A program made the translations under genes and the position numbers. This document shows, piece by piece, positions 1-41,200 of a stretch of DNA of 41,200 nucleotides. This DNA is from Methanomicrobiaceae archaeon. GTDB taxonomy: Archaea > Halobacteriota > Methanomicrobia > Methanomicrobiales > Methanoculleaceae. The stretch lies in the NCBI GenBank assembly GCA_020854755.1, contig JAHKLN010000022.1, positions 1-41,200 of the forward strand, given 5' to 3'. The first letter of the stretch is position 1, and each line of letters begins with the position of its first letter. The notes beneath the pieces are model-generated. The model ran no database searches, had not been told where the DNA came from, and saw nothing but the letters and a program-made list of their open reading frames with translations.

Positions 1-54
1 AAGGGAGGATTTCTGCTCCTCCGTGAGTGTAACGGTGTATTTGCTTTTCCCCAT
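1..54 (-). CDS. Partial transposase N-terminus, IS630-like (cut by left edge)
   Basis: Reading leftwards from an ATG at 54 there is an open frame of 18 codons to the window edge, MGKSKYTVTLTEEQKSSL. The K-Y-x-V-x-L-T-x-E-E pattern resembles the first residues of the helix-turn-helix domain of IS630-family transposases. The upstream side (60-100) is very AT-rich, as is common at the end of an insertion element. Only 18 residues are visible, so the family is a guess from pattern memory and it cannot be said whether the gene is intact. Confidence 0.4.
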   Translation of the reverse strand, partial: MGKSKYTVTLTEEQKSSL

Positions 55-399
55 GAGAATTATAATTGACGCATTATAATATTAATATTGTTATAATAAT
101 AAGGGACAACGAGCACTAGCATCTGCAAATCCAACGTCGGCATATAGTAAACCCTAACATCCTCCGTTCAGGCAGCGGTGAATTGTCTGCTTATTTATGC
201 TATTCACCTAGCGCCACCCGTGCCGTAACCATCACCATTTGTTTGCTCTCCTGGATTAACTCTGATTGCCGCAAGACTCCTCATCGCCCTCCTGTTATTG
301 TGAAAAATGGCCATCATCAATGCAAAAGATTATTTAACGGTATAATACTACTAAATGTATTATCGTGCCGTTGCGACAATATGCAGAGGATATAGATCA
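55..399. promoter_or_regulatory. AT-rich intergenic region between transposase start and glycosyltransferase
   Basis: No convincing gene is present; a 70-codon open frame starting at 183 has no family-like sequence. Positions 60-100 are almost pure A/T and contain the perfect 12-base palindrome AATATTAATATT (78-89) flanked by ATTATAA (73-79) and TTATAAT (91-97). This could be an insertion-element end or a promoter for the minus-strand gene. TATA-like A/T stretches around 328-360 could serve the plus-strand gene starting at 400. Confidence 0.35.
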
Positions 400-3300
400 A
401 TGACAGTTCAGGCACTAGCGAGAAAGACTGCGGATTATGCGAAAAGAACGTTAAATTTTGACTCAAGGAGATGTCATGGGATAATAGTCCTTTTCTTGTT
501 TGCGGTTCTCATAATTGCATTTATTACACCTACATTCTCATATGGGAGACTCTTTGGCACTGACGAATACACACATCTCTTCCACAGCACCCAGATGCAC
601 TCTTCAGATTCGATTGCAGAATTCTATCAGAGAGTAGGCGGGATGGTGTCCAACCCAGACGACCATAATGCCCCGTTTAAATATCCGTTTGTCGCATGGC
701 TGTTTGGTGGAACGATTGCCAAGATTACAGGAACCGATCCTCACACCGCATCGTTCCTCTTTGCACTGATATTTGTCGGCATCCTGCTTGGTATTTTCTA
801 TTTATATGCGGGCATATTTTTGAAGATGAAAACCCAGAAATTGCTCGCGCTCTTCTTTCTCTTATCCATGCCGAATGTCGCCATGAGCATATCAGGTTTC
901 CGACCAAGTGTATTTGTCATGCCTTTTGTATTGCTATCGCTCTACAGCGTGATGAAAGAGAACTTCGACTGGAAGTCTGCTATTCTGATGGTTGTGAGCG
1001 TCTTTATGGTGGTCACCACGCATACGGGCACATTTCTCTTCTTGCTATCTTTTTCCATTGCTTTCCTTTTCCTGTACAGCCTGATCTGGGGGAAGTTTTC
1101 AAAACCGATGTACATTCTGTCAGCGAGCATGCTTTTTATTTATGTGATGGCTGTATCGGTCTTTCCGCACATACATCCACAATATATTGACAAAGCGACA
1201 ATGTTTCTCTCACCCGGCAGATTTCTCGCGTCAAATCTCTATATTATGTTCGCTGATGATCTTAGCCAAATATTATACACGAATTTGTTCGTTAATGCTG
1301 ACTTTGCATATGCTATTCTCTGGTCTGGCCTGATATATGCACTCTCCTTGCTTTTCCTCTTTATTCATGCAATAGTTGCCAAGCGTGCCCCGACCATCAG
1401 GGGGCACTTCCAGATTGCATTTCTACCCGCAGGCTTAGCCAAAGGCCTTACGTCCATCCCCATATGGTTAGGCCCCATCCATGTGCTACTTTCGTGCTTC
1501 GGATTTTTCCGGCTTGACAATAAGGCAAAGTGCTTAATGGTTGTCGCGCTGCTAGTTAGCGTCTTTCCTGAATTCCAGCGAAGTTTGGAAGATGTTTCAA
1601 TCGCCACCGGGGCAATGAGGAATATATACTATCTTGTAATTATCATCCCGATCACAGCGGTCCTTGGCTTTGAATATTTTGTATCATGGTTCAATAAATC
1701 TGGGTGGAATAAATTAAGAACCGGTGCCTGGATCCTTCCGATCACACTCGTCTTACTATTGTCGTCCTTCGTCGTCATTCCCGCCATAGGGAACTCCTAT
1801 TATCAGCCGCGAATATCAGGTGACGATTATGTAGTTGACGGCATGACATGGCTGAGTGATATCGGTAGTCCGCAGGAGGGTGTTGCCGGCTTTGGATTAC
1901 GAACGACTCCCATCTTTACCCAGAAAAAGACCGCATATGATTTGAGCTCCGGCTCTGATGTAAGAAATTATCGGACTTTGCTACGGAATATATTCTTCCA
2001 GGGCAGCCCACAGGCGGTTCAGGATTTTCACTCTGCCTATGGAATTAAATACATCCTCAATTCAGATAGAATCGCTGGAAACCTCGGTGGAAATCAGGCG
2101 CAGATGCGTGTTGATGTCAATACTGCAGTTGACAGGATATACTCGAGCAGGGATTTCGGGATCTACCGTAGCTTCACTTCTGACCAGCAGCGTTTTGACG
2201 ATGGATATCTTGACGATGATGTCAGAATTCAACACAGCGGATCCAACATTGAAATAGAATCAATCAGTTATAAGATGATTCTAGGAGATAACTCCCCGCA
2301 AATCAGATATATTGGCACGAGCAGCAGGAATTACCTCGGGGAAGGATTCATGAGAGAATTCGTGATTACGAGACTTGCTGGAGAGAGTAGAGCCCATAAC
2401 TTGGGCGACATGTGCTATGCAACTGAGTTGCTGGATAACCAAATCATTTACAAAGGTTTCCTCCAGGATGCAGGAGGTGAAGCTATTGGCACTATCACTG
2501 TAAAGTACACATTTTATCCCGATGCTGTTCAGCGAGAGTTTGTTATATCTAACGATCGATTGCAGAACACGACCAGTCTGATAGTGGAGCCAAGTACACG
2601 GTTCTTCAGTCCAATTGAGGGGTTTGTCCTCTTCAACAACGATCAACGGATTCCTAAACAGATTTACCCATCAGAAGACGGTTCATACCTTAGCGACAAG
2701 TTCAATGGTATATATCTGCAGAATAGGAATTCCGGCATTTATATTGAGTATAGTCCAACTAATCCCTACCCGATGAATATGTATTATGCGGGTTCAACGA
2801 GATATAGCTCTTACGCTTCCATCCAGATCAGGCAATCGAGAACTCTGAACCCGGGTTCATCCTACCAGAGTGTTCAGCACATCACAATTGGCGACGAGCC
2901 TACCGCAAGAATCAGAGTGGAGCGTCAAAAGAGCATTGAGCTCCACCAATATCCAGATGGCATCATTCCGATGGCAATTATCGAAGAGATTCCGGGTCCG
3001 TTTAGATATGATCTAGCGGCAATCAAAGCGCAGATTGACAGAAGGGCACCCTATATGATCACAGCCCCCATCAGGCCTCCGTTCCGCGGGATTCTCTATG
3101 AGGAAGGGCTCAGGCGGCCTCAGATCGCTGTGTATCAGGGCAGCGCAACGGAGCTTGTCCTGCTGCCCGCATCAGATCCGCCAAGCACAGCGCTGCAAAG
3201 GGAGGATCCCGATGGTATCGTTGCACAGTGGAGGATGGTGATCGACAGTGTTGCCAAGAACAACGACATGGCCCTCTTCGCCTTCAGGACTGCGGACATG

Positions 3301-3939
3301 CAAAATCCCGAATATTCCAGGAGATTTGACGACCTCTTCGATTATGCACGTCGCAGTGGACTGACGCCGACGACGCCAGAGGCCATAGCGGACCATTACC
3401 GTAAGCTGCAGATGGTCTCCTATACAGCATCCCGGGAGCTGGACACCGCCACAATCACTGTTGCGAGCAGCAACTCCGAACCAATCTCCGGTGTGACCTT
3501 CAGAGCCACTATGCCCCGACTTGATGAAGGGGAGTATCGGGTCACGGGAGGGACTGTTGCGAATATCAGGGATTCTGGTGATAACGTCGTCATCTACGCC
3601 TCTGTTAACCTCGCTCCGTATGAAACACGGACTTTAACAATCGAACCGGATATGCCGAGAAAGCAACTAGCAATCGTGGTACCGGAGTATCCGATCGAGA
3701 AGAGGGTGCAGATAATGGTCAAGGGAGAAGATAGCGAGCCGATAAGGAAGGCCTCAGTTACCATCGAAGGCTTCCCGATTCCCTTTGAAACCGACGCTAA
3801 GGGGATTGTGAAGGTGGAGCTTCCGCGTGGCACCTATCGGGTTACTGTGGAAAATCCCGGATATAAAAAAGAGACTTTCACGATGGATGTTGTGGGGAGG
3901 ATCTACGCCCTCCACCACCTTATCTACGATCGTCTCTGA
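400..3939 (+). CDS. GT-C-like polytopic membrane glycosyltransferase with large C-terminal extracellular domains
   Basis: A 1179-residue protein. Residues ~27 to ~480 hold many hydrophobic segments. The first loop carries an acidic motif (GTDEYTH, D55-E56) and a downstream KYPF, as in GT-C glycosyltransferases of the STT3/PMT kind that use lipid-linked sugar donors outside the membrane. A short globular stretch follows (YGIKYILNSDR). The rest looks extracellular: a beta-rich middle, a region at ~850-1020 that weakly resembles a degenerate NodB/polysaccharide-deacetylase fold, and a final ~75 residues resembling a carboxypeptidase-regulatory-like beta-sandwich (A-S-V-T-I-E-G, then T-D-A-K-G). 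The ATG at 400 is preferred over the in-frame ATG at 355 because AGAGGA lies 9 bases before it. Its last 20 bases overlap the convergent archaeosortase gene. Acceptor and donor are unknown, and the function is inferred from topology and motif only. Confidence 0.7.
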   Translation: MTVQALARKTADYAKRTLNFDSRRCHGIIVLFLFAVLIIAFITPTFSYGRLFGTDEYTHLFHSTQMHSSDSIAEFYQRVGGMVSNPDDHNAPFKYPFVAWLFGGTIAKITGTDPHTASFLFALIFVGILLGIFYLYAGIFLKMKTQKLLALFFLLSMPNVAMSISGFRPSVFVMPFVLLSLYSVMKENFDWKSAILMVVSVFMVVTTHTGTFLFLLSFSIAFLFLYSLIWGKFSKPMYILSASMLFIYVMAVSVFPHIHPQYIDKATMFLSPGRFLASNLYIMFADDLSQILYTNLFVNADFAYAILWSGLIYALSLLFLFIHAIVAKRAPTIRGHFQIAFLPAGLAKGLTSIPIWLGPIHVLLSCFGFFRLDNKAKCLMVVALLVSVFPEFQRSLEDVSIATGAMRNIYYLVIIIPITAVLGFEYFVSWFNKSGWNKLRTGAWILPITLVLLLSSFVVIPAIGNSYYQPRISGDDYVVDGMTWLSDIGSPQEGVAGFGLRTTPIFTQKKTAYDLSSGSDVRNYRTLLRNIFFQGSPQAVQDFHSAYGIKYILNSDRIAGNLGGNQAQMRVDVNTAVDRIYSSRDFGIYRSFTSDQQRFDDGYLDDDVRIQHSGSNIEIESISYKMILGDNSPQIRYIGTSSRNYLGEGFMREFVITRLAGESRAHNLGDMCYATELLDNQIIYKGFLQDAGGEAIGTITVKYTFYPDAVQREFVISNDRLQNTTSLIVEPSTRFFSPIEGFVLFNNDQRIPKQIYPSEDGSYLSDKFNGIYLQNRNSGIYIEYSPTNPYPMNMYYAGSTRYSSYASIQIRQSRTLNPGSSYQSVQHITIGDEPTARIRVERQKSIELHQYPDGIIPMAIIEEIPGPFRYDLAAIKAQIDRRAPYMITAPIRPPFRGILYEEGLRRPQIAVYQGSATELVLLPASDPPSTALQREDPDGIVAQWRMVIDSVAKNNDMALFAFRTADMQNPEYSRRFDDLFDYARRSGLTPTTPEAIADHYRKLQMVSYTASRELDTATITVASSNSEPISGVTFRATMPRLDEGEYRVTGGTVANIRDSGDNVVIYASVNLAPYETRTLTIEPDMPRKQLAIVVPEYPIEKRVQIMVKGEDSEPIRKASVTIEGFPIPFETDAKGIVKVELPRGTYRVTVENPGYKKETFTMDVVGRIYALHHLIYDRL

Positions 3940-4837
3940 TCAATGAGATGCCTCTTGTCGGTAGCAGCGAAAGCCCGAGCTGGCGCGTAAAGAAATAGTA
4001 CCAGAAGACGATCATCCAGGCGGAGAAGATGATCCAGCCGATGTGATCATGGGCGACCTTGATGATAATCTCAGAGCCGTAGAGATACCCGCTGATCGCA
4101 ATCAGAAATACTCTGCCGACGTTGACAGCATATGTCCCGATAAACCCAAGGGAGATGAGAATCAGCCCCCCGCGGGTTCTTCCTTCAGGAAAACTGAATA
4201 GGACGATGAGCGATGCCATTGCAAACGTCCCGAGCGACCAGATCCCCGAGCAGTCACCAACAACTGCAAGGCGTATGCTGTCTCCGGTCAGGGAAGTGAA
4301 TGAGATCACGTTTCCGGAGATAACCGCATCTATTCCGACAAGGTGCAGGAGAAGCATTGTGAAAAAGATCAGGGGAGGCAAAAGGGGCGCCACCACCCAG
4401 TCCTGGTGGCGTAAAAATATACTGTAGACCTGGTACCCAAAGACAGCGATCAGCGGAAACGACACCGGGACGAGAAAGGAGGCGTACCTGAGCAGGCCGA
4501 AGGCGATAATGGCGATGCCGGAGAGGAGGATTGAGAAGTCGCTGATCGAATAGGGCGGGTTGCCAAATCCCAGCGGGACATTGAGGAAACTATAGGCGCA
4601 GACGACGATTCCCACCGCAACCATGATTTGGCTGTCCCGTTCCGTAAGGTGGCTGATACTCCGTCGGGACTGGAAGAAGAGCGCAACGCACGCGAGCACC
4701 CAGATGCCGAGGGCATCGACCATCATGTAAGCCGGCCCGGTGAAAAAAAGAAAGAGTGTCACGGAGGCAAGGGCGATGCCAATCCATATCAGCGCAGCCT
4801 TCTGCGGATCAACGGATCTGAAGTCGGGAAATCTCAT
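3920..4837 (-). CDS. Archaeosortase/exosortase family transpeptidase
   Basis: A 305-residue polytopic protein with about eight hydrophobic segments. It has the hallmarks of the exosortase/archaeosortase family: a catalytic-type Cys in GDCSGIW (C196), an Arg in NVGR (R242) and His in AHDHIGW (H263/H265), each next to a membrane segment. The family cleaves C-terminal tripartite sorting signals (short motif, hydrophobic helix, basic tail) of secreted proteins, probably joining the new C-terminus to a lipid. A matching substrate, a PEF-CTERM protein, lies ~2.2 kb away (7001-8191), which suggests the ArtC-type subfamily; I could not confirm the subfamily. The start codon overlaps the stop of the upstream DUF1616 gene (4834-4837), so the two are translationally coupled. 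Confidence 0.88.
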   Translation of the reverse strand: MRFPDFRSVDPQKAALIWIGIALASVTLFLFFTGPAYMMVDALGIWVLACVALFFQSRRSISHLTERDSQIMVAVGIVVCAYSFLNVPLGFGNPPYSISDFSILLSGIAIIAFGLLRYASFLVPVSFPLIAVFGYQVYSIFLRHQDWVVAPLLPPLIFFTMLLLHLVGIDAVISGNVISFTSLTGDSIRLAVVGDCSGIWSLGTFAMASLIVLFSFPEGRTRGGLILISLGFIGTYAVNVGRVFLIAISGYLYGSEIIIKVAHDHIGWIIFSAWMIVFWYYFFTRQLGLSLLPTRGISLIRDDRR

Positions 4838-5256
4838 CCTGCCTGCTCCCGCACCCAGAAGTGTACACTCTCGGTGCTGCCGCTTTCGGCCTTCAGGTCC
4901 ACTCTGATCTTGAGCGGGTATGTGGCATTGGGAGGAAGTTGAACCCGCGCCTCGCTCTCGTAGGTCTCGCCCCGCCTTATCTCAAACGTTTCGCTGCCGT
5001 ATAGTGTGTCATCGGCATAGAACTCCAGCACATATGCCGTTTTCCCGCGTTCATTGCTGGTCACGCCATAGGTGAAGAGAACGTCATTGCCATCGAGCGC
5101 ATAAGGGGATGGATCGGGTACGAGGTATAGTGCAGAGTACGGCTCATCGGCGATAATTAGAAAGAAAGCAACCGTCAGCACACCGACTACCGTGGCAACA
5201 ATGGCAGCAGTCCGTATCATGGGGTACAGGTGTTCGTCCCACTCGTTCTCGTCCAT
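4834..5256 (-). CDS. DUF1616-like membrane-anchored protein, archaeosortase partner
   Basis: A 140-residue protein. A short cytoplasmic N-terminus is followed by one hydrophobic segment at ~14-36 (IRTAAIVATVVGVLTVAFF) and an extracellular beta-rich domain starting with YSALYLVPDPSPYALDG. The YSALYL start and the later L-E-F-Y and G-E-T-Y-x-x-E elements resemble DUF1616 proteins, which are often found next to exosortase-like enzymes and surface-glycan genes in archaea. It is first in a two-gene unit and overlaps the archaeosortase start by four bases. The role is not established; helping sorting or surface attachment is an inference from the neighbour. Confidence 0.65.
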   Translation of the reverse strand: MDENEWDEHLYPMIRTAAIVATVVGVLTVAFFLIIADEPYSALYLVPDPSPYALDGNDVLFTYGVTSNERGKTAYVLEFYADDTLYGSETFEIRRGETYESEARVQLPPNATYPLKIRVDLKAESGSTESVHFWVREQAG

Positions 5257-5526
5257 CTGGCTGATCAGCTACTATAGCCTCTGGAATTTAATAACTTCTC
5301 CGGTCGCGCAGATCGTCCGGAGGTATCGCTGATACCCTTGGACCGGAAAAGGCATGCCGGTGAACGCCCAGAACAGTGATCTGATCGCTGAAAGTGAATT
5401 GTAAGGAACAGAGGAGATGGCGAAGGAATACCGCTTTGCTGATACAAGCTCAAGCGAAATACCGCGCCATATGCAGTCATACAGGGAAAAGAGTATCAGT
5501 TCAAAACCTAAATGCTAACAGGAGCC

Positions 5527-6309
5527 ATGGACATCCTCACAGCCGTGATTCTGGGCATCATGCAGTGCATTACCGAGTGGCTGCCCATCAGCAGCGAAGG
5601 GCAGACAATGCTTTTTATGCTGAACCACCTGGGGATCGAACCGCATGCCGCCCTTTCATATGCCATCTTCCTCCATGTCGGCACAACCCTTGCGGTACTT
5701 GTACGGTTTCGTAGGGAATATCTGGGGATACTGCAGAATCTGCAGCCCGATTTCAGGCTAACAAGGATACTGATCGGGGCCACCCTCTGCACCGCGGTAA
5801 CAGCCGTCCCGCTGTACTTCTTGCTGAAGGGTGCGCTCCTCGGGGTTGATGTCGCGCCTGTCAACCTTCTGATCGGTATGATGCTCATTGCTACCGGTAT
5901 TCTTCTCAAGACCTCCGTCTGGTCGGGCACAAAGGAGATCGACCAGATCACCGACAGGGACATCGCAGTACTGGGTTTTGCGCAGGGTTTTGCCATAATC
6001 CCGGGGATCTCCCGGTCGGGCATCACCCTCGCAGCCCTTCTGGGGGGACGGGTGAAGCAGGAGGCAGCGCTCGCCGTCTCGTTTCTCATCAGTGTGCCTG
6101 CGGTCATCGGCGCGGTCGTCCTGGACTTTGAGGGGATCCAGCAGATTCAGGTGCAGAGCGCAGGTATCCTGATTGTATCGTCGTTTGCCGCTGGATACCT
6201 CACAATGGACCTACTGCTGAAATACTCGAGGCGTATCTCATTCTGGAGTTTCTGCGTAATTGTGGGTGTGGTTCTGATCGCAGCAGGGCTGATTTCCCTG
6301 TTGTGGTAA
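5527..6309 (+). CDS. uppP: UppP/BacA-like polyprenyl-diphosphatase
   Basis: A 260-residue protein with about eight membrane segments. It has both family motifs: Q13-x-x-x-E17 followed by WLPISSEGQ, and PGISRSGIT (159-167) with the phosphate-binding Arg163. The bacterial family removes a phosphate from undecaprenyl diphosphate to recycle the glycan carrier; in archaea the substrate is presumably a related polyprenyl/dolichyl diphosphate. Bacterial enzymes read SSSGH at motif 1; here it is SSEGQ, so the usual His is Gln. The ATG at 5527 is chosen because family members begin at this M-D-I-L. An in-frame ATG at 5512 would add five residues, and neither has an ideally spaced ribosome site. It is divergent from the DUF1616/archaeosortase pair. 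Confidence 0.85.
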   Translation: MDILTAVILGIMQCITEWLPISSEGQTMLFMLNHLGIEPHAALSYAIFLHVGTTLAVLVRFRREYLGILQNLQPDFRLTRILIGATLCTAVTAVPLYFLLKGALLGVDVAPVNLLIGMMLIATGILLKTSVWSGTKEIDQITDRDIAVLGFAQGFAIIPGISRSGITLAALLGGRVKQEAALAVSFLISVPAVIGAVVLDFEGIQQIQVQSAGILIVSSFAAGYLTMDLLLKYSRRISFWSFCVIVGVVLIAAGLISLLW

Positions 6310-6350
6310 GGAAGGGTAAAGGGCTCTTCCGCTCAAATCTATTGTTAAAA

Positions 6351-6367
6351 ATTGACCCTGGGTCAAT
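6351..6367. promoter_or_regulatory. Perfect 17-base palindrome
   Basis: ATTGACCCTGGGTCAAT reads as two perfect 8-base arms around a single T. It lies 42 bases after the uppP stop. It could be the binding site of a dimeric regulator or a small hairpin ending the uppP transcript. No T-run follows directly, which favours a protein site slightly. Confidence 0.4.
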
Positions 6368-6384
6368 CAAGGATAGAATGTAGG

Positions 6385-6525
6385 TTATAGGGCAGTCAGG
6401 TCGGATAATGCTTCCTGCATGGCATGAGTTAAACGATTCTGGGCGATTGGAGGATGGACAAAGTCTTCGATAGCCTCATTGGCAGTCATCTGAATAGGTA
6501 CTGCATTCTGAGAATAGATTGCCAT
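6385..6525 (-). CDS. Possible small ORF or gene remnant, 46 residues
   Basis: Open frame from an ATG at 6525 preceded by GGGAGG (spacing only about 2 bases). The peptide starts MAIYSQNAVPIQM and ends with an amphipathic stretch (Q-E-A-L-S-D-L-T-A-L). The frame stays open ~21 codons further upstream of this ATG, so it may be the 3' remnant of a longer gene. I do not recognise the family. Composition looks protein-like, but the size and poor start spacing make it uncertain. Confidence 0.25.
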   Translation of the reverse strand: MAIYSQNAVPIQMTANEAIEDFVHPPIAQNRLTHAMQEALSDLTAL

Positions 6526-7000
6526 TGCCTCCCAAATTATGAAGATATCATGAAATTGTAGAGTCTGACCATCAAAGTTTTAATATATCCCTTTAGCATT
6601 TTAATTTTACATGGAATATATTTAGAAAGATATATCAGTACATAAAAAAAAGTTTAGATTAATCATTCCGTTCGGGAATCGAGAGATCATCAGAAGCCCG
6701 CTGATTATAAAGAGCACTAAAATCTGCCCCTTACGCCAGAAACCGCTTGAATTAGCCGAAGCTGCACGACCCCCATCGCCTGCATTCCGCACTGCACCCT
6801 TCCCTCCCTGCACGAGCACCGTTCGGAATGGTAGGAGTCCGTATCTGGAGAGGCGAATAGCAGCAGGAGAGCAATCATATCGATGTTGGTGCTGATCGGC
6901 CGGCATCATATGGATTGCCACCATTCGCTTAGCTGGGGCTATCCATGCACCGAGCACACCTCGATGTGGGCTCCGTTCAAAAAGCAACGCGAGGTCGAAA

Positions 7001-8191
7001 ATGAACAGAAAGTATGGTATCCTTATTGGTATTGTCCTCCTGTCACTCGTTGCCTGCCAAGTAGCGGTTGCTGCGGATAAGTACGAATTTATTACAACCT
7101 GGGACTCGATTGCCCATAGCGACGAAGAGTTCAATTATCCCTATGGCATCGCGATTGATGCCGCTGGTAAGACTCTCTATTTAGTTGATAAAAACAATTG
7201 CGTCATCCATAAGTTTTCGCTTAGTGATGACATTTCTCGTATCCCTGAAATCCAATCTCGCAACCTGAACAATGAAATTCCTTCTTTGCCGACGAGAGAA
7301 TGGACGGTAGGACCGGACTATGATGACGAGTTTGGAAAAATTCAAGATGCAATCGATGCTGCAAATGATGGCGATACTATCATTGTAAAAAGTGGGAGAT
7401 ATCAAGAAAACGTTGTAGTTAATAAACAACTAATTCTACGCGGGAATTGGGCGGTTATTGTAGATTCAGTAACTCTGAGCGCAGACGGTATTGACCTTAG
7501 TGGTTTTACGGTGGTCCACGGAATATGGGTGTTATCTAACAACAATTACATTGAGAATGTTTATGCCGGGTGGGATGCTGAAGACACGGGTTGGGGCGTA
7601 GACGGTTTTTCCATCAGTGGCTCTAACAACGTCATCACCAATTGCCTGGTTTATGGATATTATTTAGGCGGCCGAGCCATAGGCTTAACCCTCGCCTCTT
7701 CCAACGGCAATACCATCAGCGAGATTTATATTATCGATGGTTTCATCGGCATAGACCTCAATGGCTCAAATAATATCTTCCAAGACAGCTCAATGTGGAC
7801 AAGAGGCTGTCCAATTATTCTCGATGGATCCAATTATAACACCTTTACCAACTGCTTCATTGAGTGCAATACGTATATTGATCATGGCATTTCCCTCTTC
7901 AATTCTAACGAAAATACGTTTATTAACTGCGATATTTTCGGCGGAGGTCACGGCGTATATATTTGTGGATCTAACGAGAATTCCTTCACCAATTGTCGCA
8001 TCGAGGGTTGTTTGTACGGAGTTTGCCAGGAAAGTAACAGCAAAAATAACATCTTTACATGTTGCACAGTTTACGGCGGCATTGCAGACTGGTATGGTTT
8101 TCCTGTCCCCGAATTCCCAACAGTTGCCATCCCGGCGGTCATGGTGATGGGGTTTGCCTCCATCATGATGGTTGCCCGCGGGCGGAGGTAG
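7001..8191 (+). CDS. Secreted PEF-CTERM surface protein with parallel beta-helix
   Basis: A 396-residue protein. Residues 1-24 form a signal peptide (MNRKYGILIGIVLLSLVACQ...). Residues ~30-68 resemble one NHL-type beta-propeller repeat (YPYGIAIDAAGKTLYLVD). From ~105 it has the IQDAIDAANDGDTIIVKSGRYQENVVV start of a NosD/PbH1-like right-handed beta-helix, followed to ~355 by repeating N-T-F/N-x-I/F-x-N-C coils. The tail from residue 369 is VPEFPT, then a hydrophobic helix, then RGRR: a PEF-CTERM sorting signal for an archaeosortase such as the one at 3920-4837. GAGGT lies a few bases before the ATG. A single NHL-like repeat joined to a beta-helix is odd and may be a remnant of a longer propeller. 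It is probably lipid-anchored at the surface; any sugar-binding role is speculative. Confidence 0.82.
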   Translation: MNRKYGILIGIVLLSLVACQVAVAADKYEFITTWDSIAHSDEEFNYPYGIAIDAAGKTLYLVDKNNCVIHKFSLSDDISRIPEIQSRNLNNEIPSLPTREWTVGPDYDDEFGKIQDAIDAANDGDTIIVKSGRYQENVVVNKQLILRGNWAVIVDSVTLSADGIDLSGFTVVHGIWVLSNNNYIENVYAGWDAEDTGWGVDGFSISGSNNVITNCLVYGYYLGGRAIGLTLASSNGNTISEIYIIDGFIGIDLNGSNNIFQDSSMWTRGCPIILDGSNYNTFTNCFIECNTYIDHGISLFNSNENTFINCDIFGGGHGVYICGSNENSFTNCRIEGCLYGVCQESNSKNNIFTCCTVYGGIADWYGFPVPEFPTVAIPAVMVMGFASIMMVARGRR

Positions 8192-8200
8192 AACGGTCAA

Positions 8201-8443
8201 CTACCCCTCAAACCCAATTCTTTTTAGAAAGAGCATATCCGCCTCATGGAGGAGCTTTGACGCCCAATGATCAGAACAATTGCTAATCTCGACGGTTCGA
8301 TACAGCTGTGATGCATTGAATGCAGCTTCCGTGCGGTTCAAAGGGTATATTGAATGTGCAAAAATTGAATGTGCAAAATCCTCAATCGATCTTTCGGTCA
8401 CCTTACATCGCTTTTCACAATCAGACGGATTAATTCTCTGCAT
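8201..8443 (-). CDS. Possible small protein of 80 residues, unknown family
   Basis: Open frame starting MQRINPSDCEKRCK and ending LKRIGFEG. It has charged helical stretches (V-T-E-R-S-I-E-D-F; A-S-K-L-L-H-E-A-D). A perfect 15-base tandem repeat at 8349-8378 duplicates the pentapeptide FAHSI without breaking the frame, which is mild support for coding. I do not recognise a family and see no clear ribosome-binding site. It converges with the PEF-CTERM gene. It may be a decayed gene. Confidence 0.3.
   Translation of the reverse strand: MQRINPSDCEKRCKVTERSIEDFAHSIFAHSIYPLNRTEAAFNASQLYRTVEISNCSDHWASKLLHEADMLFLKRIGFEG
8349..8378. repeat. Perfect 15-base tandem duplication
   Basis: ATTGAATGTGCAAAA occurs twice in direct succession. 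Being five codons long, it keeps the minus-strand frame open. Confidence 0.8.
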
Positions 8444-8918
8444 CCATCAGGGGTACAGATAATCCATAAAAGGAAGCAGAGTAGCGAAGCAGAGCAATAT
8501 ATTTTATGAGCAGGGCACAGATAGCGTCGGATAAGTATGCGCGCTATCATTTTGTCGCAGGATAGAAAAGCGGTATTTGCTCATTCGTCAGGGGAGTTTG
8601 CGATAGAAAATCTCTCAACCTCTGCGATACTGACCGACGCGCGTTTATTAGAAATTATGCATTTGATTAGACGCTCCGGCAAATACCCCTCGAAAACAGA
8701 TTGTAGCGAATATCATAAAGAATTACATTGATATTGCTTTATAGAGCATCATTTGGCCAACAAGGGGTCGGAGATTCAAATAATTAATTATATAAAATTG
8801 TCTGACTTATACCTATTGATATAACTCACCAGCAATGAAGAGGCAATATTTTACTGTCAATAAAAAATATTCGATTAAAATATAAAATATTTCCTTTATT
8901 AGGCATAAAAAAAAACAA

Positions 8919-8932
8919 AGAATATAAATATA
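8919..8932 (+). promoter_or_regulatory. TATA-like promoter element of the heparinase-like gene
   Basis: The sequence AATATAAATATAAG lies about 50-60 bases before the ATG at 8981, placing a start site ~25 bases downstream and leaving a short leader that carries the GGAGA ribosome site. Assigned by sequence and spacing only; the surroundings are A/T-rich, so other positions are possible. Confidence 0.4.
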
Positions 8933-8980
8933 AGAACATGTAATTATTCGCTTACCCTTTGAAGTATGTGGAGAATTGTC

Positions 8981-11900
8981 ATGGAGATGAGACTAAAAAC
9001 AATGGTAATTTTCTCCTGCCTACTGCTTGCGATAAGCATGATTCCGGTATCGGTTTCGGCTGACACCCAGGAGCACCCGGGTCTTCTGTTCAATGATATC
9101 AGGGATACGCCGGGGTATCAGAATCGAGATAGTGAACCGTGGAAAAGCTGGGAGAATAGCATAATCCGAAGCGCAAATCGTGCGTTGACACGGGATTTTT
9201 CGGATCCTGATTGGTCTCGAGACAATCGAATATCACACAGAGGTGAATTCGCCCTAGAACTAGCACTTTCATATCTAATTTCAGAAAATGAGGACTATGC
9301 AGATAAAGCAACCGAGGCACTGCTTAACATCGGTGTTGGAGATACATCAGGAAAGGTATTTCGTGCTAGAGGGTTAGGCAGTTATTCTCTTGCCTATGAC
9401 TTGATGCAACCCCATCTCTCATCACACGAGGATATAATTATTCGAGATAAATTAGCCGAACTCGCTGACTGGGTATATTATGATCTTAATGATGGTGGAA
9501 CGAACCTAGATTATGTTACTTTTGCAGATTATCACGGCCAGGCATACCCGCGCGTTGGGGTTGCCGCCTGCGCTCTTGCCGACTACACCAACCCCAACAA
9601 CCTGCCGCTCACTTCAACGCCAGCTGACTGGCTGAAGGTGGGGACTGATTATCTCTTTGTCAACGACAAGCTACACTCGCACGGGAGATCGCTTCATAGT
9701 TTCGGATTTGACGAAGCATCGGGAAAACATCTAAACGGTGCATATAAAAATTACGTTATAAGCGATTATCTTCTGTGGTTCCAGGTCTACAGCCATTTTT
9801 TCGGAGAAAATATATTCGACCGTTATCCTACTGCAAAAACGGCATTCACATCTGAACTCTGGGAGAATATGCCGAATTGTTACGGTCCGAATTATGTCAC
9901 ATCAGGAAACGTCAAGTGGACCTACCTTCCTGGAATCGTCAATTTGCTCGAAGGTGACGAGCAAGCCTATATACTGAACCACATTGACCAGGTTTCGGAG
10001 ACACAAGTATTGCCCCATTCAAGGAGTTTCGGAAGCCCCAGTGATTATCTTCTCTATTGCGCATATGAAGATTATTCCAATGTCCAGCGTAAGTTCCCCG
10101 CTTGGACAAGTCGTCTGGACGAGAATACCATCTATCAGGTATTTCGAGGAGGCTGGGACAGAGATGCCGACTGGCTGTCGCTCATCACTTTCAATGTAAT
10201 CACAGGTAGCAATCGCGATGCCTCTCACCACGACCAGATGAGCTTTGAATACTATAGCAAGGGCGATCTTTTACTTGCTGATGCCGGCGAGGATAAGAAA
10301 ACAGGAAAGTCAGAAAATTGGGTTACACTTCCGGCATATTACGGCAAGTATGACATCCACCACAATACTATCGCAATAGAAAATCCCCGCATACCGTTTA
10401 ACGTAGCTCCATGGTCAGACAGCAGTGCAAGGGGCATCTGGAAAGGCGGATCGCTCAATATTGTATCACCGGTAAAGATTTCAACAATTATAAACTCTAA
10501 TATTATCGAAGCACTGGTTACGGAATGTACGTTCAATCGAGTACTTGGAGATGGTAATTGGGCGTCAAGTCAAACAATTTCATCCCCCATTACCTACGGT
10601 CGAACCGTCCTCTACCCAGAGAAAGATTACTTCATCGTCATTGACCGGACTGAGGGCAGCGAGTCATGGGTATACCGGAATGTCTTCCGGCCGACAAGCC
10701 TGACCATCAACCCGACGACCTCAACGAGCAGCGTGGGCAACACGAAGGTTGATCTCTCCATCGACGGCACGCCGTACAACTGGCTTGCTCTGTCGTACAA
10801 GAAAGAGACGGCAACAGGCAAGCACACAAACTCCATCGAATGGAATACCGTTAACCCGTATGGCGATAAGGTCGCGATGCAGCTCTTCTCCGCGCCTGCA
10901 TCAGAGGTGCTGGTGACAAAGCACGTCGGCAGGGTTGCCGGATATGATATGGCATCGGAAGTCTTCGTCCCGATCGTGCAGCTTATAACTGATGCCACCC
11001 AGAACCAGTACCGCATCACCACCCTCCTCTCCCGCTACGCCCACGAAGAGGCACGGGTGCCGGTCGAGCTCCCGGTGACCGGGACGGGGAGTGCGATTCG
11101 CGTACGTTCGTCCGCCTATGAAGATTATATCTATTCGGGCAGTGGGGAGTCGTCGTTTGCGACGTTTGCGACCGATGCCGATACGGTCTTCCTGAGGACA
11201 GCGGCGGCAGGCGATTCGCGGGAGTACACGATCCTGTCCGGGTCGTACCTGACGGACGGGGGAAAGCCCGTGATCAGCATCTCACAGCCCGTGGACTACA
11301 TTACCCTGAAAGAAGATTCAGACTGCATGCAGTTCAAGGTGGGCGGTTCGGGCACGGTCGATATCACCATCCACCAGATGCCGTATTCGGTCCAGAAGAT
11401 CACCAAGAACGGAGCAACGTATACGAACTGGGAGGCGGGAGACGACTACTCGGTGACGATCACGACGGACTTGAGCGAGCACGAGTTCAAGATCTATGCG
11501 GGATCTCCCCTCGAGCTGCCGCCAGTGGCAAACCTCACGGCGAACGTGACCGCAGGCGAGGCGCCCCTCGTGGTTGCGTTTACGGACCTCTCGACCGGGG
11601 ATCCAGCGGAGTGGGCCTGGGACTTCGGGGACGGTGTGGTGTCTGACGGGCAGCATCCCGAGCACATCTACACCGAGGCGGGCAACTACACCGTGAACCT
11701 GACGGTGACGAACGCCTACGGTGCGGACAGTCTGGAGATTGCGGACTATATCATCGTCACGGAAGCATGTGAGCCGCCTGAATCGCCGGTGGCGGACTTT
11801 TCAGCGAACGTGACGGCAGGCGAGGCGCCGCTTGCGGTTGCGTTTGCGGACGAGTCCACCGGCGAGCCTGACGAATGGCTCTGGGAGTTCGGCGACGGGA

Positions 11901-13702
11901 GCACGTCAGCGGACCAGCACCCGGAGCATATCTATGAGGCCGCAGGGAACTATACCGTCAGCCTGACGGTCACAAACGATGCCGGCAGCGACACCGCCAC
12001 CGCGACGGACTGTATCACGGTGACCGCCGCCGCCGCGCCGGCGCCCTCTCCGACGCCCACGCCTGAACCAACACCGGATCCCGGCAGGCCGGATCTCGTG
12101 GTGACCGGGATCGCCTGGCTGCCGGCAGAACCGGTTGAGGGCGACGAGATCGTCATGCAGGCGGCGATCAAAAACCAGGGCGACGCCCCGACGCCCGAGG
12201 GCGTGATCCACGGCGTGCTGTTTGCGACGGACAGCGACCGGATGAGCCCGGGCGTCTGGTCCGACAACCACACGGCCTCGATTGCGCCTGGCGAGTCGGT
12301 CATGGTGACGGCAAACGGCGGTTCTGCCGGCGCGGCCTGGACGGCGGTGGAGGGGGCGCACACCATCACGGCGCATGTCGACGACGTGAACCGGATCGAA
12401 GAGAGCGACGAAGAGAATAACCTGCTGACGGCCACGATGACGGTCGCGGCTGCGCCGGCAGCGCCGACGCCGGTGCCGCCTCCCGAAGCAGCCTTCTCCG
12501 CGAATGTGACCGCAGGGGAGGCGCCGCTTGCGGTCGCGTTTGCGGACGAGTCCACCGGCGAGCCTGACGAATGGCTCTGGGAGTTTGGCGACGGTACCAA
12601 CGCCACCGTGCAGCGCCCGGAGCATATCTATGAGGCGGCGGGCAACTACACCGTCAGCCTGACCGTGACGAACGAGGGCGGCAGCGACACCGCAACAGAG
12701 GAGGGATACATCACGGTTGCCGAGCCCCTGGCCGCAAACTTCACCGCGAACGTGACGGCAGGCGAGGCGCCGCTCGCAGTCGAGTTCTCCGATCTCTCGA
12801 CCGGAGGGCCGACACGCTGGGCCTGGGACTTCGGGGACGGCGCGACGTCTGATGAGCAGCACCCGGTCCACACCTATGAGTCCGCTGGAAACTACACCGT
12901 CAGCCTGACGGTCACAAAGATCCGCTCCTATGCCCCTGACGGCGGCCTGCCGCTCCTCTCGGTAGTCCTCCCGGTGACCGACGGGGAGGAGAGCGACACG
13001 ATGACAAAGGAGCACTACATCACGGTCACCGAGCCTCCGATCGCACCGCCGGTGGCAGAGTTTGCGGCGGACGTGACCGCAGGGGAGGCGCCGCTCGCGG
13101 TTGAGTTTTCGGATCTCTCGACCGGCGAGCCTGACGAATGGCTCTGGGAGTTCGGCGATGGAGCGACATCGACCGTGCAGCACCCAACCCACACCTATAC
13201 AACGGCAGGCACCTACACCGTCTCCCTGACGGTCACAAACAGGGGCGGCAGCGATACCGCGGTGCAGGCGGCGTGCATCACCGTGCGGCCACCGCCGACG
13301 CCCACGCCGACGCCCACGCCGACACCGAGCCCGACGCCGACACCCGAGCCGACCAAATCCCCGGGATCTTCTCCGCCGCCTCATGCAAATGTGCCGTCCC
13401 ATGCAAAGGCGTACATAAAGATCGGCGGCGTAGAACTGCTGGATCAGGCCGTACCTACGCCCACGCCCACGGCGACCGTGACACCGACGCCCACGCCGAC
13501 GCCCACGCCGACACCGTCCGGATCCGATGATGAGACGGTCGGAAATGGTGGCGGCCAGAACCAGCTGCCGGATGATCCCGATGATCCCGATGATCCCGAT
13601 GATGGCGGTGACGGGGAGAAGAGCAACTCCGGCCTCGGGAAGGCGCTCGGCCTGATTAAGAAACTGCTCAACGGTCTGATTTCCTTAACCGGGCAGGCAT
13701 AA
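8981..13702 (+). CDS. Secreted heparinase II/III-like polysaccharide lyase with five PKD domains and one CARDB domain
   Basis: A 1573-residue protein. A signal peptide (LKTMVIFSCLLLAISMIPVSVSA) precedes a catalytic-type region of ~780 residues: an alpha-helical part (with ADYHGQAYPRVG), then a beta part with HHDQMSFEYY near 416 and YDIHHN, the pattern of heparinase II/III and alginate lyases. Two PKD domains (~846-1015), one CARDB (~1036-1159) and three more PKDs (~1167-1437) follow, each PKD with a WxWxFGDG core. Thr-Pro-rich linkers, an Asp-Pro-Asp run and a final amphipathic helix close it. No PEF/PGF-CTERM tail is present, so attachment is unclear. The ATG at 8981 is preferred over 8966 because GGAGA sits 6 bases before it. 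Base composition switches between A/T-rich and G/C-rich blocks inside the lyase part, suggesting mosaic origin. The substrate is unknown. Confidence 0.8.
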   Translation: MEMRLKTMVIFSCLLLAISMIPVSVSADTQEHPGLLFNDIRDTPGYQNRDSEPWKSWENSIIRSANRALTRDFSDPDWSRDNRISHRGEFALELALSYLISENEDYADKATEALLNIGVGDTSGKVFRARGLGSYSLAYDLMQPHLSSHEDIIIRDKLAELADWVYYDLNDGGTNLDYVTFADYHGQAYPRVGVAACALADYTNPNNLPLTSTPADWLKVGTDYLFVNDKLHSHGRSLHSFGFDEASGKHLNGAYKNYVISDYLLWFQVYSHFFGENIFDRYPTAKTAFTSELWENMPNCYGPNYVTSGNVKWTYLPGIVNLLEGDEQAYILNHIDQVSETQVLPHSRSFGSPSDYLLYCAYEDYSNVQRKFPAWTSRLDENTIYQVFRGGWDRDADWLSLITFNVITGSNRDASHHDQMSFEYYSKGDLLLADAGEDKKTGKSENWVTLPAYYGKYDIHHNTIAIENPRIPFNVAPWSDSSARGIWKGGSLNIVSPVKISTIINSNIIEALVTECTFNRVLGDGNWASSQTISSPITYGRTVLYPEKDYFIVIDRTEGSESWVYRNVFRPTSLTINPTTSTSSVGNTKVDLSIDGTPYNWLALSYKKETATGKHTNSIEWNTVNPYGDKVAMQLFSAPASEVLVTKHVGRVAGYDMASEVFVPIVQLITDATQNQYRITTLLSRYAHEEARVPVELPVTGTGSAIRVRSSAYEDYIYSGSGESSFATFATDADTVFLRTAAAGDSREYTILSGSYLTDGGKPVISISQPVDYITLKEDSDCMQFKVGGSGTVDITIHQMPYSVQKITKNGATYTNWEAGDDYSVTITTDLSEHEFKIYAGSPLELPPVANLTANVTAGEAPLVVAFTDLSTGDPAEWAWDFGDGVVSDGQHPEHIYTEAGNYTVNLTVTNAYGADSLEIADYIIVTEACEPPESPVADFSANVTAGEAPLAVAFADESTGEPDEWLWEFGDGSTSADQHPEHIYEAAGNYTVSLTVTNDAGSDTATATDCITVTAAAAPAPSPTPTPEPTPDPGRPDLVVTGIAWLPAEPVEGDEIVMQAAIKNQGDAPTPEGVIHGVLFATDSDRMSPGVWSDNHTASIAPGESVMVTANGGSAGAAWTAVEGAHTITAHVDDVNRIEESDEENNLLTATMTVAAAPAAPTPVPPPEAAFSANVTAGEAPLAVAFADESTGEPDEWLWEFGDGTNATVQRPEHIYEAAGNYTVSLTVTNEGGSDTATEEGYITVAEPLAANFTANVTAGEAPLAVEFSDLSTGGPTRWAWDFGDGATSDEQHPVHTYESAGNYTVSLTVTKIRSYAPDGGLPLLSVVLPVTDGEESDTMTKEHYITVTEPPIAPPVAEFAADVTAGEAPLAVEFSDLSTGEPDEWLWEFGDGATSTVQHPTHTYTTAGTYTVSLTVTNRGGSDTAVQAACITVRPPPTPTPTPTPTPSPTPTPEPTKSPGSSPPPHANVPSHAKAYIKIGGVELLDQAVPTPTPTATVTPTPTPTPTPTPSGSDDETVGNGGGQNQLPDDPDDPDDPDDGGDGEKSNSGLGKALGLIKKLLNGLISLTGQA
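11515..13290 (+). repeat. Five PKD-domain repeats in the surface protein
   Basis: Repeats at about 11515-11765, 11773-12025, 12479-12715, 12722-13035 and 13038-13290; a CARDB domain separates the second and third. They share near-identical DNA for A-N-V-T-A-G-E-A-P-L and G-N-Y-T-V-S-L-T-V-T, so recent duplication or gene conversion is likely. The fourth copy has a ~20-residue insert before its last strands. Confidence 0.85.
13294..13353 (+). repeat. Pro-Thr linker-coding microsatellite
   Basis: Repeated CCGACGCCCACG-like hexamers encode alternating Pro-Thr with later Ser and Glu. A similar array lies at 13455-13516. They form extended linkers between the last PKD and the C-terminal region. 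Confidence 0.8.
13571..13603 (+). repeat. 9-base tandem repeat coding Asp-Asp-Pro
   Basis: GATGATCCC occurs three times plus a partial fourth, encoding a D-D-P run near the C-terminus of the heparinase-like protein. The acidic run could bind calcium or act as a spacer; this is inference. Confidence 0.8.
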
Positions 13703-14295
13703 CCCATCATAACAATTTTACTATTTTTGCCTCGCTGTTCTGGCAGGCCTGTCACCGTTGTACGGCGTTCCATCCTGCCAGTCAGGAGACTCCGGTGGAC
13801 AGTTCAATCGCCCGGGAGGATGTTGCCGCCGGGCGTCGAGGATACCTGTGCAATCCCTGAACCGTTTGTAGCGTTCATGGCACCGGATCAGTGCGGTACT
13901 TCTGATTGGCGAAACCTCATCCCGGCAGCGCGGCGAATGGGAGAGCCTGCACGAAACTTCCGCCGAAAAACATATCGGTCGGCTGGAACGCACAGCAGCA
14001 CTATCGTCCCTGACTGCGTGGCGAAGATGAAAAGATGAGATTTTTTGCCTCTGCACAGATACCCGGTCTCCTGTTTCTGCAGAATATCCCGGTATACCGG
14101 ACCAAAAGGAACAATCGCAAGGGGGTGGGGACCGGGGAGGGGGTCTCTCCCTCCCCAAAAACCCCTCTCCCCGTGAGGACAGTCGGTGGGAAGCCGTCTC
14201 CGGGACAGAATTGATCTGAGCGTCGAGAAAGCTGCAAGGGGATGCCTGCTGTCAGATCCGTTTGTTATATATCTCCATACAACAATAGTGAGATC
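13703..14295. other. Intergenic region before the toxin-antitoxin pair
   Basis: The A/T-rich stretch just after the stop (13711-13732, with two T-runs) may end transcription of the surface protein. 13740-14040 has no supported gene. 14049-14217 is repeat copy A. A weak promoter-like A/T stretch at 14265-14285 precedes the antitoxin start. Confidence 0.5.
14049..14217 (+). repeat. Dispersed G-tract/hairpin repeat, copy A
   Basis: Starts CTCTGCACAGATACCCGG and ends near CGGGACAGAATTGATCT. It contains CCGGTATACCGG (palindrome), a four-run G tract at 14121-14143, and an 8-base GGGGAGGG/CCCTCCCC stem (14134-14156). It is nearly identical over most of its length to copy B (14945-15113), apart from a diverged stretch after the hairpin. 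No open frame is conserved among copies, so it is non-coding. Confidence 0.8.
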
Positions 14296-14568
14296 ATGTC
14301 TGTGAGCGCCGGGTCCGCCCATTCCCCCACACTCGATACGATCAGAATGGTCGAAGACTTCATCCGGGAGCACAGTGGCGAATACCGCCGCCGGGCACTG
14401 TGGGAGCGCCTGCCGCGAAAGGTGATGTACCAGACGTTCAAGAAGATCATCGAATACCTTCTGGAGTCAAATAAGATCGCCATCGATGCACGGGGGAAGG
14501 TCTGCTGGATCTACGATCCGGACATCACCCGGTGGTACCTGGCCCGCGAGGATCTGCGGATCGAATGA
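14296..14568 (+). CDS. Antitoxin-like winged-helix/HTH protein
   Basis: A 90-residue protein from the ATG at 14296 (MSVSAGSA...); an in-frame ATG at 14242 is less likely because family-like sequence starts near T-L-D-T-I-R-M-V-E-D-F-I. The core (RRRALWERLPRKVMYQTFKKIIEYLLESNKIAID followed by VCWIYDP) looks like a winged helix with the wing at the end. It overlaps the downstream RelE-like gene by four bases (ATGA, 14565-14568), so the pair is coupled. The likely role is to bind DNA and neutralise the toxin, by analogy with type II modules. The family is not identified by name. Confidence 0.65.
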   Translation: MSVSAGSAHSPTLDTIRMVEDFIREHSGEYRRRALWERLPRKVMYQTFKKIIEYLLESNKIAIDARGKVCWIYDPDITRWYLAREDLRIE

Positions 14569-14897
14569 GGGCGGCAGTCTATTTTGCAGACGAAAAGGTA
14601 AAAGAAGCCTTCGCGGCTTTGTTGGCCTCAGCCCGGACGGAAGATCGGGAACTGGCTGCCCTCCTCGATAAGGCCATCGCGGCGATAGCAGCCAACGCTT
14701 TTTGCGGCACCCACGTACCAAAAAGGCAGATCCCGAAGGTGTACCTGCAGCGGAATCCACCGATAAAGAACCTCTGGAAGTACAACCTCTCCAGGTCCTG
14801 GAGGCTGATGTATACCGTGGCCAGCGACGGCGACACGATCGCGGTCATCATCGAGTGGCTGGATCATACCGGCTATGAGCGCAGATTCGGGTACTGA
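14565..14897 (+). CDS. RelE/ParE-superfamily toxin, archaeal type
   Basis: A 110-residue protein starting MRAAVYFADEKVKEAF. It has the features of archaeal RelE-like mRNA interferases: R-T-E-D-R-E-L, N-A-F-C-G, P-K-R-Q-I-P-K, then N-L-W-K-Y-N-L, S-W-R-L-M-Y-T, and the end W-L-D-H-T-G-Y-E-R-R-F-G-Y. Length and motif order match the family. Such toxins cut mRNA at the ribosome until bound by the antitoxin. It follows the winged-helix gene with a four-base overlap. The module is bracketed by repeat copies A and B. Confidence 0.82.
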   Translation: MRAAVYFADEKVKEAFAALLASARTEDRELAALLDKAIAAIAANAFCGTHVPKRQIPKVYLQRNPPIKNLWKYNLSRSWRLMYTVASDGDTIAVIIEWLDHTGYERRFGY

Positions 14898-14944
14898 GCG
14901 CAATCTTTTGGAGATCTGCCGATTCCCAGTGGAACTCTTCCATT

Positions 14945-15113
14945 CTCTGCACAAAAACCCGGTCTCCTGTTTCTGCAGAATATCCCGGTATACCGGACCG
15001 AAAGGACAATCGCAAGGGGGGTGGGGACCGGGGAGGGGGCCGCCCCCTCCCCGCGTGCTGCCTCCCCCCGTGAGGATAGTCGGTGGGAAGCCGGTTCCGG
15101 GACATAATTGACC
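14945..15113 (+). repeat. Dispersed G-tract/hairpin repeat, copy B
   Basis: Same order of elements as copy A, with a four-run G tract at 15016-15039 and a perfect 11-base stem around one base (15030-15040, C, 15042-15052). It begins 47 bases after the toxin stop. Confidence 0.8.
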
Positions 15114-15172
15114 TAGGCGGGGAGGGGCTCCCATTTCATAAACAGGTTCGAGTATCATCTGAACATTCCTGG

Positions 15173-15280
15173 CTCTGCACAGATATACAGTCTCCTGTGT
15201 TCGCTGAATATCCCGGCATACTGGACCGTGGGAGGCATCTTCATGGGGGTGGGGACCGGGGAGGGGGCCGCCCCCTCCCC
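15173..15280 (+). repeat. Dispersed G-tract/hairpin repeat, copy C (shorter)
   Basis: Starts CTCTGCACAGATATACAG and ends at the hairpin; the later CCGTGAGGA...CGGTGGGAAGCC part of A and B is missing. The G tract (15245-15267) and the 11-base stem (15258-15268 with 15270-15280) are preserved although the sequence before them has diverged. Confidence 0.75.
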
Positions 15281-15371
15281 GGCATGCATCTCACAACCAT
15301 CCCCTCGCGGCCCCGTGCAGCGCAACAGGCGGGAACGACCGGAATCAGGGTGCCCGCAGAACTCCTCCCCT

Positions 15372-16355
15372 TCACCCCGGCACGAAGAACCCGATCGCGC
15401 AGAAGATCGCCGTGAGGGCAAACATCGCGTGGGTGGCCTGCCGCTCGGTCATGCGGAAGTAGTAGGGGAGCACCCACTTCAGGGTGAGGGGGTTTGGGAC
15501 CTCGACGGTGCCGTCGTCGCGGATCCTGCCGAACTTCGCCTCCGGGTACTTCTTGGTCGCCCGCCAGTAGACGTAGAGGAGGAAGTTTGCCGTGTGGGGG
15601 ATCAGCATGATGAAGCCGCTGACGATGAAGCCCTGCACGACGATCGTCGCCCCGATCGCGGCGCCGACGGCGAGCGCCCCGATGTTGCCCCAGAAGATGC
15701 GGGCCGGGTAGTTCTCGAAGAAGAAGTAGGCGGCAAGGGCTCCGGTGAGGCTGACGGTGAAGAGGATGGTGAAGACGTCCCCGTAGGCGATCGTCTTTAG
15801 GATGAGGGTTGCGAGCACGATCAGCGAGAGCCCGGGCGCCAGGCCGTTGAAGCCGGAGTGCATGTTCACGAGGTTTGCAACCACCGGCACGTAGGTCGGT
15901 ATGATCAGCTGCAGGTAGACGATCCCGAGATCGACGGGGCCGATGAAGGGGAGGTAGAGGAGCGTCGTCATCGCATACGGGATCAGGGCGTAGGAGCAGT
16001 AGTAGAGCATCACGAGCTTTGCCGGCCGGCCGATATTGACGATGTCGTCGAGCAGCCCGAAGAAGGCGAAGAGGGCGACGACGATCATGATCGTGTAGTT
16101 CACCGGCTCGATGTACTTTGCATAGAAGAGGGAGGTGAGCGAGATCGAGAAGAAGGCGATGAGCACGATGACCAGCCCGCCGTTTGACGGGACTTCGGGG
16201 AAGCCGTGCTTGTACATGTCCTTCACGATGAAGCGCCGGTCCCGGATCTTTTTGATCACCGCAGGCAGCGTGAAGAGTATGAGCGCAAACGGAATGGCGA
16301 AGTAGACAAGAAGCATGAAGTTCAGCGAGGAGACGAAGGGCTCTAACCGGAACAC
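15372..16355 (-). CDS. GlcNAc-1-phosphate transferase family (MraY/WecA/Alg7-like, glycosyltransferase family 4)
   Basis: A 327-residue polytopic protein with about ten membrane segments. It has family motifs: the Asp pair in FGLLDDI (D103-D104), NLVNMHSGFNGLAPG (~161-175) and HTANFLLYV. The family moves a sugar-1-phosphate from a UDP-sugar to a polyprenyl phosphate on the inner membrane face. In archaea, related proteins (AglH-like) start N-glycan or other surface-glycan assembly. The start is GTG at 16355. A TATA-like TATAATAAATC on the minus strand (~16377-16387) is ~25-30 bases before it, so the message may have almost no leader. It is last in the minus-strand run but separated from the HemK-like gene by 144 bases and so probably transcribed on its own. 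Confidence 0.85.
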   Translation of the reverse strand: MFRLEPFVSSLNFMLLVYFAIPFALILFTLPAVIKKIRDRRFIVKDMYKHGFPEVPSNGGLVIVLIAFFSISLTSLFYAKYIEPVNYTIMIVVALFAFFGLLDDIVNIGRPAKLVMLYYCSYALIPYAMTTLLYLPFIGPVDLGIVYLQLIIPTYVPVVANLVNMHSGFNGLAPGLSLIVLATLILKTIAYGDVFTILFTVSLTGALAAYFFFENYPARIFWGNIGALAVGAAIGATIVVQGFIVSGFIMLIPHTANFLLYVYWRATKKYPEAKFGRIRDDGTVEVPNPLTLKWVLPYYFRMTERQATHAMFALTAIFCAIGFFVPG

Positions 16356-16376
16356 TATCCCATGTATCGAGTTCCG

Positions 16377-16388
16377 ATTTATTATACT
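16377..16388 (-). promoter_or_regulatory. TATA-like element of the GlcNAc-1-P transferase gene
   Basis: Read on the minus strand, GTATAATAAATC lies about 25-30 bases before the GTG start at 16355. This spacing is what archaeal TATA boxes need for a leaderless or very short-leader transcript. Confidence 0.5.
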
Positions 16389-16499
16389 TGCCGTCTTACA
16401 GGCGGCGTCCAGGCCGCGTCAGACGATTTCCGGGCATTTGAAAGGGGCAGGAGCGGAGGCGGGCCTGCGGCACCGCCGCCCCCTATGCGCGGCATGGGA

Positions 16500-17057
16500 T
16501 CACCGCGCGCAGAGGTCCCGGATCGCCCGGAGGACGACGAGCGTCTCCCCCTCGATCCGCTCCCCGGCGACGGCGAACGAAACGTAGCCCTGCCGGGAGA
16601 AGGCCTCCCTGACCTCGTCGATCCCGGTGAGCGAGGAGACCAGGAGGAGGATCCGGCCGTGCGGCGCGAGCACCCGGCCGATCTCCTCGATGAACCGCTC
16701 GATCACCGCCCGCCCGTCCGGCCCGCCGTCCAGCGCATACTCGAGCCAGTCATCGATCCGGTCGTCAGGAGACGTCGGGAGGTAGGGCGGGTTGAAGACG
16801 ACGAGATCGAATGCGCCGCAGATGCCGGCGAAGAGATCGGTCCGGATCACCGCAACGCCGCGCCTTTTGGCGGCGAGCGCCGCGTGGGGGCTGATATCGG
16901 TGGCGACCACGAGCGCCGCCGACGCCTGGAGCGCATGCGCAATCTCGCCGCTCCCCGTGCCGATCTCGAGCACCCGGTCCGACGGCCGCACCTCCCGGAG
17001 AGCGGCGGCAAGCAGCAGGCGGGTGTCGGCTTCGGGGGGGTAGACCTGATCATCCAT
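16500..17057 (-). CDS. HemK/PrmC-family N5-glutamine methyltransferase
   Basis: A 185-residue SAM-dependent methyltransferase. The nucleotide-binding loop is LEIGTGSGEI (30-39) and the Gln/Asn-methylation motif is NPPY (N89-Y92) in VFNPPYLPT. Short archaeal members like this (no N-terminal bundle) resemble Mtq2 and methylate the GGQ glutamine of release factor aRF1; that target is inferred from the family. The start is ATG at 17057, overlapping the stop of ksgA by 8 bases; longer in-frame starts only extend into ksgA. The operon position next to ribosome-assembly genes suits a translation role. Confidence 0.85.
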   Translation of the reverse strand: MDDQVYPPEADTRLLLAAALREVRPSDRVLEIGTGSGEIAHALQASAALVVATDISPHAALAAKRRGVAVIRTDLFAGICGAFDLVVFNPPYLPTSPDDRIDDWLEYALDGGPDGRAVIERFIEEIGRVLAPHGRILLLVSSLTGIDEVREAFSRQGYVSFAVAGERIEGETLVVLRAIRDLCAR

Positions 17058-17826
17058 GCTCCGCCACCACCTCTGCAATCCGGGCAAACTCCTCAAGCGT
17101 GAGGTTTTCGGGCCGGGCAGCGAGGATCTCGTCGGGCAGGGCGGCAAGCACCCGCCCGAGCACCTCGTCGGAGAAGGTGTCCCTGCCGCTTGAGAGCGCT
17201 CGCCTGACGGTCTTTCGCCGGTAGGAGAAGAGCACCCGGACGACATCCGCATACACCTTCCGGTCGCGTATGGGAAACGGCGGCTCCTGCGGGACGATCT
17301 TCACCACCCAGGATCTGACCTGCGGTTTCGGGCGGAACGCAGCCGGCGGGAGCTCGAGGATCGGCTTCACCCGGGCGTAGGTCTGGACCATCACCGAGAG
17401 CCTGCCCGCCTCGTGCGTGCCGGGCCGCGCGATCATCCGGCGGGCGAACTCCTTCTGGTACATCAGGACGGCGGCCTCAAACCCGAGGTCCAGCAGCCGG
17501 AAGGTGATCTTTGAGGAGGCGGAGTAGGGGAGGTTTGCAACGACAATATCAAACGGCGGGAGTGCTACTTTCAGGATATCGCCGCAGATGAGGCGGAGCC
17601 TCCCGTCCTCGATCTCTTCGGCAAAGATGAGCTCGAGCTCGCTGCAGAGGTTAAAATCGACCTCGACGGCGATCACCCGGGCGCCCCTCGCGAGGAGGGC
17701 GCGGGTGAGGGCGCCTTCCCCGGGCCCTATCTCCAGCACCCTTTTCCCGGAGACGTCGACGGCGTCTGCGATCCGGTCGATCGCGTGGCGGTCGATGAGA
17801 AAGTGCTGGTCCTTCGGAGCGCTCAT
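17050..17826 (-). CDS. ksgA: 16S rRNA dimethyladenosine transferase KsgA/Dim1
   Basis: A 258-residue Rossmann methyltransferase. It has Q-H-F-L-I-D at the N-terminus, the SAM loop EIGPGEGALT (32-41), the acidic pair in GDILK, and the catalytic NLPY (98-101) of the KsgA/Dim1 family. It dimethylates two adjacent adenines near the 3' end of 16S rRNA late in small-subunit assembly. The ATG at 17826 overlaps the DUF655 stop by four bases (17823-17826), and the C-terminus overlaps the HemK-like start. Length and motifs are normal. Confidence 0.93.
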   Translation of the reverse strand: MSAPKDQHFLIDRHAIDRIADAVDVSGKRVLEIGPGEGALTRALLARGARVIAVEVDFNLCSELELIFAEEIEDGRLRLICGDILKVALPPFDIVVANLPYSASSKITFRLLDLGFEAAVLMYQKEFARRMIARPGTHEAGRLSVMVQTYARVKPILELPPAAFRPKPQVRSWVVKIVPQEPPFPIRDRKVYADVVRVLFSYRRKTVRRALSSGRDTFSDEVLGRVLAALPDEILAARPENLTLEEFARIAEVVAEHG

Positions 17827-18392
17827 TTTGAGGTGAAGAGGTGGTACTTCTCGTCCGGATCCTGCAGTTCCTTCAAGATGCGGTTCAAGATCATCCGGTC
17901 CGGGTGGGGCATCGCCCTGATCCGCTGCCTGATATCCTCGAAGCTGGCAAACGGCTTTTTGTCCCGCTGCTCGATCACCTCCCACATCAGCTTCTTCCCG
18001 ATCCCGGGGAGGAGGTGGAGCATGTGGAGGCGCGGTGTGACCGAGATCGCCTTGTTGAAGAACTCGACGAACCGGGGCTCGTTCTCGCGGATGACCTCCT
18101 CGATCGCAAACGGCAGCTCGAGCTTTGCCGTGGGGGTGAGCTCCTCGTAGCCGATGCGGCGCTTCACCCGCTCGATCTTCTCGCGCTCCGCGTCGCCGAT
18201 ATAGACGCGGTCATGGATCTGGATGTCGGCGCCCGCCTTCGGGACGAGCTCGAGGAGCTTGAACTGATCCGTGCCGACCGCCTGCACGATCGGCTCCCGC
18301 TTGTAGACCGGGCGGGGATCGTCGGCATGCCCCTTCTGGAGGATGTCGATCACTATGGCGTTAACCTCTTTCCTGTCGGTCCTCATCGGCAT
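17823..18392 (-). CDS. DUF655 family protein (putative nucleic-acid binding)
   Basis: A 189-residue protein. The first ~85 residues form an OB/S1-like beta part (V-N-A-I-V-I-D-I-L; D-R-V-Y-I-G). The second half has helix-hairpin-helix character: LLPGIGKKLMWEVIEQRDKKPFASFEDIRQR. This architecture is typical of archaeal DUF655 proteins, which sit beside rpl21e, rpo4 and ksgA in many euryarchaea, as here. A nucleic-acid or ribosomal role is likely but not established. The ATG at 18392 lies three bases after the rpo4 stop codon. Confidence 0.88.
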   Translation of the reverse strand: MPMRTDRKEVNAIVIDILQKGHADDPRPVYKREPIVQAVGTDQFKLLELVPKAGADIQIHDRVYIGDAEREKIERVKRRIGYEELTPTAKLELPFAIEEVIRENEPRFVEFFNKAISVTPRLHMLHLLPGIGKKLMWEVIEQRDKKPFASFEDIRQRIRAMPHPDRMILNRILKELQDPDEKYHLFTSK

Positions 18393-18395
18393 CCC

Positions 18396-18755
18396 TCAGC
18401 AGTGGGCCGCAACCAGCTCGAGGATTTCGTCCAGTTCTTCCGTCGTCAGGGTGAATCGTTCTTTTGCGTAGATGGCACGCAGCTCGTCCCGGGTCCGGGG
18501 CATGAGGTTTGCGATGCGGAACGCGATCTCTTCCTTCATCTTCTCAAGCTGTACCAGTTCGGTGACGAGCGCCCGGGCGCTCTCGCTTGAGGCCTTGGAG
18601 AGATGATTGGCATGCTCGATGCTCTTGCGAAGCTCGTAGGACATCTCCTCACCCGACTCCCGCCGGTCGGCCTCTACCTCGAGCAGTATCTGCCTGACCT
18701 CGGGAAGCAGGATCCTCTCTTCGCTAACAACACGCTTGACTTTCATGCCAATCAC
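18396..18755 (-). CDS. rpo4: DNA-directed RNA polymerase subunit Rpo4 (Rpb4/RpoF)
   Basis: A 119-residue protein (116 if the internal ATG at 18746 is used; the outer start is GTG). The N-terminal strand (KVKRVVSEERILLPEVRQILLEV) and the C-terminal helical HRDC-like part (E-I-A-F-R-I-A-N-L-M-P-R-T-R-D-E-L-R-A-I-Y-A-K) match archaeal subunit F. With Rpo7 it forms the polymerase stalk, which helps open DNA and binds RNA. It directly follows rpl21e, a conserved archaeal pairing. I see no strong ribosome site, so translation may be coupled to rpl21e. Confidence 0.9.
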   Translation of the reverse strand: MIGMKVKRVVSEERILLPEVRQILLEVEADRRESGEEMSYELRKSIEHANHLSKASSESARALVTELVQLEKMKEEIAFRIANLMPRTRDELRAIYAKERFTLTTEELDEILELVAAHC

Positions 18756-18765
18756 TTGATGGAGT

Positions 18766-19059
18766 TTATACCTTTTGTGCTTTTAGATGTTGCGATCGGG
18801 CGATTACCTGTTTTGTCGCGTCTCCGTCCCGGATTTCGAGGAGCCAGGCGCGGCCTCGCTGCCCGATGATCGTGCCGGTCCGGCCGTGGAAGCGCCGGTG
18901 GGGCATTCCCTTCTGGACGCTCGGCTCGACCACGACGTGCACCTTCTGCCCGACCTCAAACTCCTGGATGACCATGCTGACCGGGGGCAGCCCGCGCTTC
19001 CGCAGGTCCTTCTTGAACTTATACCGCGTCTTCTTACGGGGTCCGTTGTGATGTGCCAT
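18766..19059 (-). CDS. rpl21e: 50S ribosomal protein L21e
   Basis: A 97-residue basic protein starting MAHHNGPRKKTRYKFKK, with G-x-K-V-H-V-V-V-E-P-S-V-Q-K-G-M-P-H-R-R-F-H-G-R-T-G in its SH3-like core, as in archaeal and eukaryotic L21e. The ATG shares its A with the pus10 stop codon (TAATG), so the genes are coupled. Confidence 0.96.
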   Translation of the reverse strand: MAHHNGPRKKTRYKFKKDLRKRGLPPVSMVIQEFEVGQKVHVVVEPSVQKGMPHRRFHGRTGTIIGQRGRAWLLEIRDGDATKQVIARSQHLKAQKV

Positions 19060-20288
19060 TATCTCTCACCATTATCTTCTACCAGCAGTACGTCGAGGCT
19101 GGCAACACGTGCGTCTCGCTTCAGGATCTCGGCGAGGCTCGGCCTGGTCCGGCCGGAATCACCCGATATAAGTTCTTTGATGTAGAGGCCCGATTCACCG
19201 ACGACGTCGATGACATATCCGCCCTCCTCCACACCCACGAGTTCGATATCGATGACCCGCCGTTCCCTGACCAGATCGGCCCTTCTGTGTGATACCCGCT
19301 TCGGTGTGCGCTGGTGTATTATCACACCTTTGAGCTGATCGAGAGCAGATCTGACCTCGTCCGGGGAGACAGAACCGTCAATCTCGACCAGGATCCTGTA
19401 TTTCTTATGCGCTTTGTCTGATTTAAGGGTTTGCACCGCTCTTCTATCGGCCAGCCCCTCGAGGCTGACCGCGACCCGTCCTGCGGCGCTCCGGTTGATC
19501 GCCTCCTCGAGGTCGCGGAGTGCGACGGTGCGCCGCCTGGGGGCGGTCATCTCCATCACGAACGGCCGCCCGGTGCCGAGCATCCTGGCATCGATGTCCT
19601 CGCGCCCGGCGCCGTGCAGGACCGCGCATTCCGCCAGGAACGCGGCAAGGGCGGGCCGGCCGATCAGCTCCTCCACAGAGTCGGGGTACTGCTTCCCGGT
19701 GCCGCCGCACCGCTCGCAGCCCTTCCCCCGGCATACCCGGCAGTCCCAGTGCGTCTGGGGGATGCCGCGCTCGAACTTCCGGTACCGGCCGGCAAAAAAG
19801 ACCGGGTTGATCTGGACGTCGACCGTGCCGGAGGCGATATCCAGGATCGCCACCAGATCGGGTTTTTTGAGATCCGCGGGCTTTCCGGTGATCGCAGAGA
19901 CCGCCTTGCCCACCTCGCGGTTCATCTCGGCCTTCAGGGGCTCAGGGTGCGTAAGCCCGAGATCGCTCCAGACCATCTCCTCGCTCTCCGCCATCAGGGG
20001 CGGGACTTTTGTCCCGATCAGAAACGTCTCAAACTCGATTCCAGAAACCGCATCGACGACTGCCCGGGCCCAGGACTCGATCGCGTCGAGCTCCCCGCCG
20101 CAGATCCAGCACGGCGATTGCGCCTCGCGGTGGGGGACGTCGGCGTCGACTTCGTATGCGATCCGGAGCGCATGCCCGCGTTCTGCGTTCGAAAGCCCGT
20201 GCGAACGCTTCCCGAAGAACCTTCCAAGGCAGCGATCGCAGATGTCCCCGTAGGAGAGGATCGCCTCGACCTGCTCCATCAGGTCCAT
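19059..20288 (-). CDS. pus10: tRNA pseudouridine synthase Pus10
   Basis: A 409-residue protein. The N-terminal zinc site is C17-x-x-C20 with C60-x-x-C63, followed by a THUMP-like region. The catalytic core has the family's RYRKFERGIPQTHW, a second Cys cluster (C183, C186, C191, C194), and G-R-E-D-I-D-A-R-M-L-G-T-G-R-P-F with catalytic Asp233. Archaeal Pus10 makes pseudouridine at tRNA positions 54 and 55. The ATG at 20288 is chosen because GGAGGG lies 7 bases before it; ATG at 20294 is also in frame. Upstream it overlaps trmY (stop at 20279), whose enzyme methylates the pseudouridine at 54. Confidence 0.93.
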   Translation of the reverse strand: MDLMEQVEAILSYGDICDRCLGRFFGKRSHGLSNAERGHALRIAYEVDADVPHREAQSPCWICGGELDAIESWARAVVDAVSGIEFETFLIGTKVPPLMAESEEMVWSDLGLTHPEPLKAEMNREVGKAVSAITGKPADLKKPDLVAILDIASGTVDVQINPVFFAGRYRKFERGIPQTHWDCRVCRGKGCERCGGTGKQYPDSVEELIGRPALAAFLAECAVLHGAGREDIDARMLGTGRPFVMEMTAPRRRTVALRDLEEAINRSAAGRVAVSLEGLADRRAVQTLKSDKAHKKYRILVEIDGSVSPDEVRSALDQLKGVIIHQRTPKRVSHRRADLVRERRVIDIELVGVEEGGYVIDVVGESGLYIKELISGDSGRTRPSLAEILKRDARVASLDVLLVEDNGER

Positions 20289-20857
20289 CCGCATTCCCTC
20301 CGGTCCAGTTCGTTCTGCAGGACGGCGATCGCGTGATCGGCGTGCAGGGAGCGTGGCCCCAGCGAGAAGCGGGGCAGGCCCTCGATCAGCGCACACTCCT
20401 CCGGGGAGAAGTTCTCGTGATCCGAGAGGAGGAACCCCTCCGGGAGGGAGGGGGCAGCCCGCACGTCGCTGCCGTCCTCCTCGAGCACCGCGATAGAAAC
20501 CTCCGCAAGCAGGCGCTCCAGCCCTCCGCGGCGGACGTAGATGCCGGGCGCCGACTCCCGGAAGAGCGCCCCGCAGGGGATCGCAAGCGCGGATTTGATC
20601 ATGCCGCCCACGCTCCGCTCGTCGGGGCTGAGGGAGCGGACCTCGCCGCCCCGGAAGAGGACGGTCTTTGGCGGTGCGGGCTCGCCGCAGAGGACGAGAT
20701 AGCACTCGGCATCACGCCTGAGTCCGTGGGAGAGAAAGAGGGAGGCGGCAGCGCAGCGGCAGAGGATATCCATCCTTCCCGCGCTGCCGGGAAGGTCGTT
20801 TAAGCTGAAATCGCCTGCGGTGGCCGCACGGTGGCCGACGACTGCAAACCGCCGCAT
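20279..20857 (-). CDS. trmY: tRNA (pseudouridine54-N1)-methyltransferase TrmY
   Basis: A 192-residue SPOUT-family methyltransferase (formerly DUF358). It begins MRRFAVVGHRA, then FSLNDLPGSAGRMD, and ends with LLSDHENFSPEE and a Cys-containing tail, matching archaeal TrmY. It turns pseudouridine 54 in the T-loop into N1-methylpseudouridine. The start at 20857 follows the srp54 stop by one base. It overlaps pus10, the enzyme that makes its substrate. Confidence 0.93.
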   Translation of the reverse strand: MRRFAVVGHRAATAGDFSLNDLPGSAGRMDILCRCAAASLFLSHGLRRDAECYLVLCGEPAPPKTVLFRGGEVRSLSPDERSVGGMIKSALAIPCGALFRESAPGIYVRRGGLERLLAEVSIAVLEEDGSDVRAAPSLPEGFLLSDHENFSPEECALIEGLPRFSLGPRSLHADHAIAVLQNELDRRECGWT

Positions 20858-20858
20858 C

Positions 20859-22184
20859 TCACTGCGTCCTGCCAAACTTCTTCATCATCCGCTGCATATT
20901 GAATTTGCCGCCGGCACCGCCCCGCATCCCCTTCAGGGCGCGCTGCATCACCTTGTAGTACTTGATTAAGTCCCTGACCTCCTCCGGCGCGACGCCTGCG
21001 CCCCGGGCGATCCGGTGGATCCGGGAGCTCCCGATCACCGCGGGGTCGTCGAGCTCCTCCGGGGTCATCGAGTCCATGATCACCTTGTACCGCGCCATTT
21101 TGGTGCTCGTGATATCGTAGGCGTCGTCCGGGATCTGGAGGTTGCCGAGCGGCAGCATGCTCATGATCTGCTTTAAGGGGCCCATCCGGTTCAGCGCCTC
21201 GAGCTGCTTGTACATGTCGCGGAGGGTGAACTTCCCCTTCATCATGGCGTTGACGTCGAACTCCTCGGGAGAGACGGCCTCCTCCGCGCGCTCGATGAGC
21301 ATCCGGAGGTCGCCCATCCCCAGCAGGCGCGAGATGAACCCGTCGGGATCGAACCGCTCGAGATCCTCGATCGTCTCGCCGCTCCCGATGAAGACGATCC
21401 CGCTCTGCGTCTCCGAGACGGCGGAGAGCGCACCGCCGCCCTTTGCGGTGCCGTCCATCTTTGTGACGATGACGCCGTCGATATCGATCGCCTCGTGGAA
21501 CCTCCGCGCCTGTTCGGAGGCCTGCTGCCCGAGTGCCGCATCGATCACCAGCCAGCGGTGGGTCGCCCGGGAGAGGTCGTTGATCCTGATGATCTCGTCG
21601 ATCAGATCCTCCTCGAGCGCGTGCCGCCCCTGCGTATCGATGATGATCACCTCGGAGCCGGCGAACTTCGGCAGTGCGGCCCTGATGATCGCAAGCGCAT
21701 CGGACTCGTTCGGATCGCCGAAGCACGGCACGTTGATCCGGTCGCAGAGCGTCCTGAGCTGCTCGAACGCGCCCGGGCGGAAGGTGTCGGCGCAGATCAC
21801 GCCGACGCGGAGGCCCTTCTTCTGGAAGAACCGCGCCAGCTTCGCGGTCGTGGTGGTCTTCCCGCTCCCCTGCAGCCCTGCCATCAGGATCGTCTGCGGC
21901 CCGAGCGCCACCTCGGCGGTCGTGCCCATCAGGTTGACGAGCTCCTGGTACACGATCCGGAGCACGTGCTCCCGGACGCTCATCCCCTTCGGGGGCTCCT
22001 CTTCAAGCGAGCGCTGCTTGATCCGCTGGGAGAGGTGCATCACGAGCTTCACGTTGACGTCGGCCTGGAGGAGTGCGCGCTGGAGGTCCCGCACCAGCTC
22101 CTCGACCGCCGCCCGGTCGATCACGGTCTTCCCCGCAAGCTTCTTGATCGCGTCCTTCAAGGACGGACCCAGTTTATCAAGCAC
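20859..22184 (-). CDS. srp54: Signal recognition particle protein SRP54
   Basis: A 441-residue GTPase. N domain 1-~88; G domain with GLQGSGKT (103-110), the G3-position motif DTQGRH (183-188) and TKMDG (241-245); Met-rich M domain from ~300 that binds 7S RNA and signal sequences ([10 protein letters not shown]). It targets nascent membrane and secreted proteins to FtsY. The start is GTG at 22184, overlapping the ftsY stop by 8 bases, with GGAGGCGAGG just before it. The G3 motif is nearly always DTAGR; here the codon is CAG (Gln). Confidence 0.95.
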
Positions 22185-23271
22185 AGGCCTCGCCTCCGCC
22201 GAGCAGCTCGTTCACGACCGACTGCGGCATGAACGGCACGATATCGTCGTAGCCCTGCCCGGTGCCCAGGAAAAGGATGGGTTTTCCGACCGTGTGCGCG
22301 ATCGATATGGCGGCGCCGCCCTTCGGGTCCATGTCGGCCTTCGTCAGGATGACCGCGTCTGTCCCCACCGTCTGGTTGAACTCCTCGGCGCGGATGACGG
22401 CGTCGTTCCCGGCGACCGCCTCGTCGACGTAGACGACGAGATCGGGCTTCATGACCCGCCGGATCTTCTCGAGCTGCCGCATCAGGTTGGCGCGGTTATG
22501 GAACCTGCCCGCCGTATCGGCCAGGACGACGTCGATGTTGTGGGCGGACGCGTAGGAGACGGCGTCAAAGAGGACGGCGGAGGGGTCGGCGCCCTCCTGG
22601 TGCTGGATCATCTTGACGCCGATGCGGTCGGCATGGGTCCTGATCTGCTCGATCGCGCCCGCCCGGTAGGTGTCGCCGGCGCCGATCACGGCGGAGAAGC
22701 CGTTCTTCTTCAGGTAGTGCGCCACCTTGGCGACAGTCGTGGTCTTCCCGGTACCGTTCACGCCGGTGAAGAGGATCTTCACCGGGCGCTCGTGCTCCCG
22801 GACGTACTCCAGCAGATCGAGCCCGTCGCCGAGCACCCCGCAGAGCGCGGATTTGAGCGACTCGAGGACGAGATCGTCGACCGATGCGCCGATCTTCCGC
22901 TGCCGCCCGACGAGCTCGTCCTTCATGCGGGCGATGATCTCGTCCGTGACCGGGAGCGCCACGTCGTTTTCGAGCAGCACCATCTCGAGATCGAGGAGGG
23001 GTTCGGCGATATCCTTCTCCTGCAGGAGGATCTCGCGCTCCCGGACGAGCACCCGGATCCGGTTGAAGAACGTGGGCTCCTCCCGCTCCTCCTCCGGGGG
23101 CGCCTCACCGGCATCTTCCGCCCCGACGGGCGGCTCCGGGGGCAGCGCCTCCACCTCTTCCGCCTCCGGTGCGGCGGCCTCCTCCTCAGGGAGCGGGCCT
23201 GCGGCCTCCTCTATGCTTGAACCGAACTTATGCGTGATATTCTTCAGTTTCGTCTTTAAGGAATCAAACAT
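22177..23271 (-). CDS. ftsY: Signal recognition particle receptor FtsY
   Basis: A 364-residue protein. An acidic Glu/Pro/Ala-rich N-terminal extension (A domain, ~20-62) is followed by the N domain and a G domain with [16 protein letters not shown] and [10 protein letters not shown]. It docks SRP-ribosome complexes at the membrane. The ATG at 23271 ([10 protein letters not shown]) lies 4 bases past the prefoldin stop; the longer in-frame start at 23331 falls inside the prefoldin gene. The unbroken order prefoldin-ftsY-srp54 is common in euryarchaea. Confidence 0.95.
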
Positions 23272-23275
23272 GGGA

Positions 23276-23734
23276 TCAGCTACCACCCCGGGCCTGCTGG
23301 GCCTGCTGGACCTTCTGGTATGCCGCCTCAAGGCGGCGGGTGAGCTCGTTCGCCTGGATTCGCAGCTGCTCGAGTGAATCGGCCATCTTCTTGCCGAGGG
23401 CCTCGAGCTCGGTCATGCGATCCCGGAGGTATTCCGCTGCATCTTTGCTGGTGCGCTCGACGACGACATCGGCGCCGATATTCACGAGTACGTGCCCGGG
23501 ATCGATCACCTGCGCCCTGACGATTGCCCCGCCCCCCAGGGGGAGGAGGACGATCCCGTCTTCGCTCTGCTCCAGCGTCTGGAGCGACTCGACGGCGGCC
23601 ATCGCATCCATCCTCTGCTGCTCGATCAGGTTGAGCTGCTGGGAGATGATCTCCATCTGCTGGCCGTACTCGTTCAGGTACATCTGAAGAGCCTGAATCT
23701 CTCGGGGATCAACCGTATCCACGTTACTCACCAT
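23276..23734 (-). CDS. pfdA: Prefoldin subunit alpha
   Basis: A 152-residue protein with two long coiled-coil helices (~10-55 and ~95-148) around a beta-hairpin core (LLPLGGGAIVRAQVIDPGHVLVNIGADVVVE). Archaeal prefoldin alpha forms a hexamer with beta subunits and passes unfolded proteins to the thermosome. The tail is Gln/Ala-rich. Its start overlaps the 3' end of the L18a gene by 11 bases. Confidence 0.94.
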   Translation of the reverse strand: MVSNVDTVDPREIQALQMYLNEYGQQMEIISQQLNLIEQQRMDAMAAVESLQTLEQSEDGIVLLPLGGGAIVRAQVIDPGHVLVNIGADVVVERTSKDAAEYLRDRMTELEALGKKMADSLEQLRIQANELTRRLEAAYQKVQQAQQARGGS

Positions 23735-23915
23735 GTACTACGGTAACTGCATCGACGGTGATATAATTTCTCTTCAGGCGGTGCTCGCTCCCGATGGTGC
23801 AGAGCGTCCGTTCGACCGCCAGACGCTCGTTTGCGGCCTGTACTACCTTGGTGTAGGGCTTCCATTCCCTGGTGATCCGGAACGTGCCCCGGACCTCATA
23901 CGTCTCGTTTTCCAT
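23724..23915 (-). CDS. rpl18a: 50S ribosomal protein L18Ae/LX
   Basis: A 63-residue protein (MENETYEVRGTFRITREWKPYTKVV...) with N-E-R-L-A-V-E-R-T-L-C-T-I-G-S-E-H-R-L-K-R, typical of the archaeal LX/L20a family. The ATG at 23915 has GGAG 8 bases before it; a GTG at 23924 is also possible. It overlaps or abuts the eIF6 stop codon (23921-23923). Confidence 0.92.
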   Translation of the reverse strand: MENETYEVRGTFRITREWKPYTKVVQAANERLAVERTLCTIGSEHRLKRNYITVDAVTVVHGE

Positions 23916-23920
23916 GCCAT

Positions 23921-24583
23921 TCACTCCAGAAATCCAAATACTTCTTCTATCCGCCCGAGCTCAAAGCCGGTCGTCATGCTGCCTGCGATGTAGCCCTTGC
24001 TGTTTGCAACGAGCCCGGTACCGATGAGCCCGCTTCCCATATTGACCGATCCGAGCCCGACCGGGAGATCGGTGACGCGCTCGAGCAGGGCGATCTCGCG
24101 CTCGCCTGCGCGGGGATGGACGAGCACTCCCCTGTTCGTCGCATACCCCGCCATGCCGACGGTCTTGATCCCGCCGAGCGTCAGCCGGATCACCGGCACG
24201 CCCAGGCAGAGCCCGACCTCTTCCGCAGCCTCCTGCGGCATATCGGGATGGACGGCGGCGAACGAGTCGTTCGCGAGAATGACGTTTCCCGCGGCGTTCA
24301 TAGAACTTTCAAGGAGGAGGACTTCGCGGTAGTCCTCGAGCGCCGTACGCTCGTCGCCGGCAATAAGCCCGCTCACAACGACGCCGCGGCTGTTTCCCGC
24401 GAGGAGGGAGCCGATGATCGCGCTCCCCTGGATGGTGGTGGTCACCAGATCGACGCCGAGATCCTCCCGGAGCGCGTCGCAGTACTCCTGCGGCGTTCCC
24501 GGGGGTACGAATGCGATATCCTCAAACGTCCGGGAATAGACGCCGACATGCGGGTCGCCGGCGAGGGCGATCGTGCGGCTCAT
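23921..24583 (-). CDS. eif6: Translation initiation factor aIF6
   Basis: A 220-residue protein with the five-fold pentein repeat of eIF6, beginning [16 protein letters not shown]. Conserved pieces are [35 protein letters not shown] and G-S-V-N-M-G-S. It binds the 50S subunit and prevents early joining with 30S. The ATG at 24583 directly follows the L31e stop. Confidence 0.95.
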
Positions 24584-24584
24584 C

Positions 24585-24848
24585 TCACTCCTCGGCAAGC
24601 TCGGCCTGAACCTGCCCGTCCTCAAACTTCATGGCGCGGATCCGGATCTTCCTCGGGGGCTTCTGGCTGCCGCGCTCCCAGACCTTCTCGTTGATGCTCT
24701 GGTCCAGCTTGATCTCATCGCTCTTCATGTGACGTTCCAGGAACTTCCGGATGTCCTTGATCGCCGTATTGCTCCGCTTCCAGCGCGGCGCACGCTTCAC
24801 CTCGCGAAGCGGGACGATATAGATATGCTCCTTCAGCCTCTCCACCAT
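24585..24848 (-). CDS. rpl31e: 50S ribosomal protein L31e
   Basis: An 87-residue protein. [15 protein letters not shown] and [10 protein letters not shown] are diagnostic of L31e, a protein near the exit tunnel. It follows L39e by three bases and precedes eIF6, the classic archaeal L39e-L31e-eIF6 order. Confidence 0.96.
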
Positions 24849-24851
24849 GGT

Positions 24852-25004
24852 CTACACCTTCAGTGTGCTGCGTCTCCAGTTTCGCCGCTTCGGGTGCGCA
24901 ACCACGGTGCGGTTCGTTCCTATCATCACCCATGCGGGCACGCGGCGGTTCTGCTCGCATGCCTTTGCCAGCCGTATCTTCCGGCTTTTACTCACTTTAC
25001 TCAT
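24852..25004 (-). CDS. rpl39e: 50S ribosomal protein L39e
   Basis: A 50-residue, very basic protein read on the minus strand from ATG at 25004 to TAG at 24852-24854: [18 protein letters not shown] at the start, W-V-M-I-G-T-N-R-T in the middle and [11 protein letters not shown] at the end. This is the full length expected for L39e, which lines the ribosomal exit tunnel. It is short enough to be missed by length-filtered gene calling. Confidence 0.96.
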
Positions 25005-25029
25005 AGATATGCTCCCGCTGCCGTCTTCG

Positions 25030-25368
25030 TTATTTTCTCGTGATCCTGTAGTCTTTCTTTGCAGGCACGAGCTGTTTTAACAGGTCCTTCAGCTGCTCAT
25101 CGGTGATCCGCTGCCGGATCCTGCCGCTCTGCGCGAGCATCACGAGCTGCTGCTCGACTGCCCGGGCAAAATCCGGGCGCGTCAGTTTGATGGTATTCAG
25201 CCTCTCCCTCGCTTCGGGTTCAAGGACCTGCATGAGGATCAGGCGGATCTGAGACTCCATCTGCTTCTGCCGCTCGAGCTCCTCCTCCATCGCCTGCTGA
25301 TCCATGGCCTGCCGCTGCATCTGCTCCCGTCGCCTGCGGCGGATCTCAGCGAGTTCGTCGTCTTCCAT
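25030..25368 (-). CDS. PDCD5-family DNA-binding protein
   Basis: A 112-residue protein. A highly charged N-terminal helix rich in Glu, Arg and Gln (~1-45) is followed by a three-helix core ([21 protein letters not shown]) and K-K-D-Y-R-I at the end, as in archaeal PDCD5/TFAR19 homologues. The family is conserved between S19e and L39e in archaea; nucleic-acid binding is reported for relatives but the exact role is unclear. Confidence 0.93.
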
Positions 25369-25383
25369 CAGACATTCCTCGTA

Positions 25384-25833
25384 TCAGTACCGGGTCAGGG
25401 TGGGGGCGAGCCCGGCGGCCTTCTCTCTCTGGCTGTGCGCGATCCCGTCCAGGAACGCTCTGCCGGCAGGGGATATCGACCGCCCTTCCTTATTCTGCGC
25501 GACATACCCTGCCGCCTCCAGCTGCTGGAGGATCTTCCGGAGGACCGCGCCGCTGCCCCGCCTGAACTGGTAGGGGTTCGAGCCGCGGTCCTGCTTGCCT
25601 CCGTAGAAGCTGCGCATCCGCTGGATGCCGACAGGGCCGTCGATATAGACACGCCGCAGCACCGAGGCTGCACGGACATACCACCAGTCCTCGTCCTCCG
25701 GGGGCATCTGCTTGTGGACCCCCGTCTTCACGAACGCCGCCCACTCGGGCGGCTGGATCTCGGGTATTTTCTTCAGTTCTTCTGCTGTCTGCCGAATAAG
25801 CATATCAGCAGGGACGTCATATACGGTTGTCAT
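25384..25833 (-). CDS. rps19e: 30S ribosomal protein S19e
   Basis: A 149-residue winged-helix ribosomal protein: TTVYDVPADMLI at the start, W-A-A-F-V-K-T-G-V-H-K, D-W-W-Y-V-R-A-A-S-V-L-R-R-V-Y, then Y-G-G-K-Q-D-R-G-S-N-P-Y-Q-F. GGTGAGG lies 7 bases before the ATG at 25833. Two TATA-like elements upstream (25861-25894) mark it as first gene of the long ribosomal/secretion operon that runs to the HemK-like gene. Confidence 0.96.
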   Translation of the reverse strand: MTTVYDVPADMLIRQTAEELKKIPEIQPPEWAAFVKTGVHKQMPPEDEDWWYVRAASVLRRVYIDGPVGIQRMRSFYGGKQDRGSNPYQFRRGSGAVLRKILQQLEAAGYVAQNKEGRSISPAGRAFLDGIAHSQREKAAGLAPTLTRY

Positions 25834-25860
25834 TGGTAAACCTCACCATCGCTAACAGTC

Positions 25861-25894
25861 TTTATATATTTGACCAATTACGTTTTATATATTT
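25861..25894 (-). promoter_or_regulatory. Tandem TATA-like elements before rps19e
   Basis: The 11-base sequence TTTATATATTT (as written on the plus strand) occurs at 25861-25871 and 25884-25894, 23 bases apart. Read on the minus strand both are archaeal TATA-like. The upstream one would start transcription ~30 bases before the rps19e ATG and keep its ribosome site; the downstream one would give nearly leaderless RNA. Confidence 0.55.
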
Positions 25895-25902
25895 CGAGAA
25901 AC

Positions 25903-26145
25903 TCATCCCTGACGTCTCATCCGCCGCTCCGCAAGCACCATGGTCCGGCCGCGGACCTGCACCAGATCCGCCCCGGCAGAAGCCGCGATCGCCTCCGGAT
26001 CGATCTCGGTGTTCTTCAGCCACCGGATCTTGACGATCTTTCTGTCTTGTATCTGGCGGCGAATCTCGTCGATCATCACCGCGGTGCAGCCCCGTTTCCC
26101 TATCCAGACCGTGGGCTTCATGCGATGGATCGCCTCCCTATCCAC
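25903..26145 (-). CDS. CRM-domain (YhbY/CRS1) RNA-binding protein
   Basis: An 80-residue protein. The CRM fold motif is visible: KPTVWIGKRGCTAVMIDEIRRQI (loop GKRG), then R-K-I-V-K-I-R-W-L, A-D-L-V-Q-V-R-G-R-T-M-V-L-A-E. Bacterial YhbY binds pre-50S particles, so a ribosome-assembly role is likely. GTG at 26145 is chosen because AGGAGG sits 7 bases before it. It overlaps the 3' end of the RNase P gene by 8 bases, and its stop lies just upstream of the rps19e promoters. Confidence 0.85.
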   Translation of the reverse strand: MDREAIHRMKPTVWIGKRGCTAVMIDEIRRQIQDRKIVKIRWLKNTEIDPEAIAASAGADLVQVRGRTMVLAERRMRRQG

Positions 26146-26458
26146 GGGAAGACCTCCTGGCAGGGTATCGCGCCCGGTGGCCGCACGCAAGGCAGGTGAC
26201 GACCACGCGCCCCCGGTGTATCCTCACCCGCATATTCACCCCCGGGACCAGGAACGCTTTGCATCGGCGGCAGAACTGCCGGCGGAGCCGCCGATCGATA
26301 CGGATGCGCTGGCGCATGGCGATCTTTCGCGCGAGTTGCACGCACCGGCGGCTCCATTCCGGTTCTTCCGGGAAGAACGCTGCCGCCTGCAGAAAGAGCG
26401 TCTCGATCCGCTCGCGGGCGATCTTTCGCGAGCCGGCCTTCTGCGTTCTTCCTCCCAT
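26138..26458 (-). CDS. rnp4: RNase P protein component Rpp21/Rnp4
   Basis: A 106-residue basic protein from ATG at 26458. It has two helices (A-R-E-R-I-E-T-L-F-L-Q-A-A and R-R-C-V-Q-L-A-R-K-I-A-M-R) and then a zinc ribbon with C-R-R-C and C-L-A-C, matching archaeal Rpr2/Rpp21. It assists the RNase P RNA in trimming tRNA 5' ends. An upstream in-frame GTG would add eight residues; AGGAG 9 bases before the ATG supports the shorter form. Confidence 0.92.
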   Translation of the reverse strand: MGGRTQKAGSRKIARERIETLFLQAAAFFPEEPEWSRRCVQLARKIAMRQRIRIDRRLRRQFCRRCKAFLVPGVNMRVRIHRGRVVVTCLACGHRARYPARRSSRG

Positions 26459-26521
26459 GCTCCAGCGCTCCTGAGTCACTGAGGTTGGCGAGGATACCAT
26501 ATATAGGACGATGGTCCGGGG

Positions 26522-27124
26522 TCAGCGCACCCGCACCCGGCGGCCCTCGACGACGAGCCGATCCTGGCAGAAGAGGCGGACCGCCTCGGGGAGCGCCGTA
26601 TGCTCCTCGGCGAGGATCCGTTCGGCGAGCGAGTCTTCGTCGTCGTCGGGCAGCACCGGCACGCACCGCTGCAGGATGATCGGTCCGGTATCCATCCCCT
26701 CGTCCACGAGATGGACCGTGCAGCCAGAGACCTTCACCCCGTACTCGAGCGCCTTTCGCTGCGCGTGCAGCCCCGGAAACGCCGGCAGGAGCGCCGGGTG
26801 GATGTTGATCATCCGGTGCGAAAACGCGTGCACAATGCCGGACCCGAGGATCCGCATATAGCCGGCAAGGACGAAGAGATCGGCGTTGCAGTCCTGCATC
26901 GCTGCAAGGAGCGCCTCCTCGTACGCCGCCCTGTCGGAAAACCGCCCGGCGTCGACGACGGTCGCCTCGATGCCGGCCCGGCGTGCGCGCTCCAGGGCAT
27001 ACGCGGACGGGTTATCGGAGATCAGCCGGACGCAGATCGCCGGGATGTCACCCGATGCGATCGCATCGATCACCGCCTGGAAGTTCGATCCCCTGCCGGA
27101 CGCCAGCACCGCAATGCGCTTCAT
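26522..27124 (-). CDS. purN: Phosphoribosylglycinamide formyltransferase PurN
   Basis: A 200-residue enzyme of purine synthesis that transfers a formyl group from 10-formyltetrahydrofolate to GAR. It has the phosphate loop ASGRGSNFQA, the catalytic Asn/His in INIHPALLPAFPG, and H-x-V-D-E-G-M-D-T-G-P-I with the catalytic Asp. Normal length. It may be co-transcribed with the CNNM-type gene 25 bases upstream. Confidence 0.95.
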   Translation of the reverse strand: MKRIAVLASGRGSNFQAVIDAIASGDIPAICVRLISDNPSAYALERARRAGIEATVVDAGRFSDRAAYEEALLAAMQDCNADLFVLAGYMRILGSGIVHAFSHRMINIHPALLPAFPGLHAQRKALEYGVKVSGCTVHLVDEGMDTGPIILQRCVPVLPDDDEDSLAERILAEEHTALPEAVRLFCQDRLVVEGRRVRVR

Positions 27125-27149
27125 AGGAAACTTTTGGCCCTGCGCCTCA

Positions 27150-28427
27150 TTAACGCTTCTCTGTGCCCTCTTCCCGCGACGGGATGATCAGCTTCACCTT
27201 CACAATCCGCCTGCCCCGCATCTGGAGCACGACCAGGGTGATGTTGCTCTCATCGATCCTGACAACCTCCCCGCGCCGGGGGATATGGCCGAGCCGGTCG
27301 ATTAAGAGCCCGCCGATGCTCTCGTAGGCATCCTCAAGCGGCAGCCGGATGGCGAGGTCTTCGTTGAGCCGCTCCACCCGTGCCCTGGCGTCCACCTCGT
27401 AGACCCCGGCCTCGAGCTGCTGCACCTCCGGCTCCTCCTCGTCGAACTCGTCCATGATCTCCCCGACGATCTCCTCGAGCATATCCTCCACCGTGACAAT
27501 CCCGGCAAACGACCCGTATTCATCCAGGACGACCGCCATATGGACCTTTTTGCCCTGCAGGTCCTTCAAGAGCTCGTCGATCTTCTTGCTTTCCGGGACA
27601 AAGTAGGGCTCGTGCATCAGGGTCTTGATCGTCACGCCCTTCCGGTGGGAGAAGACCGCCCCGAAGACATCCTTGACGTTCAGGATGCCGATCACGTTGT
27701 CGATATGCTCGTGGTAGACCGGGATCCGCGAAAAGCCGGTCTCGTTGAAGATCGGTATGGCGTCCTCGATGGTGCTCGCATCGTTCATCATCACCACGTC
27801 GGCACGGGGGGTCATGACCTCCCTGACCACCGTATCCCCGAACCGCAGGACAGAATAGAGCATCGCACGCTCCTCCTCCTCGATCGTCCCCGCCTCTTCG
27901 CCGACGTCGATCCACTCCTTGATCTCCTGCTCGGTGATGGCCGGTTCCTGGAACTCAGAAATGGACGAGAATCGGGCTTTCGTCCGATCGAGAGTCCAGA
28001 GCAGCGGGTAGAAGATGCGGGAGAGGAGAAGGATGGGACGCGACACCCAGACGGCCAGGCGGTCGGCGTACCGGGTGGCGTACATCTTGGGCCCGATCTC
28101 CCCGAAGATCAGCATCAGTATCACGACGACGCCGGTGGCGATACCGACACCGGCATCCCCGTAGAGGGCGATGGCGATCGCTGTGGCAAGGGAGGCCGCT
28201 GCGACGTTGACGATGTTGTTCCCGATCAGGATGGTGATGAGCGCGTGATCCGGCGACTGTTTCAGGGTGGCAAGCGCAGTTGCACCCTTCCGCCCCTCCT
28301 GCAGGAGGAGGCGGACCTTTGCCCGCGAGAGTGAGATGATCGCAACTTCCGAACTCGAGAAGAAGCCGGAGAGGAACAAACAGAGGACGAACAATACGAC
28401 TTCAACCACGAAGATGTCGACGACCAT
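27150..28427 (-). CDS. CNNM/CorC-family (hemolysin C-like) membrane transporter
   Basis: A 425-residue protein with an N-terminal DUF21 membrane domain of about four segments (residues 1-~140, with SGFFSSSEVAII, G-N-N-I-V-N and F-G-E-I-G-P-K), a CBS pair (~205-325, including R-I-P-V-Y and A-V-V-L-D-E-Y-G) and a C-terminal CorC/HlyC domain (~345-415). Family members transport or regulate Mg2+ and other divalent cations. GGAG lies a few bases before the ATG. Substrate specificity cannot be read from the sequence. Confidence 0.9.
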   Translation of the reverse strand: MVVDIFVVEVVLFVLCLFLSGFFSSSEVAIISLSRAKVRLLLQEGRKGATALATLKQSPDHALITILIGNNIVNVAAASLATAIAIALYGDAGVGIATGVVVILMLIFGEIGPKMYATRYADRLAVWVSRPILLLSRIFYPLLWTLDRTKARFSSISEFQEPAITEQEIKEWIDVGEEAGTIEEEERAMLYSVLRFGDTVVREVMTPRADVVMMNDASTIEDAIPIFNETGFSRIPVYHEHIDNVIGILNVKDVFGAVFSHRKGVTIKTLMHEPYFVPESKKIDELLKDLQGKKVHMAVVLDEYGSFAGIVTVEDMLEEIVGEIMDEFDEEEPEVQQLEAGVYEVDARARVERLNEDLAIRLPLEDAYESIGGLLIDRLGHIPRRGEVVRIDESNITLVVLQMRGRRIVKVKLIIPSREEGTEKR

Positions 28428-28495
28428 TTACTCCACGCCGAGTAACGGCACGATTACGCTTCTGTTCATATGTGTAAAGACACTGTACTTTCGCA

Positions 28496-28522
28496 GTAAG
28501 GGGTAATAAAATCTGCCCTTAC
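28496..28522. terminator. Hairpin at the 3' end of the TIM-barrel gene
   Basis: GTAAGGG (28496-28502) pairs with CCCTTAC (28516-28522) around a 13-base A/T-rich loop. It spans the stop codon of the minus-strand gene and could help end or stabilise its transcript. Weak evidence. Confidence 0.3.
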
Positions 28523-29340
28523 GAGACTATTTCCATGAGAAAGGCCAATTCTCGCATGAGAAGCGTGATCTTCTCCTCTGAACTGAGATCGTGGGCGAAG
28601 TGGCGATCCTCAAGCTCCAGGGTGAGGTTGCCGCGATATCCGGCGTCCGCGAGGGTCTCGAGCACCAGCGACGCATCGGGATCCCCGTACGTGGGATAGT
28701 GCGGGACTCCGCCCCGTACCGCGCTCACGTGCACGTTCACCATCCGGTCGACGCAGCACTCGATATACTCCACCGCCTCGGCAGGCGAGTCCGTCATCGC
28801 ATGCCCCATATCGAGCGTGAAGGCGAGCCACTCCTCCCGGTCCAGCAGCTCCCTGACATCCCCCGGGGTGCAGAGGAGGGAGTTCACCTTCGGCTCCATA
28901 TTCTCGATCGCCACCTTCACCCGGGCACCCTCCGACGCTTCGCGGAGGGCGTCGATGTACCGCTCGAAGCGCCGGTAGTCGTCCGCGGCCGGGGCGCGCT
29001 TTGCCGTCCGCCTGCCGGGGTGGACGGTCACGACGTCCGCCTGCAGGCGATCCGCAAACGAGATCGCGGCGAGGGTGTACTCGACCGAGGCTGACGAGAC
29101 CTTCGGGTTGATGGAGCAGGGGTTGAGATCCAGGATCGGGGCATGGACGGTGATCGGGGCCAGCTCCGGATGGGCACCGATGCACGCCGACACCTCGGAT
29201 GCCGGGCAGCCCCGGAGCCAGAAGTGCGGGGTCTCCATCCAGAATTCTATGCCGTCGAGCCCCGATTCGGCAACAAAGTCGAATATCTGCTCGCAGGGAT
29301 ATTCGTGGAAGAGCATACTCGAAACACCGTAACGACCCAT
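28519..29340 (-). CDS. Xylose-isomerase-like TIM-barrel protein (sugar isomerase or AP-endonuclease-2 superfamily)
   Basis: A 273-residue protein starting MGRYGVSSMLF with the fold's strand motifs: GLDGIEFWMETP, ITVHAPILDLN, ADVVTVHPG, VKVAIENMEP, FTLDMGHAM, V-N-V-H-V-S and LTLELED. The Glu-His-Asp-Glu pattern fits divalent-metal binding as in sugar isomerases and endonuclease IV. Its exact reaction is unknown. Its start is only 39 bases from the divergent xseA start. Confidence 0.85.
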   Translation of the reverse strand: MGRYGVSSMLFHEYPCEQIFDFVAESGLDGIEFWMETPHFWLRGCPASEVSACIGAHPELAPITVHAPILDLNPCSINPKVSSASVEYTLAAISFADRLQADVVTVHPGRRTAKRAPAADDYRRFERYIDALREASEGARVKVAIENMEPKVNSLLCTPGDVRELLDREEWLAFTLDMGHAMTDSPAEAVEYIECCVDRMVNVHVSAVRGGVPHYPTYGDPDASLVLETLADAGYRGNLTLELEDRHFAHDLSSEEKITLLMRELAFLMEIVS

Positions 29341-29379
29341 GAGACTATTTCATATAAATCATCATTCTAATACATTCTG

Positions 29380-30627
29380 ATGGAGTCCTGCAGAAGCCCC
29401 GGCCATCCGGCGTCGGGCGGCATCACCGTGCTCGGGGTCGCGGATGTCTCATCCATCATCGCCGAACTCCTGGACGACGCACGGCTGGACCGGATATGGG
29501 TGCGGGGAGAGGTGACGAACTACAGGAACCACTCCTCAGGCCACCGCTACTTCTCCTTGAGCGAGCAGTCCGCCTTTGGCGCGAGCGTGATCAACTGCGC
29601 GATGTGGAGGACCTCGGCCCGGAGCCTGGACTTTACGCCGGGAAACGGCATGGACGTCATCGTGCACGGCTCCGTCGAGGTCTACGAGCCCCACGGGAAG
29701 TACCAGCTCATCGTCCGGGAGATGTACCGGGCGGGAACCGGGGAGAAACACCTCCTGGTCGAGGAGTGGAAGCGGCAGCTCGCACAGGAAGGGCTGTTTG
29801 CTCCCGAACGCAAGCGGCCGCTGCCGAAGTTCCCGACCTGCATCGGGGTGGTCACGTCCCCGACCGGCGCCGCGCTGCAGGATATCGTCAACGTGATCGG
29901 CCGGCGCTACCCGGTCGAGATCCTGGTCTCCCCGACTGCCGTGCAGGGCGAGGAGGCGCATATCGAGATTGCCAGGGCGATCCAAAAGATCGACGGGCGG
30001 GTCGACCTGATCATCGTCGGGAGGGGCGGGGGCAGCTTTGAAGACCTCTTTGCCTTCAATCACCCGGACGTGGTGCGGGCGATCGCCGCGTGCACGACGC
30101 CGGTCATCAGCGCCGTCGGGCACGACACCGACGTCTCCCTCTCCGACTTCGCCGCCGATCTCTGCGCGCCGACGCCTTCGGCGGCGGCCGAACGGGCGGT
30201 GCCGGACAGGAGCGATCTGCTCAGAGACCTGCGGGAGCAGGCGGGGCGCATGCACGCGCTCATGGCGCGCCGTCTCGCGGACGCGCGGCGGGATCTTGGG
30301 GATCTTGCAGGGAGGATGCAGCCGCGGAGGCTGCTTCGGAGGCTCGACGAGCGGATGGCGCACCTCGCCGACCTGGAAGAGCAGATGCGGCGCGGCGCGG
30401 ACGCCTACTTCCTGCAGAGAAGGCTGCACCTTGCGGAGGTTGCGGCACGGCTCGAGGGGAAGAACCCGATCGCCCTCATGGAGCGGGGGTACTGCGTGGC
30501 GCAGAAGGATCGGCGGGTTGTCCGGTCGATGCGGGAGATCGCCCCCAGAGACCGGATCACCCTGTACATGAAGGACGGAAGGAGCAACGTTGTCGTGGAG
30601 GATGTCGTCTATGACGGAGACGTATGA
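29380..30627 (+). CDS. xseA: Exodeoxyribonuclease VII large subunit XseA
   Basis: A 415-residue protein. The OB fold is at ~35-120 (IWVRGEVTNYRNHSSGHRYF), then P-K-F-P-T-C-I-G-V-V-T-S-P-T-G-A-A and the catalytic region with VGRGGGSFEDLFAFN and SAVGHDTDVSLSDFAAD, a coiled-coil arm and a C-terminal strand domain (L-M-E-R-G-Y-C-V). With XseB it degrades single-stranded DNA from both ends. It is typical of bacteria and patchy in archaea, so ancient transfer is likely. It overlaps xseB by 17 bases. Confidence 0.95.
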   Translation: MESCRSPGHPASGGITVLGVADVSSIIAELLDDARLDRIWVRGEVTNYRNHSSGHRYFSLSEQSAFGASVINCAMWRTSARSLDFTPGNGMDVIVHGSVEVYEPHGKYQLIVREMYRAGTGEKHLLVEEWKRQLAQEGLFAPERKRPLPKFPTCIGVVTSPTGAALQDIVNVIGRRYPVEILVSPTAVQGEEAHIEIARAIQKIDGRVDLIIVGRGGGSFEDLFAFNHPDVVRAIAACTTPVISAVGHDTDVSLSDFAADLCAPTPSAAAERAVPDRSDLLRDLREQAGRMHALMARRLADARRDLGDLAGRMQPRRLLRRLDERMAHLADLEEQMRRGADAYFLQRRLHLAEVAARLEGKNPIALMERGYCVAQKDRRVVRSMREIAPRDRITLYMKDGRSNVVVEDVVYDGDV

Positions 30628-30793
30628 GGAGCTGGTGGCGGAATTAAGAGAGATCGTGCGGAAGATCGAAGACGGGGATGTCAGCCTGGAGGAGGGCGTC
30701 GCCCTGTATGAGCGGGGTGCGCTCCTGGTGAAGCAGTGCGAAGATCTCCTGACCTCGGCAGAGGTGAAGATCAGCCATCTTCTCCGGGAGTGA
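30611..30793 (+). CDS. xseB: Exodeoxyribonuclease VII small subunit XseB
   Basis: A 60-residue helical protein: MTETYEELVAELREIVRKIEDGDVSLEE followed by LYERGALLVKQCEDLLTSAE, the standard XseB pattern. GTGGAGG sits 9 bases before the ATG at 30611; the in-frame ATG at 30602 is too close to it. Its 3' end overlaps the convergent DUF371 gene by 23 bases. Confidence 0.93.
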   Translation: MTETYEELVAELREIVRKIEDGDVSLEEGVALYERGALLVKQCEDLLTSAEVKISHLLRE

Positions 30794-31208
30794 CCGCTAT
30801 CAACTCGACGGTCATCCCCTCCCCCCGGCGGAGGCGCTCGATCATGGTGCGGGGAAGCGTCCTTGCCACCCGATCGGAGCTGATGCCGACCGTCCTGCCG
30901 CAGACAAAGGTGCTTTGCCTCCAGACGAGATCGGTCGGGTGATCCAGGGAGAGCGCGCCGCTGCCCCGCGACCGGATCTCCACGCTCTCGTCCCCGACGG
31001 TGATCCGGGTGATCAGGCGCGCCCGGTCGTCGGCAAGCGCCCGCCTGAACCCGGGCGAGAGATCGGCCGCACCCTTATCGGCGGCGACGCCGATGATGCA
31101 GTCGCCGGAGAGGGTCACCTCCCGGTCCTTTGTCACCTCGAACGTCGTCGGATGCGTCCCCCGTATCAGCGGGTGGCCGCGGCAGCGTATCACTTCACGG
31201 GCCTTCAT
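30771..31208 (-). CDS. DUF371 family protein
   Basis: A 145-residue protein: C-R-G-H-P-L-I-R-G-T-H-P-T-T-F-E-V-T-K-D, then L-S-G-D-C-I-I-G-V-A-A-D-K-G and D-R-V-A-R-T-L-P-R-T-M-I. These blocks are characteristic of archaeal DUF371, a conserved family without a known function. It is divergent from the zinc-finger gene at 31241; a TATA-like CTTTATAAGG (31210-31219) lies between them. Confidence 0.88.
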   Translation of the reverse strand: MKAREVIRCRGHPLIRGTHPTTFEVTKDREVTLSGDCIIGVAADKGAADLSPGFRRALADDRARLITRITVGDESVEIRSRGSGALSLDHPTDLVWRQSTFVCGRTVGISSDRVARTLPRTMIERLRRGEGMTVELIAVTPGEDG

Positions 31209-31240
31209 GCTTTATAAGGAGAGGTAGCCATTCCTAATGA

Positions 31241-31813
31241 ATGATGAGCATCCATTGCCCGGTATGCAGGGCCAGATCCGAGCACCGGATCCTTCGCGAA
31301 GCCGCCGATCTGCTGGTGCAGTGTGCGGAATGCGGGCATATCCACCATGTCGCAAAGCCGTCGCCCCCCATGCCCCTCCAGGTCAGGGCGGTGGTGAGCA
31401 GGGAGGGGGAGTCCTCGGTCTGCAGCGTGGATCTGCTCGACAGCGACACCTGCGCCGTCGGCGACCTGATCGTGGCGGAATGCGGGGACGAGGCCGTCGG
31501 CGTGGAGATCACCGCGATCGAGGCGGGCGAGCGGCGGCTGCAGCGGGCGCGGGCATCGGATGTGACGACCCTCTGGACCCGGGCGGTGGAGCAGGTGGTG
31601 GTGAAGATCTCGGTGCATGCCGGACGCCAGACACTGCCGCTCTACCAGGTCGCCGACGGCGAGCAGGAGTACGTCGTGGGCGGGATCTATACGATCGGGG
31701 GCAGGCGGTTCCGGATATCCCATATCAAACTGCGGGACGGCCCGGTGCTCCGAAAAGAGGGGTGGAAGGCGTTTGCGCGGAGGATCAAGCGCATCTATGC
31801 CACCCGCGTATAG
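31241..31813 (+). CDS. HVO_0476-family zinc-finger protein
   Basis: A 190-residue protein. A zinc ribbon with C-P-V-C (residues ~6-9) and C-A-E-C-G-H-I-H is followed by beta-rich segments (Q-V-R-A-V-V-S; V-G-D-L-I-V-A-E; V-K-I-S-V-H-A-G) and a basic C-terminus (F-A-R-R-I-K-R-I-Y-A-T-R). This matches the haloarchaeal HVO_0476 type, which is widespread in euryarchaea and uncharacterised. The ATG at 31241 or 31244 may be used. The 3' flank carries the overlapping hairpins described separately. Confidence 0.82.
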   Translation: MMSIHCPVCRARSEHRILREAADLLVQCAECGHIHHVAKPSPPMPLQVRAVVSREGESSVCSVDLLDSDTCAVGDLIVAECGDEAVGVEITAIEAGERRLQRARASDVTTLWTRAVEQVVVKISVHAGRQTLPLYQVADGEQEYVVGGIYTIGGRRFRISHIKLRDGPVLRKEGWKAFARRIKRIYATRV

Positions 31814-31834
31814 GGATCAGACGGATCAGAAGCG

Positions 31835-31887
31835 GCCCGTCTTCCCGGCATCTCCGGGCGGGCTGAACCCGCGGCCGGGATCGGCCG
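31835..31887. other. Three G/C-rich hairpins, two mutually exclusive
   Basis: Hairpin 1: GCCCG (31835-31839) and CCCGG (31844-31848) pair with CCGGG (31854-31858) and CGGGC (31859-31863). Hairpin 2: GCGGG (31858-31862) pairs with CCCGC (31868-31872) and so competes with hairpin 1. Hairpin 3: CGGCCG (31872-31877) pairs with CGGCCG (31882-31887) around GGAT. They lie 22 bases after the zinc-finger gene stop. Confidence 0.45.
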
Positions 31888-32026
31888 ATATGCGGTTTTG
31901 GGATATCCAGGCAGGATAGCAAAGCCCCGCTGGGTGCAGGCGCAACCGGTGCGTCGTGCGATGCATCGTGCAGAGGCATCAGGTATCCGGTTCTTTTGCG
32001 GCCGTAGTGATGCAGTGGACCGTGGC

Positions 32027-32053
32027 AGGCATCTCCTCACAGAAGAGATGCCT
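32027..32053. terminator. 9-base-pair hairpin
   Basis: AGGCATCTC (32027-32035) pairs perfectly with GAGATGCCT (32045-32053) around a 9-base loop. Function unknown; it may be a transcript end or part of a decayed repeat. Confidence 0.35.
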
Positions 32054-32164
32054 CCCGCCGGCAGAAGAGTTCCAGTATGAACGTATTCAAAGCAGGGTTG
32101 AAAAATGCGTCTGGAAGGCAGGCATCGGCCAACAATCCCCTGACCGGGATTTCGTCAATGCCGG

Positions 32165-32425
32165 TCAGAGATACTTCTTTATAGCCGCCTCGAGCTCCTC
32201 GCGGTGGACCAGGCCTTCAAAACGCTCCTTCACCTCGCCGTCCACGAGCACCAGGATCGTGGGGGTGACGCGGAGGTTGTACTCGCTGATATACTGCTGG
32301 TTCCTGACGGCGTCGATCGCCTCGATCCGTATGCCGAGAGCGCTCTCCACCTCCCGGTTGATCGGTTCCTGCTCCTCGCAGCCCATGCAGCCCTCCTGAT
32401 AGAAACAAATGACGTTCACTGCCAT
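32165..32425 (-). CDS. Thioredoxin-like protein
   Basis: An 86-residue protein with a thioredoxin fold: V-I-C-F-Y-Q-E-G-C-M-G-C (redox CxxC as C-M-G-C, residues 13-16), the cis-Pro in V-T-P-T-I-L-V, and D-G-E-V. Short archaeal thioredoxin/glutaredoxin-like proteins of this size reduce disulphides; the partner is unknown. It sits downstream of the FKBP-like gene in the same direction, 49 bases away. Confidence 0.85.
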   Translation of the reverse strand: MAVNVICFYQEGCMGCEEQEPINREVESALGIRIEAIDAVRNQQYISEYNLRVTPTILVLVDGEVKERFEGLVHREELEAAIKKYL

Positions 32426-32474
32426 AGAAGAGAGGGTGGGGGGAGGATTATAAAAATGCTCTGATCCGGTGCGT

Positions 32475-33167
32475 TCACCCCTGCTGGACGGTATGGAGGG
32501 TGACGCTCGCGGTCTGGTAGCGGTAGCGGATCGTGAGAGAGTCCTCTGACTTGCCGGTGATCTCGCCGAACCGCATGGAAATGGTCGTGTTCTCGTCAGG
32601 GAGTATATCGGGCGTCGTGGTGAAGCCGAGAGGGATCATGTCGCCCATACCGACATCTGTCGCGTTGATCCCGATCTGGGCGGCATCCTCCGCCGAGAGA
32701 TTCATCTCAAGGGGGTTTCCCCCGTAGTCGAGGGGGATCGCCTTCGTCTCCCCGGGGCGCATGCCGATAATGCCTGCCGATATCGCGTTCAATTCAAACC
32801 CGAGCAGCCCGAATCCCGAGAATCCCTCGAGCTGCGGGTAGAGGATCGGCACGTCCGCGACGTTCTCCATCGAGACCGCCATACCCACCGGGATCTCGAT
32901 CCCGCTCGAGAGGACGACGGCGTGTCCGCGCTGGAGCTCGGCGCTCACGAGCGCCTGATCGGTCGAGAGGACGGGACGGCCCTGCATATCGTAGATCGTG
33001 TAGTCGATCGCTGCGATATCCCCCGCCTCTGCCTTGCGGCCCTGGTTGAAGATCGGGCTCAGGTACGTCCCCACCATGGCGACCGCGATCATCAGGGCGA
33101 CGGCGACGAAGAGCACCTTATTCCAGTTCTTTGGTTCACCCTTCGAATTCTTCTGCGTCTTCTTCAT
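32475..33167 (-). CDS. Membrane-anchored FKBP-type peptidyl-prolyl isomerase-like protein
   Basis: A 230-residue protein starting MKKTQKNSKGEPKNW, with one hydrophobic segment (VLFVAVALMIAVAMVGTYL, ~20-38) and an extracellular part. G-D-I-A-A-I-D-Y-T-I-Y at the start of the fold and G-M-R-P-G-E-T-K-A-I-P-L resemble FKBP-like isomerases of methanogens with a large insert. It probably helps fold exported proteins. Several aromatic active-site residues of true FKBPs are not obvious, so activity is uncertain. Longer in-frame starts to 33257 are unlikely. Confidence 0.7.
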   Translation of the reverse strand: MKKTQKNSKGEPKNWNKVLFVAVALMIAVAMVGTYLSPIFNQGRKAEAGDIAAIDYTIYDMQGRPVLSTDQALVSAELQRGHAVVLSSGIEIPVGMAVSMENVADVPILYPQLEGFSGFGLLGFELNAISAGIIGMRPGETKAIPLDYGGNPLEMNLSAEDAAQIGINATDVGMGDMIPLGFTTTPDILPDENTTISMRFGEITGKSEDSLTIRYRYQTASVTLHTVQQG

Positions 33168-33235
33168 CCAGAGTATAGTCGTCTTGTATGACGATAAAAT
33201 AGTATCTTTCCCGGGCGGGAGCGGACCGGGTGCAA

Positions 33236-33272
33236 AAAATATATATCTTGTTAACACTACCTAAAGGTTAGG
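33236..33272 (+). promoter_or_regulatory. hsp20 promoter with TATA box and inverted repeat
   Basis: AAAATATATATCTT (33236-33249) is TATA-like. Just downstream, CCTAA-AGG-TTAGG (33260-33272) is an inverted repeat near the expected start site, a place where archaeal repressors bind. The leader to the ATG at 33325 would be ~55-60 bases. Confidence 0.45.
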
Positions 33273-33324
33273 CCGGACGGCATGACCGCCTCCGGCCCTG
33301 GCGATCACAGAAGGAGTGAGAAAC

Positions 33325-33792
33325 ATGGTGGAAAGACGCCCTTATCGCACAATTTGGCAGGATTTTGACGATATCATGGCAGAGATGGAGAGCAGGTTCC
33401 AGTCGCTGATCGGAGGGCTTGGAGCACGGGGCGAGGAGTTCAGGGGGCGGATGCTCCCCGCTGTCCGCGGCGATCTCCGTGTCGACGTCCGGGACCACGA
33501 GGACGAGGTGATCGTCGTGGCCGACCTCCCGGGCGTGCAGAAGGAGGACGTTCATGCCCGCCTCCTCGATCCGAGGCGGCTGGAGATCTCCAGCAGGCGG
33601 CATGCGGAGGCCGAGGAGACGAGGGAGGACTATTACATGCGGGAGCGGATCTACGGCTCGATGAGCCGGGTGGTCGTGCTGCCTGCCGAGGTCACCGAGG
33701 AGGGGACCAGGGCCACCTTCAAAAACGGCGTGCTCGAGGTCCGCCTGAGGAAAGCACCGACCGAGGCGGGGACGACAATCCCCATAGAGTAA
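33325..33792 (+). CDS. hsp20: Small heat-shock protein Hsp20
   Basis: A 155-residue protein. A variable N-terminus (FDDIMAEMESRFQSLIGGL) is followed by the alpha-crystallin domain (~52-145) with V-I-V-V-A-D-L-P-G-V-Q-K-E-D-V and F-K-N-G-V-L-E-V-R-L, and an I-P-I tail motif. It binds unfolding proteins under heat stress. AAGGAG (33311-33316) is 8 bases before the ATG at 33325, so the GTG at 33316 is not used. Confidence 0.93.
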   Translation: MVERRPYRTIWQDFDDIMAEMESRFQSLIGGLGARGEEFRGRMLPAVRGDLRVDVRDHEDEVIVVADLPGVQKEDVHARLLDPRRLEISSRRHAEAEETREDYYMRERIYGSMSRVVVLPAEVTEEGTRATFKNGVLEVRLRKAPTEAGTTIPIE

Positions 33793-33861
33793 TCGTATTT
33801 TTGAGATTCTCCGGTATACCTGACCGATTAATTGAAGTCAAGGCAGCGAGACATACTCTTG

Positions 33862-34647
33862 ATGGACAAGAAGAAGGTCAAGGATTACATGACCTACGAC
33901 GTCGTCACCGTCGATATCCACGGCACGGTGAAGGACGTCATCGAAGCCATAAAGAAGACGCTCCATGACGGTTTTCCGGTCGTTGACGGGAAGGAGGTGG
34001 TGGGATACATCGCCGCCCGGGATCTCCTCTTCGCCCATCCCTCGACCCCGGTCGAGCAGGTGATGTCCCGCCACCTCATCGTTGCCGATCCCGATATGAG
34101 CATCAATGACGCGGCCCGCGTGATCTTCCGGTCCGGGATCCAGAAGCTGCCGGTCGTCGACGCGGCAAACAGCCTGATCGGGATCATATCGAATGCAGAC
34201 GTCATCCGCTCCCAGATAGAGCACGTCTCCCCGGAAAAAGTCTTCAAGTTCATCGAGACCTTAAAGAAACTCTACAACGTCGAGCCCACGCTCAAGCGGG
34301 AGCCGGTCACGATCTCGGCGCTCCTCCCCACCCAGGGAAAGATCTATGAAGACGAACTGGAGGGGCGGATGTACGAGATCAAGAAGGGGCTGGCCGAACC
34401 CCTCATCGTGGTGAAGCGCCCCGGCCGGATGATACTTGTCGACGGCCACCACCGGGCAATCGCGGCAAAGCGGCTGAATATCAGGACCCTGGATGCCTAT
34501 ATCATCGAGATCAACGAGAATATCGAGCTCGGGATGGAGCGGACGGCACGCACCCTGAACCTGCGGACGCTCGACGACATCAAGGTGCTGGACTATGCCC
34601 GCCACCCGCTCGTCGCGCTCACGCACCGGCTGGTGCGCCATACCTAG
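33862..34647 (+). CDS. CBS-pair protein fused to a ParB/Srx-like nuclease-type domain
   Basis: A 261-residue protein from ATG at 33862. It has two CBS domains (~1-60 with V-K-D-Y-M-T-Y-D-V-V-T-V and ~66-125 with V-E-Q-V-M-S-R-H-L-I-V), then a ParB/sulfiredoxin-like domain (~150-235) with P-L-I-V-V-K-R-P-G-R-M-I-L-V-D-G-H-H-R-A-I-A-A-K-R-L. The DGHHR signature is the nucleotide/phosphoryl site of ParB-like enzymes. CBS pairs bind adenosyl ligands, so it may sense nucleotides. This fusion is seen in methanogens; its role is unknown. Its stop overlaps the convergent gene by four bases. Confidence 0.85.
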   Translation: MDKKKVKDYMTYDVVTVDIHGTVKDVIEAIKKTLHDGFPVVDGKEVVGYIAARDLLFAHPSTPVEQVMSRHLIVADPDMSINDAARVIFRSGIQKLPVVDAANSLIGIISNADVIRSQIEHVSPEKVFKFIETLKKLYNVEPTLKREPVTISALLPTQGKIYEDELEGRMYEIKKGLAEPLIVVKRPGRMILVDGHHRAIAAKRLNIRTLDAYIIEINENIELGMERTARTLNLRTLDDIKVLDYARHPLVALTHRLVRHT

Positions 34648-35822
34648 GATCCCTCGATCCGGGCATCGAATTTCTCGTTCAGGATGTGCTCCTTGACCAC
34701 CGTACCCTCCGGGACGATGACCTCAGGCCAGATCCGCGTGCCGGAATGCACCACCACCCCGTTCTGGATCACGACACGCGGGCCGATGACGGTGTCGTTC
34801 TCGATGCTGCACCCGTCGCCGATGAGGGTGCCGTTGTCGATGACGCTCCCGCTGATCGTTGAGTCTTTGCCGATGATCACGCCGTTGTAGATCGACGACG
34901 AGAAGATCTTTGAGTTGCTCTTCACGATGCACCGCTCGCCGATGCTCGTATACGGGCCGATGATGACGTTCTCCTCAACGATCGTCCCGGACCCGATCGC
35001 CACCGGCCCGATCACCCGTGAATTCTGGGCGAGCGAGAGCGATCCGCCCATCTGGACCGGGCCTGCAATCTTTGCGCCCTTCACGTAGAGGTCGCCGCTG
35101 ATATTCGTGAACGTGATGTCCTGCAGCTTCCACCGCTCCGCCTGCCGGAGTGAGCGGGGATTGCCGACGTCCGACCAGTTGCCGCGGGCGAGCCAGGCCT
35201 TCAGGGTATACCCCCGCTGCATCAGGTCCGGGAAGAGGTGGCGGGCGAAGTCGTACTTCTCGTTTGCGGGGATGAAGTCAAAGATCCCGGGTTCGCAGAC
35301 GTACATCCCGGTGCTTGCGAGGTTGCTGAAGATCTCCCCGGGCCCGGGCTTCTCCTTGAACCGCTTGATCTGGTAGTGCGCGTCGATCTCCGCAATCCCG
35401 TACTCGGTGGGATCGTCGATGCTGATCAGCCCGATCGTCGTGATCGTATCGTTCTTCAGGTGCTCGCGGTAGAACTCGAGCAGGTTCAGGTCGGCCACGT
35501 GATCGCCGCCGACGACCAGGAACGGCCCTCCCTCCAGATACTTCTGGGCGTTCTTCACGCTCCCGGCCGTGCCGAGCTTCGTCTTCTCATGCACGTAGGT
35601 GATATCGGCGCCGAAGAGCGATCCGTCGCCGAGCGCATCCTCGATCTCCCTGCTCTTATAGCCGAGGGTGATGATCACGTCATTGAACCCGAGATTGGAG
35701 AGGTGCCAGACGAGATGCTGAACCGAGGGCATATTCACGATCGGAACGCAGGGCTTGGGGCGATCGAACGTGAGAGGGCGGAGGCGGGTGCCTTCGCCGC
35801 CGCACATGATGCAGACCTTCAT
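34644..35822 (-). CDS. Sugar-phosphate nucleotidyltransferase with left-handed beta-helix domain
   Basis: A 392-residue protein. The N-terminal Rossmann-like domain has GGEGTRLRPLTFDRPKP (nucleotide and catalytic Lys region), VVGGDHVADLN and F-K-E-K-P. From ~250 there are hexapeptide repeats (V-I-G-P-V-A-I-G-S-G-T-I-V-E-E-N-V-I-I-G-P) forming a left-handed beta-helix. The family makes NDP-sugars (GDP-mannose, dTDP- or UDP-glucose, or UDP-GlcNAc); substrate cannot be told from sequence. It would supply donors for the surface glycans suggested elsewhere in the window. The ATG at 35822 has GGAG 5 bases before it. Confidence 0.88.
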   Translation of the reverse strand: MKVCIMCGGEGTRLRPLTFDRPKPCVPIVNMPSVQHLVWHLSNLGFNDVIITLGYKSREIEDALGDGSLFGADITYVHEKTKLGTAGSVKNAQKYLEGGPFLVVGGDHVADLNLLEFYREHLKNDTITTIGLISIDDPTEYGIAEIDAHYQIKRFKEKPGPGEIFSNLASTGMYVCEPGIFDFIPANEKYDFARHLFPDLMQRGYTLKAWLARGNWSDVGNPRSLRQAERWKLQDITFTNISGDLYVKGAKIAGPVQMGGSLSLAQNSRVIGPVAIGSGTIVEENVIIGPYTSIGERCIVKSNSKIFSSSIYNGVIIGKDSTISGSVIDNGTLIGDGCSIENDTVIGPRVVIQNGVVVHSGTRIWPEVIVPEGTVVKEHILNEKFDARIEGS

Positions 35823-35918
35823 GTTCACTCCATTAGTATGCGTATTGATATAACCCTATGGGGCTGCAGCATTCCGGAACCGGCAGATAGACATGGCGTG
35901 AGATCCTATGAGGTACCG

Positions 35919-36416
35919 ATGGCGGCGTTTGCATGCACCCGCTGCGGAAAGTGCTGCATGGGTTTCGGGAGGTACGTCCGGATCGAGCGGCAGGTGAGCG
36001 GACGCGATTTCCTCTGCCGGTTCACGCTCACCGGGGAGCGCTCCGCCCTCCGGGTGGAGGATCGCTACCGCAGCCTCTTTGCCGATACGTCGCAGCATGC
36101 GAGGCATCCCGCGTGGTGCCCGTTCCTCCGGAAGGTCAGGGATGAGGAGACGTACGTCTGCACGGTCTACTCCACGCGCCCATCGTTCTGCAGGTCGTTT
36201 ATCTGCTGCACCATGCGGATCTTCGATACTGCCGGCACTCCCGTCGGGAGCGTCAAGGGGAGGAGGAGCCTGAGCACGGGGGATGCCGAACTCGGCCGGT
36301 GCTGGGCGGAGCGGGTCGCCCCCCTCACCACCGATGACGACGCGCTCTGGCGCTCGCAGGCGGCGGCCGCGCTGGAAGAGGCCGGATACAGGGTTGAGAT
36401 CTATGAGCAGGACTGA
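35919..36416 (+). CDS. YkgJ-family Cys-cluster protein
   Basis: A 165-residue protein. The N-terminus has F-A-C-T-R-C-G-K-C-C and later H-P-A-W-C-P-F-L, Y-V-C-T-V-Y-S-T-R-P-S-F-C-R-S-F-I-C-C, the eight-Cys pattern of the YkgJ (Fe/Zn-chelating) family. It probably binds a metal centre; some relatives are linked to Fe-S enzymes or flagellin methylation, without a general role. The ATG at 35919 has GAGGT 5 bases before it. It overlaps the next gene by 14 bases. Confidence 0.85.
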   Translation: MAAFACTRCGKCCMGFGRYVRIERQVSGRDFLCRFTLTGERSALRVEDRYRSLFADTSQHARHPAWCPFLRKVRDEETYVCTVYSTRPSFCRSFICCTMRIFDTAGTPVGSVKGRRSLSTGDAELGRCWAERVAPLTTDDDALWRSQAAAALEEAGYRVEIYEQD

Positions 36417-36666
36417 GCGGACACTCCCGGTCCGGCACGGCCGGGTGGCGTGCACGGAGGATCGGCAGGCGACGATCGGCCAGTGCCGGTTCTGCGTCCA
36501 CTCGACGCATTTTATCGTGCAGGGAAGAATGCTGCCGTCTCCCGCCCGCGCCTACTGCACGCTTCAGCGGGCGGTCACACAGATCGATCTCAACACCGTG
36601 GAAGCGGTGGTCTGCGACGATGCGGCGGGCGAAGGCTACAGGAGCATCATGAACATCATCAGTTAG
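36403..36666 (+). CDS. Small Cys-containing protein, unknown family
   Basis: An 87-residue protein overlapping the YkgJ-type gene by 14 bases, which implies coupled translation. It has C17, C28-x-x-C31, C52 and C70: three or four could bind a metal (G-Q-C-R-F-C-V-H; A-Y-C). The C-terminus is acidic then hydrophobic (I-M-N-I-I-S). I do not recognise a family. The context suggests a partner of the preceding Cys-cluster protein. Confidence 0.65.
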   Translation: MSRTERTLPVRHGRVACTEDRQATIGQCRFCVHSTHFIVQGRMLPSPARAYCTLQRAVTQIDLNTVEAVVCDDAAGEGYRSIMNIIS

Positions 36667-36669
36667 GGG

Positions 36670-37008
36670 TCACTTTCGCCAGAACTCCCAGGGGTAGCGT
36701 GACTGGTACGGCACGCACCGGGCCTCCCGGGCAAAATCGGTCTCGATGGTGTGGTGCACGAGCCGCACCTCGTTCCGGAGTTCGCTGAGGATATCTTTCA
36801 CCATCTCCATATCCCTCCGGAGTTCGTTCAGCTCCTCAAACGAGCGCTGCTGTTTCGCGGCGATCGTCCCGCCCTGCTCGAAGTGCTCGAGGCCCGCCTC
36901 GATCAGCTCGAGGATCGCCTCGTTCCGTTCGATCGACCGCTCCCGCGCGAACCGGTCGATCTGCTCCACCATATCGTAGTCGATCGTGAACGAACATCTC
37001 ATTACCAT
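36670..37008 (-). CDS. Ribbon-helix-helix (CopG-like) DNA-binding protein
   Basis: A 112-residue protein. The N-terminal ribbon-helix-helix (RCSFTIDYDMVEQIDRFARE, then R-N-E-A-I-L-E-L-I-E-A-G) is followed by a coiled-coil-like region (~50-85, E-E-L-N-E-L-R-R-D-M) and a basic tail. It is likely a dimeric transcription regulator; no toxin partner is next to it. The stop lies three bases from that of the convergent Cys-rich gene. ATG at 37008 or 37002. Confidence 0.82.
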   Translation of the reverse strand: MVMRCSFTIDYDMVEQIDRFARERSIERNEAILELIEAGLEHFEQGGTIAAKQQRSFEELNELRRDMEMVKDILSELRNEVRLVHHTIETDFAREARCVPYQSRYPWEFWRK

Positions 37009-37059
37009 GCAGTCATGTACCTCCTGCTGCCGTGCTCGTACTTCCGGTCACGCGTATGT

Positions 37060-38532
37060 TCATCCGTCGTTAAATAAGGATGCAATAAAGTTCATATCGA
37101 CATGCCTCTCGAAGTGCTCGGCCAGGTCGTCGTACGCGCCGTCGACGCCGGGCTCTCCTGCCCCCGGGCCGTCCCCGAGGGGTTCGTACGCCTCCCCCTT
37201 TCTGGCGTACAGCAGCGCCAGAAGCGCGTTGATCGCCGATGCGTTCTGGAAGAGGCCGTGCATGTAGGTGCCGAAGACCAGGCCGTCCGGGCTCGCCGCC
37301 CCCTCTCCTGCAAACGCTTCCGGAGAGGTCCCGCGCTCGGTCTCGCCCATATGGATCTCGTACCCCGTCACCTCCCCCATGGACGATAGAATCGGCCCAA
37401 CAGGGCGGGCACGCCTCTGCACCTGGACGGTGGTCTTTTCGTAGCAGGCAAACCTGGTGACGACGTCCAGCAGCCCGAGCCCGGCATGGGTGGCAGGCAC
37501 CCCGGACTCGATCCCGCCGTCGACGATCTCCCTGCCCAGCATCTGGTAGCCGCCGCAGATGCCGATGATCGGGACGCCCCACCCCCGCGCCCGCCGTATC
37601 TCGTCGGCCGCACCGCTCTGCTTCAGGTCGGCCAGGTCATCGACCGTGTTCTTCGTGCCCGGGAGGATGATGCAGTCGTAGCCGGCAAGCGGGGCGCCCG
37701 GGGCGACATACTCCACGGATGCCGCCTGTTCGAGCCGCTCGAAGTCGGTGAAGTTCGCGATCCGGGGGAGGCGGATGACGGCGATCCTGACCGACCGGTT
37801 CGTGCTCCTCCGCTTGTCACCGAGCGAGAGCGAGTCCTCGCTCGGGAGGGGGATGCGGGCATACGGGACCACCCCGAGCACCGGGACGCCGGTGATCTCC
37901 TCGAGCTTCTTCACCCCGTCGTCGAAGAGGGAGGGATCTCCCCGGAACTTGTTGATGATGGTTCCGACGACGAGCGGCCGGATATCGTCCGGGAGGAGGC
38001 GCAGGGTGCCGTAGACCTGTGCAAAGACGCCCCCGCGCTCGATGTCGGCAACCAGGATGATGGGAAGGCGAAGAGCCCGGGCAAGCCGGATGTTTGCGAT
38101 ATCGCGGTCATAGAGGTTCAGCTCCGCAGCACCCCCCGCCCCCTCCACCACCACGTGGCCGTGGCGCTGGAGAAGAGCCTCAAACGCGCTCAGGGCAACC
38201 TCGAGCAGGCGATCGGTCTCGCGGTAGTAGTCCCTGATATGCACGTCCCGGTACGGCCGGCCGAGCAGGACGATCTGCGAGACCTGATCGCCCTTCGGCT
38301 TCAGGAGGATCGGGTTCATCTCGGCAGCGGGCGCGAGCCCCGCCGCGGACGCCTGCATCGCCTGCGCGATCCCGATCTCGCTCCCGTCGGCCGTCACAAA
38401 CGAGTTCAGGCTCATGTTCTGCGATTTAAACGGCGCAACCGGGATGCCCCGGCGCAGCAGCGCCCGGCAGAGCGCCGCAACGGTCACGCTCTTGCCGACG
38501 TGTGAGGCGGTACCCAGGACGATTACGGACAT
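37060..38532 (-). CDS. cobQ: Cobyric acid synthase CbiP/CobQ
   Basis: A 490-residue amidotransferase of cobalamin synthesis that amidates four side chains of adenosylcobyrinic a,c-diamide. The N-terminal P-loop is G-T-A-S-H-V-G-K-S, then F-K-S-Q-N-M-S-L-N. The C-terminal glutaminase domain has [10 protein letters not shown] (catalytic Cys), Y-E-I-H-M-G and Y-M-H-G-L-F (catalytic His). The ATG at 38532 begins MSVIVLGTA; the longer frame upstream runs into nrdJ. It is divergent from nrdJ, whose enzyme needs the B12 coenzyme made by this pathway. Confidence 0.94.
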
Positions 38533-38537
38533 TTCAT

Positions 38538-38566
38538 CAGATATATCTGCATGACGCTTAAATAAG
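38538..38566. promoter_or_regulatory. Divergent cobQ/nrdJ promoter with shared TATA-like element and palindrome
   Basis: TTAAATAA (38558-38565) is TATA-like on both strands. It is centred ~25 bases before the nrdJ ATG (38587) and ~29 before the cobQ ATG (38532), fitting leaderless RNAs in both directions; neither gene has an obvious ribosome site. CAGATATATCTG (38538-38549), a perfect 12-base palindrome, sits on the cobQ side and may be an operator. Confidence 0.5.
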
Positions 38567-38586
38567 GGCAGCGTTCTTGTTACCTT

Positions 38587-40263
38587 ATGGATCTCACGTT
38601 GCCTGCACGCAGGCTGCTTGCGAGCAGGTACCTTCTTCCCGGCGAGACCCCCGCCGATCTCTGGAAGCGGGTTGCCGGGGCTGTGGGCGGGTCGGACGCG
38701 CGGGAGTACCGCGCCGTGCTCGAGCAGCTCCTCTTCCTCCCAAACTCCCCCACCCTGATGAACGCCGGCACGCCGCTCGGCCAGCTCTCGGCCTGCTTCG
38801 TCCTCCCGGTGGAGGACAGCCTGGAGAGCATCTTCACCTCGCTCACCTATATGGCCCTGATCCATAAATCCGGAGGAGGAACCGGTTTTTCTTTCAGCCA
38901 TCTCCGGCCGGCCGGGGATCACGTCAACGAAACGGCAGGCGTCGCGAGCGGGCCGGTCTCCTTTCTGCGGGTCTTTGACGCGGCGACGGAGGCGGTGAAG
39001 CAGGGAGGGCGGCGCAGAGGCGCAAATATGGGCGTGCTTGCGAGTTCCCATCCCGATATCGAGCGGTTCATCAACAGCAAGCGCCGCGGCGGGCTCCGGA
39101 ACTTCAATATATCGGTCGGGTTCGATGCCGATTTCTTTTCCTGCTGCAGAGCGGGCAGACAGTACGACCTGGTAAACCCCCGGGACGGGAGCGTCTGGGG
39201 CAGCATCGATCCGCGATACCTCTGGCGCTCTGTCGCCGATGCCGCGTGGGCGACGGGGGAGCCCGGCATGCTCTTTTTAGACGAGATCAACCGCAGAAAC
39301 ACCGTCCCCGGCCTGGGGTGCATCGAGGCGACCAACCCCTGCGGCGAGCAGCCGCTCTTACCCTTCGAGAGCTGCAATCTCGGGAGCATCAATCTCGCTC
39401 GCTGCATCCAAAAGCACGATCTCGACCGTGAACTCCTTCGATCCGTCGTCCAGACCGCGGTGTCGTTCCTCGATGCGATCATCGACATCAACCGCTTTCC
39501 CATACCGCAGATCAGAGAGCGGACGCTGGCCACCCGGAAGATCGGGCTCGGCGTGATGGGTTTTGCCGAGGCGCTGATCCGGCTCGGCATCCCCTACGCG
39601 TCGGATGATGCGCTCCTGTTTGCCGGCCGCACTATGGGGTATATCCAGGCCGAAGCGCGGGCGGCTTCACGCGAGCTCGGCGAGCGGAAGGGGTCGTTCC
39701 CGGCGATCGAGCAGAGCATCTTCTCCGGTGCAATGCGCAACGCCACGGTCACGACGATCGCCCCCACCGGTTCCCTGCACCTGATCGCCGGCACCACGAG
39801 CGGGATCGAGCCGATCTTCTCGCTTGCCCATACCAGGATCATAAACGGGCAGCCGGTGGCCGTGACGACCGACCTGATCCGCGACTGCCTGCCTGCCCGG
39901 ACGGGGGGGATCGACGTGCTGGCGCACGTCAGGAAGACCGGCAGCATACAGGATCTGCCGCTTCGGGACGATGCGAAGGATCTCTTCAGGACGGCGCTCG
40001 AGATCGCGCCGGAGCACCATGTGCGCATCCAGGCGGCCTTCCAGAAGCACGTGGACAACGCCGTGTCAAAAACGGTGAATATGCCGGAGGATGCAGGAGT
40101 GGACGATATCTGCAGGGTTTTTGAATATGCACGGAGTCTTGCATGCAAGGGCATCACCGTCTATCGGTATAAGAGCCGCAGGGATCAGGTCCTCTCGCAG
40201 GGATGCGACGTCTGTATTATGGATGTTGAGGCATGCCAAGAAATATATAACGAGAGCTTGTAG
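38587..40263 (+). CDS. nrdJ: Adenosylcobalamin-dependent ribonucleotide reductase (class II)
   Basis: A 558-residue protein. It has [12 protein letters not shown] near 50-61, GGGTGFSFS, the active-site loop [16 protein letters not shown] (with C, E, C) and A-P-T-G-S in T-I-A-P-T-G-S-L. No N-terminal ATP-cone is visible, and the long C-terminal domain of many NrdJ proteins is missing; only a short tail with C-D-V-C remains, which could act as the redox Cys pair. It reduces ribonucleotides using adenosyl-B12. It is divergent from cobQ. Confidence 0.92.
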
Positions 40264-40272
40264 GTACATGTA

Positions 40273-40578
40273 ATGAATGGTGGAATATGTCCGAAATGCG
40301 GACTTCCAAGAGAATTGTGTATCTGTGAAGAGGTAGCAAAAGAGCAGCAGAGAATTACTGTCAAAATTAACAGAAGACGGTACGGCAAAGAGGTTACGGT
40401 CATAGAAGGGCTGGATCCCTATGACATCGATCTCGAAGAATTGTCAAAATATTTAAAGGCAAAGCTGGCCTGCGGCGGCACGGTCAAGGATAGCTCGATA
40501 GAGCTGCAGGGCAACCATCGCGAACGGGTGAAAGCCCTGCTTGCCCAGAAAGGATATAGCATGGATAATATCACGTAA
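40273..40578 (+). CDS. Translation initiation factor aIF1 (SUI1/YciH)
   Basis: A 101-residue protein with an N-terminal Cys knuckle ([13 protein letters not shown]) and the SUI1 fold ([28 protein letters not shown]). It acts in start-codon selection on the 30S subunit. It follows nrdJ by 9 bases and may be co-transcribed with it. Confidence 0.93.
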
Positions 40579-41155
40579 GCCGCCTTCGGCCCTGCAGGAC
40601 CGGAAATCCAACACTCTTTTTTCCGATATAAGGCAGGGCCGCCCTGCCGGGATGCATCCGCAACCGGACCCCTGATGATCGCCATTGCCCGCAGGCAGGA
40701 TCGGCGACAGGATGTAGAGAAGTCAGGCAAGGGGGGTGGCCTCCTCCTCTGCGGATGGTGTAACGCTCCAAACAGCGGCAGTCGCCTTGCCGGGTCGGCC
40801 ACCCGTCCCGCTGCGGCATACACCGGGAGCACCGGTGCTGCACTGCAAGACATCCGGCGGGGACGATTCCCGGCGAGGAAGACGTTCGCGCAGCAGCACC
40901 CCCGCCGGGATCGGCAAGAATGCCTGTGCGATCCCCGAAGAGGGAGTGCATGGTTCGCCAAACCCGCCTTCGAACAGGATCCGGGTATCAAAGATGCTCG
41001 GGGCCCGGCTCAATGCGTTCACGTGCACGGATTCCCGCCGGCTGCCCCTGCGGGGAGAACCTCCCGGCGGGTGCGGTGCCCCGCACGGTCCACTGGAACG
41101 GGACAATATCAAAGACCGAATCCTTGGTAGCTGTATAATACTGGAAAACTTTCCC
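40579..41155. other. G/C-rich intergenic region at the right end
   Basis: No supported gene; open frames lack family-like sequence. It starts with a T-run (40615-40622) that may end the nrdJ-aIF1 transcript, then the palindrome at 40632-40648. From 40680 to 41100 I see no named element. 41125-41140 (TAGCTGTATAATACTGG) is TATA-like and precedes the truncated gene start. Confidence 0.5.
40632..40648. terminator. Perfect 17-base G/C palindrome after a T-run
   Basis: GGCAGGGCCGCCCTGCC has two 8-base arms around one base, 10 bases after a T-run at 40615-40622. It may mark the transcript end of aIF1. Confidence 0.4.
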
Positions 41156-41200
41156 ATGAAAATCAAGTCGATTTCAGAAGTGGAAGCCTCTCGCCGCTCA
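41156..41200 (+). CDS. Possible partial gene cut by right edge
   Basis: ATG at 41156 opens a frame of 15 codons to the edge (MKIKSISEVEASRRS). A TATA-like GTATAATAC lies ~25 bases upstream, fitting a near-leaderless start. Too short to name; the opening pattern loosely recalls cupin-fold proteins, which is a guess. Confidence 0.35.
   Translation, partial: MKIKSISEVEASRRS

What the first reader, a model, noticed from the sequence alone, without database searches (positions are those of the whole stretch)
400..8191. Surface locus: GT-C glycosyltransferase fusion, archaeosortase, DUF1616 protein, UppP-like enzyme and PEF-CTERM substrate
A sorting enzyme, its probable accessory, a lipid-carrier pyrophosphatase, a large extracellular-domain glycosyltransferase and a substrate with a PEF-CTERM tail lie together. 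The glycosyltransferase and archaeosortase genes even overlap tail to tail by 20 bases. This suggests that C-terminal sorting and sugar attachment work on the same surface proteins. The glycosyltransferase's C-terminal NodB-like and carboxypeptidase-regulatory-like parts are unusual for a GT-C enzyme.
Basis: partly seen in the sequence, partly recalled or inferred. Interest (0 to 1): 0.58.

Follow-up and report, generated by a model that had tools for sequence, protein, structure and literature searches.

The report
Archaeal protein-sorting and surface-sugar locus
A methanogen-type archaeon carries a membrane sortase, a likely tagged substrate and a large sugar-handling membrane protein side by side, and relatives keep them inside a surface-polysaccharide gene cluster, which suggests that some archaea glue sorted surface proteins to a sugar coat.

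Summary
The 1179-residue protein and this type of archaeosortase track each other: 11 of 13 genomes with the protein also have the enzyme, against 1 of 219 without it (232 order genomes). In relatives the pair brackets a ~20 kb polysaccharide cluster: UppP-like enzyme, polyprenyl-sugar transferase, FemAB-like transferases, deacetylases, flippase, PEFP-tailed secreted protein, uronate lyase-like proteins. The big protein has a membrane part (GT-C plausible, not shown), a mutarotase-like beta-supersandwich and a carboxypeptidase-regulatory domain; between them relatives have a NodB-fold domain without catalytic motifs, truncated in the window copy. The sortase keeps Cys/Arg/His but falls below the archaeosortase C cut-off; the tail falls below the PEF-CTERM cut-off. 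Best reading: a divergent archaeosortase C/PEF-CTERM system built into a surface-polysaccharide pathway, like bacterial exosortase loci. That the sortase joins proteins to a glycan amine (Wbp/Vim-like) is inferred. Against it: PEFP tails also occur in 9 of 220 genomes without a detected sortase, and the window's genome lacks the cluster deacetylase.

The parts
355..3939 (+). Large membrane protein ('gene1'; ATG at 355 or 400, 1194/1179 aa): multi-TM N-terminal half with invariant G53-x-D55-x3-H59, extracellular C-terminal half
   Evidence: ORF; 8 hydrophobic segments; invariant columns
2209..2946 (+). Galactose-mutarotase-like beta-supersandwich (residues ~604-849 of the 1179-aa form)
   Evidence: model; VIA Z 17.1, rmsd 3.0, 217 aligned to 3mwx_A
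2947..3414 (+). Remnant of a NodB-fold domain, shortened in this copy
   Evidence: L097 homologue Z 15.7 to 3rxz_A over 198 residues; gap; no catalytic motif
3706..3885 (+). Carboxypeptidase-regulatory-like domain (residues 1103-1162)
   Evidence: PF13620 34.9 bits
3920..4837 (-). Archaeosortase (divergent ArtC-like); C196, R242, H263/H265 invariant across the 8 aligned sequences
   Evidence: PF09721 75.4 bits; TIGR04178 49.4 bits, TIGR03762 53 bits (cut-off 100); alignment, invariants
3920..3939 (.). 20-base overlap of the two convergent gene ends
4834..5256 (-). 140-aa protein, one TM plus extracellular domain; an orthologue weakly matches the C-terminal half of DUF1616
5512..6309 (+). BacA/UppP-family lipid-carrier pyrophosphatase, bacterial SSTGH loop read as SSEGQ
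   Evidence: PF02673 159.4 bits; 5oon_A E 1.9e-18; alignment
7001..8191 (+). Candidate sorted substrate: signal segment, weak NHL match, right-handed beta-helix, PEFP tail
8105..8188 (+). VPEFP-CTERM-like sorting tail
8966..13702 (+). Secreted protein: alginate-lyase/chondroitinase-like N-terminal region, then PKD and CARDB domains
   Evidence: PKD/CARDB; profile A10 to 6jph_A E 3.1e-13 and PL35 chondroitinase 9o3q_A E 2.6e-4
15372..16355 (-). Glycos_transf_4 (WecA/MraY-type) polyprenyl-phosphate sugar-phosphate transferase, same family as the gene that heads the cluster in relatives
   Evidence: PF00953 81.2 bits; cluster c6

Best explanation
The locus is part of a protein-sorting system built into a surface-polysaccharide pathway. 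A WecA-like enzyme starts a lipid-linked glycan. In relatives, cluster enzymes deacetylate it, add amino acids or acyl groups (FemAB, ATP-grasp, hexapeptide) and flip it. The large membrane protein handles the glycan outside the membrane (probably a GT-C-type transferase or polymerase, with its mutarotase-like and catalytically dead NodB domains gripping the sugar chain). The UppP-like enzyme recycles the lipid and the lyase trims a uronic-acid polymer. The archaeosortase cuts VPEFP-tailed secreted proteins such as the beta-helix protein and hands the new C-terminus to an acceptor made by the same pathway. Shown: the genes, their folds or families, co-occurrence and synteny. Inferred: the reaction order, that the tail is cut, that the big protein is a glycosyltransferase, and that the acceptor is the glycan.
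For: Co-occurrence of gene1 and this sortase: 11 genomes both, 2 gene1 only, 1 sortase only, 218 neither (Fisher p 4e-16 uncorrected for kinship; by genus 8/2/1/29, p 5e-6). Cluster between the two in G102, G103, G108, G120, G122, G123. Convergent gene1/sortase pair in the window, G101 and Methanoperedens MnB_21, where the sortase is a true ArtC and a PEFA-tailed protein is next; pair with one gene between in Methanoperedens BE2012. PEFP-tailed secreted protein next to the sortase in G108, G120, G122, a PEFA-tailed one in MnB_21, and another PEFP-tailed protein near it in G010. Three PEFP-tailed proteins in the window's genome. Polysaccharide-lyase similarity and mutarotase and NodB folds. FemAB-like and deacetylase families related to those of bacterial exosortase loci.
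Against: No biochemical data. PEFP tails at E<=1e-5 occur in 9 of 220 genomes without a detected sortase of this type, three of them at least 96% complete. The tail profile was built mostly from tails of sortase-bearing genomes, which inflates its association. Gene1 is found without the sortase in G004 and G161 (62% and 87% complete). The long-form deacetylase and the WbqC-like protein were not found in the window's 81%-complete genome; FemAB and flippase relatives are there but on other contigs. The GT-C fold is not confirmed.
Confidence: 0.5

Rival explanations
1. Two separate surface functions share one island: the polysaccharide genes make a capsule, while the archaeosortase anchors PEF-tailed proteins to a membrane lipid, as ArtA is thought to do. 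They travel together through transfer or co-regulation and do not act on one another.
For: For ArtA in Haloferax, PssA/PssD are needed and archaetidylethanolamine is the proposed amine acceptor (passages of PMC7157517). The block differs in third-position GC from the rest of the window, and no same-family genome matched either protein, so it may be acquired as a unit. EpsH disruption did not affect EPS production in Methylobacillus (passage of PMC1569441).
Against: The pair stays together across two orders and with two diverged sortase classes. No lipid-amine gene was recognised among the cluster proteins of G108 that were scanned.
Confidence: 0.3
2. Gene1 is a protein glycosyltransferase (PMT- or oligosaccharyltransferase-like) that puts sugar on side chains of the sorted proteins; the sortase step is separate.
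For: Multi-TM N-terminal half with an invariant Gly-x-Asp-x3-His motif and a PMT_2 match just over the cut-off in one relative (26.5 vs 26.1 bits).
Against: PMT_2 matched 2 of 12 members at E<=0.1. The extracellular domains resemble polysaccharide-binding or modifying proteins, and the cluster looks like a polymer pathway.
Confidence: 0.15
3. The neighbourhood in the window is a chance arrangement of unrelated membrane and surface genes.
For: The 20-base overlap is not conserved, and UppP and the tailed protein lie in other places in relatives.
Against: 11 of 13 versus 1 of 219 co-occurrence and recurring convergent order.
Confidence: 0.03

Closest known systems
Archaeosortase C / PEF-CTERM (TIGR03762 / TIGR03024)
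   Same: Exosortase superfamily, Cys/Arg/His residues, PEF-type tripartite tails; the four Methanoperedens genomes with gene1 that were searched have ArtC above the cut-off
   Different: Window enzyme 53 bits against a cut-off of 100, tail 12.7-15.2 against 23; 23-36% identity over 77-88 residues to the four ArtC rows compared, against 47-52% within its own group
Bacterial exosortase A / PEP-CTERM exopolysaccharide loci
   Same: Sorting enzyme inside a polysaccharide cluster with FemAB-like protein, polysaccharide deacetylase and (in Methanocalculus) an asparagine-synthase-like protein related to TIGR03108
   Different: All these matches are far below the equivalog cut-offs; archaeal envelope without outer membrane; gene1 and the DUF1616 halves have no counterpart that I found
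Type IX secretion Wbp/Vim linking-sugar pathway (PorU sortase)
   Same: VimE-like deacetylase (NF053580 87.3 bits), FemAB proteins related to TIGR03019 as VimA is reported to be, UDP-GlcNAc 3-dehydrogenase-like gene near the cluster (NF040723 152.3 bits)
   Different: Sortase of another family; no linking sugar demonstrated; the deacetylase profile also matches shorter proteins widely in the order (73 of 232 genomes in all)
ArtA / PGF-CTERM
   Same: Same superfamily; the window's genome also has ArtA (TIGR04125 286.5 bits)
   Different: Separate contig; a different tail class (recalled)

Membership tests
Exosortase/archaeosortase superfamily | PF09721 and TIGR04178 above curated cut-offs | tested here: met
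   75.4 vs 25.7 bits; 49.4 vs 23 bits
Exosortase/archaeosortase superfamily | Conserved Cys, Arg and His; about 8 TM segments | tested here: met
   C196, R242, H263/H265 invariant across 8 aligned sequences; 8 hydrophobic segments
Archaeosortase C (TIGR03762) | score above 100 bits | tested here: not met
   53.0 bits
PEF-CTERM (TIGR03024) | score above 23 bits | tested here: not met
   12.7 bits, 15.2 bits
PEF-CTERM (TIGR03024) | motif, hydrophobic stretch, basic end at the C-terminus of a secreted protein | tested here: met
PEF-CTERM (TIGR03024) | tail removed in the mature protein | not testable with these tools
   needs proteomics
GT-C glycosyltransferase | GT-C transmembrane fold | tested here: inconclusive
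   membrane part low pLDDT; PMT_2 just over cut-off in one relative
NodB / CE4 polysaccharide deacetylase | NodB fold | tested here: met
   in the Methanoperedens homologue L097, Z 15.7; the window copy is shortened and was not folded alone
NodB / CE4 polysaccharide deacetylase | metal-binding Asp and His-x3-His motifs (recalled) | tested here: not met
   no conserved DD or HxxxH in A9
Carboxypeptidase-regulatory-like (PF13620) | score above gathering cut-off | tested here: met
   34.9 vs 32.3 bits
DUF1616 (PF07760) | score above gathering cut-off | tested here: not met
   no match for the window protein; orthologue 17.5 vs 31.6 bits over profile 150-306
UppP/BacA | PF02673 above cut-off | tested here: met
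   159.4 vs 33.4 bits
UppP/BacA | bacterial-type active-site loop SSTGH | tested here: not met
   SSEGQ/SSEAQ in 7 of 7 cluster copies; SSTGH in the 5oon sequence
Wbp/Vim linking-sugar pathway | VimE model and VimA-related FemAB model (TIGR03019) above cut-off | tested here: not met
   VimE model 87.3 of 440 bits; FemAB model at most 84.8 of 260.35 bits in 5 genomes

The most novel reading that the evidence does not exclude
An archaeal counterpart of C-terminal glycan conjugation: the archaeosortase joins VPEFP-tailed proteins to an amine exposed on an amino-acid-modified amino-uronate of the cluster's lipid-linked polysaccharide, prepared by the VimE-like deacetylase and FemAB-like transferases. 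Exosortase and PorU systems would then have converged on the same kind of acceptor, and gene1 would be the outer-face enzyme that presents or extends that glycan.
Probability: 0.25. Interest if true: 0.85.

Novelty: new variant of a known kind. Interest (0 to 1): 0.6.

Why it matters
The acceptor to which exosortases and archaeosortase C attach their substrates is, as far as I found, unknown; Haft 2006 leaves it as 'an unknown periplasmic nucleophile' and Veith 2020 speculates about an amino-acid-modified sugar for bacteria (passages). A compact archaeal cluster shared by Methanogenium-like methanogens and Methanoperedens names a small gene set and specific PEF-tailed proteins in which the question can be tested by mass spectrometry. 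It also gives a candidate pathway for uronate-containing archaeal matrix polymers; for one of these, methanochondroitin, the biosynthesis genes are reported as unidentified (PMC12369344, passages). I did not test whether the cluster makes methanochondroitin.

Tried and rejected
Chance neighbourhood: rejected by the counts. 'The window holds the whole system': rejected; the cluster genes between the transferase and the sortase in relatives are not in the window. The WbqC-like profile found nothing in the window's genome (no positive control) and the long-form deacetylase was not there either. Completeness is 81%, so absence is not proven.

VimE as a specific marker: weakened, because the deacetylase profile matches 73 of 232 genomes at E<=1e-10. 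The long form scoring over 500 bits is in 10 of 232, all with gene1.

A tree of sortases was mostly unresolved. My script assumed all loci were on the + strand, so only 4 of 10 Methanoperedens ArtC rows entered it, and ArtA sat on a very long branch; I draw only the pairwise identities from it. One search covered 17 genomes for ArtC and found it over the cut-off in 4. It missed G096, which is known to hold a partial sortase of the window's class, so its blanks for the nine tail-bearing genomes prove little. Sequence search of gene1 against solved structures gave only chance-level hits. WbqC-like and flippase profiles found no solved relative. 'Wzx-like' for c8 and 'WbqC-like' for c10 are recalled from topology or motif; the c125 flippase is by Pfam. 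Rows dropped before counts: the short C-terminal matches G096 and G155, and G000:C80, G141 (57 residues, E 9e-4). In G103 many cluster genes are frame-broken and it was counted as present from its pieces; in G101 gene1 is a 596-aa piece at a contig edge.
Full report
WHAT IS THERE. The window is a whole 41,200-base contig of a 2.01 Mb, 81%-complete genome. All the genes described exist at the stated places. The first gene starts at 355 or 400 and ends at 3939; the sortase gene runs from 4837 down to 3920, so their ends overlap by 20 bases. The sortase gene overlaps the 140-aa gene by 4 bases. The UppP-like gene and the beta-helix gene follow on the plus strand. Two more genes belong to the same system by their relatives: a 1578-aa secreted protein (8966-13702) and a Glycos_transf_4 gene (15372-16355). 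The listed genes between 355 and 13702 have third-position GC of 0.48-0.69; the transferase has 0.92 and the remaining likely genes 0.75-0.92.

CO-OCCURRENCE. A search of 232 genomes of the order found the first protein, beyond short C-terminal matches, in 13 and the window-type archaeosortase in 12. Eleven have both, two the protein only (G004 62% and G161 87% complete), one the sortase only (G096, 76%), 218 neither. By genus the numbers are 8, 2, 1 and 29. Fisher p values (4e-16 and 5e-6) ignore kinship. None of the same-family genomes matched either protein, and the nearest relative of the big protein is in a Methanocalculus genome (61-62% identity).

CLUSTER IN RELATIVES. In G102, G103, G108, G120, G122 and G123 the two genes lie about 20 kb apart on one contig. 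In G108 the order is: UDP-GlcNAc 3-dehydrogenase-like gene, UppP, lyase-like gene, gene1, 140-aa gene, PKD lyase-like gene, Glycos_transf_4 family gene, DUF1616 N-terminal half, a 511-aa protein, PIG-L deacetylase, DUF354, a 542-aa deacetylase, FemAB, ATP-grasp, FemAB, hexapeptide transferase, a 477-aa membrane protein, a secreted PEFP-tailed protein and the archaeosortase. The DUF1616 family appears split: one cluster protein matches profile positions 20-114 and the 140-aa orthologue weakly matches 150-306.

THE CONVERGENT PAIR RECURS. In G101 gene1 and the sortase face each other tail to tail, as in the window, followed by the 140-aa gene. In Methanoperedens MnB_21 (another order) gene1 is followed, tail to tail with a 39-base gap, by a true archaeosortase C, then a PEFA-tailed secreted protein, DUF1616 and the 511-aa family. 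In Methanoperedens BE2012 one small gene lies between.

THE BIG PROTEIN. It has about eight hydrophobic segments in its first 463 residues and an invariant G-x-D-x3-H motif after the first. One relative scores just over the PMT_2 cut-off (26.5 vs 26.1 bits); two of 12 match at E<=0.1. The predicted membrane part is low-confidence, so GT-C stays plausible and unproven. Residues ~604-849 have a galactose-mutarotase-like supersandwich (Z 17.1, rmsd 3.0, 217 residues to 3mwx_A; similar Z to several glycosidases, a PL26 lyase and the YidC periplasmic domain). The C-terminal region of the Methanoperedens homologue (pLDDT 83) has a NodB fold (Z 15.7, rmsd 3.1, 198 residues to 3rxz_A; PelA at 12.0, Agd3 at 8.4), then beta domains including a carboxypeptidase-D-like one (Z 8.4, 69 residues). 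No DD or HxxxH motif is conserved, and the window and Methanocalculus copies lack a long stretch of that domain. I read it as a dead, probably sugar-binding, deacetylase remnant; binding is inference.

THE SORTASE AND ITS SUBSTRATES. The window enzyme is in the exosortase/archaeosortase superfamily but below the archaeosortase C cut-off (53 of 100 bits), with Cys196, Arg242 and His263/265 invariant across eight aligned sequences. The beta-helix protein's tail scores 12.7-15.2 of the 23 bits needed for PEF-CTERM. A DNA pattern for PEFP gave 28 places in the genome against 14 for the reversed control; three of the 28 look like true C-terminal tails: the window protein, an NHL-like repeat protein on C34 (repeat type judged by eye) and a small protein on C13. 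A profile of nine such tails matched 25 of 232 genomes at E<=0.01 and 19 at E<=1e-5. Of the 19, 10 are among the 12 sortase-bearing genomes and 9 among the other 220. The profile was trained mostly on tails from sortase-bearing genomes, so the association is somewhat circular. The nine exceptions count against a strict enzyme-tail pairing. The window's genome also has ArtA on another contig.

CHEMISTRY OF THE CLUSTER. The 542-aa deacetylase matches the VimE model (E 8e-25, 87.3 of 440 bits), with the XrtA deacetylase TIGR03006 next. FemAB proteins match TIGR03019, the XrtA-associated family, to which VimA is reported to be related (PMC7468200, passages). In Methanocalculus an asparagine-synthase-like protein related to TIGR03108 lies near gene1 and another asparagine synthase lies by the sortase. 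In Porphyromonas, VimE and VimA are proposed to complete the amino-acid-modified sugar to which cargo C-termini are joined, and the authors speculate that exosortase bacteria do likewise (same passages). All our matches are family-level. The lyase-like protein is related to an alginate lyase (E 3.1e-13) and a PL35 chondroitinase (E 2.6e-4), which suggests a uronic-acid polymer. The window's own genome holds nine FemAB matches on three other contigs, one of these contigs with a relative of the G101 flippase and one with a relative of the acyl-CoA-ligase-like gene of G010.

LITERATURE. Paper searches seen as listings: archaeosortase, PEF-CTERM, methanochondroitin with biosynthesis, DUF1616 (37), VimE/linking sugar, archaeosortase with exopolysaccharide or FemAB, with Methanoperedens or polysaccharide, exosortase/FemAB/deacetylase/archaea, archaeosortase with Methanomicrobiales. 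None of the listed titles or abstract openings describes this cluster or an archaeosortase-glycan conjugate; the paper that I recall as defining ArtC was not held. Passages were read in PMC5244752, PMC9723798, PMC12369344, PMC7468200, PMC7157517, PMC9012536, PMC8241124 and PMC1569441.

VERDICT. I file it as a new variant of the archaeosortase C / PEF-CTERM and exosortase-exopolysaccharide kind.

Noticed in passing
window 5512-6309; L041, L042, L043, L044, L046, L050 orthologues: The UppP/BacA loop that reads SSTGH in the solved bacterial enzyme reads SSEGQ or SSEAQ in all 7 cluster copies, so loop positions differ consistently; whether this is general in archaea was not checked.
   Followed up: partly
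L105 / G103:C11 1-32000: In the Methanogenium cariaci draft, gene1, the lyase-like proteins, the 511-aa protein, the deacetylase and the sortase are all broken by frame changes or stops, which looks like draft quality rather than separate decay.
   Followed up: no
L049 end of 3497-5308 and L039 3-1181: The lyase-like proteins of G101 and the Methanocalculus genome end in what looks like a dockerin repeat (DFNGNGxVDxxD), recalled motif, seen; no family search was run on it.
   Followed up: no
L094: A contig labelled Deltaproteobacteria (SpSt-1226) carries gene1 (73% identical to one of the clustered archaeal copies), the 140-aa gene and the lyase-like protein; either misbinned archaeal DNA or a transfer.
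   Followed up: no
L099 8839-9729; L098, L101, L097: In Methanoperedens the 140-aa orthologue carries an extra C-terminal stretch; in L099 it matches cupredoxin models (amicyanin/plastocyanin; alignment).
   Followed up: no
G097, G099, G159 and six others: Genomes with PEFP-type tails but no detected sortase of this type or ArtC; G099 (99% complete) has five such tails. What processes them is unknown.
   Followed up: partly
G000:C103 about 2100-14000: Four FemAB-like matches and a flippase relative on one contig of the window's genome, all FemAB on the minus strand.
   Followed up: partly
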